From an uncultured Lachnospiraceae bacterium (GTDB lineage: Bacteria > Bacillota > Clostridia > Lachnospirales > Lachnospiraceae), in assembly GCA_947626915.1 (NCBI GenBank), contig CANQUA010000013.1, positions 1-52,222 of the forward strand: a stretch of 52,222 nt of DNA. The letters run 5' to 3'. Below the pieces are notes generated by a model, which was not told where the DNA came from, searched no databases, and saw only the letters and a list, made by a program, of their open reading frames with translations. Numbering within the stretch: position 1 is the stretch's first letter; each line of letters begins with the position of its first letter. Position numbers and translations under genes: made by a program. This document shows, piece after piece, positions 1-52,222 of this stretch.

Positions 1-341
1 AGCTGCGGGCGCATATAAGATGAAGAGAGAGGAAGTTTTGGTATGTTAAGAATAGCAGTCAAAACGAAAGGAAGGGGGACAAAGCGGGATTTACAGGCGC
101 TTCCCGCCCCGGGCAGGCGGAAAATGCGGAAATCCCCAAATTGTAAAGGATATGAGAGATTTGATGAGAATCGGTATATATTAAAGTTTCTCTAAAATTA
201 AGATGCGCAGGACAAATTTTCCCCAGGTCCTGCAGCGTTTTCGCAAAGCCGCAAACGGACGGAACATATCGCAGGGGAAAAACATGGGGGTTTGGCGGTG
301 CGGCTGGGTAAGCGATTCATATTTAAAGGAGAGGAGAGACA
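1..341. other. Gene-free upstream region of the Cna_B adhesin
   Basis: No gene is recognised in this stretch. An AT-rich segment with a possible -10 (TATATT, 177-182) lies upstream of the adhesin, but no convincing -35 is placed 16-18 bases before it. The ribosome site of the next gene (aaaggagagg) lies at 325-334. An open frame at 203-442 overlaps the adhesin start in another frame and has no protein-like features. Confidence 0.4.
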
Positions 342-3300
342 ATGATGAAAAGAAAGATGAACAGATGGCTGGCGGGACTTTTAACCGTGGTTATGGTCCT
401 CGCGAATGTGGGAGCGAACGTCACCGCCGCGTGGGCGGATGAACTGGATCTTGGCATTCATACAGATCTGGCGGAAGCCGGCGCGCAGGAGGACGAGTAT
501 GACTGCCGGATCGCCCTGAATCAGAACAGGGAGACGGGAGAATACGAGACATACGAAATTGATCTGAAAGAAGGACTGCCGGCAAAAGACGGCTGGAGCG
601 CGGAGCTGCCCGGCGTCTGGTCCGGTGATAGCGACGATGTTCTGCAGGTAAATGAAGACGGTTCCGCAGAGGTGCTGAGCCCCGGCGAAGTGACCGTTAC
701 GTTTACGTACGTGACAACGGAAACAGAGGCGGAGCCCGGGACAACCGGTGAGCCGGAATCCTCGGAGACAGGCGGAGGGGTTCCGGAGCAGACGGAAGCG
801 GAAACGGCAGCCGCGCCGGAAGAGACGGTGACGGAACCGGCCGCAGAGGCGACAACGACGGAAGCTGATGTGGAAACGGAAGAGCTGGGTCTGGCGACTC
901 CCAACGACATGGACAAAGGGTCTGAGACGACGGGGTCAGAACCGACTGAGCCTGTGACGACGGAGGCGGAGAGCGAGACTGAAGCTGTTGGCGGGACGGC
1001 TGCGGCAGAAGACACATATGAAGGCGCGCAGACCTGGGAATGGTCGGTGCTGGTGTATGTGGAGAAGCCGATGCTGATGGCGGCGGAGACGGCAGAGGTG
1101 AGCAATTTTGAAGAGTTAGAGGCAGCGATTGAGAGCGGTGCGGAAAAAATAAATATAACGGCAAAAGAGCCTATTGAGGTTACGAAGACGTTGGAGATTA
1201 ATCGTTCGGTAGCCATTACGGGTGGTACGCTGACGAGGACTGATGATATAACTATATTTAGGATCACTGCTGATGGAGATGTAACCCTTGAGGATATTAC
1301 ATTAGAGGCAGAGGAAGCAAATAAAACGAGTTCAACACCGCAGAAAAATTCGCCTGTTATCTGCGAGGGTAAGTTGACGCTGAAAAACAGTGCGGTTATT
1401 AAAGGTTTTGTTGCCAAATGCGGAGGCGGAGTATATGTCGGTAGTGGCGAATTAATCATTGATGATGGTGCGATGATTAATGGAAATAAAGTTTATACAA
1501 ATACAGTATATTTAAATAAAGAAATAAATGCAGTTGGTGGTGGAGTATATGTCGGAAACGGCGGCAAGCTAACCATCAACAGTGGTGCGTCGATTAATGA
1601 AAATATAGCGTATACAAGTAATCGTGAAATAGCTGCGGTTGGAGGGGGTATTTATATTGATAATGGCGCAGAAGTCATAATGAATGGCGGTTCTGTAAGT
1701 AATAATAAGGCGACTGTTATCGATATACAAGATCAAGTAGCACAAGGGGGCGGAATTGCTGTTAAAGCGGGCGGAAAGTTTACTATGAAGGGCGGTACTA
1801 TCAGCGGCAATATTGTGCATGGTTGTGCCGGAGCTTCTGAAGGCGGCGGAATATGCATAGGTAGTGCTCCATATCCTTTTGATTATTCTGGATTAGGTCA
1901 TGTGACAGATGGAGATATACTGTTAAATGCCGGTGTTATCAGTAATAATATCGCGTGGAGGGGCGGCGGTATATATATACACAATGAGACGAGTCTTACA
2001 TTAAAGAATGTTTGGCTTGCCGGTAATACTGCAGGTAAAGGCGCAGCCATTTGGTATTGTGAGAATGGTAATGGCAAATTTTATGCAACTAATGGGGCAC
2101 TGATTACGGGAAATACTGCGGAAGAAGGAGGAGATGATTTTTATTCTGTTGGTCCATATTATAATCCAAAGCCGGATGAAATACATTTGCCCGTACGTTT
2201 GCCCGATGGGGCGTCTTTAAATTGGTATATTGATGGCGGAACGGTTGATGAAAAAGAATGCGAGCGATATAAGTCAGGAACGAGTATTATTATTTCTGAA
2301 TTAAATGAATGGATAAAGGAGAGAAGTAAGAAAGACAATATCGCTTTGCATAGCGAAGCGGAGAGTGAGAAAGAAGAGTACACGTTATTCATCGAAAATA
2401 ATCGTGCATATGGAGAAGTTAAAGGCTGGGGATGGAATAGCAGTGTGAGAGAAGAAGGCGGCGAAGGAGGCGGCATCGCCTGTAACGGAACATTGATCAT
2501 AGGCGAATCTAAGGATACACAATTAACAGTCAAAAAAGAGTGGGTATATGCGGATGACACGACGACGCAACTTCCTGATTCTATTACTGTAGAATTATGG
2601 AATGCGACGTTGGAGAAAAAAGTTGATACTGCTGTTTTGAATGCCGCTAATGATTGGGAATATACATTCTATGATTTGCCAAGCGATCAGAAGTTTGAGG
2701 TCAAGGAAAGTCAAGTGCCTGATGGATGGCAGAGTACGGTGAAACCAAGCGAGGATGGAAAAGTTATTACCATTACAAATACAGAAGAGATTCCGACTAC
2801 CAGCATCACGATAAATAAAAAATGGTTCGAGTCGGATGGGACGACGGAAGCAACGACTGATTTGCCGGAATCTATTACAGTGAAGCTGTATTATACAGAT
2901 ACGGCAGGAAATAAAACGCAGTACGGTTCAGAGTATACTATTAAGCGAGATAATAATTGGAGCCTGAAAGTGGAGAATCTGCCGGTGGGCTATACCTGGT
3001 CTGTTGAGGAAGGCGAGATCGACGGCTGGAAGCAAAAGGATGCTCCTAATATAACCGGGGATGATACAAACGGATATACCGTTACTTTGGAGAACCGCCG
3101 CGTAGAAGTGACTTTGGTCACGGTGAAGAAGACGTGGGTCGACAACAATTATTCCGGCAGGCCGGGCGATATTACGGTTTGTTTGATGGCAGGAAAAGAT
3201 CCATATTTGGGTGAGGATGCCGAAAAGGTTCTCAAGGAAGAGAATGGCTGGACGGCGGAATGGACCGATCTGCCGACGGAGGATGCAGAAGGCAATAAGA

Positions 3301-4811
3301 TCATTTATAGCGTCCAGGAGGTAAACGTTCCTGACGGGTATCAAGCGGAAGTAACCGGTTCTAACGGAAATTTTGAGATTACGAACACGCTGCTTACATC
3401 TCTTTTCGTGAAGAAAGTTTGGAAAGAGAGCGACGAAACAGAAATAACGGATACTGCGTCTCTGCCCGAAATTAAAGTAATTGTGACAGAAGTGACCTCA
3501 GATGGCGATGGTGATTCGTTGGAGAAAACGCAAACGCTCAGTGCCCCCGACTGGTCTGCAAAATTTGAAGACTTGAAAGTAGGCAGCCAGTATAAAGTGG
3601 AAGAAACCATAAAGATAGGCGATACGTATTATTCAGCTGAGGACGCGGGCTGGATCGGAAGCGCGGATCATACGGATTTGACGCTGGGTAACGGGGCCAA
3701 CGTGGTTACGCTCACAAACAAGAGAATGCCGACGCAGCTCACGATTGAAAAAACGTGGGTACAGGCAGACGGCGCGGAGGCTGCGCTGCCCGACGCCATC
3801 AAGGTAACGGTACTGAAGGATGGCGAAGAGTACGGTTCTGTAGAACTTAATGCAGCCGGCGGATGGAAGCAAACAATTACGAATCTTCCTACCGGTCATA
3901 ATTGGACGGTAAAAGAGGCGGCGGTAGACGGCTGGCAGCTGGCAGCTGAAAGCGGAGTTGTAGAGGGAGACGATGAAAGCGGTTATACCGTTGCCCTTGT
4001 CAATGAGCGCCTGGAGCCGGAAGTGAAAACCGTGTCGCTGGCGGTGACAAAAGTATGGAGAGAATCGAACGGCGGAAACGCGATAGAAAATCTTCCGGCA
4101 TCGATCACGGTACATCTGTACCGGGTAAGCAGTGACGGCACGGAAACAGCAGTCGGCGATGCCGTTTTGACAGCGGAAGAAGACTGGCAGTATGTGTTTG
4201 ATTCCCTGGCTCCTCTGGGAGAGGGAGAGAGCTGGAAAGTTACGGAAGAAAGTATCAGCGGCTGGAATGACAGCGTCAGCGCAGTCTCCGGAGATGCGGA
4301 AACAGGCTATGCCGTTACGGTTACGAATACCCGCAGACCGACCGAGACGACAACAGAGTCCCGGGAAGAAGAGACAACCGAGCCGACTGAACCGTCGACA
4401 AGCCCAACCGAACCGACTGAGCCGTCGACGAACCCGAGCGAGTCCAGCCCGGAGAACCCGACGAACCCGAGCGAGCCGAGCCCCGAGAACCCGACGAACC
4501 CGAATGAGCCGAGTCCTGAGAACCCGACAGAACCGAGCCCGGAGAATCCGACCGAGCCGGTGGTCGAGATAGAGGAAGAGGAAGTACCGCTGGCTGATTT
4601 CCCGCCGGTAGAGATTGTTGATGAGGCGGTTCCGCTGACCAGCACGCCGTCAGTGGAGATTTTCGATGAGGACGTACCGTTGGCGGCCACCGTACCGAAG
4701 ACGGGTGACGAAGCCCATGCGGGATTGGCAGGAATGCTTGCTCTGGTGGCCCTGGGCATGATGGGCATGTTCGGAGCGCTGAGCGCCCGGAGGAAGGACG
4801 ACGCCGAATAA
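342..4811 (+). CDS. LPXTG-type cell-wall-anchored Cna_B repeat adhesin with beta-helix domain
   Basis: A 1489-residue surface protein, probably an adhesin or stalk protein covalently attached to peptidoglycan by sortase. Residues 1-32 form a signal peptide (MMKRKMNRW then a hydrophobic core). An Ig-like segment and a Thr/Glu-rich linker follow to about residue 260. Residues 267-717 carry repeated GGGVYV and GGGIYI turns typical of a right-handed parallel beta-helix (pectate-lyase-like). From about 727 to 1332 there are six Cna_B-type domains, each opening with a VKK.W or IEKTW-like strand and closing with T.TN..; these often carry intramolecular isopeptide bonds. A Pro/Thr/Glu repeat region then spans the wall. 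The C-terminus has the sorting motif VPKTGD near residue 1451, a hydrophobic helix and a basic tail. The ATG is 8 bases after the ribosome site. The beta-helix part is clearly more AT-rich than its flanks, suggesting a mosaic gene. No sortase gene is present in the window. Confidence 0.92.
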   Translation: MMKRKMNRWLAGLLTVVMVLANVGANVTAAWADELDLGIHTDLAEAGAQEDEYDCRIALNQNRETGEYETYEIDLKEGLPAKDGWSAELPGVWSGDSDDVLQVNEDGSAEVLSPGEVTVTFTYVTTETEAEPGTTGEPESSETGGGVPEQTEAETAAAPEETVTEPAAEATTTEADVETEELGLATPNDMDKGSETTGSEPTEPVTTEAESETEAVGGTAAAEDTYEGAQTWEWSVLVYVEKPMLMAAETAEVSNFEELEAAIESGAEKINITAKEPIEVTKTLEINRSVAITGGTLTRTDDITIFRITADGDVTLEDITLEAEEANKTSSTPQKNSPVICEGKLTLKNSAVIKGFVAKCGGGVYVGSGELIIDDGAMINGNKVYTNTVYLNKEINAVGGGVYVGNGGKLTINSGASINENIAYTSNREIAAVGGGIYIDNGAEVIMNGGSVSNNKATVIDIQDQVAQGGGIAVKAGGKFTMKGGTISGNIVHGCAGASEGGGICIGSAPYPFDYSGLGHVTDGDILLNAGVISNNIAWRGGGIYIHNETSLTLKNVWLAGNTAGKGAAIWYCENGNGKFYATNGALITGNTAEEGGDDFYSVGPYYNPKPDEIHLPVRLPDGASLNWYIDGGTVDEKECERYKSGTSIIISELNEWIKERSKKDNIALHSEAESEKEEYTLFIENNRAYGEVKGWGWNSSVREEGGEGGGIACNGTLIIGESKDTQLTVKKEWVYADDTTTQLPDSITVELWNATLEKKVDTAVLNAANDWEYTFYDLPSDQKFEVKESQVPDGWQSTVKPSEDGKVITITNTEEIPTTSITINKKWFESDGTTEATTDLPESITVKLYYTDTAGNKTQYGSEYTIKRDNNWSLKVENLPVGYTWSVEEGEIDGWKQKDAPNITGDDTNGYTVTLENRRVEVTLVTVKKTWVDNNYSGRPGDITVCLMAGKDPYLGEDAEKVLKEENGWTAEWTDLPTEDAEGNKIIYSVQEVNVPDGYQAEVTGSNGNFEITNTLLTSLFVKKVWKESDETEITDTASLPEIKVIVTEVTSDGDGDSLEKTQTLSAPDWSAKFEDLKVGSQYKVEETIKIGDTYYSAEDAGWIGSADHTDLTLGNGANVVTLTNKRMPTQLTIEKTWVQADGAEAALPDAIKVTVLKDGEEYGSVELNAAGGWKQTITNLPTGHNWTVKEAAVDGWQLAAESGVVEGDDESGYTVALVNERLEPEVKTVSLAVTKVWRESNGGNAIENLPASITVHLYRVSSDGTETAVGDAVLTAEEDWQYVFDSLAPLGEGESWKVTEESISGWNDSVSAVSGDAETGYAVTVTNTRRPTETTTESREEETTEPTEPSTSPTEPTEPSTNPSESSPENPTNPSEPSPENPTNPNEPSPENPTEPSPENPTEPVVEIEEEEVPLADFPPVEIVDEAVPLTSTPSVEIFDEDVPLAATVPKTGDEAHAGLAGMLALVALGMMGMFGALSARRKDDAE

Positions 4812-4896
4812 AGCGAATGTCCGGTAAGTCGGATACCGCGGCGGGAAATGAAAATTTTTCCGCAAATAAATAATTGAATCACTGAAATATAAGCTG

Positions 4897-4925
4897 CCGG
4901 CGCGGATCCCGAGGGACCGCGCCGG
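4897..4925 (+). terminator. GC-rich hairpin after the adhesin gene
   Basis: Arms ccggcgcgg (4897-4905) and ccgcgccgg (4917-4925) pair perfectly, and the intervening CCC/GGG can extend the stem. No long T run follows, so it is a weak intrinsic terminator candidate for the adhesin transcript. Confidence 0.45.
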
Positions 4926-4949
4926 TATTGCGCGGCGAGAAAAAGTCTC

Positions 4950-4978
4950 TTGATTTACAGATGCGATTGCCCTATAAT
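4950..4978 (+). promoter_or_regulatory. Promoter of the decayed Rpn cassette
   Basis: TTGATT (4950-4955), a 17-base spacer and TATAAT (4973-4978). The same arrangement occurs at the same distance from the gene in the intact copy (28229-28257), which supports it. Confidence 0.7.
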
Positions 4979-5062
4979 GGTTTCAAGCCACATTCGATGG
5001 TTTTCCGGTATGTCTTAACTCCTCTGCCCCATGTGCGCCTGTGATCAGGAGGAACGTAGGAA

Positions 5063-5950
5063 GTGAAAAGGACTCTAGAAGAAGCCGATTCCTACAGGAG
5101 AGAAGCTCCGGAGGAGAACATTACAGAAGATAAAATGACAGAGGGCATATATAGCCTGGATGAAAATACGATAGAGGAAAGCGGTGTGGGTGGAAGTGTG
5201 GCCGATGAAAGCACCGTGAATGAAAGTGTGATCGATAAAAGAGCCGTGAACGGAAGTGCGACAGACAAAGAAGCTGCAGATGGAAAGACGGCCGATACAG
5301 ACGGCGTGCAAATGACCGGTGATCCCTAGTTCCTGAGCTCGTCGCGGGAGTATGTGGACGAGATCTACGAAGGGACGCCGGAGGACATCCGAGCGGTTTA
5401 CCGTGAGATCCTGTGGTCGCTGTTCCAGAAAATGCATGTGCCGGTAGAGGAGGCCAGGGAGAAGCTGGCGGAAATGGAGGAAAGCGGTATGGGATATCTG
5501 TTTGAGAATGCAAATTTTGACAGCATGGACATCCAGGCAGAACGTCGGAACACGGCGGAGGCGAGAGCGCAGCTGGCGGAGGCGCGGCAGAAACTGGAGA
5601 CTGTGCGGCAGAGACTGGAAGCAACGGAGCAGGAAGCAGATACTGCGAGACAGGAAGCAGAAAAAGCAAAACAGGAAGTAAAAACTGCAAAGCAGGAAGT
5701 AAAAACTGTAAAACAGGAAGCGAAAACTGCAAAGCAAAAAGCGGAGACCGCAGAGCGCATACAGGAAGAAACAGGCCGGGCGCTGAAGAAAACGGCGGGT
5801 ACGCTCATTCACGTTTTGGAACAGCTGGTCGCTATCTGCAGGAGCGAGAAACTATCCCGGGAAAAAACGATCGAATGCCTGCAGGAGCGGTACGGCCTGG
5901 ACGCCGGGGACGCCGTCTCTGCGGTGGAACAATTTTGGATGAAAGAATAG
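5063..5950 (+). pseudogene. Internally deleted Rpn/PD-(D/E)XK nuclease-transposase family gene
   Basis: This is a damaged paralogue of the gene at 28344-29654. It starts with GTG at 5063 behind aggagg (5048-5053). The N-terminal part matches the intact gene (shared EDKMTEG and TIEE segments) for about 45 residues, followed by extra charged repeats. At 5327-5329 an in-frame TAG lies directly at the junction where about 220 residues, including the whole nuclease core, are missing. The same frame continues after the stop with a segment equivalent to intact residues from about 268 onward (REYVDEIYEGTPE) to the C-terminus at 5950. The retained part has a long heptad-like coiled coil (repeats of KTAKQEV type). 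A GTG at 5354 could start a 198-residue coiled-coil product, but no ribosome site supports it. The nuclease activity must be lost. Confidence 0.85.
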
Positions 5951-6034
5951 AAAACGGCGCATAACGGGAAAGAAGAGAGAAAAACGGACGGTTCCGGAAC
6001 GGTCTTTGTGGCAAATATGTGGGGAGAACCTACA

Positions 6035-6079
6035 GAAAAGTCCTTTTGAGGGGAGTGAGTCGTCTCAAAAGGACTTTTC
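6035..6079. terminator. Cassette terminator hairpin (shared with the intact copy)
   Basis: A perfect 16-base inverted repeat, gaaaagtccttttgag (6035-6050) and ctcaaaaggacttttc (6064-6079), with a 13-base loop. Its ends are A- and T-rich, so it may work in both directions, also ending the opposite-strand gene that stops at 6121. A nearly identical hairpin follows the intact cassette at 29737-29783. Confidence 0.75.
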
Positions 6080-6120
6080 CGATACAAGGGGAAACGTTTT
6101 GGCGTTCAACTGTGGATTTT

Positions 6121-7002
6121 CTACCGCACCCAGACTCCGTCGATATTGACATAATAACCGTCCGGCGTCATGGCGTCGGTGAGCAGGCGGCCGTCCGCGC
6201 CGAAATAATACCAAAGTCCCGTAGAAGGAGATTGGAGCCAGGCGGAAGAAAGCATATAACCTTCCTCGTCCAGATAGTACCACGTCCCGTCTGCCGGGTC
6301 CTGATACCAGGAATCTGTCAGATAAGAGCCGTCCGCGCATTGGACCCACCAGCCCTGCCGGTCGGAACGCCAGACGCAGCCGGAATCTTCATTGCCGGAG
6401 AATGCGAGGATGGAATAGGGTGCTTCCCAGTCGCTGTCCAGCTGGTACAGGAGGGACCAGCTGGCGTCCTGCTCCAGGACCTGGATCAAAAGCCAGATCA
6501 GCGCGTCTTCGCCTGCCTGCAGCGGAAGTGAGTCAGGACAGACGGGATAAGGTTTCCCGTATTCCAGAAGCTCCGCGTGAGCAGCCTCCAGCGTATATTG
6601 GGTGGCACTGTAGGTAACGGCGGGCCTTCCGTCCGGTAGGATCGTGTACCCGGCGTAATCGTCCGGATTTCGCGTATTGTCCGGCTCCTGCGGAATGACC
6701 ACCCAGCATAGGTACGCGGTCTGCTGCTCCGGATCGATGGTGGAAGCGCCCTTTTCAAAGAAAATCACGTCCGTCCAGGGAACGACGGCGTATTGCGCTC
6801 CCATGTCTGCGTATCCGTCGCCCCCGCCGGCAACGGAGCTGTGGGTACCCCGGTACAGCTCCGGCATTTCCGCGTACGGTTCCCCGTAGAGCAGTTCAGT
6901 GCCGAAAACGGGATAGGGCGGCACGGCGGCAAAGGCGGACAGCCCCGCCTGGAGCGCGAAAACGGCGGCCAGGGCGGCTGAAAAATGATTTCTAAACTTC
7001 AT
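6121..7002 (-). CDS. Secreted protein with C-terminal cell-wall-binding repeats
   Basis: A 293-residue exported protein. The N-terminus is a signal peptide (basic MKFRNH, then an Ala/Leu-rich core ending near AFA at about residue 26). Residues 30-210 form a Tyr/Trp-rich domain I do not recognise. The last 80 residues contain aromatic wall-binding repeats (SWYQDPADGTWYYLDEEG and SAWLQSPSTGLWYYFGADG), the family that binds choline or other wall polymers, and finish with the YYVN.DGVWV motif common at the end of such proteins. The ATG follows an AGAGGA ribosome site. It lies 29 bases after the flavodiiron gene on the same strand and could be cotranscribed. A second protein with this type of tail, missing its signal, lies at 38570-39439. 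The function of the central domain is unknown. Confidence 0.8.
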   Translation of the reverse strand: MKFRNHFSAALAAVFALQAGLSAFAAVPPYPVFGTELLYGEPYAEMPELYRGTHSSVAGGGDGYADMGAQYAVVPWTDVIFFEKGASTIDPEQQTAYLCWVVIPQEPDNTRNPDDYAGYTILPDGRPAVTYSATQYTLEAAHAELLEYGKPYPVCPDSLPLQAGEDALIWLLIQVLEQDASWSLLYQLDSDWEAPYSILAFSGNEDSGCVWRSDRQGWWVQCADGSYLTDSWYQDPADGTWYYLDEEGYMLSSAWLQSPSTGLWYYFGADGRLLTDAMTPDGYYVNIDGVWVR

Positions 7003-7031
7003 GCTGGATCCTCTTTTAAAAAATCAGGCAA

Positions 7032-9572
7032 TTATTCGGTCATCAGCTTCTGGTAGGTGACATGCTGCTGCAGGGCGGCGGTCAGCCTGGCCATTTCGGA
7101 CAGATCGCCAAGCAGAATGACGCCGCACAGACGGTTGTTCAGGAAGAAATACTTCTTGTACTGGCCCTTGCCCATGTCGCGGAATTCCACGGTCTTGTAG
7201 AGCAGGTTCGGGTTCTTGCCGTTGTCCCCGGCGGCGAACAGCGCGGTATTCATGCCGTGGAATGTCAGGGCGGCGGACACCGGCGTATATTCCGTTTCTT
7301 CTCCGGCAGCGTTGGCACCGGCAATCTTTCCCTGTTCCGACGCTTCCGGCCAGATGCCCAGATTCAGTCCCTGGTATTCGGCGCAGTCTCCGCAGGCGTA
7401 GATGCCCGGAAGATTGGTCTCCATGCGGGCGTTGACCTGCACGGCGCGGCCGGTTGCCAGACCCATGGCGGATGCCAGGGTGATATTGGCGCGGATGCCG
7501 GTGGAAATGACCGCCATCTGCGCTTCAAAGAATTGTCCGTCGCCTAAGCGGACGCCGGAAACATGGCCGGATTCTTCGGTGATCTCCTGGATATTGGCTC
7601 CGGTCAGGATCCGGATGCCCTGTTTCGAGGCCAGCCCCTTCAGGATCTCAGCGGCGCTTTCGTCTAACTGGCGTCCCATCAGCACGGGGGCCGCTTCCAG
7701 TACGGTCACGTTCAGACCGGCTTTTTTCAGCTCCCACGCGGCTTCCAGGCCCAGCACGCCGCCGCCGATGACCACGGCGGACCGGGACTGCTTCATCAGC
7801 CCTTCGACCTTGTGTACGTCGTCGAGGCGGCGGATGGAAACCGCCTCCGGCAGTTTTGTTCCTTTGATGGGCGGAATGAAGCATTCGCTTCCCAGGGCGT
7901 AGATCAGGCGGGTGTAATGGATCTTCGCGCCGTCGTCGAGGATCACATTTTTCTCCGCGGTATCCACGGAAACGATCTTCCGGCCCAGGATCTGGTAGAT
8001 CTGGTTCGTTTCATACCAGCTTCCGTCTTCTATGGCGATCTGGTCCGCTTCCAGTCCGGCGACCAGGGCTTTGGTCAGCATCGGCCGGTTGTAAGCGGCG
8101 TACTGCTCGTTGGAGATCATGACCACGGTGCCGGTCTTGTCGCGTTCCCGGATGGCTTTGGCCGCATTGAAGCCGGCGGTCCCATTGCCCAGGATCACAT
8201 AATATTCTTTCGTGTTGTTGACGAAGCCGCTCTCCTCGACCTCCACGGGAACGAAGTTCTCCTTGCCTACGCCGCAGACCGGGCAGACCTCGATGGAGGA
8301 ATCGAAAATTTCTCCGCAGACCAGGCATTTCACCAGCTGGCGGGCGCCCTTTTTCTTCGGCAGGGTCACTTCTTTGTTCTGGACGCGGCAGCCGAACTGA
8401 TAGCCGAATTCATAGGCGGTGACCAGGTCGGCCTCGCTGGGTTTGAAGCGGATCTTCAGGCCGTCGGAGACCTTCATTTTCAGCTGCTTCAGGCGGTCGA
8501 TGATATTGGGCACGCCCTCGCCGCTCCAGCCGTAGCTGCCGAACGCGCTGGCGTATTTGCCGCCGTGAGTGCCGGGGAACATGGAGATCACCAGGTCCCA
8601 GATGGGCTGCAGGGCGTCGCCCACGATGGTGGGAGTGCCGAACAGCAGGCCGTCCGCGAAGAGCATGTCTTCGTTGACTTTGGCTTTGTCGGCGGTAACC
8701 ATATCGTAGATGCGCACATCCACGTCGCCGCTGTCCTTTACGCCCTCCGCGATCTTTTCTGCCAGCATCCCGGTGTAGCCGTAGGCGCTGACGTAGGGGA
8801 TCACGACGGTTTTCTTCGTATTCGGATTGACGACAGTGGACCATTCGCGGTAAGTTTTCATGACCTGGGCGATGCGGCCGCCGACCAGCACGGGGCCGTG
8901 GCCGGTGGCGATCATGGAAATGTCCATGCTTTCCACGCGGTTCAGGGCCTTGAGCATGAACGGTTTGAAGGGGCCGATGATGCAGTCATAGTAATAGCGG
9001 AGAGCGCTCTGGTAATCGTCCTCATTTTTGATCGCGGTGGAGACCACCTCCGGCAGGCAGTAATGGGAGCCGAACGAATCGCAGGTCACCAGGATCTGTT
9101 CCTCCTCGATAAAGGTATACATGGTGTCCGGCCAGTGGAGGTTGGGGACGACCATGAACCGCAGCGTGCGGCCGCCGATGGTCATTTTCTGATTGTCTTT
9201 GACGGCCAGGCTCACGAAATCGCGGTTGACGATCTCTTTCAGGAAACCGATGGCGGTGGCGGTGGCCAGGATCTTCATCTGGGGGCTGTAATCCAGCAGC
9301 TTTTCCACGCTGCCAGCGTGATCCGGCTCTGTATGGCTGACCACCAGGTAATCGATTTTCGTGACGTCGATGACTTCCTGGAGCTTGGACAGGTATTCAT
9401 CGAAGAATTTGGCTTTTGCGGTCTCAAACAGCACCGTTTTTCCCTCCGTTTTCAGAACGTAGGAATTGTAGGTGGTGCCGAATTCCGTATACATGATGAT
9501 GTCGAAGACCCGGAGCTGGTCGTCGATGATGCCGGTCCAGTAAAAATCTTCGCGTAATTGGATGGATTTCAT
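7032..9572 (-). CDS. Flavodiiron protein fused to rubredoxin and NADH:rubredoxin oxidoreductase (class F type)
   Basis: An 846-residue cytoplasmic enzyme expected to reduce O2 (or NO) to water (or N2O) with NADH in one polypeptide. Residues 1-250 are the metallo-beta-lactamase-like di-iron domain; the ligands are visible as H80-x-E82-x-D84-H85, H146, D165 and H225. Residues about 255-395 are the flavodoxin (FMN) domain. A short-spaced rubredoxin follows, with cysteines at 416, 419, 430 and 433, only ten residues between the pairs instead of about thirty. From 455 to the end lies a pyridine-nucleotide oxidoreductase with an FAD motif (LGNGTAGF), an NADH motif (VVIGGGVLGLEAA) and the YACGDCAE motif. 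This layout corresponds to the flavodiiron group described as class F in clostridia. Ribosome site GAAAGGAGAT precedes the ATG. It is probably oxygen or nitrosative stress defence in an anaerobe. Confidence 0.93.
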   Translation of the reverse strand: MKSIQLREDFYWTGIIDDQLRVFDIIMYTEFGTTYNSYVLKTEGKTVLFETAKAKFFDEYLSKLQEVIDVTKIDYLVVSHTEPDHAGSVEKLLDYSPQMKILATATAIGFLKEIVNRDFVSLAVKDNQKMTIGGRTLRFMVVPNLHWPDTMYTFIEEEQILVTCDSFGSHYCLPEVVSTAIKNEDDYQSALRYYYDCIIGPFKPFMLKALNRVESMDISMIATGHGPVLVGGRIAQVMKTYREWSTVVNPNTKKTVVIPYVSAYGYTGMLAEKIAEGVKDSGDVDVRIYDMVTADKAKVNEDMLFADGLLFGTPTIVGDALQPIWDLVISMFPGTHGGKYASAFGSYGWSGEGVPNIIDRLKQLKMKVSDGLKIRFKPSEADLVTAYEFGYQFGCRVQNKEVTLPKKKGARQLVKCLVCGEIFDSSIEVCPVCGVGKENFVPVEVEESGFVNNTKEYYVILGNGTAGFNAAKAIRERDKTGTVVMISNEQYAAYNRPMLTKALVAGLEADQIAIEDGSWYETNQIYQILGRKIVSVDTAEKNVILDDGAKIHYTRLIYALGSECFIPPIKGTKLPEAVSIRRLDDVHKVEGLMKQSRSAVVIGGGVLGLEAAWELKKAGLNVTVLEAAPVLMGRQLDESAAEILKGLASKQGIRILTGANIQEITEESGHVSGVRLGDGQFFEAQMAVISTGIRANITLASAMGLATGRAVQVNARMETNLPGIYACGDCAEYQGLNLGIWPEASEQGKIAGANAAGEETEYTPVSAALTFHGMNTALFAAGDNGKNPNLLYKTVEFRDMGKGQYKKYFFLNNRLCGVILLGDLSEMARLTAALQQHVTYQKLMTE

Positions 9573-9622
9573 ATGTTAAATCTCCTTTCATTTGGAAAAG
9601 TTTGATAAAACGTTCGAAGCAG

Positions 9623-11674
9623 TTATTTCCGTTCCAGTTCCAGATACCCCCATTTCCCGTTTTCCAGGAACGGGATCCGGTTTTCCGACAGAGCCCCCAG
9701 CCGGTCGTAAACGGTTTCCGGAAGCGTATGGTCCATATCCATCAGGCACATGCCGGAAGCGTTGTAGGAATACGTTTCTTCGTCATAATCAATCCGGGAG
9801 GCGGTCAGGTAGAGACCGTCCGTCACCAGGGAAGCGGCGGCGACGGAATTCTCCAGTACGCGGTCTGCGGCGTCCGTGAGCGTGACGGAAGTATCAGCTT
9901 CCTCACTGGTATCGTACCACAGGAGCACGCCCAGGATGCGGCTGGCGTCATTTTCCTCCAATACGACAGGTTCCGAAAGCTGATTGGGGTTTTCCTGTTC
10001 GGTCAGCGTCCATTGACCGTTTTCCTGATACAGTTCATAGAAACGCTGTGGATCGCTGCCGTCATAGGTATACAGATGGAGAATGCTCCCGTCTTCCGAT
10101 GGTTCCTGCGGATAGGCGTAAGGATAAGGCAGCTCCATGACTTCATTTCCTGCCGTGTCGATCAGCGCGGCGCAGGAGTTTCCGTCATTTAAAATAAGAA
10201 GCTCGTCGGAGAGAAACCAAACGTCATAGTTTCCGGCCGGAGTCCGGCAGACGGGCGTCCCGAAATTGTCGAACAGCACAAGAGCGGTCCCTTCATTCGT
10301 GCTCGTATGTCCGACGATCCATTGCCGTTTGTAACCGTGCCGGGAATCGGACAGCTCCGACACCCAGTCAAAATCTCCTTCGATTTGCCCGATGGTCTGC
10401 AGCTTATCATCCAGAATGTCCCAGGAAGTATCGCTGGTCTGGAACAGGTACCCGCCTGTGCCCAGCTGGCTGATATTCCTGGAGAAGTCGGTGAGCGGCT
10501 GCAGATTCTGGTCGCAGAGGCGGTAGCTGCAGGCGTCCCAGCCGTTTTCGTCCGGCGAAATCATATATTCCGTGAGATAGATTCCGTCGAGATTGGCATA
10601 AAACTGGCCGTCCCGAACAAAATTGAAATCCCGGTCGTATACGGAGTAGGAGGTGTCGCAGGTTTCCTTGTTGTAAACCGAGACGGAATAATAAGAATCG
10701 TTCATCTCATAGGCCTGTCCCGGGATACGGGCGAGAATGGTATTGTCCGGCCCGATCTGGTAGGAGGAGTTGTCGTCGTAAACGATCTGCGTCGTCTGCG
10801 CCTTTCCGTTGTAGTGGTTCTGCATCCAGCCGCTGTAAAAATAATAATTTTCGAGGGCAGGGAAGGTCCATTCCAGCTCAAGCAGGCGGTAGTCGTCTAT
10901 GCCGCCGTCGTAGCCGAAATCGCCGAACGGAACGGCGTCGAAATCGTAGAGGCGGTTTCCCTGCCGGTCGATCACATTATAATAAACCTGATAATAGGAA
11001 ACGCCCCCGGTTTCTTTGGGGAGATAATAGTCAACCTCGGCGTAACTGTCGTAAAAATACAGGGGATGCGTATAGCGGCTTCCCATATATTCCGCGGGGA
11101 TCACCCATTTTCCGGCGGTGTCAAGGCAGCCGAATTTGTAATAGGTTTCGTAGGCGGTGATATTTTCGGCAGCCGGCGTCTCAAAACCGGCGCAGGCGAG
11201 GCCGCTGCAGAACGGAAACGCCATATCGACCCATTCATCCAGCAGATAGTGACCGTCCCGGTCGATGTAATTGTATTTCATCACGCCGTCCAGTTCCTGC
11301 CCCACCACCGCAAAGCCCTCGGAATAGGGGCCTGCTTCGTCGTACTGGGGCTCCAGGACCTGACGGAGGCTCATTGCGGCCGCGGCAGTCTGGGAGGACG
11401 GGGCAGTGGCTTCCGTTTGAGCGGTTCCGGCCTGCTCATTGGAGGCTGTTTCGTTGGGAGAGCCTTCCGACGCGGTTGTTTCGGCGCCCTGTGCGGCTGC
11501 AGGTTTTTCCGACTGCGTGCTTTCGGAGGCGGATGTTTCTGACGTCTGCCGGGCGGCATCGCTCGGACCGGAGCAGCCGGCGAGGCCGGCGCACAGCAGC
11601 AGGCTCAAGGCCGCCGATGAAAAACGGCGGAATTGTTTAGAACGGTGTGCTGGCTGAAGGTAAAAAAGGCGCAT
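9623..11674 (-). CDS. WG-repeat-like lipoprotein
   Basis: A 683-residue predicted lipoprotein. After a basic start (MRLFYLQPAHRSKQFRRF) a hydrophobic segment ends in the lipobox LAGC near residue 34, followed by a Ser/Glu/Ala/Thr-rich linker to about residue 95. The rest resembles a WG (KWG) beta-propeller family protein: short repeats that pair an aromatic residue with a turn such as YIDRDGHYLLDEW, CLDTAGKWVIPAEY, VIDRQGNRLYDF and the final NGKWGYLE. Such proteins sit on the outer face of the membrane; their ligands are mostly unknown. The ribosome site AGGGAGAA precedes the ATG. It lies 50 bases upstream of the flavodiiron gene on the same strand, but no functional link is evident. Start and lipobox are firm; the propeller assignment is moderate. 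Confidence 0.75.
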   Translation of the reverse strand: MRLFYLQPAHRSKQFRRFSSAALSLLLCAGLAGCSGPSDAARQTSETSASESTQSEKPAAAQGAETTASEGSPNETASNEQAGTAQTEATAPSSQTAAAAMSLRQVLEPQYDEAGPYSEGFAVVGQELDGVMKYNYIDRDGHYLLDEWVDMAFPFCSGLACAGFETPAAENITAYETYYKFGCLDTAGKWVIPAEYMGSRYTHPLYFYDSYAEVDYYLPKETGGVSYYQVYYNVIDRQGNRLYDFDAVPFGDFGYDGGIDDYRLLELEWTFPALENYYFYSGWMQNHYNGKAQTTQIVYDDNSSYQIGPDNTILARIPGQAYEMNDSYYSVSVYNKETCDTSYSVYDRDFNFVRDGQFYANLDGIYLTEYMISPDENGWDACSYRLCDQNLQPLTDFSRNISQLGTGGYLFQTSDTSWDILDDKLQTIGQIEGDFDWVSELSDSRHGYKRQWIVGHTSTNEGTALVLFDNFGTPVCRTPAGNYDVWFLSDELLILNDGNSCAALIDTAGNEVMELPYPYAYPQEPSEDGSILHLYTYDGSDPQRFYELYQENGQWTLTEQENPNQLSEPVVLEENDASRILGVLLWYDTSEEADTSVTLTDAADRVLENSVAAASLVTDGLYLTASRIDYDEETYSYNASGMCLMDMDHTLPETVYDRLGALSENRIPFLENGKWGYLELERK

Positions 11675-11848
11675 GTTCGTTTCTCCCTGTTGTTTGGAAA
11701 CTCTGAAAACATATTTTACTATAAATGCCGGGAAAATGCAAATTGTTTCGGCGCGCTTGGGTATTTGGAGGGTAGCGTTTTGATTATTATTTTTGTATAA
11801 TAGACTGGATCATGGCAATTCCGAAAACAGAACCGGGAGGCGTATCAT

Positions 11849-13069
11849 ATGAAGGTGACTGTGGCGATCGATTCTTTCAAGGGGAGTTTGTCCTCGATGG
11901 AGGCCGGACAGGCCGCCGCAGAGGGTGTAAAGCGTGTCTATCCGGATGCGGAGATCTGCGTGCGGCCGCTGGCGGACGGCGGAGAAGGTACGGTAGAGGC
12001 TCTGACTGTCGGTATGGGCGGCGAGCTGCAGTGCGTGAGCGTGACGGGGCCGCTGGGCGAGCCGGTGGACTGCCGGTACGGGATCGTAACGGACGGGACC
12101 GGCAGAACCGCCGTCATCGAAATGGCCGGCGCGGCAGGGATCACCCAGGTGCCGGATGCGCTGCGCAATCCGCTGAATACCACGACTTATGGCGTCGGCG
12201 AGGTGATTCGCGACGCAATTCGGAAAGGCTGCCGCCGGTTTATCGTGGGGATCGGAGGAAGCGCGACCAACGACGGAGGAATCGGGATGCTGCAGGCGCT
12301 GGGCTACGGGATCCTGGACCAGGATGGAAATCCGGTGTCCCGTTATGGGCGCGGGCTGAAAGATGTCGCGCGGATTACCGGCGAGAATGTGATCCCGGAG
12401 CTTGGGAAATGTACGTTCAGGATCGCCTGCGACGTGACCAATCCGCTCTGCGGCGGGAACGGATGCAGCGCTGTCTACGGGCCGCAGAAAGGCGCGACGC
12501 CGGAAATGATCCGGGAAATGGACGGCTGGCTGGCGCATTATGCGGCGGTGGCGGCGGAGTATTGCGCGGCAGCCGGGAGGGGCGGCGCGGGCAGCGCGGG
12601 AACGAGTGCTGCTGGGTCATCTGCGGAAACGGTTCGCGCGGACGCGGAATATCCCGGCGCGGGAGCGGCGGGCGGCCTGGGGTTCGCGTTTCTGGCCTTT
12701 ACGAACGCGGTGCTGGAATCCGGCGTCAGGATCGTGCTGGAAGAGACGAAGCTGGCGGATTATGTGAAAGGTGCGGACGTCGTGGTGACCGGCGAGGGGC
12801 GGCTGGACGGACAGACGGTGATGGGAAAAGCGCCGATCGGCGCGGCGCAGACGGCGAAGCGGTTCGGCAAGCCGGTGCTGGGCTTTTCCGGCTGTGTGAC
12901 GAAAGACGCGGCTGCCTGCAACGAGGGCGGCATCGACGCTTTTTTCCCGATCCTTCGGACCGTGGTGCCGCTGGAGGAGGCCATGGATCGAGAGAACGCC
13001 GCGGATAATATGGCGGCTGCTGTGGAGCAGGCGTTCCGGATGATAAAAACCTTCGGTTCCATTCGGTAG
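11849..13069 (+). CDS. Glycerate kinase (GarK/GlxK family)
   Basis: A 406-residue enzyme that phosphorylates D-glycerate with ATP to 2-phosphoglycerate (or 3-phosphoglycerate in some members), feeding glyoxylate or sugar-acid breakdown into glycolysis. The family is recognised from the opening VAIDSFKGSLSS, the RPLADGGEGTVEAL motif, the GIGGSATNDGG motif and the GAGAAGGLGFA motif. The length is somewhat above the usual 375-385 because of a Gly/Ala/Ser-rich insertion of about 25 residues (about 237-262) before the GAGAAGG motif, in an otherwise well-conserved protein. The ATG at 11849 follows gggagg at 11835-11840. A TATAAT at 11796-11801 lies upstream without a good -35. It is divergent from the lipoprotein gene and not clearly linked to its neighbours. 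Confidence 0.93.
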   Translation: MKVTVAIDSFKGSLSSMEAGQAAAEGVKRVYPDAEICVRPLADGGEGTVEALTVGMGGELQCVSVTGPLGEPVDCRYGIVTDGTGRTAVIEMAGAAGITQVPDALRNPLNTTTYGVGEVIRDAIRKGCRRFIVGIGGSATNDGGIGMLQALGYGILDQDGNPVSRYGRGLKDVARITGENVIPELGKCTFRIACDVTNPLCGGNGCSAVYGPQKGATPEMIREMDGWLAHYAAVAAEYCAAAGRGGAGSAGTSAAGSSAETVRADAEYPGAGAAGGLGFAFLAFTNAVLESGVRIVLEETKLADYVKGADVVVTGEGRLDGQTVMGKAPIGAAQTAKRFGKPVLGFSGCVTKDAAACNEGGIDAFFPILRTVVPLEEAMDRENAADNMAAAVEQAFRMIKTFGSIR

Positions 13070-13127
13070 ACCGGCCGGTTCCCGCGCGGCCTGCGTCACA
13101 CATTTCAGAAGAGGTTATTCTCTGAAT

Positions 13128-13153
13128 AAAATGCGGTCATATGACCGCATTTT
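13128..13153. repeat. 26-base perfect palindrome between glycerate kinase and the toxin promoter
   Basis: Two 13-base arms meet at 13140/13141 (core atgcggtcat then atgaccgcat) with no spacer. It ends 3 bases before the -35 of the toxin-antitoxin promoter. It may be an operator for the antitoxin, whose HTH would favour a palindrome, or the terminator of the glycerate kinase transcript, since its right arm ends in TTTT. Confidence 0.7.
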
Positions 13154-13156
13154 CTA

Positions 13157-13184
13157 TTGACAAAAGGAAAAATCCGGCTATAAT
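13157..13184 (+). promoter_or_regulatory. Consensus promoter of the toxin-antitoxin pair
   Basis: TTGACA (13157-13162), a 16-base spacer and TATAAT (13179-13184), both perfect hexamers. The position shows that translation of the toxin cannot begin at the ATG at 13141, because that codon lies upstream of the -35. Confidence 0.85.
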
Positions 13185-13209
13185 AGAAAGTAAGATACGG
13201 GAGGTGAGG

Positions 13210-13554
13210 GTGATCGGACAAGCGGACAGCGCGGATATCCTGGCTTTTCTCGAGAGAGCGAAGGCTCTGGTATCCGCTGGAAGATACGATTTTGTACCGA
13301 GGAGAAAAAACATGCTGGCGCTGGCGCGGCGCGGACTTACGATCAGAGATGCAAAAGAGGAGATTCTGGGGCTTGTTGCCGATGATTATTATAAGGGACC
13401 GAAGAAGGATTTTGATTCTGACCGGCCGGGTGATATTTGGGAGTTTAAAAAGGAGATCGCCGGTATCCAGTTCTATGTAAAGATCAAGATTGCGCGGGAA
13501 AACGGAGAGGAGATTCTCAGGTGTATCGGATTTCATGAGGATGCTTTTACATAG
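13210..13554 (+). CDS. MqsR-family toxin (RNase-type), type II toxin-antitoxin system
   Basis: A 114-residue small protein read from GTG at 13210, 5 bases after the ribosome site gggagg (13199-13204). The frame is open back to an ATG at 13141 but that start lies before the promoter. The sequence resembles MqsR, an mRNA interferase of the RelE/ParE fold: an N-terminal helix segment (FLERAKALV), RRGLTIRDAKEEILGL, the DDYYKGP segment matching the SDFYKS region of E. coli MqsR, DIWEFKKE and a closing YVKIKIA strand. The downstream gene, 19 bases away, encodes the antitoxin, and the toxin-first order is typical of the mqsRA type. Family assignment is from motif resemblance; the catalytic residues were not individually verified. 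Confidence 0.75.
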   Translation: MIGQADSADILAFLERAKALVSAGRYDFVPRRKNMLALARRGLTIRDAKEEILGLVADDYYKGPKKDFDSDRPGDIWEFKKEIAGIQFYVKIKIARENGEEILRCIGFHEDAFT

Positions 13555-13573
13555 GATATAGGAGGTGGTGTCG

Positions 13574-14578
13574 ATGAGAAAATATTGCGAAGCATGTGGG
13601 AAAGAAGTTGAGACAAAGATCATTGCGAAGCGGGAGCGCTACGACGTATGCGGCGAAGAGATCGAGACGGACGCGCAGGTGCTGGTGTGCGCGGAGTGCG
13701 GCGAAGAGTTCTACTGCGAGGAACTGGATGAGGCGACGCTTCTGCGGGCGTATAATATTTACCGCCGCAGGCATAAGCTGCTGCTGCCGGAGGAGATCCG
13801 GCAGATCCGGGAACAGTATGGCCTGAGCCAGAGGAGCTTTTCGAAGCTGCTGAACTGGGGCGATAAAACGATCCGCCGTTATGAAAACGGTTCGATCCAG
13901 GACAAAGCTCACAACAGTCTGCTTTTGTTTCTGCGGGAACCGGAGAACATGCTGGTTTACCTGACGGAGAATGAGACGCCTCTGGAAGGGCGGCAGAGAC
14001 AGAGACTGATGGAGACAGTCGAAAAGCTCCGGCAGGACGGGGATTACCGCGCCGGAAGGAAGCTGGCCGGGCTTTTCTTCGCGCATCCGCCTTCCGTGGA
14101 AAACGGATTTAAGCTCTTTGATTATGAGAAGCTCTGCGCGATGGTCCTGTTTTTTGCCCACAGAAGCGCCGGGTTGCTGAAAACCAAACTGCTGAAGCTT
14201 TTGAATTACGCCGATATGATCTTCTATCAGGAGCACGGGGTCTCGATGTCCGGCCTGTGCTATGTGCATCTGCCGTATGGTCCTGTGCCGCAGGATTTTG
14301 ACCTGCTTTTCGGTATGCTCGCGTCGGACCATGTGGCGCATATCGAAGTGGTGTTTGAGGACGGTTATGAGCGGCACCAGGTCATACCGGAGCGCGGTCT
14401 GCCGGAGGACGTTTTGTCGCCGGAGGAGCGGGAGGTGCTGGAGCGGATCTGCGAAAGGTTCGCAGGCTTCGGTTCCGTGGAGATCTCGAATTATTCTCAC
14501 CAGGAAAAGGGCTACCGCGCGACGCGGCAGGGGGAGATTATACCTTATTCTTATGCGAAAGAGATTCGATTGTATTGA
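13574..14578 (+). CDS. MqsA-like zinc/HTH antitoxin with C-terminal Panacea (DUF4065/SocA) domain
   Basis: A 334-residue protein; ATG at 13574 has aggagg 8 bases upstream (13560-13565), better placed than the in-frame GTG codons before it. Residues 1-50 carry cysteines at 5, 8, 26, 39, 42 and 48, a zinc-binding module as in MqsA. Residues about 70-110 are an XRE-like helix-turn-helix (EIRQIREQYGLSQRSFSKLL, then KTIRRYENG). Residues about 165-320 resemble DUF4065, now called Panacea, including TKLLKLLNYADMIFY and YVHLPYGPVPQDFD, a domain known to neutralise many unrelated toxins. It presumably inhibits the upstream toxin and represses the promoter, with the palindrome at 13128-13153 as a candidate operator. 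E. coli MqsA has no Panacea domain, so the combination is notable. Confidence 0.8.
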   Translation: MRKYCEACGKEVETKIIAKRERYDVCGEEIETDAQVLVCAECGEEFYCEELDEATLLRAYNIYRRRHKLLLPEEIRQIREQYGLSQRSFSKLLNWGDKTIRRYENGSIQDKAHNSLLLFLREPENMLVYLTENETPLEGRQRQRLMETVEKLRQDGDYRAGRKLAGLFFAHPPSVENGFKLFDYEKLCAMVLFFAHRSAGLLKTKLLKLLNYADMIFYQEHGVSMSGLCYVHLPYGPVPQDFDLLFGMLASDHVAHIEVVFEDGYERHQVIPERGLPEDVLSPEEREVLERICERFAGFGSVEISNYSHQEKGYRATRQGEIIPYSYAKEIRLY

Positions 14579-14619
14579 CGGGAAGAGATGGGTTCTTGTT
14601 GCAGCCGTATTATGTATTA

Positions 14620-14900
14620 GTGACAGTCTTCAGCCGGATGTTCTGACGGGAGAAACGATTCTTTGCTGCTGTTATATCAATCGTCTTCATATTATAAAGC
14701 AGCGGTGTTTATAGACCCTCTCCAAGGTCTGTGTGCTATACTGTTTAAGATACTGTGGATTGTTTTTTTCTTTCTGTGACAGGTTCCGGCTGCCCTGACG
14801 GGGAAGATGGTCCCTGGCTGCTGTTATATCGATTGAGTTTGTGACAAACTTTAGCTCTGGCCGCTCTGACGGGGAGAACGGGACGGTTTGAGAATTGCAA
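14620..14900 (+). repeat. Three degenerate direct repeats upstream of the kinase operon
   Basis: Units beginning at about 14620, 14776 and 14841 share the order gtgaca, a short purine/pyrimidine stretch ending in gc.gg, then ctgacgggga; the first two also share gctgctgttatatc and at.g. The third lacks the last part. They fill most of the 400-base gap before the kinase gene, where no reading frame looks real. They may be operator-like sites or the remains of a small repeated element. Confidence 0.5.
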
Positions 14901-14916
14901 AATTAGAAATCTGTAA

Positions 14917-14945
14917 TTTACCAGCGGAGGACAATGTGATATAAT
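14917..14945 (+). promoter_or_regulatory. Candidate promoter of the kinase-ABC-phosphatase operon
   Basis: TTTACC (14917-14922), a 17-base spacer and TATAAT (14940-14945). A second -35-like TTGACA at 14960-14965 has no good -10. The first lies 88 bases upstream of the kinase ATG. Confidence 0.5.
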
Positions 14946-15033
14946 AGAGGGCGCGGTTATTGACACGTTTGAGCGGATTGTGATAAATTGGCAGAAAGGA
15001 TTGCATTTACATTTAATCCCGAAGGAGCAGAAG

Positions 15034-18000
15034 ATGGATCAGGAATATTGTATTTATTGTATGAATCCCTCGTCAGAGGATACGTGCCCTCATTGCGGAA
15101 GAAAACGGAGCGAATATACGGCGGATCCGCACCATTTAGCGCCGGGGACCCTGCTGAGCGGCAAATATGAAGTCGGCGCTGTGTTGGGAGAGGGCGGCTT
15201 TGGCATCACTTACATAGGCAGGGACCGGAATCTGGAGCTTCGGATCGCCATCAAGGAGTATTTCCCCTCCGGCATGGTGAATCGTAATAATACCGCTTCG
15301 GCGGAGATCACGGCGAGCGTAGGGAAGGCGCAGGAGTTTTTCGAAAAAGGGAAAACCAGTTTCCTGGAAGAGGCCAGGACGCTGGCAAAGTTTTCAAACC
15401 ATCCGAATATCGTGTCGGTCCGTGATTTTTTTGCTGAGAATAATACGGCGTATATCGTGATGGAATATCTGGAGGGCACGAACCTGAAGGATTATCTGGC
15501 GCAGAGAGGCCCCATGTCTTTTGAGCAGGCCTTTGAACTGCTCTCGCCTGTGATGAGCGCGCTGGCAAAAGTACATGAGCGGGGACTGATCCATCGGGAT
15601 ATCAGTCCGGCGAATATTATGGTGCTGGAGGACGGGACCGTAAAGCTGTTGGATTTCGGGGCGGCCCGCGATGTCAGCGGCGCGGATGAGAAAAGCCTTT
15701 CCGTGATGCTGAAGCCGGGCTACGCGCCGGAAGAGCAGTACAGGAGCAAAGGGAATCAGGGTCCGTGGACGGATGTGTACGCGTTGTCCGCGACGCTTTA
15801 CAAGATGGTGACGGGGATTACGCCCGAGGACGCCATGAACCGGATCTATCAGGATGAGCTGGCCCGGCCGTCTTCCGTCAACGGTGATATTACGGAAGAG
15901 CAGGAGAGAGTGATCCTGAAAGGGATGGCGGTTTACCAGGAGGATCGTTTTCAGTCGGTAGCGGAACTGCAGAGCGCCTGCCGGACCGGCATTCCATATG
16001 AGGAGGACAGCCCGGCTCCTGTGTTTGACGACGAAGCGACCGTTACGGAAGAACAGTATCTGGCGCGCCGGAAAGAGAGCAGGGAAGCTTCGCCGGAAGA
16101 GGAGCGGCGGGAGAAAGAGACGCCGGACCGCCGCACGAAGTCCCAGGCGGTTATTCAGGAAAAACTGACATCCAGTCAGGGAAACGGTCAGGAAAAACAG
16201 CCATCCGACCATGGAAACCGGAAATCCGGTCAGGAAGCCCGTCAGGAGAAACAGCCATCCGGCCGTGAAAAACGGATGTCTGCTCAGGAAAAGCCGGCAG
16301 CCGCGCAGGAGAAAAAGCCGAATCGAATCTGCTTTTTGCTTTCCCTTGCGGCCGGTATCGTATTTTTTGCGTGTCTGGCGACTTTTGCGGCTTCCGCGGC
16401 CAGCGAAGCGGAAACCGGAGTGCTGGTGGAGCTGGGGATATTCTGTGTGATGAGCGCGGCCGCTGCGGTTGGACTGGGATATTTTTATTATCCGCGTCTT
16501 CATAACAGTGAGCGGAAACCCAACCGCCTCTGTCTGGCCGGAAGTATCCTGGTATCGGTGCTGACCATGATATGGGTGTGGTTCGTCTATCAGATGTACG
16601 TATCCAATTCTTACAAAGAAGGAACGCTGGAGGGCTCGATCATACTGATCCTGGCGCTGATGGCGCTGGCGCTTCTCTTCGGATATTTTTATTATCCGCG
16701 TCTGGAACGGAAAAAACGGGAGAAAGCGGTGTGGATCCACGGCGGCGTATTGGGAGGCTGCCTGGCGATTTTTGTTGCGTATGTTGTGATTTTCAGTCTT
16801 AGCCACATTACGATCGGGGATACCCGCGTCAGCAGGGGAGAAACGAGACTGTCCCTTATGGCGGACATTATCAACAATCATGATATTGAGAAGCTGAGGG
16901 ATCTGAAAAAACTTGAGCGGCTTTCGATCGTTGGATGTTTTATGGACGATGAGGACGTAAGGGTCATCGGAGAGCTGACCTGGCTGAAAGAGCTTTCTCT
17001 GGAAAACAATATGGATATTACCGATGTATCGCCGCTGAGCCAGCTGAAGAACCTTACGAGCCTGAACCTGTCGCTGACGGGCACAGAAGATATTTCCTGT
17101 CTGAAAGATCTGACCGCTCTGCAGGAGTTAAGAATCAGCGGGACGAACGTTTCGGATGTAAGCGTTCTGAGCTCCTATACCGAACTTAAAACGCTGTATA
17201 TGTCCCAGCTGTCGAAGCTGGACAGGGAAACGATCTCGCTGCCGGCGTCGGTACAGAATCTTTACTGTTCGGGGGATGGTTTGGAAACGCTTGATTTTAC
17301 GGCGAGTGTGGATAACCTGCTGATGCTGGAGGCCGATGGAAACGATTTATCGGACATTTCTCCCCTGAGGAAGTTTGAAAATCTCAGCAGAGTGAATCTT
17401 TCAAACAACCGCATCGAAGATATTTCGCCTGCTTGCGGGAAGAACCTGTCGGAACTGAAATTCAACAATAACCGGGTCAGCGATATTTCCGCGTTTGCCG
17501 GGCTCAGACTTTCCAGGCTGGAGGGGGCCGGCAATCAGATCGCGGACATATCGGCGCTGGCGGATAATTCGCAGCTCCGTTTCGTAGTTCTGAACCATAA
17601 TCAGATCAAGGATATATCGGCGTTAAAGGACTGCTTCCACATTTATTCCCTGGATTTGTCTTATAATGCCATCGAGGATATTTCGGCGCTGGCGACGGTA
17701 GACGATCTGGAGACCGTGAATCTGAGGTCGAATAAGATCCGGGACATTTCCCCGCTGGGGCAGGCTAAGAAACTGCCGGATTCTTCGTCGCTTCTGGATC
17801 TGCGTGACAATGAGATCGAGAGCGTGGAGGCGCTGGCGAAGTTTACAAAGGTCAGCGATATGTATCTGAGCGATAATCGGATTCAGGATGTTTCTCCGCT
17901 GGCTTCCTGCGCGTCGCTGGTCTATCTGAGACTGAACCGCAACCAGGTCAGCGACATTTCTCCGCTGGCGGCTCTGAAGCAGCTGAATATGCTGGAGATT

Positions 18001-18237
18001 GTGGGGAATCCGGTCACGGATCTGTCGACGCTCGCGCTGAATCCGTCGAGCAATCTGTTTGCCAGCAAGGGTATTTTGCGGATCAGCTATAACGACGCCA
18101 TCGACTGGCAGAGCCTGAGATCGATTGAAAATCTGAATGTGATTATCTATGACGTTACAGACCGGCAGAAAGCGAACCTGCAGGAGATTGGCTTCAATAC
18201 GTTTGCAGTGTCGGATGGTTTGGATGCGCAGAATTAA
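15034..18237 (+). CDS. Membrane Ser/Thr protein kinase with zinc ribbon and extracytoplasmic leucine-rich repeats
   Basis: A 1067-residue receptor-like kinase. The ATG at 15034 follows aaggag (15022-15027); an upstream in-frame GTG at 14980 lacks a site. A zinc ribbon (C6, C9, C18, C21) leads into a Hanks-type kinase: glycine loop LGEGGFG (51-57), K74, HRD at 187-189 (HRDISPANIM), DFG at 207-209 and a GYAPEEQY activation segment. A charged Gln/Glu/Lys-rich linker runs to about 425. Five hydrophobic segments follow (about 432-456, 463-487, 497-523, 533-556, 568-594). The loops after the second and fourth are strongly basic (LHNSERKPNR, LERKKREK), so the C-terminus should be outside. Residues about 620-1050 are SDS22/internalin-type LRRs (L..L.L..N.I.DISPL). 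It is first of a four-gene operon with an FHA-ABC ATPase, permease and PP2C, and probably senses an external ligand. Confidence 0.92.
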   Translation: MDQEYCIYCMNPSSEDTCPHCGRKRSEYTADPHHLAPGTLLSGKYEVGAVLGEGGFGITYIGRDRNLELRIAIKEYFPSGMVNRNNTASAEITASVGKAQEFFEKGKTSFLEEARTLAKFSNHPNIVSVRDFFAENNTAYIVMEYLEGTNLKDYLAQRGPMSFEQAFELLSPVMSALAKVHERGLIHRDISPANIMVLEDGTVKLLDFGAARDVSGADEKSLSVMLKPGYAPEEQYRSKGNQGPWTDVYALSATLYKMVTGITPEDAMNRIYQDELARPSSVNGDITEEQERVILKGMAVYQEDRFQSVAELQSACRTGIPYEEDSPAPVFDDEATVTEEQYLARRKESREASPEEERREKETPDRRTKSQAVIQEKLTSSQGNGQEKQPSDHGNRKSGQEARQEKQPSGREKRMSAQEKPAAAQEKKPNRICFLLSLAAGIVFFACLATFAASAASEAETGVLVELGIFCVMSAAAAVGLGYFYYPRLHNSERKPNRLCLAGSILVSVLTMIWVWFVYQMYVSNSYKEGTLEGSIILILALMALALLFGYFYYPRLERKKREKAVWIHGGVLGGCLAIFVAYVVIFSLSHITIGDTRVSRGETRLSLMADIINNHDIEKLRDLKKLERLSIVGCFMDDEDVRVIGELTWLKELSLENNMDITDVSPLSQLKNLTSLNLSLTGTEDISCLKDLTALQELRISGTNVSDVSVLSSYTELKTLYMSQLSKLDRETISLPASVQNLYCSGDGLETLDFTASVDNLLMLEADGNDLSDISPLRKFENLSRVNLSNNRIEDISPACGKNLSELKFNNNRVSDISAFAGLRLSRLEGAGNQIADISALADNSQLRFVVLNHNQIKDISALKDCFHIYSLDLSYNAIEDISALATVDDLETVNLRSNKIRDISPLGQAKKLPDSSSLLDLRDNEIESVEALAKFTKVSDMYLSDNRIQDVSPLASCASLVYLRLNRNQVSDISPLAALKQLNMLEIVGNPVTDLSTLALNPSSNLFASKGILRISYNDAIDWQSLRSIENLNVIIYDVTDRQKANLQEIGFNTFAVSDGLDAQN

Positions 18238-18261
18238 CGCGGCGCGGAAAGGGAGAAAAAG

Positions 18262-19806
18262 ATGGCAGATACGATCCTATACAAAGCGTTTCCGTCCCGG
18301 GAGGCGACGCTGCATTTATTCGATGAAACAGGCCTGATCCAGTCGATTCCGCTGAGAGGCCGGATGCTGGTCGGCAGAAATTCTTCCGGTCATGTGTGCG
18401 ATATTGCCTTGAATCCGCAGTATATTTCGAGACGGCACGGAGAGATTGATCAGTCTGAGGATCAGTATTTTTATACGGATCTGCTCAGTATGAACGGGAC
18501 CGGCATAAACGGGAAGATATTGTGCAGCCGCACGGAATATCTGCGCGAGGAGCTGCATAACGGGGATGTGATTACGTTCGGTGTGCAGTATATGAAAGGC
18601 AAGCCGCAGAACCGGGTCATCGGATTGTTCACGCAGACGGAAACGCCGATTTGCTGGCAGAGTCTTCCGCTGACGGAGGATATTGCGGAGCTGCAGATCG
18701 GCAGGGCGGTTTCGGAGGGGATCGAGATGAAAGATGCGGCGGTCTCTGAAAAGCACGCGTCCTTTTTCCGCTCCAGCGGCGGCTGGGCGATCATTGACCA
18801 TAACAGCACCAACGGAGTCAGTCTGAACGGGAAAAAGGTATTGTACCCGCAGTATCTGTCGCCGTTCGATGTGGTTCGGATCGCGGACGCGTATTTTGTG
18901 TTTTTCGGCGACTGGCTGATTTATTCCGCGGGACGCAGGGTAGAGGGGCCGGATGAAGCGGATTCCGGGCGGCCGGTGCGCGGCAAGCAGCTTTGCATCC
19001 ATATTGTTCAGCGCAGCGTATTCCAGCGTTTCAAAAAGATGATGCTTCTGCAGGACATCGACGTGACGGTCAGCGACGGAGAAATGGTCCTGATCCTCGG
19101 CGGGTCCGGCGCGGGCAAGACGACCTTTGTAAACGCCGTGATGGGATATGAGAAAGCGAAGGGCAAAATCACCTACGGCGACACGGATATTTATGAAGAG
19201 TATGAGAGGATGAAGTATGAGATCGGTTTCGTGCCGCAGCAGGATCTTCTGCGGGGCAGCGACACCGTGTATGATACGCTGGCCAACGCGGCGGAGATGA
19301 AGCTTCCCAGGGGAATGTCCGGAGAAAAGCGCGAGGATCGGATCCGGGAGGTGCTGGAAGACCTTGGACTGACGCCGGAGAAGGATTCGCTGGTATCCAA
19401 ACTGAGCGGCGGGCAGAGGAAGAGACTGAGCATCGCCGTGGAATATATTTCCGATCCGAGCCTGTTTTTTCTGGATGAGCCGGATTCCGGACTGGACGAT
19501 ATCATAGGAGAGGGCCTGATGGAGAATCTGCGCGGCATCGCGGACAAGGGAAAGATCGTGATGATCATTACGCACAGTCCGGAACGCGCCCGCAAATTCC
19601 TGGACAAGGTGATCGTACTGGCGAAAAGCACCGAGGACAACTGCGGACATCTGGCATTTTTCGGGAGCGTGCAGGAAGCGTTCGATTTCTTTGAGACGGA
19701 CACGTTCCGCGGGATCATAAAAAGGATCAACCGGAAAGATGAGAACGGAGAGGGCCTGGCGGATTATTATATTGAGAAATATAATGCGGGGAACAGGAGG
19801 AAATAG
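18262..19806 (+). CDS. Double-FHA domain ABC transporter ATPase
   Basis: A 514-residue cytoplasmic protein, 24 bases after the kinase gene. Two forkhead-associated domains bind phosphothreonine peptides: FHA1 at about 30-110 (VGRN, ISRRHGEI, SMNGTGING) and FHA2 at about 140-215 (IGRA, VSEKHASF, NSTNGVSLNG), both keeping the Arg, Ser/His and Asn signature residues. The ABC domain follows from about 245: Walker A GGSGAGKTT (about 280-288), signature LSGGQRKRLSIAVE (about 381), Walker B LFFLDEPDSGLD (about 402) and the H-loop THSPERA (about 436). It resembles the ABCG/White-type ATPases. The order FHA-FHA-ABC is the same as in mycobacterial Rv1747, where a Ser/Thr kinase controls the transporter, but here the membrane part is a separate gene. 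ATG follows aaagggagaa. Confidence 0.93.
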   Translation: MADTILYKAFPSREATLHLFDETGLIQSIPLRGRMLVGRNSSGHVCDIALNPQYISRRHGEIDQSEDQYFYTDLLSMNGTGINGKILCSRTEYLREELHNGDVITFGVQYMKGKPQNRVIGLFTQTETPICWQSLPLTEDIAELQIGRAVSEGIEMKDAAVSEKHASFFRSSGGWAIIDHNSTNGVSLNGKKVLYPQYLSPFDVVRIADAYFVFFGDWLIYSAGRRVEGPDEADSGRPVRGKQLCIHIVQRSVFQRFKKMMLLQDIDVTVSDGEMVLILGGSGAGKTTFVNAVMGYEKAKGKITYGDTDIYEEYERMKYEIGFVPQQDLLRGSDTVYDTLANAAEMKLPRGMSGEKREDRIREVLEDLGLTPEKDSLVSKLSGGQRKRLSIAVEYISDPSLFFLDEPDSGLDDIIGEGLMENLRGIADKGKIVMIITHSPERARKFLDKVIVLAKSTEDNCGHLAFFGSVQEAFDFFETDTFRGIIKRINRKDENGEGLADYYIEKYNAGNRRK

Positions 19807-19810
19807 AGCG

Positions 19811-20692
19811 ATGGGAGAATCTCGTTTGGGACGGATGGGACAGATCCGGGTATACACGGGGAAATGCTTCCGTATCTTTTTTCATGAAAAAGGCTGGAAA
19901 TCCCTGGTCAGTACGCTTCTGATCTCCGTGATTTTGGCGTGGGTCATCGGCGATAATACGTTTATTGTCAATGAGAGCACCAAAACCGGGATTTTCGCGA
20001 TGGTCTGCGGGGCCGTGTGGACGGGGCTGTTCAATTCGATCCAGTCGGTCTGCCGGGAGAGGGCGATCATTAAGCGGGAGCACAGGACGGGACTGCATAT
20101 ATCCTCGTACATCATTGCCCATATGCTCTATGAGTTTGTCCTCTGTGTGGCGGAAGCGGTCATCTTTACAGTAGTTTTCGGAATCATCCGGAGTTTCCCG
20201 AGCCACGGCGTGCTCTTTGAATGGATCGGGATCGAGTTCTTTGTCGCATTTACGCTGACCATATTCTGCTCGGATGCGCTGGGACTGATGGTATCGTGTA
20301 TCGTGAAAACGGAGAACGCCGCCATGACGGTGATGCCGTTTGTGCTGATCATTCAGCTGGTCATGTCCGGCGTGATGTTTACGCTTCCCGAGGACGCGGA
20401 GTTTGTCAAGGAACTGACCATCAGCAAATGGAGTCTGTCCGCGTTCTGCAGCTCCGCGGATCTGAATGAGCTCCCAACGAAGGATACGCTGGAGAAATTC
20501 AAGGAAGCTATGCTGTCGGACACGAGTATCCACAGCTGGAAGGACCTGAATCTGACCCAGACCTATGATATGGAGTATGATGCTTCCGTGCAGCATGTGG
20601 TGTTGACCTGGCTGGTGCTGATCGCATACAGCGCGGTCTATGGATTCATAGGGATCCTGTTTTTGAAGCTGGTGGATCTGGACAAGCGGTAG
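19811..20692 (+). CDS. ABC-2-type transporter permease, partner of the FHA-ATPase
   Basis: A 293-residue membrane protein. ATG at 19811 has aggagg 10 bases upstream; it starts 4 bases after the stop of the ATPase gene, so translation is probably coupled. Six hydrophobic segments can be seen, including LVSTLLISVILAWVIGD, IFAMVCGAVWTGLFNSI, HMLYEFVLCVAEAVIFTVVF, FFVAFTLTIFCSDALGLMV, MTVMPFVLIIQLVMSGVMF and TWLVLIAYSAVYGFIGILF. This is the ABC-2/ABCG membrane-domain layout with a larger external loop between segments five and six. It should form a dimer with two ATPase subunits and export an unknown lipid, glycolipid or peptide. Phosphorylation by the upstream kinase and binding by the FHA domains are the likely control. 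Confidence 0.88.
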   Translation: MGESRLGRMGQIRVYTGKCFRIFFHEKGWKSLVSTLLISVILAWVIGDNTFIVNESTKTGIFAMVCGAVWTGLFNSIQSVCRERAIIKREHRTGLHISSYIIAHMLYEFVLCVAEAVIFTVVFGIIRSFPSHGVLFEWIGIEFFVAFTLTIFCSDALGLMVSCIVKTENAAMTVMPFVLIIQLVMSGVMFTLPEDAEFVKELTISKWSLSAFCSSADLNELPTKDTLEKFKEAMLSDTSIHSWKDLNLTQTYDMEYDASVQHVVLTWLVLIAYSAVYGFIGILFLKLVDLDKR

Positions 20693-20731
20693 CCGTTTTA
20701 CGGAATAGGCTCGGAAAATGTGGGGATTCCA

Positions 20732-21460
20732 ATGATTCAATATGCGTATATAACCGATAAAGGCGGCCGCGCCGTGAATGAGGACGCAGTCGCGGCCGTG
20801 ACGCGGGACGGCGCTTGTGGTTTTATCGTATGCGACGGTCTCGGCGGCCACGGCAGCGGGGATCTGGCGTCCGCGAGGACGGCGGAGAGGTTCCGGGATA
20901 TTTTTGCGCGGGTAGGTTCTCCGGACGGGTCTTTCCTGAAGCTCTTTTTTACGGAGGCGCAGGAGGGGCTGCTGTCGGATCAGGCCAGAATGAAGGCCGC
21001 GAACCGGATGAGGACGACGGCGGCCGCGCTGGTGATCGAGGGAGGAACGGTCTGGATCGGCCACATCGGGGATTCCCGCGTATACGGGTTCGCGGACGGA
21101 GCGGTCGTCCTGCAGACGCGCGATCACAGTGTGCCGGAAGCGCTTTTTCGGGCAGGCCGGATCCGGGAAGAAGAGATCCGCTTTCACCCGGACAGAAATA
21201 AACTGCTGAACGTTCTGGGCGCGCAGAAAGAACGATTCCGCTTTTCGGCGGCGGGACCGATGGATCTGCGGCGGTTTCAGGCCTTTTTGCTCTGTTCGGA
21301 CGGTTTTTGGGAATATGTGGATGAGGCGGCCATGTGCCGCTGCCTGCACGGAGCGAAAAGCGCGCAGGATTGGCTGGACAGCATGGTGTCGGAGCTGGTC
21401 CGCGCGGGCAGAAGTCACGAGATGGACAATTATTCGGCGGTCGCGGTCTGGAACCGGTAG
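20732..21460 (+). CDS. PP2C-family Ser/Thr protein phosphatase
   Basis: A 242-residue soluble phosphatase that would reverse phosphorylation by the kinase three genes upstream. The PPM motifs are present in order: a start with TDKGGRAVNEDAV, the metal-binding FIVCDGLGGHGSGD, the IGDSRVYGFADGAV strand with TRDHS, and the C-terminal LLCSDGFWEYVD followed by DNYSAVAVW. The metal-binding aspartates in these motifs are retained, so it is probably active. There are no membrane segments. The chosen ATG at 20732 is preceded by a purine run (gggga); an in-frame GTG at 20720 is an alternative adding four residues. It ends the operon, 39 bases after the permease, and faces the phosphate-sensor kinase gene tail to tail. 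Confidence 0.92.
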   Translation: MIQYAYITDKGGRAVNEDAVAAVTRDGACGFIVCDGLGGHGSGDLASARTAERFRDIFARVGSPDGSFLKLFFTEAQEGLLSDQARMKAANRMRTTAAALVIEGGTVWIGHIGDSRVYGFADGAVVLQTRDHSVPEALFRAGRIREEEIRFHPDRNKLLNVLGAQKERFRFSAAGPMDLRRFQAFLLCSDGFWEYVDEAAMCRCLHGAKSAQDWLDSMVSELVRAGRSHEMDNYSAVAVWNR

Positions 21461-21501
21461 GACCGCCTTATCATTTCCGGAAGAAATCGCAGATTGGAGG
21501 A

Positions 21502-21579
21502 GCGGCGACCAGGCCGGACAGAAGCCAGGCGGCCTGCGGGGCGGCGACTAGCCCGGACAGAAGCCCGGCGGCCGGCGGC
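21502..21579 (+). repeat. 39-bp tandem repeat, two units, between convergent genes
   Basis: Units at 21502-21540 and 21541-21579, each starting gcggcgac and containing ccggacagaagcc, differ at only a few bases. They fill half of the gap between the phosphatase gene and the sensor kinase gene. A GC-rich minisatellite; no clear terminator hairpin with a T run is seen here. Confidence 0.75.
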
Positions 21580-21617
21580 GCTCAGAAACCGGCGCTGAAA
21601 AAGAGAACAGGGGCGGA

Positions 21618-23285
21618 TCAGGCGTCCCCGGAATCAGGGAAAACCACAGTAATAGCCGTCCCCTCGCCCTCCGCACTGTGCAGTTCGATTTTCGCATGGT
21701 GCAGCCTTGCGGCGTGTTTAACGATAGACAGTCCCAGCCCCGTGCCGCCCAGTTCTTTGGAACGGCTCTTGTCCACCCGGTAAAAACGCTCGAAAATGCG
21801 CTCCTGGTGTTCCGGCAGGATACCGATCCCCGTATCGGCTACGCAAAGGCGGACGGTCCCCGCGCAGCGGTTCACCGATACCGTTACCGTGCCGCCGGGC
21901 CGGTTATATTTGACCGCGTTATCCGCCAGATTGTATACGATGCTCTCGAGAAGCTGCGGCACGCCGTCCAGCACAGCGTGTTCTCCATCGACGCTTATGG
22001 AAACCTCGGCGGTTTCCGCTTCGCCAGAGAGCGAACGGACCGTCTCGGCCGCCACCGCGTAGAGATCGACGTTTTCCCGCTTCAGATCGCCCGCGCCCTC
22101 GTCCAGATGGGAGAGCCGGATGATATCTTCCACCAGCCGGATCATGCGCTGGGCCTCTCCCTGGATCCGGGTATAGAACCCCATGCGGTCCTCTTCCCTG
22201 ACGATGCCGTTGGACAAAAGCTCCGCCGATCCGGCGATGATCTGCAGGGGCGTTTTCAGTTCGTGGGAAACGTTCGCCGTAAATTCCCGCCGCATCTGTT
22301 CCGCCTGCGCTTTTTCCGTCACGTCGAGCGCGAGAAGCACCGCGCCGGTTACCGCGCCGTCCTCGGATACGGGGCTTAGATCCAGCTGATAGTTCCTGCC
22401 TTTTAATTCGACGTTTCTTTCCGCCCGGACGCCCGTTTCCATCGCGGAGAGGAGATCGGATATCTCCATGCTCCGGTTGACGGACAGCATATGCCGTCCG
22501 ATGCAGTCCCGGCCTGTATCGAACAATTCCGCCGCCGCGCGATTGATCTCCAGGATGATCCCCTTGGTATTCAGGGCAATGATCCCCTCCGTCATATTTT
22601 CCGTGACGGTCTCAAATTCCTCTTGCTTTTTCCGCAGTTTCTCCGTTTGGATCCGAATCTGCCGCTGCTGGGCGTCGATCCGGCGCAAAAGCGGCGAAAG
22701 TTCGTCGTAACCCTCGTTGTTCAGGGGGTCGTCCAGATTCAGACGGTTCAGCGGCTCGGTGATATGCCTGGAAAGCCGGTATGCCAGAAAGAGCGACAGA
22801 CCGACCGCGATCACAATAATCACGGCGATGGGCTGCGCCATTCCGAGCAGCAGCGTCAGCAGCGTATTCTGGGCGACGGAGAGGCGCACGACGGTTCCGT
22901 CCGACAGACGCCGGGCGCTGTAGAGGGTGCGTTCCATCAGGGTCACCGAATAGCGCGAACTTTCCCCGTATCCGGTCGATAAGGCTTCTTTCATTTCCTC
23001 GCGCTCCAGATGGTTCTCCATTTCCGAGGCCTGCGCTTCGCTGTCGAAAAGCACCGCGCCGTCCGCGCCGATCCACGTGACGCGGTATCCCCGGGCGTCC
23101 AGCCCATCGAAATACGCCGCGCCCGCACATTCAGCGCCCTGCGCGGCCAGCTCCGTCTGCGTCCTTAATTGGTTCCGCTGAACATTTCCGAAGTAATTAT
23201 AAAGGATTCCGAGAAACAGCGCCGCGGAAGCGAGGAAAACCGCGATCGTCACAAGGCAGATCGATTGGAAGATTCGTTTGGTCAT
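21618..23285 (-). CDS. phoR: Phosphate-sensor histidine kinase (PhoR type)
   Basis: A 555-residue membrane histidine kinase, last gene of the phosphate operon. The start used is the ATG at 23285, 7 bases after GGAGG and overlapping the regulator stop (ATGA). Two transmembrane segments (about 9-31 and 146-168) enclose an external sensor region; then comes a HAMP-like helix and a PAS domain (about 222-325, MTEGIIALNTKGIILEINRA). The HisKA motif is ANVSHELKTPLQ with the phosphorylated H341, followed by the ATPase N box LADNAVKYN, the G1 box DTGIGI and the G2 box GGTGLGLSI. TM-PAS-HisKA-HATPase next to pst genes is the standard PhoR layout. It should phosphorylate the regulator encoded just upstream when phosphate is scarce, with PhoU and the Pst transporter relaying the signal. 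Confidence 0.9.
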   Translation of the reverse strand: MTKRIFQSICLVTIAVFLASAALFLGILYNYFGNVQRNQLRTQTELAAQGAECAGAAYFDGLDARGYRVTWIGADGAVLFDSEAQASEMENHLEREEMKEALSTGYGESSRYSVTLMERTLYSARRLSDGTVVRLSVAQNTLLTLLLGMAQPIAVIIVIAVGLSLFLAYRLSRHITEPLNRLNLDDPLNNEGYDELSPLLRRIDAQQRQIRIQTEKLRKKQEEFETVTENMTEGIIALNTKGIILEINRAAAELFDTGRDCIGRHMLSVNRSMEISDLLSAMETGVRAERNVELKGRNYQLDLSPVSEDGAVTGAVLLALDVTEKAQAEQMRREFTANVSHELKTPLQIIAGSAELLSNGIVREEDRMGFYTRIQGEAQRMIRLVEDIIRLSHLDEGAGDLKRENVDLYAVAAETVRSLSGEAETAEVSISVDGEHAVLDGVPQLLESIVYNLADNAVKYNRPGGTVTVSVNRCAGTVRLCVADTGIGILPEHQERIFERFYRVDKSRSKELGGTGLGLSIVKHAARLHHAKIELHSAEGEGTAITVVFPDSGDA

Positions 23286-23950
23286 CGGTCGGCCTCCAAT
23301 CGGTAACCGACGCCGCGGACGGTTTTGATATGTTCGCCGCACCGGCCCAGTTTGGTGCGCAGCGTGCCGACGTGGACGTCCACGGTGCGCGTCTCGCTCG
23401 CGTAATCGTCCCCCCAGACGCTGAGCCGGAGCTGGTCCCGCGTGAACGCTTTTCCGGGGCTTTCCATGAATTTGCGGAGCAGTTCGTATTCCTTAAAGGT
23501 AAGTTCCACGCGCTTCCCGCCGGAGAGTACGATATGCTGCGCCGTGTCCATCTGGATCCCGCCGAGCGAGAGAACTTCGCGCTCCCCGGCCGGACGCGCG
23601 CGCCGCAAAAGCGCCTTTACCCGCGATACCAGCTCCATCATGCCGAAAGGCTTGGCCAGATAATCGTCGGCCCCGAGATCGAGGCCGATCACTTTGTCAT
23701 ATTCGGAGCCTTTGGCCGTCGCCATGATGACCGGCACCGTGTTTCCGCCTGCCCGCAGCCGTTTCAGGATATGGATGCCATCCTCTCCGGGCAGCATGAT
23801 GTCCAGAAGAACCAGTTCGGGATCGTGCTCGGAGAGGGCCTCATAAAAGGACTCGCCGTCCGGAAAGCCTTTTGCCTCAAATCCCGCGGAATTTAAGGTA
23901 TATATCATCAGATCGCGGATACCGCTGTCGTCCTCTACGCAGAAGATCAT
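23282..23950 (-). CDS. OmpR-family phosphate response regulator (PhoB/PhoP type)
   Basis: A 222-residue two-domain regulator. The receiver domain has the acidic pocket E6-D7-D8, phosphoacceptor D50 (LLDIMLPGEDG), the conserved Thr/Ala region (MATAKGSE) and the lysine of LAKPFG. The C-terminal winged helix (VELTFKEYELLRKF, TRTVDVHVGTLRTKLG, VRGVGYRL) binds direct repeats. ATG at 23950 is 8 bases after AAGGAAG; an in-frame GTG three codons upstream overlaps that site and is less likely. The gene sits between phoU and the sensor kinase gene, with a four-base overlap into the latter. Its likely binding site is the TTTACA direct repeat at 28027-28043. In clostridia both phoB and phoP names are used, so no symbol is given. 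Confidence 0.92.
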   Translation of the reverse strand: MIFCVEDDSGIRDLMIYTLNSAGFEAKGFPDGESFYEALSEHDPELVLLDIMLPGEDGIHILKRLRAGGNTVPVIMATAKGSEYDKVIGLDLGADDYLAKPFGMMELVSRVKALLRRARPAGEREVLSLGGIQMDTAQHIVLSGGKRVELTFKEYELLRKFMESPGKAFTRDQLRLSVWGDDYASETRTVDVHVGTLRTKLGRCGEHIKTVRGVGYRLEADR

Positions 23951-23998
23951 GGGAAACACTTCCTTTCAGAACCTATTATAGCATGGTCCGCGGTTTTT

Positions 23999-24658
23999 TC
24001 AATCGGCCCCCTGGGGCGAGTTTTTCTCCCCGGTAACGGAAAACAGCACCCATTCGGCAATGTTTACGGCGTGATCGCCGATGCGCTCGAAATATTTGGC
24101 GACCATCAAAAGGTCGAGGGCGTATTCTCCATCGGTGGGGGATTGCGCGATCAGGGAGATCAGGCTGTTTTTGATCGTCATAAAATAATCGTCCACGATA
24201 TCGTCGGAAGCGATGACCGCTTCGGCGGTGGAAGTATCCTGCTTCACATAGGCGTCCACGCTGTCCGTGACCATTTTGCTGGCCGCTTTTGCCATCTCCC
24301 GGATCCCGATATGCTCCGGGAGCGTTCTGCCGTTCAGAAAAGGCAGGATTTCCGCGATGTCCTCCGCCTGGTCTCCGATCCGCTCCATATCCGTGATCAT
24401 TTTCAAGGCGGCGGATATCTGCCGCAGGTCCCGCGCCACCGGCTGCTGCTGCAGGAAAAGCCGCAGGCAGATGGATTCGATCTGCCGTTCCTTTTCGTCG
24501 ATCTCGTGATCGAGCGGAGCGATCTTCGCCGCTAATGCGTCGTCCTTTTGGATCAGCGCGGAAGCCGCGAGGGAAATCACTTCTTCGCACAGCGCCCCCA
24601 TCCGGATCAGCTCCTGTCCCAGCGTGTTAAGCTGCTCGTCAAACCGTTTCCTCATCAT
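23999..24658 (-). CDS. phoU: Phosphate transport system regulator PhoU
   Basis: A 219-residue all-helical protein of the usual PhoU length, made of two similar three-helix halves. The family is seen from the opening [17 protein letters not shown], the metal-binding-type segments [12 protein letters not shown] and [15 protein letters not shown] in the first half, and the matching [18 protein letters not shown] near the C-terminus. PhoU links the Pst transporter to the sensor kinase and keeps the Pho response off when phosphate is plentiful. ATG overlaps the pstB stop (ATGA) and is preceded by GGGGAGG at 5 bases, so the two are translationally coupled. Confidence 0.95.
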
Positions 24659-25413
24659 CCAAACCTCCCCGTGATATAGTCCTCGGTCCGCCTGTCCTCC
24701 GGCTGGGAGAACATTTTCTCCGTATCCCCGTATTCGATCAGTTCCCCTAAAAGGAAAAACGCCGTCCGGTCCGAGATCCGCACCGCCTGCTGCATATTGT
24801 GCGTGACGATGACGATCGTATACTCCTTTTTGAGCTCCGTCGCCAGGTCTTCAATCTTTGAGGTAGAGATCGGGTCCAGGGCCGAGGTGGACTCGTCCAT
24901 CAGGAGAACGTCCGGCCTGACCGCCAGGGCGCGGGCGATGCAGAGGCGCTGCTGCTGGCCGCCGGAGAGGCCCAGCGCGTTCTTTTTCAGCCGGTCTTTT
25001 ACTTCCTCCCAAATCGCGGCGTCCCGCAGGGAATGTTCCACGATGTCGTCGAGTTTCGCTTTCGCGCGGATCCCGTGGGTGCGGGGACCGTAGGCTACGT
25101 TGTCGTAGATCGACATCGGAAATGGGTTCGGCTTCTGGAATACCATGCCGATGTTTTTGCGCAGAGCCGTCACATCGCGTCCGGGCGCGTAGATCTCTTC
25201 CCCGCGGTAGGTCAGCGAACCGGTCACTTTCACGCCCTCGATCAGATCGTTCATGCGGTTGATCGTCCGCAGAAATGTGGATTTCCCGCAGCCGGACGGC
25301 CCGATGAGCGCCGTGATATGATGTTCGGGGATGTCGAGACAGATGTTTTTCAGCGCGTGTGTTTCACCGTAATAAAAGTCCAGGTTTTTGGCAGAAATGA
25401 TCGTATCGGTCAT
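24655..25413 (-). CDS. pstB: Phosphate ABC transporter ATP-binding protein PstB
   Basis: A 252-residue ATPase of the high-affinity phosphate importer. Clear PstB signs are the start ([17 protein letters not shown]), Walker [10 protein letters not shown], the Pst-specific Q-loop region [21 protein letters not shown], the signature [16 protein letters not shown], Walker [16 protein letters not shown] and the H-loop VTHNMQQA. Length is typical. GGAAGGAG inside the end of pstA is its ribosome site. It works with PstC and PstA in the membrane and PstS outside. Confidence 0.97.
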
Positions 25414-25416
25414 AGG

Positions 25417-26256
25417 TCAGCTCCTTCCTAATTTTTTGCCCAGGAAACCAGCGGAAAAATTGACGGCCACCGTGAGGATCAGCAGGATGGACGCGATGGA
25501 AAAGGCAGTCGAAAAATCCGCGTTTTCTTTGGCGTAATGGTAGAGCGCGACGGTGAGCGTAGCGCCTGACGCTTTTGCCAGCCGGTCCGGGGAGAAACTC
25601 TGCATCGCCATGCTCATACCGGCGGTATACATGAGCACCGCGCTTTCTCCTGTCACCCGGCCGGCGGCAAGAATACATCCCGTGACGATGCCGTCGATGG
25701 AGGATGGCAGCACGACCGTGCGGATCATGTGCCATTTCCCGCTTCCCAGGCCCAGCGCACCCTCCCGGTAAGACATCGGCACCGTTTTCAGACTCTCCTG
25801 CGTCGACCTCATGATGGTGGGCAGGATCATGACCGCCAGCGTCAGGGAACCGGCCAGCAGCGTTTTCTGCAGTTTTAACGCCGTGCAGAATACAATGACG
25901 CCGACGAGGGCGTAAATGATGGACGGGATTCCGGCCAGCGTTTCCGACGCGAACTCGATCGCCGTCACGAACCGTTTGTTTCGGGCGTATTCCGTCAGGT
26001 AGATGGCCGCGCCCACTCCCAGCGGAAGCGCGGCGGTCAGGGAAACAATGATCACAAAAAGCGTGTTTTTGATCGCCGGCAGGATGCCCACCGTACCGTG
26101 GATGACGCTTTCGGCGGTGGACAAAAAACGCCAGCTGATGCCGCCGGTCCCCCGGAGAAGGATGTACCCGATGAGAAACAAAAGCAGGCAGGCGGTGACC
26201 GCCGCACATCCGTACAAGAGGGTCCAGCCCGCGATCGCGTAAAGTTTTCGTCTCAT
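25417..26256 (-). CDS. pstA: Phosphate ABC transporter permease PstA
   Basis: A 279-residue inner-membrane permease with six hydrophobic segments. It starts MRRKLYAIAGWTLLYG and shows the PstA-type segment LPLGVGAAIYLTEYA, ASETLAGIPSIIYALVG and the coupling-helix region EGALGLGSGKWHMIRTVVLP that contacts the ATPase. The ATG is one base after the pstC stop, with AGAGGA as ribosome site. It forms the phosphate channel with PstC. Confidence 0.95.
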   Translation of the reverse strand: MRRKLYAIAGWTLLYGCAAVTACLLLFLIGYILLRGTGGISWRFLSTAESVIHGTVGILPAIKNTLFVIIVSLTAALPLGVGAAIYLTEYARNKRFVTAIEFASETLAGIPSIIYALVGVIVFCTALKLQKTLLAGSLTLAVMILPTIMRSTQESLKTVPMSYREGALGLGSGKWHMIRTVVLPSSIDGIVTGCILAAGRVTGESAVLMYTAGMSMAMQSFSPDRLAKASGATLTVALYHYAKENADFSTAFSIASILLILTVAVNFSAGFLGKKLGRS

Positions 26257-26257
26257 G

Positions 26258-27130
26258 TCAGTCCTCTTTCTCCCGTTTCAAAACGAGGTTTAATAAGGCG
26301 TTGATCAGCATGATGAAGAGAAACAGGACAAGTCCGATGGAAAATAACGCCTGGCGCTGCAGGCTCCCGTCCTGCGAGTAGTTCAGCTCAATGGAGATGC
26401 CGGTGGTAAGAAACCGTACGGACCGGGTCAGGGCCGGCATATTGGCGACGTTTCCCGCTACCATCATAATGGCCATGGCTTCCCCGACGGCCCGTCCGAT
26501 CCCCAGCACCACCGCGGCCGCGATGCCGCTTCTGGCCGCTGGGGCGGAGACGCGGAAATACGTTTCCAGTTCAGTCGCGCCGAGAGCCAGGGACGCCTCT
26601 TCATATTCTTTCGGCACCGCCTCCAGCGCCGTCTCCGAAAGGGAGATGATGGAGGGCAGGATCATGACCGCCAGTACGAGGATGGCGGCCAGAAGACTGT
26701 CCCCGGCAGGCAGGTCCAGCAGACTGCGCAGCATCGGGACCAGGACGCACATTCCCACGAGGCCGTAGACGACCGACGGGATGCCCGCCAGCAGGCTTAC
26801 GGCCGGACGAAGGATGGCGGCGGCCTTTTTCGGCGCGGCCTTAGCCAGAAACACTGCCGTAAAGAATCCGACCGGCACGCCGATCACGATGGCTCCGGCA
26901 GTGCCGTACACAGAGGTAAGGATCAGAGGGAGGATGCCGTACTGGTCCCGTCCGGCCGCCCAGGTCTTTCCGAACAGAAAATCGGCAAGACCTATTTTTC
27001 GGATGGCCGGAATCCCTGAAAGGATGAGGTAAACGGTGATGAGCAGCACAAACCCCACCGCCGCAAGTCCGCACAGGGTGAAGAGGAGCTGCATGGCTCT
27101 CTCCACGGTTTTCCATTTCGCCGTCTTCAT
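26258..27130 (-). CDS. pstC: Phosphate ABC transporter permease PstC
   Basis: A 290-residue permease with six hydrophobic segments. The chosen ATG at 27130 lies directly after the pstS stop (27132-27134); a TTG further upstream is in frame but inside pstS and unlikely. No strong ribosome site is visible, so coupling to pstS translation is probable. PstC-type segments are TVYLILSGIPAIRKIG, GTAGAIVIGVPVGFFTAVFLA, SLLAGIPSVVYGLVGM and the coupling-loop EYEEASLALGATELETYF, followed by GIGRAVGEAMAIMMVAGN. Partner of PstA. Confidence 0.95.
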   Translation of the reverse strand: MKTAKWKTVERAMQLLFTLCGLAAVGFVLLITVYLILSGIPAIRKIGLADFLFGKTWAAGRDQYGILPLILTSVYGTAGAIVIGVPVGFFTAVFLAKAAPKKAAAILRPAVSLLAGIPSVVYGLVGMCVLVPMLRSLLDLPAGDSLLAAILVLAVMILPSIISLSETALEAVPKEYEEASLALGATELETYFRVSAPAARSGIAAAVVLGIGRAVGEAMAIMMVAGNVANMPALTRSVRFLTTGISIELNYSQDGSLQRQALFSIGLVLFLFIMLINALLNLVLKREKED

Positions 27131-27131
27131 A

Positions 27132-27941
27132 TCAGTTCGGATAGACGGCGCCTGCCGCCGCAATATATTCTGCAGCTTCCTCGCTTACCGCAAAATCGAG
27201 GAACGCCTGCGCTGCTGCGGAAAGGGTCACATCTTTTTTGGTGACCATCACAAAGGGACGCTGGATCGTGTAGCTTCCGTCCTTGACGGTGGCCTCGCTG
27301 GGAGCGACGCCGTTCACCTTGACAGCGGCGACGCTGCTGTCCACAGCGGAGAGAGAAGCGTATCCGATGGCGTTTTCATTGGAAGCCACATTGCCGATGA
27401 CATCGCCGGTGAAGCCGTATTCGTTGGTATAGGCGCAGGCATTTTCCACGCCCACGATCTCTTCGAAAGCGCTGCGCGTTCCGGAACCGTCCTCGCGTCC
27501 GTAGACCGCGATAGGCGCGTCTGCGCCGCCGAGTTCGGACCAGTTGGCGATCTTTCCGGTGAAAATGTCCGCGATCTGTTCCGTGGTCAGGTCCGCGACA
27601 GCGTTTTGGGGATTTACGACGACGGCGACGCCGTCCAGAGCGACCACATGAGCGACCGCGCCTTTCTCCGTCTCTTCCTGCGTAAGCTCCCGGCTGGAAA
27701 GCCCGATGTCGCAGGTCCCGTCCAGGACGCCGCTGATGCCGGAGCCGGAACCGGTGCCGGAGTAATTGACGGTGATGTCCGGATCCTTTGCCTTAAACGC
27801 CTCGGTCAGCGCCCCCATCACGTCCGCCATGGAGGTGGAGCCGTCGGTGTTGACGGTGCCGCCTTTCTGATTTCCGGAGCAGCCGGCCAGCATCGAGACC
27901 GCCAGGACCGCTCCGAGCGCGAATGAAACTGCTTTCTTCAT
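27132..27941 (-). CDS. pstS: Phosphate-binding lipoprotein PstS
   Basis: A 269-residue lipoprotein that captures phosphate outside the cell. The signal ends in the lipobox SMLAGC with C21 as the lipidated residue. The PstS family is clear from GSTSMADVMGALTEAF (phosphate-binding Ser/Thr), NYSGTGSGSGISGVLDG, IGLSSRELTQEE, DGVAVVVNPQN and VYGREDGSGTRSAFEE. Length is typical of Gram-positive PstS. It is first in the pstSCAB-phoU-regulator-sensor operon, with a PhoP-box-like repeat about 86 bases before its ATG. It ends two bases before pstC starts. Confidence 0.96.
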   Translation of the reverse strand: MKKAVSFALGAVLAVSMLAGCSGNQKGGTVNTDGSTSMADVMGALTEAFKAKDPDITVNYSGTGSGSGISGVLDGTCDIGLSSRELTQEETEKGAVAHVVALDGVAVVVNPQNAVADLTTEQIADIFTGKIANWSELGGADAPIAVYGREDGSGTRSAFEEIVGVENACAYTNEYGFTGDVIGNVASNENAIGYASLSAVDSSVAAVKVNGVAPSEATVKDGSYTIQRPFVMVTKKDVTLSAAAQAFLDFAVSEEAAEYIAAAGAVYPN

Positions 27942-28026
27942 TTCGTGATTCTCCTTTTTCTGTTTTTTGTTTTTCTTATCACAAGTCTAGGATAGTCCCG
28001 GAACGTCAAATCCTCTATCGCGGTTC

Positions 28027-28043
28027 TGTAAAATGAATGTAAA
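28027..28043 (-). promoter_or_regulatory. PhoP-box-like direct repeat upstream of pstS
   Basis: Read on the minus strand, TTTACA, five bases (TTCAT) and TTTACA match the Bacillus PhoP box pattern (TTHACA, N5, TTHACA) exactly. It lies 86 bases upstream of pstS in the same orientation as the operon, consistent with activation by the operon-encoded regulator. No clear -10 was placed. Confidence 0.75.
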
Positions 28044-28228
28044 ATCGGTACGCCGCGGCCGCGGATCGCTCTCTGAAACTGTCCATACCGCCATCATAAC
28101 GGCGGCCCTGTCCGGGTACTGCCGGCACAGTGTCTCCAATTATCGGAAAGGAGCTGCATGACGGCCCAAATGAAGAACCAGGCGTGCGCCTGCCGCTTCT
28201 GCCGCCTTTTAGAGTGAGAAAATGTCTC

Positions 28229-28257
28229 TTGCTTTAGGGATGCGTTTGTTTTATAAT
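28229..28257 (+). promoter_or_regulatory. Promoter of the intact Rpn cassette
   Basis: TTGCTT (28229-28234), a 17-base spacer and TATAAT (28252-28257), in the same place as in the decayed copy (4950-4978). The roughly 85-base leader between promoter and gene is also conserved between copies, including ggttttccggtatgtctt. Confidence 0.7.
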
Positions 28258-28343
28258 GAATTACAAGCCATATTCGACGGTTTTCCGGTATGTCTTGACT
28301 CCTCCGCCCCCATGTGCGCCCACAATCAGGAGGAACGTAGGAA

Positions 28344-29654
28344 GTGAAAAAGACTTTAGACAAAACCATTTCCTGCATAAGAGAAACTCCAGAGGAGAAA
28401 AATACAGAAGATAAAATGACAGAGGGCCGGTATAGCCCGGATGAAAGTACGATAGAGGAAGAAACCGTAAATGAGAGCGCAGCTGATAGGGACGGCGCGA
28501 GGGAAGAGGATGATTCGTATTCCCCGGCCGCGCACGTCCGGGACGCCAACAGCCGGACCATTTTCCGCAGCCGCCAGCTCACCTGTCAGTTTTTGCGGGA
28601 TTACAGCGGCCTCTCGATATTCTCCGACCTGCAGCCGGAGGACATCGAGGACGTGACGGACCATTACCGGGCGTTTCTGGGTGTTGAGTTTGAAGCGGAT
28701 ACAGTAAAAAAGGTGCGGATCCGGGTACCGGGCGGCGAGCGGGAGGTCTTCGTACTCCCCTTGATCGAACATAAGTCCAGCGTGGACTACGATGTTGCCA
28801 TGCAGCTGCTCCGGTATATGGCCGTGATCTGGTACGATTACAAAAAGCAGCAGGACGGCCTTAAGAAAGGCAGCAGCGGCCGCAAAGGATTTCGTTATCC
28901 ACCGATCATCCCGATCGTGTACTATGAGGGACGGGCGGAATGGACTGCGGACATGCGGCTGTCGGACCGGATCGATCTAAGCGATGGAATCAAAGAGTAC
29001 ATACCGGACTTCACCTACAAAGTGGTGCGGGTACACGGCTATGGGAACGAAGAACTGAAAAAGAAACACAACGAGATGTCCCTGGTGATGATGATCAACC
29101 GGATCCAGGGTCCGGAAGATTACACAGAGTTTTGGGAAACGTCGCGTGATTACGTGGACGAGATCTACGACGGGACGCCGGAGGAGATCCGCGGTATTTA
29201 CCGTGAGATCCTGTGGTCGCTGTTCCAAAAGATGAATGTGCCGGTGGAAGAGGCCAGGGAGAAGCTGGCGGAAATGGAGGAAAGCGGTATGGGATATCTG
29301 TTTGAGAATGCAAATTTTGACGGCATGAACATACAGGCGGAACGCAGGAACAGGGCGGAACTGGCGGCTGCGAAGCAGGAGTTAAATGATGCGAAGCAGG
29401 AGTTAAATGATGCGAAGCAGGAGTTGGAGGCTGAAAAACGCATGCGGGAAGCAGCGAACCGAAGACTGGAAGCAGCGGGCCGGGAGCTGAAGCAAACGTC
29501 GGTTACGCTTACCCATGTTTTGGGTCAGCTGGTCGCCATCTGCCGGGGTGAAAAATTATCCCGGGAAGAAACGATCGAGTGCCTGCAGGAGCGGTACGGC
29601 CTGGATGCCGGAAACGCCGTTTCTGCAGTGGAACAGTTTTGGGAGAAAGAATAA
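28344..29654 (+). CDS. Rpn family recombination-promoting nuclease / putative transposase (PD-(D/E)XK)
   Basis: A 436-residue protein starting with GTG at 28344 behind aggagg. An acidic N-terminal extension (about 1-65) precedes the conserved start of the family (RTIFRSRQLTCQFLRDYSGL). The PD-(D/E)XK nuclease core includes the acidic strand and the E-x-K motif in LPLIEHKSSVDYDVAMQLLRYM (here near residues 140-160) and RYPPIIPIVYYEGRAEWT. From about 335 to 390 a coiled coil built of AAKQELNDAKQEL-type heptads leads to a C-terminal helical tail. Rpn proteins promote recombination and are carried in many copies in gut bacteria. Its own promoter, leader and terminator are conserved with the decayed copy at 5 kb, suggesting the whole 1.5-kb unit was duplicated. 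No flanking transposase or inverted ends were found. Confidence 0.85.
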   Translation: MKKTLDKTISCIRETPEEKNTEDKMTEGRYSPDESTIEEETVNESAADRDGAREEDDSYSPAAHVRDANSRTIFRSRQLTCQFLRDYSGLSIFSDLQPEDIEDVTDHYRAFLGVEFEADTVKKVRIRVPGGEREVFVLPLIEHKSSVDYDVAMQLLRYMAVIWYDYKKQQDGLKKGSSGRKGFRYPPIIPIVYYEGRAEWTADMRLSDRIDLSDGIKEYIPDFTYKVVRVHGYGNEELKKKHNEMSLVMMINRIQGPEDYTEFWETSRDYVDEIYDGTPEEIRGIYREILWSLFQKMNVPVEEAREKLAEMEESGMGYLFENANFDGMNIQAERRNRAELAAAKQELNDAKQELNDAKQELEAEKRMREAANRRLEAAGRELKQTSVTLTHVLGQLVAICRGEKLSREETIECLQERYGLDAGNAVSAVEQFWEKE

Positions 29655-29736
29655 CGGCGCACAGCGGGGGAGAGGAGTGAAAGACCGGCAGCTCCGGAGC
29701 TGCTTATATGGCGGATCTATGTACGGGGAGAGATAC

Positions 29737-29783
29737 AGAAAAGTCCTTTTGAGGAGAGCGGATCAGTTCAAAAGGACTTTTCT
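29737..29783. terminator. Terminator hairpin of the intact Rpn cassette
   Basis: Perfect 16-base arms agaaaagtccttttga (29737-29752) and tcaaaaggacttttct (29768-29783), 15-base loop, T-rich end. Near-identical to 6035-6079. Confidence 0.78.
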
Positions 29784-29882
29784 TTGTTCAGGGGGGCCGA
29801 AGCCCAGTTGTAATTGAGCGTTGTAAGGGGCGCAGAACGATGGTGAAAGAAACTCTTTATTATATGCACGTTCTGTTCCATA

Positions 29883-29954
29883 TTGGATCAGAGCATGATC
29901 AGACCATGATCAGACCATGATCAGACCGTGCTCAGGCCATGATAAAATCATGAC
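29883..29954 (+). repeat. 11-bp tandem repeat array
   Basis: About 6.5 units of 11 bases: three exact copies of catgatcagac (29894-29926), flanked by diverged units (ttggatcagag, cgtgctcaggc, catgataaaat, catgac). The gatcagac core contains GATC. It ends nine bases before the 3' end of the XRE/TPR gene. The region 29784-29882 before it holds nothing I recognise. Confidence 0.8.
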
Positions 29955-29962
29955 AAAACCTC

Positions 29963-30976
29963 CTACACGCCCTGCAATTTACGTATTTCTCTGCGCGCCC
30001 ACTCTACGGTTTCGCTGTCATAGTCATTAAAATCCGATGCCAGCGTGTTTGTGATGAGCTGCCATGCTTCGATCGCCTCGGCGTTTCTTCCCAGCTTTGT
30101 GTAAAGGAAAGCAAGAGAAAAGACGGAGTCGAGAGGTCTGGGCGGAACGGCGGCCCGAAACGCTTTCTGAAAGCACTCGATTGCCCGTTCATATTCATGG
30201 ATCCGGTTGAACCGTTCCCCGATCTCATATTGCCCCATACTGTCGTCCTCGGATACGGTGTTCCAGATTGCCTTGGCGCGTGCTGCATTTCCTTTTGCCA
30301 GTTCCAGGTCGCCTGAGAGTACCTGGCGCAGATATTCCTCGCCGCTGCCGGGCTGCATCCGGCGAATAGATTCCTCCGCTTTCTCAAAATACCGCTGGCG
30401 GATCATCGCTTCGATCAGGTGGACCATAAGTCCGAGATTTTGAGGATATTTTTTCGCATAGGGCTCGCATACGCGAATCAGCCAGTCGTCGTCGCTGTGG
30501 GCCTTATAAACGCCGCCTCCGCGCACCTGGGAATACAGATGAAAAATTTCCTCATCGAGCGGGGCATGTTCCATGGCCCGCTCCAGCATTCTTCCCGCCT
30601 CCAGCAGATCGTTATTGGTCCTGGACAAATGTAAGCGGGCGTATAATTTCAAAGCGCGGATATTATCCGGATCATCCTGCAAAGAAGCGTCCAGTATTCG
30701 TCTGGCGTAGAGGTAGCTTTGTTCAGACAATCTGTGGGACAGGCTCTCTTCCACGCGCTTCAGTTCATCTTCATGATCGACGGAAAACAGATCGTCGATC
30801 CGGACGCCGAAAAACTCCGCGATCTTCGGCAGCAGGGCGATGTCCGGCATGGTCGTTCCAGTCTCCCATTTACTGACCGCCTGAAAGGAAATGCCTAAAT
30901 ATTCAGCGACCTCCTCCTGCGTGATCCCCATGTCCGTCCGCAGCTTTTTGATTGTGCCTCCGATATCCATATTCAT
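29963..30976 (-). CDS. XRE-family transcriptional regulator with TPR-like C-terminal region
   Basis: A 337-residue regulator. ATG at 30976 has GGAGGA 8 bases upstream; the frame extends 15 codons further but without a site. Residues 5-60 are a Cro/CI-type helix-turn-helix (LRTDMGITQEEVAEYLGISF, VSKWETGTTMPDIALLPKIA). The remaining 270 residues are helical with TPR-like pairs, for example ARRILDASLQDDPDNIRALK, ARLHLSRTNNDLLEAGRMLE and AFLYTKLGRNAEAIEAWQLI. Such proteins often respond to a peptide or nutritional signal through the TPR part. On the minus strand a TTGAAA, 17-base spacer and TAAGAT lie upstream and could be its promoter. Its target genes are unknown; the divergent acetyltransferase/methyltransferase pair is a candidate. 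Confidence 0.85.
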   Translation of the reverse strand: MNMDIGGTIKKLRTDMGITQEEVAEYLGISFQAVSKWETGTTMPDIALLPKIAEFFGVRIDDLFSVDHEDELKRVEESLSHRLSEQSYLYARRILDASLQDDPDNIRALKLYARLHLSRTNNDLLEAGRMLERAMEHAPLDEEIFHLYSQVRGGGVYKAHSDDDWLIRVCEPYAKKYPQNLGLMVHLIEAMIRQRYFEKAEESIRRMQPGSGEEYLRQVLSGDLELAKGNAARAKAIWNTVSEDDSMGQYEIGERFNRIHEYERAIECFQKAFRAAVPPRPLDSVFSLAFLYTKLGRNAEAIEAWQLITNTLASDFNDYDSETVEWARREIRKLQGV

Positions 30977-31148
30977 GGTTGATTCCTCCGATCGTAATGT
31001 TTTTTGTGTCGGCCGATACATAGATCTTATACGATAGGGCGCGTTATTTCAATAACTGCGCGCTTTAACGGACTCGCCGGACAGTTGAATTGTTCTTATG
31101 AAAATATCATAGCGCCGGAACAAGGGAAAGAAACCGTCAGAACGAATA

Positions 31149-31177
31149 TTGTTCACGGCCTGAAAATATGCTATACT
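31149..31177 (+). promoter_or_regulatory. Promoter of the acetyltransferase-methyltransferase pair
   Basis: TTGTTC (31149-31154), a 17-base spacer and TATACT (31172-31177), 61 bases upstream of the acetyltransferase ATG. Confidence 0.6.
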
Positions 31178-31237
31178 TTCCTTGTTCAGAAGGGAATGTG
31201 CTTTTCTGCAAATCCGGCTTTGCGCTGAGGGGGAGAT

Positions 31238-31678
31238 ATGGAAATACGAAATATGCAGCTAAAGGATTATGATCAGGTCTATGCTTTATGGCTTAGTTGT
31301 CCGGGCATGGGATTGAATAACCTGGATGATTCGCGGGAAGGCATTTCCAGGTATCTTGTTCGGAATCCGGATACCTGCTTCGTTGCTGTGGAGCAGGGAC
31401 GCATCGTCGGGGCAATTTTAGCCGGGCACGATGGCCGCCGCGGTTATATCAGTCATACGGCCGTATCGCCCGCACATCAGCGACAGGGAATTGGCAGGCA
31501 GCTGGTAGAAACCGCTCTGAAAGCATTCGGACAGCAAGGCATCCATAAGGTTAATCTGGTTGTTTTTTCTTACAACGAAAACGGGAATGCTTTCTGGGAG
31601 AAAATGGGGTTTACAACGCGTCCGGATTTGATCTATCGAAACCGTGCCCTGACGGATATGGTACGTATCGATACGTAA
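31238..31678 (+). CDS. GNAT family N-acetyltransferase
   Basis: A 146-residue single-domain acetyltransferase that moves an acetyl group from acetyl-CoA to an amine. The core motif A is AAVSPAHQRQGIGRQLVETAL-like (here AVSPAHQRQGIGRQLVE), following the strand GYISHTAV. The closing YNENGNAFWEKMGF is the typical motif B. The N-terminal NMQLKDYDQVYALWLSCPG is common in RimI/YpeA-like members. ATG at 31238 has a GGGGGAG site. It shares a probable transcript with the methyltransferase 25 bases downstream. The substrate is not predictable; small-molecule or protein acetylation are both possible. Confidence 0.9.
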   Translation: MEIRNMQLKDYDQVYALWLSCPGMGLNNLDDSREGISRYLVRNPDTCFVAVEQGRIVGAILAGHDGRRGYISHTAVSPAHQRQGIGRQLVETALKAFGQQGIHKVNLVVFSYNENGNAFWEKMGFTTRPDLIYRNRALTDMVRIDT

Positions 31679-31703
31679 CAAACGGGAAACAGGAGGTGAG
31701 GAC

Positions 31704-32357
31704 TTGTTAGATAAAACAGGTTTTGACTTGTGGGCGGATGATTATGACAAAGCGGTCGGCATTTCCGACGAAGAAAAAACATATCCCTTTGCCGGGTACA
31801 AGGATGTGCTGGGACGCATCTTTCAAATCATTATGGAAAAGGAAAATGCAGCTGTACTTGACATAGGGTTCGGTACCGGTACGCTTACGACAAAATTATA
31901 TGAGCACGGTTGTACTGTTTATGGACAGGATTTCTCGTCCGGAATGATCGAATTGGCAAGCAGGAAAATGCCGGATGCGAAGCTCTGTCAGGGAGATTTT
32001 ACACAGGGCTTAGCGGAACCGTTGTATCATCAGAGCTATGATTTTATTGTGGCGACGTACTCTCTGCATCATTTGACGGATGAACAAAGGCCAGCGTTTC
32101 TCCGCGCTTTGCAGAACTGTCTGAAAGAGAACGGGCGAATTTTGATTGGCGACGTTGCGTTTGAGACCCGTGAGAAGCTGAAGCAATGCCGGGAGGCGGC
32201 CGGCGATGAATGGGATGATGAAGAAAGCTATTTTGTTGCGGATGAACTGAAAAGCGCTTTCCCGAATCTCTCTTTTACGCAGGTTTCATACTGCGCAGGG
32301 ATACTGGCTTTGGGGCGGCCGGTTCCCGTCTGCCGCTCTGAAAGCTCCAAAATCTGA
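31704..32357 (+). CDS. Class I SAM-dependent methyltransferase
   Basis: A 217-residue methyltransferase starting with TTG at 31704, 7 bases after aggagg (31691-31696); no other start fits. Motif I is VLDIGFGTGTLTTKL, followed by the acidic end of strand 2 (VYGQDFSSGMIELA), DAKLCQGDF and YDFIVATYSLHHLTDEQ, the usual order of the Rossmann methyltransferase fold (Methyltransf_25/11 type). The N-terminal FDLWADDYDKAVGISDEEKTYPFAGY is shared by many small clostridial methyltransferases of unknown substrate. Probably cotranscribed with the acetyltransferase, so the two may modify the same small molecule. Confidence 0.9.
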   Translation: MLDKTGFDLWADDYDKAVGISDEEKTYPFAGYKDVLGRIFQIIMEKENAAVLDIGFGTGTLTTKLYEHGCTVYGQDFSSGMIELASRKMPDAKLCQGDFTQGLAEPLYHQSYDFIVATYSLHHLTDEQRPAFLRALQNCLKENGRILIGDVAFETREKLKQCREAAGDEWDDEESYFVADELKSAFPNLSFTQVSYCAGILALGRPVPVCRSESSKI

Positions 32358-32372
32358 ATACCGGAATACACG

Positions 32373-32402
32373 GGCGGTCTTGTGCGTCGGCACGAGGCCG
32401 CC
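32373..32402 (+). terminator. Hairpin after the methyltransferase gene
   Basis: ggcggtcttgtgc pairs with gcacgaggccgcc through a four-base loop with two G-U pairs. No T run follows, so it may be a weak terminator or a structured end. Confidence 0.45.
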
Positions 32403-32490
32403 TTCCGCGTCCTGCATATTCATTTTACATCCATGATGACGGCTTATTGCTTGCATAACCGGTTAGAATCTTCCGCGTTCTAAGCAGCTG

Positions 32491-32543
32491 AAGCGCCGCT
32501 TAACTTCGCTTTAGAGCGCGCTCATTGTGATCAAGCGGCGCTT
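32491..32543. promoter_or_regulatory. Pair of short palindromes around the regulator-exporter promoter
   Basis: aagcgccgctt (32491-32501) and aagcggcgctt (32533-32543) are each palindromic apart from the central base and are inverted copies of one another. Their centres are 42 bases apart, about four helical turns. The second lies inside the spacer of the promoter at 32525-32553. Likely operator sites for the XRE regulator encoded directly downstream. Confidence 0.6.
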
Positions 32544-32553
32544 GTACTATAAT
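32525..32553 (+). promoter_or_regulatory. Promoter of the XRE regulator/ABC exporter operon
   Basis: TTGTGA (32525-32530), a 17-base spacer and TATAAT (32548-32553), 31 bases before the regulator ATG. Confidence 0.75.
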
Positions 32554-32583
32554 AGGAGCAACGTTATACTAGGAGGGCGAATC

Positions 32584-33414
32584 ATGAGTTATTCGATCGT
32601 TGGCGAGCAGATATTAAAATTCAGAAAAGAAAAGGGACTCACGCAAAAGGAACTGGGCGAGGCGATCGGCGTCAGCAGCTCCGCAGTCTCTCAGTGGGAG
32701 AGCGGAGGGACGCCGGATATCTCGCTGCTGCCGGCATTGTCCGACGTCCTGGGCGTGACGGTGGACGCGCTGTTCGGAAGAACCGAGGCGCGGCGGGAGG
32801 ACATAGGGGAGACCATCAGGCAATATCTCGCTTCCCTGCCGGAAGAAAAGCTTATGGAGCGGATCGTCTCGCTCATGCGCGAGATGGCGCTTTACGGGTG
32901 CCTGGACAAGGTGGCAGGCATTATGGACTTTAACAGCATTCAGGAAGGCTCAGGGGAAACGGTCCTGATCACCAAAGAAGGGTTTATCGCGGCGATCCTG
33001 TCCGAGGAGCAGTCGTTTTTATCCGCCGCGTGGGGCGGGCAGGGCGATCTCGCCGGCCTCCTTTCTCCCGGCGAGGATGCGGCCGGACTGTTCGGCCTGT
33101 TGTCGTCGCCCCATGCGCTGACGATGCTTATAACGCTGTACCGCGAAGCGCCCAGGCACCGCACCGCCGGCGTGCTGGCGAAGCTCTCCGGTATCCCGCA
33201 GAGCGAGGCGGAAGAGATCCTGCAGAAGCTCACCGAACACCAGCTGGCGGAGGATCTGATGCTTGAAACAGAGGACGGAACCACCATGGCCTACGCCGTC
33301 AAAATGAACCGGACCATCATGCCGATCCTGGCGGCGGCGCATTTTACGGCCGGGCAGACGGACGGCATCTGGATCCTCACCGATAAAAGGAACCTCGGCA
33401 AGGGAGGGAAATAA
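32584..33414 (+). CDS. XRE-family transcriptional regulator
   Basis: A 276-residue regulator; ATG at 32584 is 7 bases after aggagg (32571-32576). Residues 5-60 form a classic helix-turn-helix (ILKFRKEKGLTQKELGEAIG, SSSAVSQWESGGTPDISLLPAL). The remaining part contains a winged-helix-like region (HRTAGVLAKLSGIPQSEAEEILQKL) resembling an ArsR/effector domain and a C-terminal segment similar to members that control ABC exporters. The stop codon directly abuts the ATG of the exporter gene, so this is a two-gene operon. Autorepression through the AAGCG.CGCTT sites is a plausible mechanism, relieved by the exporter substrate. Confidence 0.85.
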   Translation: MSYSIVGEQILKFRKEKGLTQKELGEAIGVSSSAVSQWESGGTPDISLLPALSDVLGVTVDALFGRTEARREDIGETIRQYLASLPEEKLMERIVSLMREMALYGCLDKVAGIMDFNSIQEGSGETVLITKEGFIAAILSEEQSFLSAAWGGQGDLAGLLSPGEDAAGLFGLLSSPHALTMLITLYREAPRHRTAGVLAKLSGIPQSEAEEILQKLTEHQLAEDLMLETEDGTTMAYAVKMNRTIMPILAAAHFTAGQTDGIWILTDKRNLGKGGK

Positions 33415-35052
33415 ATGCTTCGCTATTTTAAAAAACACATGGTACTGGCCTCCGCGGCGCTTCTGCTGGGGATCCTGACCCAGCTTTTGACGCCTTTGTC
33501 CGCGGTTTTGGAGCAGCGGCTGATCGACCTCATCGTATCGGGAAATATTTCCGGCTTTCTGCGCTTTTTATGGGTCGCGGGCATCGGGGTTCTGGCGATC
33601 GCGATGGGTTATTTTCTGAACGGCATCGCCGAGAAATGGTTCACCGCCGTGTTTTGGGAGGATTTGCGGAACGACCTTTATGACGGCATTATGAAACGGA
33701 GCGCCGCCCGTTTTGCGGAGAAAGACACGGCGGTCTATATGTCCTACGTAGACAGCGCCGTCGGAACCGTGGTCCAAAACCTGACGAGACCGGTATTTTA
33801 TCTCATCAGCTGCGGCGTCTCCGCCCTCGCCGTGCTGGGAATCATGATCCGGTACAGTCCGTTTCTGGCGGTCCTGTCCGTCCTTTGCGGCGGCATTTCG
33901 ATGATCCTGCCGCTTTTGTTCAATCAAACGTTCGCCAAACTGCTGACCGAACAGAGGAAGCTCAGCGCCGCCATGAGCGTTCAGCTCAAGGAGTCCTTCG
34001 GCGGCCATGAGGTCATCGCTTCCTACGGAGTCTTCCCCCATCTGCGCAGCCGGTTCATAAAGGCCAGCGCGGACGTGGCGCGTCTGGATAAAAAGATGGG
34101 CGTCGCCGTCGCGGAGCTTGAAAATACCGGGCGATTCATGGACTGGCTGGCGTGGGTCGTCACATTTTTTGCGGCCGGCGCCATGGCCGCGCGGGGAGAA
34201 ATCACCGTCGGGACGCTGGTGCTGTTCATCACGCTGTTCGGCTTTTTCAGCAGCTGCCTCACGATATACGCCGAAATGCTGCCGCTTCTTTTGGGGAACC
34301 GGAAGAACAGCCGGCTGCTGCTGGACATCATCGACGACGACCGGAATGAATTTACCGGCACCGCGCCCGCGCGCCTTGAAAACGCCTTAGAGATTCGCGG
34401 TCTGTCGTTCCGGTATAAGGAAGAGGTCCCGGTCATTGAAAATCTCAGCATGACGATCCGCAAGAACGAAAAGGTAGCGCTGACCGGCCAGAGCGGCTGC
34501 GGGAAATCCACGCTGATCCGGCTTCTGACCGGCCGTTACGCGGACTACCGGGGCGCTATCCGCTATGACGGCGCGGAGCTTCACGATATCGATCCGGAGG
34601 AACTCCGGAAGCTGGTCGCCGTCATTCATCAGAACACGTTCATCTTTAACGATACGCTGAGATTCAACATTTGTCTCGGAGAAAACTTTACGGAGGAGGC
34701 CCTTGCACGCGCGGTCCGGCTCTCGGGCGTAGAGCGCTTTCTAAGCAATATTCCGGGCGGGCTGGACGGAGACTGCGGTGAAAACGGCTCGAAACTGTCC
34801 GGCGGAGAGCGCCAGCGCGTGGCGCTTGCGAGGGCGCTGATCCGCGATGTGCATGTGCTGATCCTGGACGAGGGCGTTTCGGCGATCGATGTAGCCGCCG
34901 CCAACGAGATCGAGCAGGAGCTTTTGGATAGGAAGGATCTGACGCTTCTGACCGTGACTCACCGGATCCGGGACGGGCTTACGCAGCAGTACGACCGGAT
35001 CCTGACAATGGAGGACGGTACGGTGAAAGAGAAGAAAGAACGATTCGGATAG
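33415..35052 (+). CDS. ABC transporter, fused permease and ATPase (half exporter)
   Basis: A 545-residue type I ABC half-transporter, probably acting as a homodimer to export a drug, peptide or lipid. The first 310 residues hold six hydrophobic segments starting with LASAALLLGILTQLLTPLSA. The ATPase part has Walker A LTGQSGCGKSTLIRLL, Q-loop VIHQNTFIFND, signature LSGGERQRVALARAL, Walker B VLILDEGVSAID and H-loop VTHRI. Catalytic glutamate is present. ATG at 33415 directly follows the regulator stop with an aagggaggg site inside the regulator gene, so expression is coupled. There is no second half-transporter nearby. Confidence 0.93.
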   Translation: MLRYFKKHMVLASAALLLGILTQLLTPLSAVLEQRLIDLIVSGNISGFLRFLWVAGIGVLAIAMGYFLNGIAEKWFTAVFWEDLRNDLYDGIMKRSAARFAEKDTAVYMSYVDSAVGTVVQNLTRPVFYLISCGVSALAVLGIMIRYSPFLAVLSVLCGGISMILPLLFNQTFAKLLTEQRKLSAAMSVQLKESFGGHEVIASYGVFPHLRSRFIKASADVARLDKKMGVAVAELENTGRFMDWLAWVVTFFAAGAMAARGEITVGTLVLFITLFGFFSSCLTIYAEMLPLLLGNRKNSRLLLDIIDDDRNEFTGTAPARLENALEIRGLSFRYKEEVPVIENLSMTIRKNEKVALTGQSGCGKSTLIRLLTGRYADYRGAIRYDGAELHDIDPEELRKLVAVIHQNTFIFNDTLRFNICLGENFTEEALARAVRLSGVERFLSNIPGGLDGDCGENGSKLSGGERQRVALARALIRDVHVLILDEGVSAIDVAAANEIEQELLDRKDLTLLTVTHRIRDGLTQQYDRILTMEDGTVKEKKERFG

Positions 35053-35118
35053 AGATTTTTTTCCGTCCGGGCGCTGCGTGTTCAGGCTTTTCCGTCCGGG
35101 CGTTCCCCATTTTTACGA

Positions 35119-36342
35119 CTACAGGAAATTCACAGGAATTACTTTGTCCTCTCCCCGCAAAGTTATGAACTTATCGTACAGGCAGACCACTCCGCCCGGA
35201 CCGCGCTTGACGTCCGGAATCTTATCCAGCAGAGCGAACGCTTCCACATCTTTCTTTCGCGGATCGGCGTGCTTTTTTATTTCGATTGGATACAGAATAC
35301 CGTTTTCTTCCATCAGCAGATCGATTTCATTCCCATCCTTGTCGCGGTAAAAGTACAGCGGAAGCTCCAAAATTCCCCGATTGTAATAACTCTTTACGAT
35401 CTCAGACAATACAAAGCTTTCAAAAAACGCTCCCGCCATCGCGCCGTTTTTCAGGACGTCCGGCGTGTTCCATCTGGTCAGATAGGCGGCCAGTCCCGTG
35501 TCAAGGAAATACAGCTTCGGCGTTTTGACCGCTCTCTTTGTGATATTGTTAGAATAGGGCGGAAGCAGATATACAAGGTTGGACGCTGCGAGGATCGAAA
35601 GCCACCGTTCGGCGGTAGGCTGACTGACGCCGACATCCCTTGCCAGAGACGACAGATTCAGGAGCTGTCCCGTGGAAGCTGCCGCCGCTACCATGAATTT
35701 TGTAAATTTTACGGTATCCCCGATCTCCGACAGTTCCCGCACATCACGGTCGATATAGGTACGCACATATGCGCCGTAAAACATCTGCCAGTTGAAATCG
35801 GGATTGTCATGCAGTTCGGGCATGGAACCCCGTTGAATCGTATTCCATATCTCATCGTAGGAAATGTCCGCGGTATGCTGTTTTCGCTGTGAAAAATAAT
35901 CCTCCGTGGGCAGGAACGGAACATCGAACGAAATCCCGTGGGACTCACGCAGAGAGAACCCAAGCAGTGTGACGAGCCCGATGCGCCCGGCAAGGGATTC
36001 GCTGACTCCTTTCATCATTCTAAACTGCTGAGAGCCGCACAGAAAAAACTGCCCTTTTTTCCGCTCCCGGTCGAGAAGCATTTTGATCTGTTCAAATAAA
36101 GCCGGCGCTTTTTGAATTTCATCCACAAACACAGGAGGCGGATTATCCTTAAAAAAGGTCCCGCTCTCCTCCTCGGCGCTCGTCCGAAGCAAGGGATCGT
36201 CCAACGTGGCGTAATTCATTCCGCCGGTCAGTCTTTCCAGCATAGTGGCCTTGCCGACCTGCCTCGGCCCGGCGACAAGGACAGCCCCAAACATCCGCGC
36301 CAGTTCCTGCACGGTTCTTTCAGCGTGTCTATCGATATACAC
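35119..36342 (-). CDS. AAA ATPase with C-terminal DUF4143 domain; altered Walker A
   Basis: A 407-residue protein starting with GTG at 36342, 9 bases after AAAGGAG. The P-loop is GPRQVGKATM at residues 25-34: the residue after the catalytic lysine K31 is alanine (A32), not the usual Thr/Ser that binds magnesium; a single base change would explain it. The Walker B PPVFVDEIQKAP and the arginine region CGSQQF are normal. The C-terminal half is DUF4143, PD-(D/E)XK-like with EIDLLMEENGILYPIEIKKH. The family is common, multi-copy and of unknown role, sometimes linked to mobile DNA. ATP hydrolysis may be weakened. A second member lies 864 bases away in the opposite direction. Confidence 0.85.
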   Translation of the reverse strand: MYIDRHAERTVQELARMFGAVLVAGPRQVGKATMLERLTGGMNYATLDDPLLRTSAEEESGTFFKDNPPPVFVDEIQKAPALFEQIKMLLDRERKKGQFFLCGSQQFRMMKGVSESLAGRIGLVTLLGFSLRESHGISFDVPFLPTEDYFSQRKQHTADISYDEIWNTIQRGSMPELHDNPDFNWQMFYGAYVRTYIDRDVRELSEIGDTVKFTKFMVAAAASTGQLLNLSSLARDVGVSQPTAERWLSILAASNLVYLLPPYSNNITKRAVKTPKLYFLDTGLAAYLTRWNTPDVLKNGAMAGAFFESFVLSEIVKSYYNRGILELPLYFYRDKDGNEIDLLMEENGILYPIEIKKHADPRKKDVEAFALLDKIPDVKRGPGGVVCLYDKFITLRGEDKVIPVNFL

Positions 36343-36381
36343 AATGCAGCGCTCCTTTCGGCTGATTTAATATCTAATATT

Positions 36382-36410
36382 ATTATAGACGAAACGGGCG
36401 TATTTATCAA
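36382..36410 (-). promoter_or_regulatory. Promoter of the minus-strand DUF4143 ATPase gene
   Basis: On the minus strand TTGATA (36410-36405), a 17-base spacer and TATAAT (36387-36382), 40 bases before the GTG start. Confidence 0.7.
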
Positions 36411-36680
36411 CTTGTTTCATAAGAAAATTTCAGGGAATGCGGATACCCTTTCTGATATTTCTTCTTGCAGCTCAGGGGATGAACCGGCAAGCTCGGCAGG
36501 GAATCCGCTAGGGTGTTTGAATCGGCCTCTGCACTGCTTTTGCCTCGTTTTTTCCGCAGACCGGGGGATTAGGCGGCAATCCCCGGGCGGACGTTTTGAT
36601 GTTTTCGGAAGTTGCTGTCAAAAGTGCTTGAAGACCGGCTGGCGGTATGTTAAGACCCAAGTTTGCCGCTTACAGATAGG

Positions 36681-36705
36681 AAATGGAGCCGGTTAGGCTC
36701 CATTT
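36681..36705 (+). terminator. Orphan intrinsic terminator hairpin
   Basis: aaatggagcc (36681-36690) pairs perfectly with ggctccattt (36696-36705) around a five-base loop, followed by ctttc. No gene ends just upstream on either strand, consistent with a lost neighbour. Confidence 0.65.
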
Positions 36706-36728
36706 CTTTCAGTAAATATGCGGTTTTT

Positions 36729-36992
36729 TCAGTATTTATGCGCTCTTGAGAATTTTGAGATAAGCTGCTTTGTCAGTTCATCTTCTGTACGATTGGGAGC
36801 CTGTTTGGGATGGCGGTGGGAGCGACCGGTTTCGTCCTGTACCGGCTGCTTGTTCTCCTGGGCGTTGAAATAACGGACCAGCTTATATTCGTTCTGCTGT
36901 GCTGCCCGCCGGTCATCGCTTTTCTCTGGTGCTGCGCAATGTATCAGATCAGCTGCCGGATCTTTGCGAGGCAGGAGCTTTGACGGCAGCAA
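36729..36992 (-). CDS. Small hydrophilic hypothetical protein or gene fragment
   Basis: An 87-codon frame rich in Lys, Arg, Gln and Asp (for example QQNEYKLVRYFNAQENKQP and a C-terminal DELTKQLISKFSRAHKY). It begins ATG without a clear ribosome site and looks like the C-terminal tail of a larger protein, possibly from a mobile element. I do not recognise it. Low confidence that it is expressed. Confidence 0.25.
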   Translation of the reverse strand: MLPSKLLPRKDPAADLIHCAAPEKSDDRRAAQQNEYKLVRYFNAQENKQPVQDETGRSHRHPKQAPNRTEDELTKQLISKFSRAHKY

Positions 36993-37094
36993 AAGCGCCG
37001 CCGCCCATGGCCATAGCAGGCCGCAGGCATACGGCGGTTCAACATAATTTCAAAGCGTAACATCCCTGCTCCTGCTGAAAACTTGAGTAATAAC

Positions 37095-37185
37095 GCCCAT
37101 AAGTTTCCATTATATACTTGACTTATATGCTGATAATGTAATATACTATTTTGGAAAGTAAGGAAAAAATGCCCATAAGTTTCCA
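37095..37185 (+). repeat. Direct repeats flanking the promoter of the second DUF4143 gene
   Basis: gcccataagtttcca occurs exactly at 37095-37109 and at 37171-37185, 76 bases apart, one on each side of the promoter at 37118-37147. Could be operators or the trace of a small duplication. Confidence 0.7.
37118..37147 (+). promoter_or_regulatory. Candidate promoter of the plus-strand DUF4143 ATPase gene
   Basis: TTGACT (37118-37123), 18-base spacer, TATACT (37142-37147). Confidence 0.5.
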
Positions 37186-37206
37186 GCTGATATTGGGAGG
37201 ACTGTT

Positions 37207-38496
37207 ATGCAGGATATGATTAAGCGCGATGAATACCTTAAAAAACTGATTGACCGGCGCGGAAACGGACTTATTAAAGTCATCACCGGGATCAGGCGGT
37301 GCGGTAAAAGCTTCCTGTTGTTTCGGCTGTTCTACGATTATCTGATAGAAAGCGGCGTCCGCGAAGAGCAGATCATCATGATCGCTCTCGATGACGATAC
37401 CTTTGTGAAGTACCGCGATCCCGCCGAATTGTCAAAATATATTCGCGGAAAGATTGTAAATGACGATATGTACTACGTTCTCATAGATGAAGTGCAGTAC
37501 GCCATTGCCAGGGACGAATTGAAAAATTCCGAAAACATTCATCTTTACAACATCCTGAACGGTCTTATGCGGCTTCGGAATGTGGATATCTACGTTACCG
37601 GGAGCAATTCAAAGCTGCTCACCAAAGACGTCCTGACCGCATTCCGCGGCAGGGGCGATGAAGTCAGGGTTTATCCTATTTCGTTTAAGGAATACCATGC
37701 GTTTGCGGGCGGGGACAAATCAGACGCTTATGAAGAATACGCATTGTATGGCGGAATGCCCCTTGTGTTCTTCAAAAAAGGCGACGCAGAAAAAATGAGT
37801 TATCTGAAAGGCCTGTTCACGGAGGTCTACTTCAGGGATATCATTGAACGTTATGACATCGGGCTGCCGGACATTCTTGAGGAACTGACGGATGACTTGT
37901 GTTCATCGGTCGGATCGCTTACGAACGCAAATAAAATAAAGAATACGCTGCAGTCGGTCAAGAATATCCAGGTTTCGAATACGACGATCGCGAATTACCT
38001 GAATTATCTGACAGAGTCCTTTCTATTCAGCAGCGCGAAACGATATGATGTGAAAGGGAAAAAATACTTTGAATACCCGTCCAAGTATTACTGCGTGGAC
38101 GTCGGCCTGCGGAACGCCCGACTGGGATTCCGGCAGCAGGAAGAAACGCACATCATGGAGAACATCATTTACAATGAACTTTTGTGCCGCGGTTATTCGG
38201 TCGACGTCGGTGTTGTGGAGATCGTAGAATACAGCAATGGAACGAAATCAAAAAAGCAGTGCGAAATTGACTTTGTTGTAAACCGGGGCGCAAAGAAATA
38301 CTATATCCAATCCGTTCTTAACGTAAATGATCCGTCAAAGCTGGAGACGGAACTGCGCCCGCTGCGAAATACAAATGACTTTTTCAAAAGGATCCTAATC
38401 AGCAAGAGCTCCATGAAGTCGTGGACCGATGACGAAGGCATTCTTCATCTCGGGCTCTATGAGTTTCTCTTAAACGAAAATTCGTTGGAATTATAA
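37207..38496 (+). CDS. AAA ATPase with C-terminal DUF4143 domain
   Basis: A 429-residue ATPase. The Walker A GIRRCGKSFLLF is intact (Ser after the lysine), Walker B is YYVLIDEVQYA, and YVTGSNSKLL is the sensor region. The middle has the EYALYGGMPLVFF motif seen across this family. The C-terminal half is DUF4143, with the nuclease-like strand KKQCEIDFVVNRGAKKYYIQ. ATG at 37207 follows gggagga. Distantly related to the minus-strand ATPase at 35119-36342 but clearly divergent from it, so not a recent duplicate. Cellular role unknown; some relatives act with recombination or defence functions but nothing here shows this. Confidence 0.9.
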   Translation: MQDMIKRDEYLKKLIDRRGNGLIKVITGIRRCGKSFLLFRLFYDYLIESGVREEQIIMIALDDDTFVKYRDPAELSKYIRGKIVNDDMYYVLIDEVQYAIARDELKNSENIHLYNILNGLMRLRNVDIYVTGSNSKLLTKDVLTAFRGRGDEVRVYPISFKEYHAFAGGDKSDAYEEYALYGGMPLVFFKKGDAEKMSYLKGLFTEVYFRDIIERYDIGLPDILEELTDDLCSSVGSLTNANKIKNTLQSVKNIQVSNTTIANYLNYLTESFLFSSAKRYDVKGKKYFEYPSKYYCVDVGLRNARLGFRQQEETHIMENIIYNELLCRGYSVDVGVVEIVEYSNGTKSKKQCEIDFVVNRGAKKYYIQSVLNVNDPSKLETELRPLRNTNDFFKRILISKSSMKSWTDDEGILHLGLYEFLLNENSLEL

Positions 38497-38569
38497 TACG
38501 GGCAAAGTAAATCCGGTTGAAAGCCACACGTTTATTTTTTTGCATCCCGGAGGGAGCAAGTCCCCCTAA

Positions 38570-39439
38570 TTTGAAAAGGAACAGTTCGCGCAGATCCCGA
38601 TGGCGGCGGACGATGGCTACGGAGAATTTGTGCTGGAGGATTTTGCTCAGTACTGGAGGCTGGGAGAAATGGAAGAGCCGGATAATTATGGCAGCTATCT
38701 GAGATTGGAGGCCGCCAGAGCGGAACAGGTTACGATCAATGTATCCATGCGCGAAATTGTCGGAATAGAAGAATGGGATGATGAGGAGGATGCGAAGCTG
38801 GCGGAGCCTGCGCCGGAGCCGGTTCCCACGGAAGTAATACTTGTTACCGTGAAGCCCGGCACGGAGATAGAGGCGATGGGGCCGGCCGGCGGCGTCTGGT
38901 GTTTCCCGTTTCTGGAAACGGAATACGGCTATGACTGTGTGGCGCGGCCGAGGATGCCCCAACGGTTGTATTATGGCGATACGACGGAACTGCTGACAAA
39001 GTCTTACCGGGGGATCCCGGCCGCGATGCTGGGGGTCGTGGTCGAGGACGGTACGATTTACTGCTTTGCCCTGGAGGGGACGGAGATCCATACGCTGGAG
39101 TCTGCGGATGCGCCTGCGGCGGGCGGACAGTGGAAGTCTGCGGGCGGCAAATGGTATTATTACGGGGCGGACGGCAGTTTGGAGCTTGGATGGCAGCAGA
39201 TCGGCGGCGTCTGGTATCATCTGGACGAGACGACCGGCGCGATGAGCGAGGGCTGGTATCAGAGCGCCTCTGACGGACAATGGTACTATCTGACTCCGGC
39301 CAGCGGAGCGATGGTTACAGGCTGGCTGGAGCTGGGCGGCAAATGGTATTATCTGGACCCGGCCAGCGGAGCGATGTACGCCAATAGGTATACGCCGGAT
39401 TACTGCTGGGTGAACGGTTCCGGAGAGTGGGTTCCGTAG
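38570..39439 (+). pseudogene. 5'-truncated wall-binding protein gene
   Basis: The frame is open from just after a TAA (38567-38569) to the stop at 39437-39439, but the first ATG is at 38600 and has no ribosome site. The protein sense continues upstream of it (FEKEQFAQIP). There is no signal peptide, yet the C-terminal 130 residues are wall-binding aromatic repeats (WYYYGADGSLELGWQ, WYHLDETTGAMSEGW, WYYLTPASGAMVTGW, WYYLDPASGAMY) normally found on exported proteins. The middle part (residues about 1-175 from the ATG) is unrecognised and includes a Pro/Glu linker. I read this as a secreted protein that lost its 5' end, possibly through the rearrangement that also produced the gene-poor region nearby. 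If expressed from 38600 it would be a 279-residue cytoplasmic protein. Confidence 0.65.
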
Positions 39440-39460
39440 AGCGGATAACGAGGTGTTTGT

Positions 39461-39952
39461 ATGAAAAGACTGGCGGCCTGCGAGGCGGTGATCCTGCGGT
39501 ACGGAGGGGATATCCTTTTTTCCGCCAATATGCAGTCGGAGAAATTATATATGCAGCACGGCCAGATCAGCGTGTTTGAACATTCGGTGCTGGTGGCCTG
39601 CGTCTGCCTGATGATCGTGGGCTACCTGCGGATCCGCGTGGATCTGCGGGCGCTGGTCCGCGGCGCGCTGCTGCATGATTATTTTCTCTATGACTGGCAT
39701 GTGCCGGATAAGAGCCACCGGCTCCACGGGTTTCATCACGCGCAGACCGCCCTTGACAACGCCTCGCGGGACTTTGCGCTGGGCGATATCGAGAAAGACA
39801 TGATCCGGACCCATATGTTTCCGCTGAACCTCCGGCCGCCGCAGTACCGGGAAAGCGTAATCATCTGCGTCGCGGATAAGATCTGCGCCACGGGCGAGAC
39901 GTTTTCGGTCCCGGCCTGTATGGAAGCGGTCCGGCGGCTGCGCGTTTTGTGA
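39461..39952 (+). CDS. HD-domain phosphohydrolase
   Basis: A 163-residue metal-dependent hydrolase. The HD superfamily residues are visible: the first His in FEHSVLVA, the HD pair in GALLHDYFLYDW, a following His in HGFHHAQTAL and RTHMFPL, and the final Asp in CVADKICA. Such proteins hydrolyse nucleotides or other phosphate esters. A potential ribosome site (cgaggtg) lies 7 bases before the ATG at 39461. It lies 21 bases after the truncated wall-binding gene and could be read from the same transcript. Substrate unknown. Confidence 0.85.
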   Translation: MKRLAACEAVILRYGGDILFSANMQSEKLYMQHGQISVFEHSVLVACVCLMIVGYLRIRVDLRALVRGALLHDYFLYDWHVPDKSHRLHGFHHAQTALDNASRDFALGDIEKDMIRTHMFPLNLRPPQYRESVIICVADKICATGETFSVPACMEAVRRLRVL

Positions 39953-40162
39953 GCCGGGTGAAAGTGTGCCGGGATGCGGTCCGGCGGTAATCAGAGATCC
40001 AAAATACAAGACCAAACGCCCGATTCCGGGGGCTGGAACGTGTCAGCCGTATCGGAGACGGGTGTTTTGTTTTGACTGGCTTATAAATAATGATTTTACA
40101 TTTTGGACAGATCCCGGAATTATTTTGACTTTATGGAAGATGGAAGATCGACGAAAAAAGAG

Positions 40163-40191
40163 TTGACACAGGCAGGAAAGGAACGTATAAT
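40163..40191 (+). promoter_or_regulatory. Perfect consensus promoter of the ECF-kinase operon
   Basis: TTGACA (40163-40168), a 17-base spacer and TATAAT (40186-40191). It starts a leader of about 230 bases before the ECF gene. Confidence 0.9.
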
Positions 40192-40197
40192 CGTTTT

Positions 40198-40283
40198 ATC
40201 AGACGCCGGCAGAAGCCGGCGAAGCGCCGGATGAACCGGACGCGGTGGTTTTTCAGAGACAGAATATGTGGTTTTATAAGTTG
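40198..40283 (+). promoter_or_regulatory. Structured leader, candidate riboswitch-like aptamer
   Basis: Two adjacent hairpins: gccggc-agaa-gccggc (40205-40220) and gcgccgg-atgaa-ccggacgc (40224-40243), then about 40 bases of less structured AT-rich RNA before a terminator. I found no match to TPP, FMN, THF, preQ1-I, cobalamin or lysine riboswitch consensus. The layout of promoter, structured RNA, terminator and transporter gene is typical of riboswitch control. Confidence 0.45.
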
Positions 40284-40334
40284 CCAGGAAGGCAGCTGCA
40301 TCCCCAAGGGATGTGCTGTTTCTGGTATTTTTTT
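40284..40334 (+). terminator. Attenuator terminator in the ECF leader
   Basis: Left arm ccaggaa, cagc, catccc pairs with gggatg, gctg, tttctgg around a three-base loop (40305-40307), with small internal loops, and is followed by tatttttttg. It lies between the promoter and the ECF gene with no gene before it, so it should regulate read-through. Confidence 0.8.
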
Positions 40335-40429
40335 GTTGTATGAGAAGGCCTTCGGGCTATTCCATACGGCGGCTGCGCGGGCGAGGAGAAGCCCGGCGAA
40401 AATTTTTTCAGACAGGAGAGGATGAATTT

Positions 40430-40996
40430 ATGGAAAGAACTGCGAAAGTATCCGTTAGTAAACCGGCAAAGGGAGCGGCGTCCACCGTGAATATGGTGGT
40501 GGCGGCGTTTTTCCTGGCGCTCTGTATGGTTCTGCCGTTTTTGACGGGTCAGATCCCGGCCATTGGCAGCAAGATCAGTCCCATGCACATCCCGGTGCTG
40601 CTCTGCGGCTTCGTATGCGGCTGGCAATGGGGGCTGATCGTCGGGCTGGTTGCGCCGGTTCTGCGGAGCATGATCTTCGGTATGCCGCCCATGCTGCCGA
40701 CGGCTGTTGGCATGGCGTTTGAGATGGCGGCTTACGGCGCGGTGAGCGGCCTGTTATACGCGAAGCTTCCGAAAACGACGGTTTCCATTTACGTAAGCCT
40801 GATCGTGGCGATGCTGGCGGGACGCGTTGTCTGGGGGCTGGTCAGCCTGGTCCTGTACGGGGTCATGGGCAATACGTTTACGTTCCAGGCGTTTCTGGCG
40901 GGGGCGTTTCTGAACGCGGTGCCGGCCATTATCCTGCATATTGCGCTGATCCCTGTGATCGTGATGGCGTTGCGGAAAGCGAAAGTAATGAGGTAA
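40430..40996 (+). CDS. ECF transporter S component
   Basis: A 188-residue membrane protein, the substrate-binding subunit of an energy-coupling-factor (vitamin-type) importer. ATG at 40430 is 9 bases after aggagagg. About six hydrophobic segments follow a basic start: ALCMVLPFLTGQIPAIGSKI, the HIPVLLCGFVCGWQWGLIVG segment, LVAPVLRSMIFGMPPMLPTA, MAFEMAAYGAVSGLLYAKLP, LIVAMLAGRVVWGLVSLVLY and IILHIALIPVIVMALRK. The MHIPVLLCG pattern is typical of S components. The ECF ATPases and T subunit are not in the window and must be shared (group II). Coupled to the kinase gene three bases downstream, which suggests the imported compound is phosphorylated. Substrate unknown. Confidence 0.88.
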   Translation: MERTAKVSVSKPAKGAASTVNMVVAAFFLALCMVLPFLTGQIPAIGSKISPMHIPVLLCGFVCGWQWGLIVGLVAPVLRSMIFGMPPMLPTAVGMAFEMAAYGAVSGLLYAKLPKTTVSIYVSLIVAMLAGRVVWGLVSLVLYGVMGNTFTFQAFLAGAFLNAVPAIILHIALIPVIVMALRKAKVMR

Positions 40997-40999
40997 CGG

Positions 41000-42064
41000 A
41001 TGAGGGAGATTTTGCTGGAGCATGGGAAGCGTTATCCGCTAATGCAGGCGCAGGACGCGGTGAAGCTTCTGTATCAGAGCGAATTTGGCGGCGGCCATAT
41101 GATCGCGGATCCGGCCAGGAGTCTGGAACGGCTGCGCGGCGAATGGCAGCCGCAGGTTCGCTGTGCGGACGGACCGTCTTTCGAGAGAATCGGAGGCGGT
41201 CTTTGCCGTATCGATCTGCGGGCGCTGGACGAGGGCCTTTCCTGCGAGACGCTGAACCGGATGTTTGTCCTGACGGCGGAGCGAAAGACGGGAACCATCG
41301 AGTCGTTTGAGAAAAAGCTGGAGATACTGAGGCAGTGCTGTGCGCGCGGAGAGATGCCGTTTTCTCTGGAAGAACTGGACCGGTACCTGGAGGATTACAG
41401 GGCGCAGGGCTATCCTGCCGTGAGCCACAGCGAGATCTACCGCCAGAATTACCGTCCGGCCTACCGGGTGGCGGCGGACTGCTATACCAGGTACCTGGAT
41501 GTGTTTGTGCGGATCGATCGGATGCTGACAGAGGGGAAAGCGAACGGCGGGACGTTCGTGGTCGCAATCGACGGCATGAGCGGCAGCGGCAAGAGCACGA
41601 TGGCCCGGGTCCTGCGGGAGGTCTACGACTGCCGCCTGTTTCATATGGACGATTATTTTTTGCAGAGCTTCCAGAGAACGGAAGAACGCTATGCCCAGCC
41701 GGGCGGGAACGTGGACTACGAACGGTTCCGGAAGGAGATCCTGGATCACGTCAGGGAACGGGCGGGGCTGCGATACAGGCCGTTCCATTGCGGTACGCTG
41801 GAGCTGGGACCGGCTGTGGAGACCGCCTGGGACCGGCTGAACATCGTCGAGGGTTCCTACAGCCAGCACCCGTATTTCGGGGACGCGTACGATCTGCGGT
41901 TTTTCTGCCGTATCCCGCGGGAGGAGCAGATCTGCCGGATCCGGGAGCGGAACGGGGAGGAAATGCTGAAAACGTTTCAGGAGTTGTGGATCCCCATGGA
42001 GAACCGGTATTTTGAAGCGTACGGAATCCGGGAGAAGAGCGTCGAAGTGGCGGGGGCGTGGTGA
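41000..42064 (+). CDS. Uridine-kinase-like P-loop kinase with novel N-terminal domain
   Basis: A 354-residue two-domain protein. Residues about 1-175 form a domain I do not recognise (AVKLLYQSEFGGGHMIADPARSLERL, then a helical region). Residues 188 to the end form a kinase related to uridine/phosphoribulokinase type: Walker A AIDGMSGSGKSTMARVL, then the substrate-strand FHMDDYFLQSFQR, YERFRKEIL, YRPFHCGTLE and the Walker-B-like NIVEGSYSQHPYFGDAYDL. The ATG is four bases after the ECF stop, so the genes are one unit. With the S component it probably traps an imported nucleoside-like or vitamin precursor as its phosphate. The N-terminal domain may bind the substrate or carry a second activity. 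Ends with TGA in front of a convergent DUF3842 gene. Confidence 0.8.
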   Translation: MREILLEHGKRYPLMQAQDAVKLLYQSEFGGGHMIADPARSLERLRGEWQPQVRCADGPSFERIGGGLCRIDLRALDEGLSCETLNRMFVLTAERKTGTIESFEKKLEILRQCCARGEMPFSLEELDRYLEDYRAQGYPAVSHSEIYRQNYRPAYRVAADCYTRYLDVFVRIDRMLTEGKANGGTFVVAIDGMSGSGKSTMARVLREVYDCRLFHMDDYFLQSFQRTEERYAQPGGNVDYERFRKEILDHVRERAGLRYRPFHCGTLELGPAVETAWDRLNIVEGSYSQHPYFGDAYDLRFFCRIPREEQICRIRERNGEEMLKTFQELWIPMENRYFEAYGIREKSVEVAGAW

Positions 42065-42144
42065 TGGCGGAGTCTGCGGCGGCGGAGCGCAGCGCAGATG
42101 GGTATGTGCGTGGATGCCGTTTGCGGTATGGCGGTGCGCGGCGT

Positions 42145-42549
42145 TTATAACATGGAGCTGACCTTTTCGCATACCTCCCGGATGTATTCGCCCAGTCCGG
42201 CTTCCCGGCTGCCTGCGATGTAGTGATTGCAGCGGTTGACGGGGATCAGGATCTTGAACGCCGGGCTGGAGCTGACGGCTACGGCGATGGCGGGCGTGAT
42301 CTCCCCCAGGAGAGAATCGGCGAGGACGATGCCGATGGGGCCGATGATGATGTCGGAATCCCTGGAATTGACGATGCAGGGATTTTCTCCCGTGGCTCCG
42401 TAGTCTGCTCCGGCTTTCAGCATGGCTGCGGTCGCGATGCCGTTGGTTCCGATGGCGTAGATCTCCTGTTCCGGGTGGGATTTTTTCAGCTGTTCGATGA
42501 CGCTTTTCCCGATTCGTCCGCCTTGTCCGTCGATGACTGTGATCTTCAT
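42145..42549 (-). CDS. DUF3842 family protein
   Basis: A 134-residue small protein of a conserved clostridial family of unknown function. The first part (MKITVIDGQGGRIGKSVIEQL) looks like a nucleotide-binding Rossmann start, and it ends in a region with cysteine (VNRCNHYIAG). Length and motif order are normal for DUF3842. ATG at 42549 is preceded by an AAAGGAA site on the minus strand. It is convergent with the ECF-kinase operon; no functional link is known. Confidence 0.85.
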   Translation of the reverse strand: MKITVIDGQGGRIGKSVIEQLKKSHPEQEIYAIGTNGIATAAMLKAGADYGATGENPCIVNSRDSDIIIGPIGIVLADSLLGEITPAIAVAVSSSPAFKILIPVNRCNHYIAGSREAGLGEYIREVCEKVSSML

Positions 42550-42740
42550 GACCGATCATTCCTTTCTATAAGCAATTTCTGATTTTTCCCTGAACAAAGC
42601 ATATCGTTTATTTTTCTGACTGTCAAGGATATTCTGGAACTATGAGAAACGCCTTGCGCGAAAATTTTGAGAGGAAGCGGCGTTTATAAAACCGTGTTTA
42701 TAAAATCACCGTGCGGAAAGATATTATTATGAAAAATATC

Positions 42741-42769
42741 GTGACGGCGCTGTTTCTTTATGATATACT
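42741..42769 (+). promoter_or_regulatory. Candidate promoter upstream of the tandem repeats and exonuclease gene
   Basis: GTGACG (42741-42746), 17-base spacer, TATACT (42764-42769) preceded by TGA, an extended -10. The distance to the exonuclease ATG is about 325 bases and includes the 40-bp repeats. Confidence 0.5.
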
Positions 42770-42823
42770 TACGGAAGATTCTGCGGCAGATATCAATGGC
42801 TGCGCGGCGCGGGGAGATCTGGC

Positions 42824-42980
42824 GGAAATAAGGCTGGTCTCAGGCCTGAATAAGGGATGTGCCGAAAATAGGGCTGGCCCCGCGCCCGGGTGAGAGATGT
42901 GCTGAAAATAAGGCTGGCCCCAGGCTTGAATAAGGAATGTGCCGAAAAAAAGACTGGTCCCAGGCTCGGGTGAGGGAAGC
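42824..42980 (+). repeat. 40-bp tandem repeat, about four units
   Basis: Units at 42824-42863, 42864-42903, 42904-42943 and 42944-42980 (slightly short), each starting gaaa.ta.g.ctgg and ending ga.atgtgc. Units differ at several bases. They lie in the leader of the exonuclease gene, and no protein frame runs through them convincingly. The rest of 42550-43094 holds two close copies of gtttataaaa (about 42684 and 42698) and the promoter. Confidence 0.85.
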
Positions 42981-43094
42981 AAAATGCGCGGCGAAAGGAA
43001 CGTTCCTGCCGGCGCATGAAGAAAAGAACTGCCGCGCCGTTGCCGGTTGTCCGGGCTGAAAATGTCGGTTCCGGGCGGGAGAGGAGAACAGATC

Positions 43095-43850
43095 ATGAAA
43101 AAGCTGATTTCATGGAACGTAAACGGCCTGCGCGCCTGCGTGGGCAAAGGATTCCTGGAGTATGTAAAGGAAGCGGACGCGGATGTATTCTGCATCCAGG
43201 AGAGCAAACTGCAGGCGGGGCAGATCGACCTGCCGCTGGACGGGTATCATCAATATTGGAACTACGCGGAGAAGAAAGGCTATTCGGGGACTGCGCTTTT
43301 TTCCAAAGAGGAGCCGCTGTCTGTGAGTTACGGCATTGGGATCGGGGAGCACGATCATGAGGGCCGCGTGATCACGGCGGAGTATGAGGAATATTATGTA
43401 GTGACCTGCTATACGCCCAATTCCCAGGACGGCCTGACCCGGCTTCCCTACCGGATGGAGTGGGAGGACGCGTTTTTGGGATATCTGAAAGGGCTGGAGC
43501 AGAAAAAGCCGGTGATCTTCTGCGGGGACCTCAATGTGGCCCACCGGGAGATCGATCTGAAGAATCCGAAGAGCAACCGCAATAACGCCGGGTTCACGGA
43601 CCAGGAACGGGAGAAATTCACCCGGCTTCTGGAGGCGGGCTTTATCGATACGTACCGCTATTTTTATCCGGATCAGACAGGTATTTATTCCTGGTGGTCC
43701 TACCGTTTTAAGGCCAGGGAGAAGAACGCCGGGTGGCGCATCGATTATTTCTGCGTGTCGGAGAGCCTGAAGGACCGGCTGGTCAGCGCCGCGATCCATA
43801 CGGAGGTCATGGGTTCCGACCACTGTCCGGTGGAGTTGGTGATCCGGTGA
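43095..43850 (+). CDS. xth: Exodeoxyribonuclease III
   Basis: A 251-residue DNA repair enzyme that cuts at abasic sites and removes 3' blocks. The ATG at 43095 follows ggagaggaga; an upstream in-frame ATG at 43047 has no site. Motifs: [15 protein letters not shown], metal-binding E in [25 protein letters not shown], catalytic [16 protein letters not shown], the NAGFTDQER loop, WWSYRF and WRIDYFCVS, and the final GSDHCPVEL. All catalytic residues of the family are present and the length is typical. Confidence 0.96.
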
Positions 43851-44110
43851 CGGACGGAACTGGAAAATCGAACCGGGGACGGACGCCGGGAGAGAAGCGT
43901 GGGCGCAGGTGAAGCTTGGCGCAGGTTGGAACCCGCAGCCGTGAAAGGTTGGCGAAATGAGGACTCTGTGGCCGTGAAAGATTGGCACAGGCCAGTCCGG
44001 AAGATCCGCAAGAAGCGGCACGGGCCAGAAGGCAGCCTGCAAAAGATAAAAAGAGCAGCGCCCGCAGGAAACATTTGCGCGGCGCAGCAGCGATCAGGAG
44101 GGATCGGACC
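43851..44110. other. Gap with degenerate short repeats before glf
   Basis: No gene. Contains two copies of a gccgtgaaag.ttggc motif (about 43939 and 43969) and other cgcag/ttgg-like echoes, a GC-rich minor repeat. The ribosome site of glf (aggaggg) lies at the end. Confidence 0.4.
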
Positions 44111-45211
44111 ATGAAACATTACGATTACGTCATCATCGGGGCGGGACTGTTCGCCGGCGTGTGGGCTTACAAGGCCAGGCAGCGGGGGAAGACCTGCCTG
44201 GTGATCGAGAAGCGCGGCCATATGGGCGGCAATATTTACTGCGAGGAGGCGGAGGGCATCCACGTCCACAAATACGGCGCGCACATTTTCCATACCAGCG
44301 ACCGCCGCGTGTGGGAGTTCGTCAATTCATTGGCTGAGTTCAACCGCTATACCAACAGCCCGGTGGCCAATTATAAGGGCGAGATGTATAACATGCCGTT
44401 CAACATGAACACGTTCAGCAAGATGTGGGGCATTTCCACGCCGCAGCAGGCTAAGGAGATCATCGAGGCGCAGCGGGGCAGCGTGTCCGGGGAGCCGAAG
44501 AACCTGGAGGAGCAGGCCATCCGCCTGGTGGGCCGGGACATTTATGAAAAGCTGGTCAAAGGCTACACGGAGAAGCAGTGGGGCCGCGACTGCCGGGACC
44601 TGCCCGCTTTTATCATCAAGCGTCTGCCGGTCCGCTACACGTACGACAATAATTATTTCAACGACCTGTACCAGGGCATTCCCATCGGCGGCTACAATGT
44701 GATCGTGGACAAGCTGTTTGCGGGCTGCGATGTGGAGCTGGGCGCGGATTATCTGGAGAACCGGGAGAAATACGACGCGATGGGAGATACGGTCGTCTAT
44801 ACCGGAACCATTGATTCCTATTATGATTACCGTTTTGGCAGGCTGGAGTACCGGAGTCTGCGGTTCGAGTCGGAGATCCTGGATACGGAGAATTATCAGG
44901 GGGTGGCCGTGGTCAATTATACCGACCGGGAGACGCCCTATACCCGCGTCATCGAGCACAAGCATTTCGAGTTTGGGACGCAGCCGAAGACGGTTATTAC
45001 CCGCGAGTATCCGGCCGCCTGGCGGGAGGGGATGGAACCTTATTATCCGGTCAACGACGCCCGCAACCAGGAATTATACGCGAAATACGCCGCCCTGGCC
45101 GCGGAGGAAGAGCGGGTGGTCTTCGGCGGCCGCCTGGCGGAATATAAATATTACGATATGGACAAGGTGATCGGGTCGGCGCTGAGCCGGGCGGAGGCCT
45201 GCGGGCTGTAG
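44111..45211 (+). CDS. glf: UDP-galactopyranose mutase
   Basis: A 366-residue flavoenzyme that converts UDP-galactopyranose to UDP-galactofuranose, the donor of galactofuranose for surface polysaccharide. The FAD motif is YVIIGAGLFAGVWAYKA, followed by the family's GGNIYCE, HKYGAHIFHT and NRYTNSPVANYKGE. The conserved arginine and KQWGRDCRDLP are present, as is YTGTIDSYYDYRFGRLEYRS. The ATG at 44111 follows aggaggg at 8 bases. It is the first gene of the sugar cluster to 49825. Confidence 0.95.
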   Translation: MKHYDYVIIGAGLFAGVWAYKARQRGKTCLVIEKRGHMGGNIYCEEAEGIHVHKYGAHIFHTSDRRVWEFVNSLAEFNRYTNSPVANYKGEMYNMPFNMNTFSKMWGISTPQQAKEIIEAQRGSVSGEPKNLEEQAIRLVGRDIYEKLVKGYTEKQWGRDCRDLPAFIIKRLPVRYTYDNNYFNDLYQGIPIGGYNVIVDKLFAGCDVELGADYLENREKYDAMGDTVVYTGTIDSYYDYRFGRLEYRSLRFESEILDTENYQGVAVVNYTDRETPYTRVIEHKHFEFGTQPKTVITREYPAAWREGMEPYYPVNDARNQELYAKYAALAAEEERVVFGGRLAEYKYYDMDKVIGSALSRAEACGL

Positions 45212-45262
45212 CGCGCGGCTGCAGGCGGAATTTGCGGATATCAGTAAGTTCGGAGGGCTGAC

Positions 45263-46246
45263 ATGAATATTGTGTATGCGTCCAATGATGGATATGTCCG
45301 CCATCTGGCGGTGTCCATGCTTTCCCTGTTTGACCGGAACCGCCGGGCCAGAGAGATCCTGGTTTACGTGATTTCCATGGGGATCAGCGGGGAAAATCAG
45401 GAAAAGCTTCAGTCCATTGCCGCGCAGTATGGCCGGACGCTTCGGTTTGTGGAGCTGGAGAATGTGGAAGGTCAGTTTGACTATAAGATTCACACCGGCG
45501 GATTCGATGTCAGCACCATGGCGCGGCTGTTCCTTGGCAGTTTTTTGCCGCCGGGCGTTGACCGGGTTTTGTATCTGGACTGTGATACGGTAGTGGCGCA
45601 GCCTCTCTGGGCGCTGTGGCGGACCGATCTGCAGGGGCATATGCTGGGGGCGGTCATGGAGCCTACGATTTATGAGGCGGTAAAGCAGGAGATCGGGCTG
45701 CGGCCGAAGGATTTTTACGTAAACGCCGGCGTGCTTCTGATTGATCTGAAACGCTGGCGCAGGTCCGGCGCGGAGGAACGTTTCCTGGATTTTTACAGGG
45801 AAAAGGGAGGCAATTTGTTTGCCTGCGACCAGGATATCCTGAACGGCGTGCTGCGGGGGGACATTCTGCCGCTGCCGCCGAAGTATAATTTCTTCCCCAA
45901 TTACCGGTATTTCGGTTACCGGGATCTGGTCAAACATGCGCCATCGTACGCGGCGGTCAGCGAAACAGAGTTTCAGGAGTCCAAACGGCATCCGGTCATT
46001 ATTCACTATGCCGGGGACGAGAGACCCTGGATCGCCGGCAGCCGGAACCATTACCGGAAGCCCTATGAACATTATCTGGCCATGACGCCCTGGGCCGGTA
46101 CGCCGAAGGAGAAAGGCCGGGAAAAATATATGTTCCTGTACCATATGATGGAGTATGCGACCGTGGTCTGCCCGGGGTTCCGGTGGCTGATCAGCCGGCA
46201 TTTCGGCATGAGGGCCGTAAACGCCCGGGGGAAAAAATCGAAATAG
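45263..46246 (+). CDS. Glycosyltransferase family 8
   Basis: A 327-residue retaining glycosyltransferase of the GT8 (LgtC/gspA) type, using a UDP-sugar, often UDP-galactose or UDP-glucose. It starts MNIVYASNDGYVRHLAVSM, has the DXD metal site in RVLYLDCDTVVAQPL, and the acceptor-side motif FYVNAGVLLIDLKRWR followed by DQDILNGVLRG and the conserved His pair region IIHYAGDERPW. No membrane segment; acts on the cytoplasmic side. The ATG follows ggaggg. In the cluster it adds a sugar to the growing repeat unit. Confidence 0.93.
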   Translation: MNIVYASNDGYVRHLAVSMLSLFDRNRRAREILVYVISMGISGENQEKLQSIAAQYGRTLRFVELENVEGQFDYKIHTGGFDVSTMARLFLGSFLPPGVDRVLYLDCDTVVAQPLWALWRTDLQGHMLGAVMEPTIYEAVKQEIGLRPKDFYVNAGVLLIDLKRWRRSGAEERFLDFYREKGGNLFACDQDILNGVLRGDILPLPPKYNFFPNYRYFGYRDLVKHAPSYAAVSETEFQESKRHPVIIHYAGDERPWIAGSRNHYRKPYEHYLAMTPWAGTPKEKGREKYMFLYHMMEYATVVCPGFRWLISRHFGMRAVNARGKKSK

Positions 46247-46272
46247 GGAGCCGGGCGGCGGAGGTGAAACGG

Positions 46273-47454
46273 ATGGAGCAGATAACCGTGCTTTTGGCGG
46301 CGTATAACGGGGAAAATTATATCGCGGAGCAGCTGGATTCCATATTGGAGCAGAGCGTGCCGGAAGTCCAAATCCTGGTGTCGGACGACGGTTCCACGGA
46401 CAGGACCCCGGAAATCCTGCAGGAGTACCAGGAGAGGTATCCGGAGCGGATCCGGCGGCGGGACCGGGAGAAGGGGCGGGCCGGGGAGCCGCAAACCGGA
46501 GACGGGAGCCGGGAGAGGGAGCGAACCGGAGAATCGCAAACTGGAAACGGAGTCCGGGAGAGGGAACGAACCGGGGAGCCGCAAACCGGAGACGGGAGCC
46601 GGGAAAGGGAGCGAACCGGGTTGCCGCAAACCGGAATCGAAAGCCGGAGCGCCGCCCGCCCGGCCATGGTCCGGGAACCGGACATGCCGGCCGCGGCCCG
46701 GAATTTTTTCTGGCTGCTGTCCCAGGCGGAAGGGGATTATCTGCTGTTCAGCGACCAGGACGATGTGTGGAAGCAGGACAAGGTGGAAAAACTCCTGGAG
46801 CGGATGAAAGAGACCGAGGGAAACGGCCCCTGCCTGGTCTTTTCCGATATGGAAGTGACGGACCGGGAACTGCGGCAGATTTCTCCCAGCTTTTTTGCGT
46901 ACAGCCGCTGCAATCCGGACCGCCTGTCGCTGCCGGAGCTTTTGGTGGAGAATCCCGTGACCGGCGGGGCGCTGATGATGAACCGTGCGCTGGCCCGTGT
47001 GGCAGGGAGGACCCCGCGGATCTGCTTTATGCACGACTGGTGGGCCGCGCTCTGTGCGGTCTGTTTCGGACGGATCTCGTGCCTGCGGGAATCGCTGTCC
47101 CTCTACCGCCAGCATGAAAACAACGTGCTGGGAGCCATGCGGACAGGAGGGGCTGAAGATTTGGCCCGGAGACTGGCGCGCCAGCAGCAGGTCAGGGAGA
47201 ATTACCGCCTGATGTTCGGGCAGGCCGGGGCGTTTCTGGAAATGTACGGGGATCGTCTGGAGGACGGGCAGCGGGCAGTGTTCGAGGCGTATCTGGCGCT
47301 GCCGTCGGAATCGCCTGCGGAACGGTTCGCAAATATCCGCCGGAACCATTTTTACAAGAGTTCCAGGCTGCAGACGCTGGCCCAGTGTTTGACGATTCCG
47401 GGAAGGATGGATGGAGAAAACGATGACGATTGCCTGCGTGATACTCAATTATAA
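46273..47454 (+). CDS. Glycosyltransferase family 2 with an inserted repeat
   Basis: A 393-residue inverting glycosyltransferase. ATG at 46273 follows ggaggtga. The GT-A start is VLLAAYNGENYIAEQLDSIL, QILVSDDGSTDRTPEIL, then NFFWLLSQAEGDYLLFSDQDDVWKQDK. Between them, around residues 67-137, sits a low-complexity region of about 65 residues built of 15-residue repeats (RERERTGEPQTGDGS type) where relatives have a short loop. The catalytic region FMHDWWAALCAVCFG is intact, so the insertion probably loops out. The underlying DNA is a 45-bp minisatellite (see repeat). Its end overlaps the next GT2 gene by 44 bases. Confidence 0.9.
   Translation: MEQITVLLAAYNGENYIAEQLDSILEQSVPEVQILVSDDGSTDRTPEILQEYQERYPERIRRRDREKGRAGEPQTGDGSRERERTGESQTGNGVRERERTGEPQTGDGSRERERTGLPQTGIESRSAARPAMVREPDMPAAARNFFWLLSQAEGDYLLFSDQDDVWKQDKVEKLLERMKETEGNGPCLVFSDMEVTDRELRQISPSFFAYSRCNPDRLSLPELLVENPVTGGALMMNRALARVAGRTPRICFMHDWWAALCAVCFGRISCLRESLSLYRQHENNVLGAMRTGGAEDLARRLARQQQVRENYRLMFGQAGAFLEMYGDRLEDGQRAVFEAYLALPSESPAERFANIRRNHFYKSSRLQTLAQCLTIPGRMDGENDDDCLRDTQL
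46485..46640 (+). repeat. 45-bp in-frame tandem repeat inside the GT2 gene
   Basis: Units at 46485-46529, 46530-46574 and 46575-46619, plus a partial unit to about 46640, each starting gga(g/a).cgcaaac.gg and ending ga(g)gg(a)gcgaaccgg. The unit length is divisible by three, so copy-number change keeps the frame. Confidence 0.9.
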
Positions 47455-48331
47455 CGATGCGGAGACGACAGAGCGGCTGGTATCGGAGATCCGCGGCTAC
47501 GCCTGCTTCAGCCGCATCCTGCTGGTGGACAATGCTTCGACCGACGATTCCCTTGTGCGGCTGAACCGGCTGCGGGGCGGGAACGTAGAGGTCCTGGCTG
47601 CGGAGAAAAACGGCGGCTACGGAGCCGGGAATAATCTGGGCGTCCGCTATGCGGTGGAGCGCTGCGGTGCGACGCATGTGCTGATCGCCAATCCGGACGT
47701 ATCGTTTTCCGAGGCCTGCGTCAGAAAGCTGGCCCGTATTTTCAGGAATCATCCCCGGGTGGGAGTGGCTGCGGCCAGAATGGAGGATCCGGGATTTGGA
47801 CCGTTCCCCAACGGATGGCGTCTCCACGGCCTGATCGGGGAACTGCTTTTCATGGGACCGGTCAGCCGGCGTTTATGGAAGCCGCTTTTGTATTACCCGG
47901 CGTCTTACCTGCGGGGGAAAAAGGCCGTGTCCGTGGGCGCGGTTCACGGGTCCATGCTGATGACGGCGGGGGAAGCGTTTCTGGCGTGCGGCGGTTACGA
48001 TGAATCGATCTTCCTTTATCAGGAGGAGATGGTTCTCGGGCAGAGGATGAAGGCTGCCGGGTACGGGAGCGTCCTTCTGCTGACGGACTCCTATCGGCAC
48101 CTGCATTCGGTCTCGATCAGCAAATCCATTCAGGACGAGATGGCGCGGCAGAGCCTGAGGGAGCAGAGCGTGCTTTATTATCTGGAGCATTATCTGGGGG
48201 CCGGAGCGCTCGGAAAAGGACTGGCGCGCGCCTGGTTTTTGGGGATACGCTTGGAGGTGCGGATCTTCCGGGGGCTGCGCGCGGGATATCATGCCCTGCG
48301 AAAAATGCGGAAAGCTCCGGCCGGCAGTTAG
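47411..48331 (+). CDS. Glycosyltransferase family 2 (rhamnosyltransferase-like)
   Basis: A 306-residue glycosyltransferase similar to WbbL/RfbF-type enzymes. Motifs: ACVILNYNDAETTERL, ILLVDNASTDDSL, LAAEKNGGYGAGNNLGVRYA, HVLIANPDVSFSE, the VGAVHGSMLMTAGEAF acceptor region and YDESIFLYQEEMVLGQR. The chosen ATG at 47411 overlaps the previous gene; an ATG at 47423 also has a plausible site (ggaga). Likely transfers a deoxyhexose or hexose to the polysaccharide unit. Confidence 0.9.
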   Translation: MEKTMTIACVILNYNDAETTERLVSEIRGYACFSRILLVDNASTDDSLVRLNRLRGGNVEVLAAEKNGGYGAGNNLGVRYAVERCGATHVLIANPDVSFSEACVRKLARIFRNHPRVGVAAARMEDPGFGPFPNGWRLHGLIGELLFMGPVSRRLWKPLLYYPASYLRGKKAVSVGAVHGSMLMTAGEAFLACGGYDESIFLYQEEMVLGQRMKAAGYGSVLLLTDSYRHLHSVSISKSIQDEMARQSLREQSVLYYLEHYLGAGALGKGLARAWFLGIRLEVRIFRGLRAGYHALRKMRKAPAGS

Positions 48332-48364
48332 AAGAACCGGTGAAGAAAGAGAACGGGAAAAGTT

Positions 48365-49825
48365 ATGGCGGCAGAAACAGAGATGAAGAAAAAGATCGTG
48401 AAAGGGCTCTTCTGGAAAATACTGGAGAACGGCGGGGCCCAGGGGATACAGTTCGTAGTGGCGATCCTGCTGGCGCGGCTTCTGTCCCCGGCGGAATACG
48501 GCCTGGTAGGCATCGTGATGATCTTTATCACCATCGCCAATGTGATCGTGCAGAACGGGTTCAGCACGGCGCTGATCCAGAAAAAGGATTCGGATGAGAC
48601 GGATTTTTCATCGGTCTTTTATTTTGGTCTGGCTGCGGCCGCCGTGATGTATGGAGTTCTTTACGCGGCCGCCCCGGCAGTCGGGCGTTTTTATAACAAT
48701 GGAGCCCTGATACCGGTTCTCCGGGCGCTGGGCTTCGTGCTGTTTCCCGGCTCCGTCATATCGGTGCAGACGGCGTATGTGTCCCGGAAAATGGAATTCG
48801 GCGGGCTTTTTGCCTCGACAATGGCGGCGGTGATCGTTTCCGGCGCCGTCAGCATTGCGATGGCGTACCGCGGGTTCGGCGCGTGGGCTATGGTGGGACA
48901 GCAGATCGCCTATTATCTGACGCTGATGGTCGTATTATTTCTGGCGGTCAGCTGGAAACCGCGCCTGCTGTTTTCCTTCCGCCGGATCCGCAGGCTGCTG
49001 GCCTTTGGCTGGAAGCTTTTGACGGCCGCGCTGATCGACACGCTGTTCAGCAATTTGTACGGCCTGATCATGGGCAAGATTTACAATGAAGAGCTTCTGG
49101 GCGCGTATAACCGGGGGGACCAGTTCCCGAAACTGATCGTCAATAATCTGGGCGCGGCGATCCAGGCCGTGCTGCTGCCGGCGTTTTCCTCCAGGCAGGA
49201 GGACATGGCCCAGGTGCGGGAAATGGTGCGCCAGGCAATTCGCATCAGTTCCTTCCTGGTGCTTCCGATGCTGTATGGACTGCTGGCGGTGGCGGATACC
49301 CTGGTGCTGGTGCTTCTGGGAGAAAAATGGCTGGTATGCGTGCCGTACCTGCGGATCATGTGCGTGGCGTATTCTTTCTGGCCGGTCCATATCACGAATC
49401 TCCAGGCGATCAACGCGCTGGGCCGGAGCGACGTGTTCCTGAAGCTGGAAATAATCAAAAAAACGATAAGTCTGCTGGGACTGGCGGTCGGCGTCCATTT
49501 CGGCCCCGTCATCATGGTATCGATCAAGGCGGGGATCGATTTCTGCTGCGTCTTCATCAACGCCTGGCCTAACCGGCAGCTGCTGGGCTACGGGATCCGC
49601 AGCCAGTGGGGCGATCTGCTGCCGCCCATGCTTTTGTCGATCGCCATGTGCGCGGCGGTCCGGACCCTGGCGTCTGTGCTGCCCGGCGGCGCGCTTTTGA
49701 GACTGGTTCTGCAGATCCTGGCGGGGGCGGCGATCTATACAGGCGGCGCGGCGCTGTTTCATATGGCCGGCTTCCGGTACCTGACCGGCGTTGTCCGGGA
49801 ATGGAAACGGAGCAAGACCTCTTAA
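48365..49825 (+). CDS. Polysaccharide flippase (Wzx-type, MOP family)
   Basis: A 486-residue membrane protein with about 12-14 hydrophobic segments, the flippase that moves lipid-linked sugar units across the membrane. It starts with a short basic region (KKKIVKGLFWKI), has the family's GVQFVVAILLARLLSPAEYG-like entry (here GIQFVVAILLARLLSPAEYGLVG), TALIQKKDSDETDFSSVFYF, the GIKIYNEELLGAYNRGDQFP-like middle (here IMGKIYNEELLGAYNRGDQ) and conserved Pro/Gly in AIQAVLLPAFSSRQED. The start ATG at 48365 has a weak gggaaaa site. It follows the glycosyltransferases, so this cluster likely makes a heteropolysaccharide with galactofuranose; initiating transferase and polymerase are not in the window. 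Confidence 0.92.
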   Translation: MAAETEMKKKIVKGLFWKILENGGAQGIQFVVAILLARLLSPAEYGLVGIVMIFITIANVIVQNGFSTALIQKKDSDETDFSSVFYFGLAAAAVMYGVLYAAAPAVGRFYNNGALIPVLRALGFVLFPGSVISVQTAYVSRKMEFGGLFASTMAAVIVSGAVSIAMAYRGFGAWAMVGQQIAYYLTLMVVLFLAVSWKPRLLFSFRRIRRLLAFGWKLLTAALIDTLFSNLYGLIMGKIYNEELLGAYNRGDQFPKLIVNNLGAAIQAVLLPAFSSRQEDMAQVREMVRQAIRISSFLVLPMLYGLLAVADTLVLVLLGEKWLVCVPYLRIMCVAYSFWPVHITNLQAINALGRSDVFLKLEIIKKTISLLGLAVGVHFGPVIMVSIKAGIDFCCVFINAWPNRQLLGYGIRSQWGDLLPPMLLSIAMCAAVRTLASVLPGGALLRLVLQILAGAAIYTGGAALFHMAGFRYLTGVVREWKRSKTS

Positions 49826-49903
49826 TAAAAATATGTGTTGACAGGAAAGCGGGTACCGGCGTTCGCTTCATCAAATTTGCTTTATCAATGGTGAAAGTTT
49901 AGG

Positions 49904-49931
49904 TTGACGAAAGCGCGGGGGGGTATATACT
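49904..49931 (+). promoter_or_regulatory. Promoter of the giant repeat protein gene
   Basis: TTGACG (49904-49909), 16-base spacer, TATACT (49926-49931). The spacer contains a run of G. The 5' leader to the ATG is about 85 bases. Confidence 0.65.
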
Positions 49932-50023
49932 AAAGCCATAAAATTTGGAAACAGACGTCGCATATGGATTTGCGTGGAACGACTGACAGATAGCCGTCTG
50001 GGAACCTGAAAGGAGCAAATACG

Positions 50024-52222
50024 ATGAAGATGCGGGAAATGAAGAAACGTCTGGCCCTGCTGCTCAGCGTGGCGATGGTATTCTGGATGATGCCGTCATC
50101 GGCGTTTACGGCGCTGGCGGATTGGGCCGGGTCGTGGGGGCAAGCGGGCCCTTGGCTGAAGGATGTGAAGATGGAGCCGACAGAAAAAACGATCCAGATT
50201 GGAGAGACGACGACGATAACGGTTAGCGCGAATCCGGAGCTTGCGTCGCCGGCGGACGCGCAGGAGGTGGCTACGCCGTCGAATGTGAGCGACGTATTGG
50301 CGAAGCTGGAGACGTCGGATGTGAGGCAGAATGGCGATGGAAGCGTCTCGATTACAGGTGTTAGTGCAGAGCAGAATGCCGTGCAGATTACCGTGAAGGG
50401 TGAGACAGCCGGGACGGTTACGCTTATGCTGAACGGGATTAGTGATCCTTCCTGCAAGTGCGAAATTACCGTGAGCGACTCGGATCAGAAGGCGGTTGAG
50501 GCTGCTAAGGAAGCCATTCAGGAGCAATCATATACTTTTGAGCAGGAAACTGTCAACGATAAAGAAAAGCTGAAAACAGAACTTGAAAATAAGATCAAGG
50601 CTTTGACTCAGGTGAAGGCTCCAAACAATATAGAAGTGGAAGTTACTGTGGTGGATCCTTTTACTGCGGCGGTTCCTGGCGATGCGGACAATACAAAAGG
50701 TACCGATGGTAGCTTCATATTTAATGTATCCATTACTAAAGGTTTCAGCAGTGAGACGATTAGGAACTTATCGGGAAAAATTACGGCTACATTATATACA
50801 TACGACAGCAATGCCCAGTTAGCTGTAAATGCCATACAAGCTCATGGTCCATATACCGTGGAGCAGGCTGCCATACAGGATGAGCAGGGTACAATACAAG
50901 AAGGGAAGCTGAAGGATGCCCTTGTCACAGAGATCAATACAGTGCTCGGCCAGGGTTCTACGGGGGCAACAGTAAATTCCGAGGATATTACTATAACGCA
51001 ACCCGTTGAGAATTTGGTGTCCGGGGGCCCGGATAATAAGAAGGGTACTAACGGCAACTTTAAATTTACAGTAAAGGTCACCAAGGGAAAAGAAACTGCT
51101 ACGACAGATTCCTTAGATGGCACTGTCGAAGCGACAGAGTACCCAGGCTATAGCAATGCAGAGATAGCCAAGAAGGCGATAGATGCTCAAAAAACATTTA
51201 CTGTGACGCAGGAGAATGCGGAAACGAATCTTGAGGAAGCCGTCGCTGAAGAGATCAATAAACTGCTCGCCCAAGGTGAGACAGGAGCAACCGTAAGTGC
51301 TGAGAATATCTCTGTGGTGAAACCTATTACGAAAGAGGCGGTAAAGGGAGATGCGGATGACAAGGATGGCACCGATGGCAGCTTTAAATTTACAGTAACG
51401 GTTACTAAGGGGCAGGAGACCGCCACGACTGATACCCTAGACGGCATCATCAAAGCGACAGAATATCCGGGTGATAGCAATGCAGAGATAGCCAAGAAGG
51501 CGATAGATGCTCAAAAAACATTTACTGTGACGCAGGAGAATGCGGAAACGAATCTTGAGGAAGCCGTCGCTGAAGAGATCAATAAACTGCTCGCCCAAGG
51601 TGAGACAGGAGCAACCGTAAGTGCTGAGAATATCTCTGTGGTGAAACCTATTACGAAAGAGGCGGTAAAGGGAGATGCGGACGACAAGGATGGCACCGAT
51701 GGCAGCTTTACATTTACAGTAACGGTTACTAAGGGGCAGGAAACCGCCACAACAGGCATCTTGGACGGCATCATTAAAGCGACAGAATATCCGGGTGATA
51801 GCAATGCAGAGATAGCCAAGCAGGCGATAGATGCTCAAAAAACATTTACCGTGACGCAGGAGAATGCGGAAACGAATCTTGAGGAAGCCGTCGCCGAAGA
51901 GATCAATAAACTGCTCACCGAAGGTGGGACAGGAGCAACCGTAAGTGCTGAGGATATCACTGTGGTGAAACCTATTACGAAAGAGGCGGTAAAGGGAGAT
52001 GCGGACGACAAGGATGGCACCGATGGAAGCTTTACATTTACAGTAAAGGTTACTAAGGGGCAGGAGACTGCCACAACAGGCAACTTGGACGGCATCATTA
52101 AAGCGACAGAATATACGGGTGATAGCAATGCAGAGATAGCCAAGAAGGCGATAGATGCTCAAAAAACATTTACCGTGACGCAGGAGAATGCGGAAACGAA
52201 TCTTGAGGAAGCCGTCGCCGAA
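50024..52222 (+). CDS. Large secreted repeat protein (partial, runs off the window)
   Basis: The frame is open for 733 codons from ATG 50024 to the end of the window, with AAAGGAG 8 bases before the start. Residues 1-36 are a signal peptide (MKMREMKKRLALLLSVAMVF, then ALAD near the cleavage site). Residues about 45-145 form an Ig-like domain (QIGETTTITVSANPE, SITGVSAEQNAVQITVKGET). From about 155 a series of modules follows: two diverged, then near-identical 108-residue units (period 324 bases, see repeat), each with an A.KAIDAQKTFTVTQENAET-type helix, a beta region and the GTDGSF.FTV.VTKG strand. Repeats of this type occur in large clostridial surface proteins that end in an SLH or LPXTG anchor; the anchor here is beyond the window. 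The polysaccharide cluster upstream makes surface display plausible. Function probably adhesion or stalk. Confidence 0.88.
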   Translation, partial: MKMREMKKRLALLLSVAMVFWMMPSSAFTALADWAGSWGQAGPWLKDVKMEPTEKTIQIGETTTITVSANPELASPADAQEVATPSNVSDVLAKLETSDVRQNGDGSVSITGVSAEQNAVQITVKGETAGTVTLMLNGISDPSCKCEITVSDSDQKAVEAAKEAIQEQSYTFEQETVNDKEKLKTELENKIKALTQVKAPNNIEVEVTVVDPFTAAVPGDADNTKGTDGSFIFNVSITKGFSSETIRNLSGKITATLYTYDSNAQLAVNAIQAHGPYTVEQAAIQDEQGTIQEGKLKDALVTEINTVLGQGSTGATVNSEDITITQPVENLVSGGPDNKKGTNGNFKFTVKVTKGKETATTDSLDGTVEATEYPGYSNAEIAKKAIDAQKTFTVTQENAETNLEEAVAEEINKLLAQGETGATVSAENISVVKPITKEAVKGDADDKDGTDGSFKFTVTVTKGQETATTDTLDGIIKATEYPGDSNAEIAKKAIDAQKTFTVTQENAETNLEEAVAEEINKLLAQGETGATVSAENISVVKPITKEAVKGDADDKDGTDGSFTFTVTVTKGQETATTGILDGIIKATEYPGDSNAEIAKQAIDAQKTFTVTQENAETNLEEAVAEEINKLLTEGGTGATVSAEDITVVKPITKEAVKGDADDKDGTDGSFTFTVKVTKGQETATTGNLDGIIKATEYTGDSNAEIAKKAIDAQKTFTVTQENAETNLEEAVAE
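51158..52222 (+). repeat. 324-bp near-identical tandem repeats in the giant gene
   Basis: The marker gcagagatagcc recurs at 51158, 51482, 51806 and 52130, exactly 324 bases apart. Units differ at a few positions (for example gctgagaatatc versus gctgaggatatc). Earlier modules at about 50485 and 50802 are clearly diverged, with a different spacing. Confidence 0.95.

What the first reader, a model, noticed from the sequence alone, without database searches (positions are those of the whole stretch)
15034..21460. Receptor-kinase/FHA-ABC/PP2C operon: a probable phospho-regulated export system
Seen: kinase, double-FHA ABC ATPase, ABC-2 permease and PP2C phosphatase are consecutive, same strand, with gaps of 24, 4 and 39 bases. 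Known: FHA domains bind phosphothreonine; in mycobacteria the FHA-FHA-ABC transporter Rv1747 is controlled by a Ser/Thr kinase. Inferred: this is a split form in which an external signal controls export through kinase, FHA reader and phosphatase eraser. The coupling of an LRR receptor kinase to an FHA-ABC exporter is, to my knowledge, not a described system; the transported substance is unknown.
Basis: partly seen in the sequence, partly recalled or inferred. Interest (0 to 1): 0.85.

Follow-up and report, generated by a model that had tools for sequence, protein, structure and literature searches.

The report
Receptor-kinase switch on an exporter
A bacterium, probably from an animal gut, carries four neighbouring genes that look like a complete outside-to-inside switch (a surface sensor kinase, a phosphate-reading export pump and an erasing enzyme), and some relatives keep the same set, which suggests that an outside signal controls an export pump.

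Summary
Four same-strand genes encode a kinase with five membrane helices and an LRR ectodomain (15034-18237), an FHA-FHA-ABCG-type ATPase (18262-19806), its ABC-2 permease (19811-20692) and a PP2C phosphatase (20732-21460), with gaps of 24, 4 and 39 bases. Catalytic and phosphothreonine-pocket motifs are intact. LRR-kinase, FHA-ABC and permease stand in this order in six genomes, this one included; four of the six also have the PP2C (the other two contigs end within 0.2 and 0.9 kb). Across 62 related ABC loci, a kinase gene accompanies an intact FHA pocket in 28 of 37 and its loss or absence in 4 of 25; PP2C in 16 of 37 and 0 of 25. This is suggestive only, since the tree leaves too few independent changes. 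New here: a conserved N-terminal threonine in the FHA-ABC (motif in 10 of 10 near loci) and a [DE]xT[VIM] motif in the kinase linker (5 of 7), concrete candidate switch sites. Best reading: a split, receptor-driven version of the mycobacterial PknF-Rv1747 kind of phospho-regulated exporter. Signal, cargo and sign of regulation are unknown.

The parts
14917..14945 (+). promoter-like site (TTTACC-17-TATAAT, TG before -10)
   Evidence: consensus match only
15034..18237 (+). receptor Ser/Thr kinase, 1067 aa (alternative GTG start 14980): N-terminal Cys-rich zinc-ribbon-like stretch (by eye), kinase domain, linker, five membrane helices, LRR ectodomain
15166..15993 (+). kinase domain (about residues 45-320), HRD and DFG intact
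16039..16041 (+). Thr336 codon in the linker motif DDEATVTEEQY; [DE]xT[VIM] in 5 of 7 linkers of this LRR group (not L046, L082)
16324..16794 (+). five membrane helices (residues 431-587); an odd number puts the LRR part outside
   Evidence: hydropathy; model
16843..18183 (+). LRR ectodomain (about residues 604-1050), internalin-type solenoid
   Evidence: Pfam; model (ten-residue pLDDT blocks mostly 76-94); Foldseek
18262..19806 (+). FHA-FHA-ABC ATPase, 514 aa
18271..18273 (+). Thr4 codon (MADTILY), candidate phosphosite; the only invariant residue between Met1 and Gly38 in six aligned proteins
18367..18582 (+). FHA domain 1, pocket G38 R39 S56 H59 N78 intact
18697..18882 (+). FHA domain 2, pocket G147 R148 S162 H165 N184 intact; solved relatives include the Rv1747 FHA (6cah, E=3.8e-4)
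19009..19701 (+). ABCG-type nucleotide-binding domain
19811..20692 (+). ABC-2 (ABCG-type) permease, 293 aa
20732..21460 (+). PP2C Ser/Thr phosphatase, 242 aa (alternative GTG start 20720)

Best explanation
This is a dedicated phosphorylation switch on an exporter. The LRR ectodomain senses something outside the cell, the cytoplasmic kinase is turned on, and it phosphorylates threonines: most likely Thr4 at the free N-terminus of the FHA-ABC ATPase and/or Thr336 in its own juxtamembrane linker. One or both FHA domains of the ATPase then bind the phosphothreonine, in the same protein, in a neighbouring copy or in the kinase, which changes or clusters the ABCG-type transporter (ATPase plus permease) and so changes export. 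The PP2C resets the system. Shown here: domains, intact motifs, gene order and its conservation, conserved threonines. Inferred: phosphorylation, binding, direction of the effect. Unknown: signal and cargo.
For: Complete set of writer, reader, effector and eraser with intact motifs. LRR-kinase, FHA-ABC, permease in this order and strand in window, L080, L117, L079, L046, L081; PP2C follows directly in window, L080 and L117 and after three further genes in L079. The six LRR-kinases group together among 43 kinase domains taken from chosen loci (support 91, not starred), so receptor and pump appear to travel as a pair. Intact FHA pocket with same-strand kinase within 8 kb 28 of 37, otherwise 4 of 25, Fisher p=5.6e-6 without correction for kinship; PP2C within 8 kb 16 of 37 against 0 of 25. 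The 15 close relatives whose FHA part is replaced by 2 to 4 hydrophobic segments have a kinase in 0 of 15. For scale, this genome's 10 kinase hits would give about 0.06 per stretch of 17.5 kb. Thr4 is invariant in A2, and a T-[VILMS]-[LIFV] motif opens 10 of 10 intact members of the near clade. [quoted passage not shown] GarA carries its regulatory threonines N-terminal to its FHA domain (passages of PMC12321487).
Against: On the ABC tree there are only 6 changes of the FHA trait and 4 well-supported independent pairs, and the paired test is not significant. 9 of 37 loci with an intact pocket have no kinase within 8 kb (L082 and L148 are contig ends; L129 and L144 end 1.6 and 2.6 kb away on one side), and L119 has a degenerate FHA part but a kinase 866 bases away. 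L081 shows no PP2C in the 0.9 kb left of its contig. The activation loop of the kinase holds serines and no threonine, while FHA domains prefer phosphothreonine. The linker motif is missing in 2 of 7 (L046, L082). The motif patterns were written after looking at the sequences, and their odds treat related sequences as independent. The module is patchy: 3 of 26 genomes of the genus have this ABC subfamily, one of them (G221) in the fused form. I have no data on phosphorylation or transport for these proteins.
Confidence: 0.62

Rival explanations
1. Scaffold reading: the FHA domains bind phosphorylated sites of other proteins (other kinases or their clients in this genome), so the transporter is recruited into a larger phospho-network and the adjacent kinase is only one of several writers.
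For: The genome has 10 kinase hits and 4 FHA domain hits, two of them in this protein; related clusters hold several kinases, PP2Cs, FHA proteins and vWA proteins together. Rv1747 FHA-1 binds the stress protein Rv2623 (abstract and passages of PMC5549992).
Against: The window operon has one kinase only, and the LRR-kinases at these loci form one group beside the FHA-ABC in 6 of 6 cases.
Confidence: 0.22
2. Sensory reading: the ABC unit works as a sensor or mechanical transmitter that informs the kinase (as Bce-type transporters inform histidine kinases), rather than as an exporter whose rate is regulated.
For: ABCG-type permease without a known cargo; kinase with a five-helix membrane part that could contact the permease.
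Against: The FHA domains sit on the ATPase, and the PknF-Rv1747 precedent runs from kinase to transporter. Kinases with a single membrane helix (L046, L081) serve the same kind of pump. The Bce comparison is recalled.
Confidence: 0.1
3. The four genes are neighbours without a functional bond; kinase and transporter act apart.
For: Patchy distribution; co-transcription not shown; tree-aware test not significant.
Against: Conserved order across genera and gaps of a few bases; raw association.
Confidence: 0.06

Closest known systems
PknF-Rv1747 of Mycobacterium tuberculosis
   Same: Two FHA domains in front of an ABCG-type ATPase, adjacent kinase gene, exporter-type permease; FHA2 finds the Rv1747 FHA structure 6cah
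   [quoted passage not shown] passages)
Fused FHA-FHA-ABC-permease transporters of Clostridia found here
   Same: Same reader and ABC parts, often a kinase beside them (with TPR in L060, PDZ in L067, FHA in L056) and in some a PP2C
   Different: ATPase and permease fused, other sensor domains, another part of the ABC tree
GarA/OdhI intramolecular FHA switch
   Same: Regulatory threonine N-terminal to an FHA domain (passages of PMC12321487)
   Different: Motif is DTILY, not ETTS; output is a transporter; phosphorylation not shown
Plant LRR receptor kinases with KAPP
   Same: LRR receptor kinase, FHA domain and PP2C in one circuit; KAPP interacts with several receptor kinases (passages of PMC2553837); its FHA structure 1mzk is a weak sequence match (E=0.008)
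   Different: KAPP joins FHA and PP2C in one protein (recalled); here the FHA is on a pump. Likeness of logic, no claim of descent
PFNA operon of bifidobacteria
   Same: Receptor-like Ser/Thr kinase operon of gut bacteria (abstract and passages of PMC8430577)
   Different: Partners are FN3, MoxR-type ATPase, DUF58 and transglutaminase, not an FHA-ABC

Membership tests
Rv1747-type FHA-ABC transporter with cognate kinase | two FHA domains N-terminal to an ABCG-type NBD, pockets intact | tested here: met
Rv1747-type FHA-ABC transporter with cognate kinase | NBD and membrane domain in one polypeptide | tested here: not met
   separate ORFs 18262-19806 and 19811-20692
Rv1747-type FHA-ABC transporter with cognate kinase | Ser/Thr kinase gene directly beside it | tested here: met
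   24-base gap
Rv1747-type FHA-ABC transporter with cognate kinase | threonine phosphorylation by that kinase and FHA-dependent contact | not testable with these tools
   only candidate sites
[quoted passage not shown]
   Thr4 invariant in A2, motif in 10 of 10 near loci with an intact pocket
GarA/OdhI-type N-terminal FHA switch | ETTS motif | tested here: not met
   sequence reads MADTILY
PASTA kinase (PrkC/PknB/Stk1) | extracellular PASTA domains | tested here: not met
   no PASTA in Pfam; NF033483 203.6 bits against a cut-off of 450
PFNA operon | fn3, MoxR-type ATPase, duf58 and transglutaminase beside the kinase | tested here: not met
   the three genes after the kinase are FHA-ABC, permease and PP2C

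The most novel reading that the evidence does not exclude
A bacterial LRR receptor kinase that directly gates a membrane exporter through an FHA reader and a built-in N-terminal phosphothreonine switch, one output of a modular Clostridia toolkit in which sensors (LRR, PASTA, RCC1, TPR, Sel1, PDZ) and FHA-tagged outputs (exporter, trypsin-like protease, PrsW protease) are exchanged around a common kinase, FHA and PP2C core; logically parallel to plant LRR receptor kinase with FHA-PP2C.
Probability: 0.4. Interest if true: 0.78.

Novelty: new variant of a known kind. Interest (0 to 1): 0.6.

Why it matters
The best-known case of transport control by Ser/Thr phosphorylation and FHA domains that I know of is mycobacterial, where the cargo is only proposed. 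Here an outside sensor, writer, reader, pump and eraser lie in one four-gene unit with named candidate threonines, so the whole circuit could be rebuilt and tested in a laboratory strain. The related loci also point to a varied kinase and FHA signalling layer in Clostridia.

Tried and rejected
Chance neighbourhood: held unlikely because the order recurs in other genera. Distant kin as mere ABC hits: one search lists a hit in 200 of 200 genomes because any ABC ATPase matches; I therefore used a profile at E<=1e-60. Cargo from neighbours: nine neighbour ORFs of five relatives without an intact FHA (L045, L047, L049, L053, L055) gave PLD, HD-GNAT, SDF symporter, mechanosensitive channel, SH3, cation efflux, clostripain, GGDEF and ABC1 families, no common theme, so no cargo was inferred. 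Phylogeny-aware proof of the FHA-kinase association: tried, too few independent changes. Kinases missed by my profile: Pfam on 9 chosen ORFs near seven kinase-less loci with an intact pocket (L063, L064, L129, L135, L143, L144, L146) found none (its tenth protein was a neighbour of L045). Rows dropped before the tree: L134 (taken as a duplicate of L078 from identical layout and contig length) and L058 (broken frame, contig end), leaving 62 of 64 loci. The models of the FHA-ABC (mean pLDDT 74) and of the kinase (63.7) are too weak for contacts between parts. Rfam at gathering threshold found nothing in the window.

Literature: no paper on an LRR-kinase with an FHA-ABC was among those listed by searches (two returned none; one listed 20 of 24 and 60 listed 15 of 16). 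The library holds open-licence papers only, so this is no proof of novelty. Papers were seen as listings or as passages found by term; none was read whole.

Full report
What is there. The window (52,222 bases, contig 13 of a 3.18 Mb genome) holds four same-strand genes: 15034-18237, 18262-19806, 19811-20692 and 20732-21460. Pfam confirms kinase plus LRR, FHA-FHA-ABC, ABC-2 membrane and PP2C. The catalytic motifs looked for are intact, and so are both phosphothreonine pockets. The ATPase and permease match the white/ABCG group (TIGR00955, best NCBIfam hit of both, far under its cut-off). By sequence the solved relatives of the ATPase are ABCA and ABCG proteins; by fold human ABCG5/8 and plant ABCG proteins lead, with other ATPases close behind. 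Solved relatives of the FHA part include the FHA of Rv1747 (6cah, E=3.8e-4) and, weakly, that of plant kinase-associated protein phosphatase (1mzk, E=0.008).

Topology. Hydropathy and the model agree on five membrane helices between residues 431 and 587. With the kinase inside, an odd number puts the LRR part (about 604-1050) outside. The LRR part is modelled well (ten-residue blocks mostly 76-94) and matches internalin and Roco LRR structures; the kinase part matches PknB. L080, L079 and L117 also show five such segments, L046, L081 and L082 one, which is odd too.

Conservation. Profile searches at E<=1e-60 found this ABC subfamily in 41 of 397 genomes of the family, 17 of 391 of the class (draws overlap; own genome counted in each) and 3 of 26 of the genus, one of these in the fused form. 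A scan of named genomes gave 9 loci, of which L078-L082 are clear kin: two water-deer Clostridia, an uncultured Lachnospiraceae from isolate Lapin-015, one labelled Erysipelotrichaceae and one Clostridiales. I annotated 64 loci with local profiles. LRR-kinase, FHA-ABC and permease stand in one order and strand in six genomes: window, L080, L117, L079, L046 and L081. L117 and L046 are other genera of the same family. L082 shows the LRR part only, its ORF starting at base 27 of its contig. PP2C follows directly in window, L080 and L117 and after three further genes in L079; L046 ends 0.2 kb and L081 0.9 kb past the permease without one. L080 is 83% identical in the FHA-ABC and has neighbours of the same sizes as the window's phosphate genes, so it is a near relative, not distant evidence. 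In other members the receptor is exchanged: L078 has a PASTA kinase and a second kinase with two PP2Cs and an FHA protein, L043 a kinase, a vWA protein, a second kinase, a PP2C and a weak PP2C-like protein.

A natural comparison. Some close ABC relatives (40-47% identical to the window protein) have lost the FHA pocket, or carry hydrophobic segments in its place. With 'intact' defined as G-R-S-H-N complete in at least one FHA domain, a same-strand kinase lies within 8 kb in 28 of 37 intact loci and in 4 of 25 others (Fisher p=5.6e-6). The four are L119, L066 (a near-intact pocket), L044 (a kinase-like gene 3.7 kb away) and L133 (N-terminus cut by the contig end). PP2C: 16 of 37 against 0 of 25. 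Other distance limits give the same trend (p from 3e-4 to 5e-7, with or without four contig-end loci). In the 15-row group with 2 to 4 hydrophobic segments before the NBD none has a kinase. But these counts share ancestry: the tree holds 6 changes of the FHA trait and 4 well-supported independent pairs, and the paired test is not significant. Seven kinase-less intact loci are not explained by the contig ends I excluded (L063, L064, L129, L135, L143, L144, L146); Pfam on chosen neighbours found no kinase.

Candidate switch sites. In six aligned FHA-ABC proteins Thr4 is the only invariant residue between Met1 and the first pocket glycine at 38. A T-[VILMS]-[LIFV] motif lies within the first 20 residues in 10 of 10 intact members of the near clade; shuffling each N-terminus gives it in 3-19% per sequence. 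The pattern was written after looking, and related sequences are not independent. Degenerate L044 and L045 lack it, L118 has TAK, and L119 keeps a T-F-I-Y, which weakens the contrast. The otherwise variable linker of the LRR proteins carries [DE]xT[VIM] in 5 of 7 (window Thr336; not L046 or L082), against 3-19% per shuffled linker, with the same reserve. A like motif recurs before the FHA domain of other FHA proteins of these loci: a related pattern matched 9 of 28 such ORFs, for example EPTVF, DATVL and EKTVF. This fits a phospho-docking motif shared by kinase and readers; that it is phosphorylated is inference.

Mechanism. Outside signal to LRR; kinase on; threonine phosphorylated at the FHA-ABC N-terminus and/or kinase linker; FHA domains bind it; pump activity or clustering changes; PP2C resets. 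The PknF-Rv1747 pair gives the precedent for most inner steps: threonine phosphorylation, need for both FHA domains, positive modulation and, for the cytoplasmic part, condensates that PstP reverses (passages of PMC3908365 and of the review PMC9312465). GarA gives the precedent for a threonine switch N-terminal to an FHA domain (passages of PMC12321487). The sign of the effect here is open.

Place among known things. It works like PknF-Rv1747, but the one-polypeptide feature of Rv1747 was tested and not met, so I call it a split, receptor-driven variant. A kinase with LRRs was noted in a bacterium in 2005 (a Pseudomonas protein; passages of PMC1262709), as was clustering of FHA, kinase and phosphatase genes in M. 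tuberculosis. A 2020 study describes kinases fused to zinc ribbons or membrane helices next to PP2C and vWA genes in other systems (passages of PMC7159879). So the parts are known; the combination of an LRR receptor kinase with an FHA-gated exporter was not among the papers listed by my searches, within the limits of an open-licence library. The six LRR-kinases group together (support 91), while LRR-bearing kinases elsewhere in the genus (L113, L114) belong to another kinase group, which argues that this receptor-pump pair is a unit of its own.

Noticed in passing
13141-14578: MqsR-like small protein (E=5.9e-5, under the Pfam cut-off) followed by an MqsA-type HTH protein with a SocA/Panacea domain: a probable toxin-antitoxin pair just upstream of the operon.
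   Followed up: no
7032-9572: 846-aa fusion of flavo-diiron, flavodoxin, rubredoxin-like and NADH-rubredoxin-reductase-like domains, which would make an NADH to O2/NO reductase in one chain (domains; function recalled).
   Followed up: no
21618-26256: Histidine kinase, response regulator, PhoU-like protein and phosphate ABC genes lie convergent to the operon (identified by eye from the ORF sequences; no family search run on them); L080 has ORFs of the same sizes there.
   Followed up: partly
342-4811: 1489-aa surface protein with Cna_B repeats.
   Followed up: no
L047, L048, L049, L051, L053 and ten kin: 15 close relatives of the ABC ATPase carry 2 to 4 hydrophobic segments in place of the FHA pair, several with a KCxxKxWxxxVPxxRxYK-like motif, and no kinase within 8 kb.
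   Followed up: partly
L110:7127-17000: Cluster with a related kinase, a PrsW-type protease with FHA, an FHA protein, two PP2Cs, a trypsin-like protease with FHA and a weakly matched vWA protein: other FHA-tagged outputs of the same toolkit.
   Followed up: partly
L108:5904-13434: Kinase of the same family with RCC1 repeats as C-terminal part, a second kinase, then an SPFH/Band-7 protein.
   Followed up: no
L043:1054-1992 and L064:12263-13966: Zinc-ribbon proteins with a NADase_transloc (F5/8 type C-like) domain near two FHA-ABC loci, in L064 also with vWA.
   Followed up: no
L069:11592-15772 and L073:1689-6370: In the same genome two further kinases have a separate LRR protein next door, as if receptor and kinase were split.
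   Followed up: no
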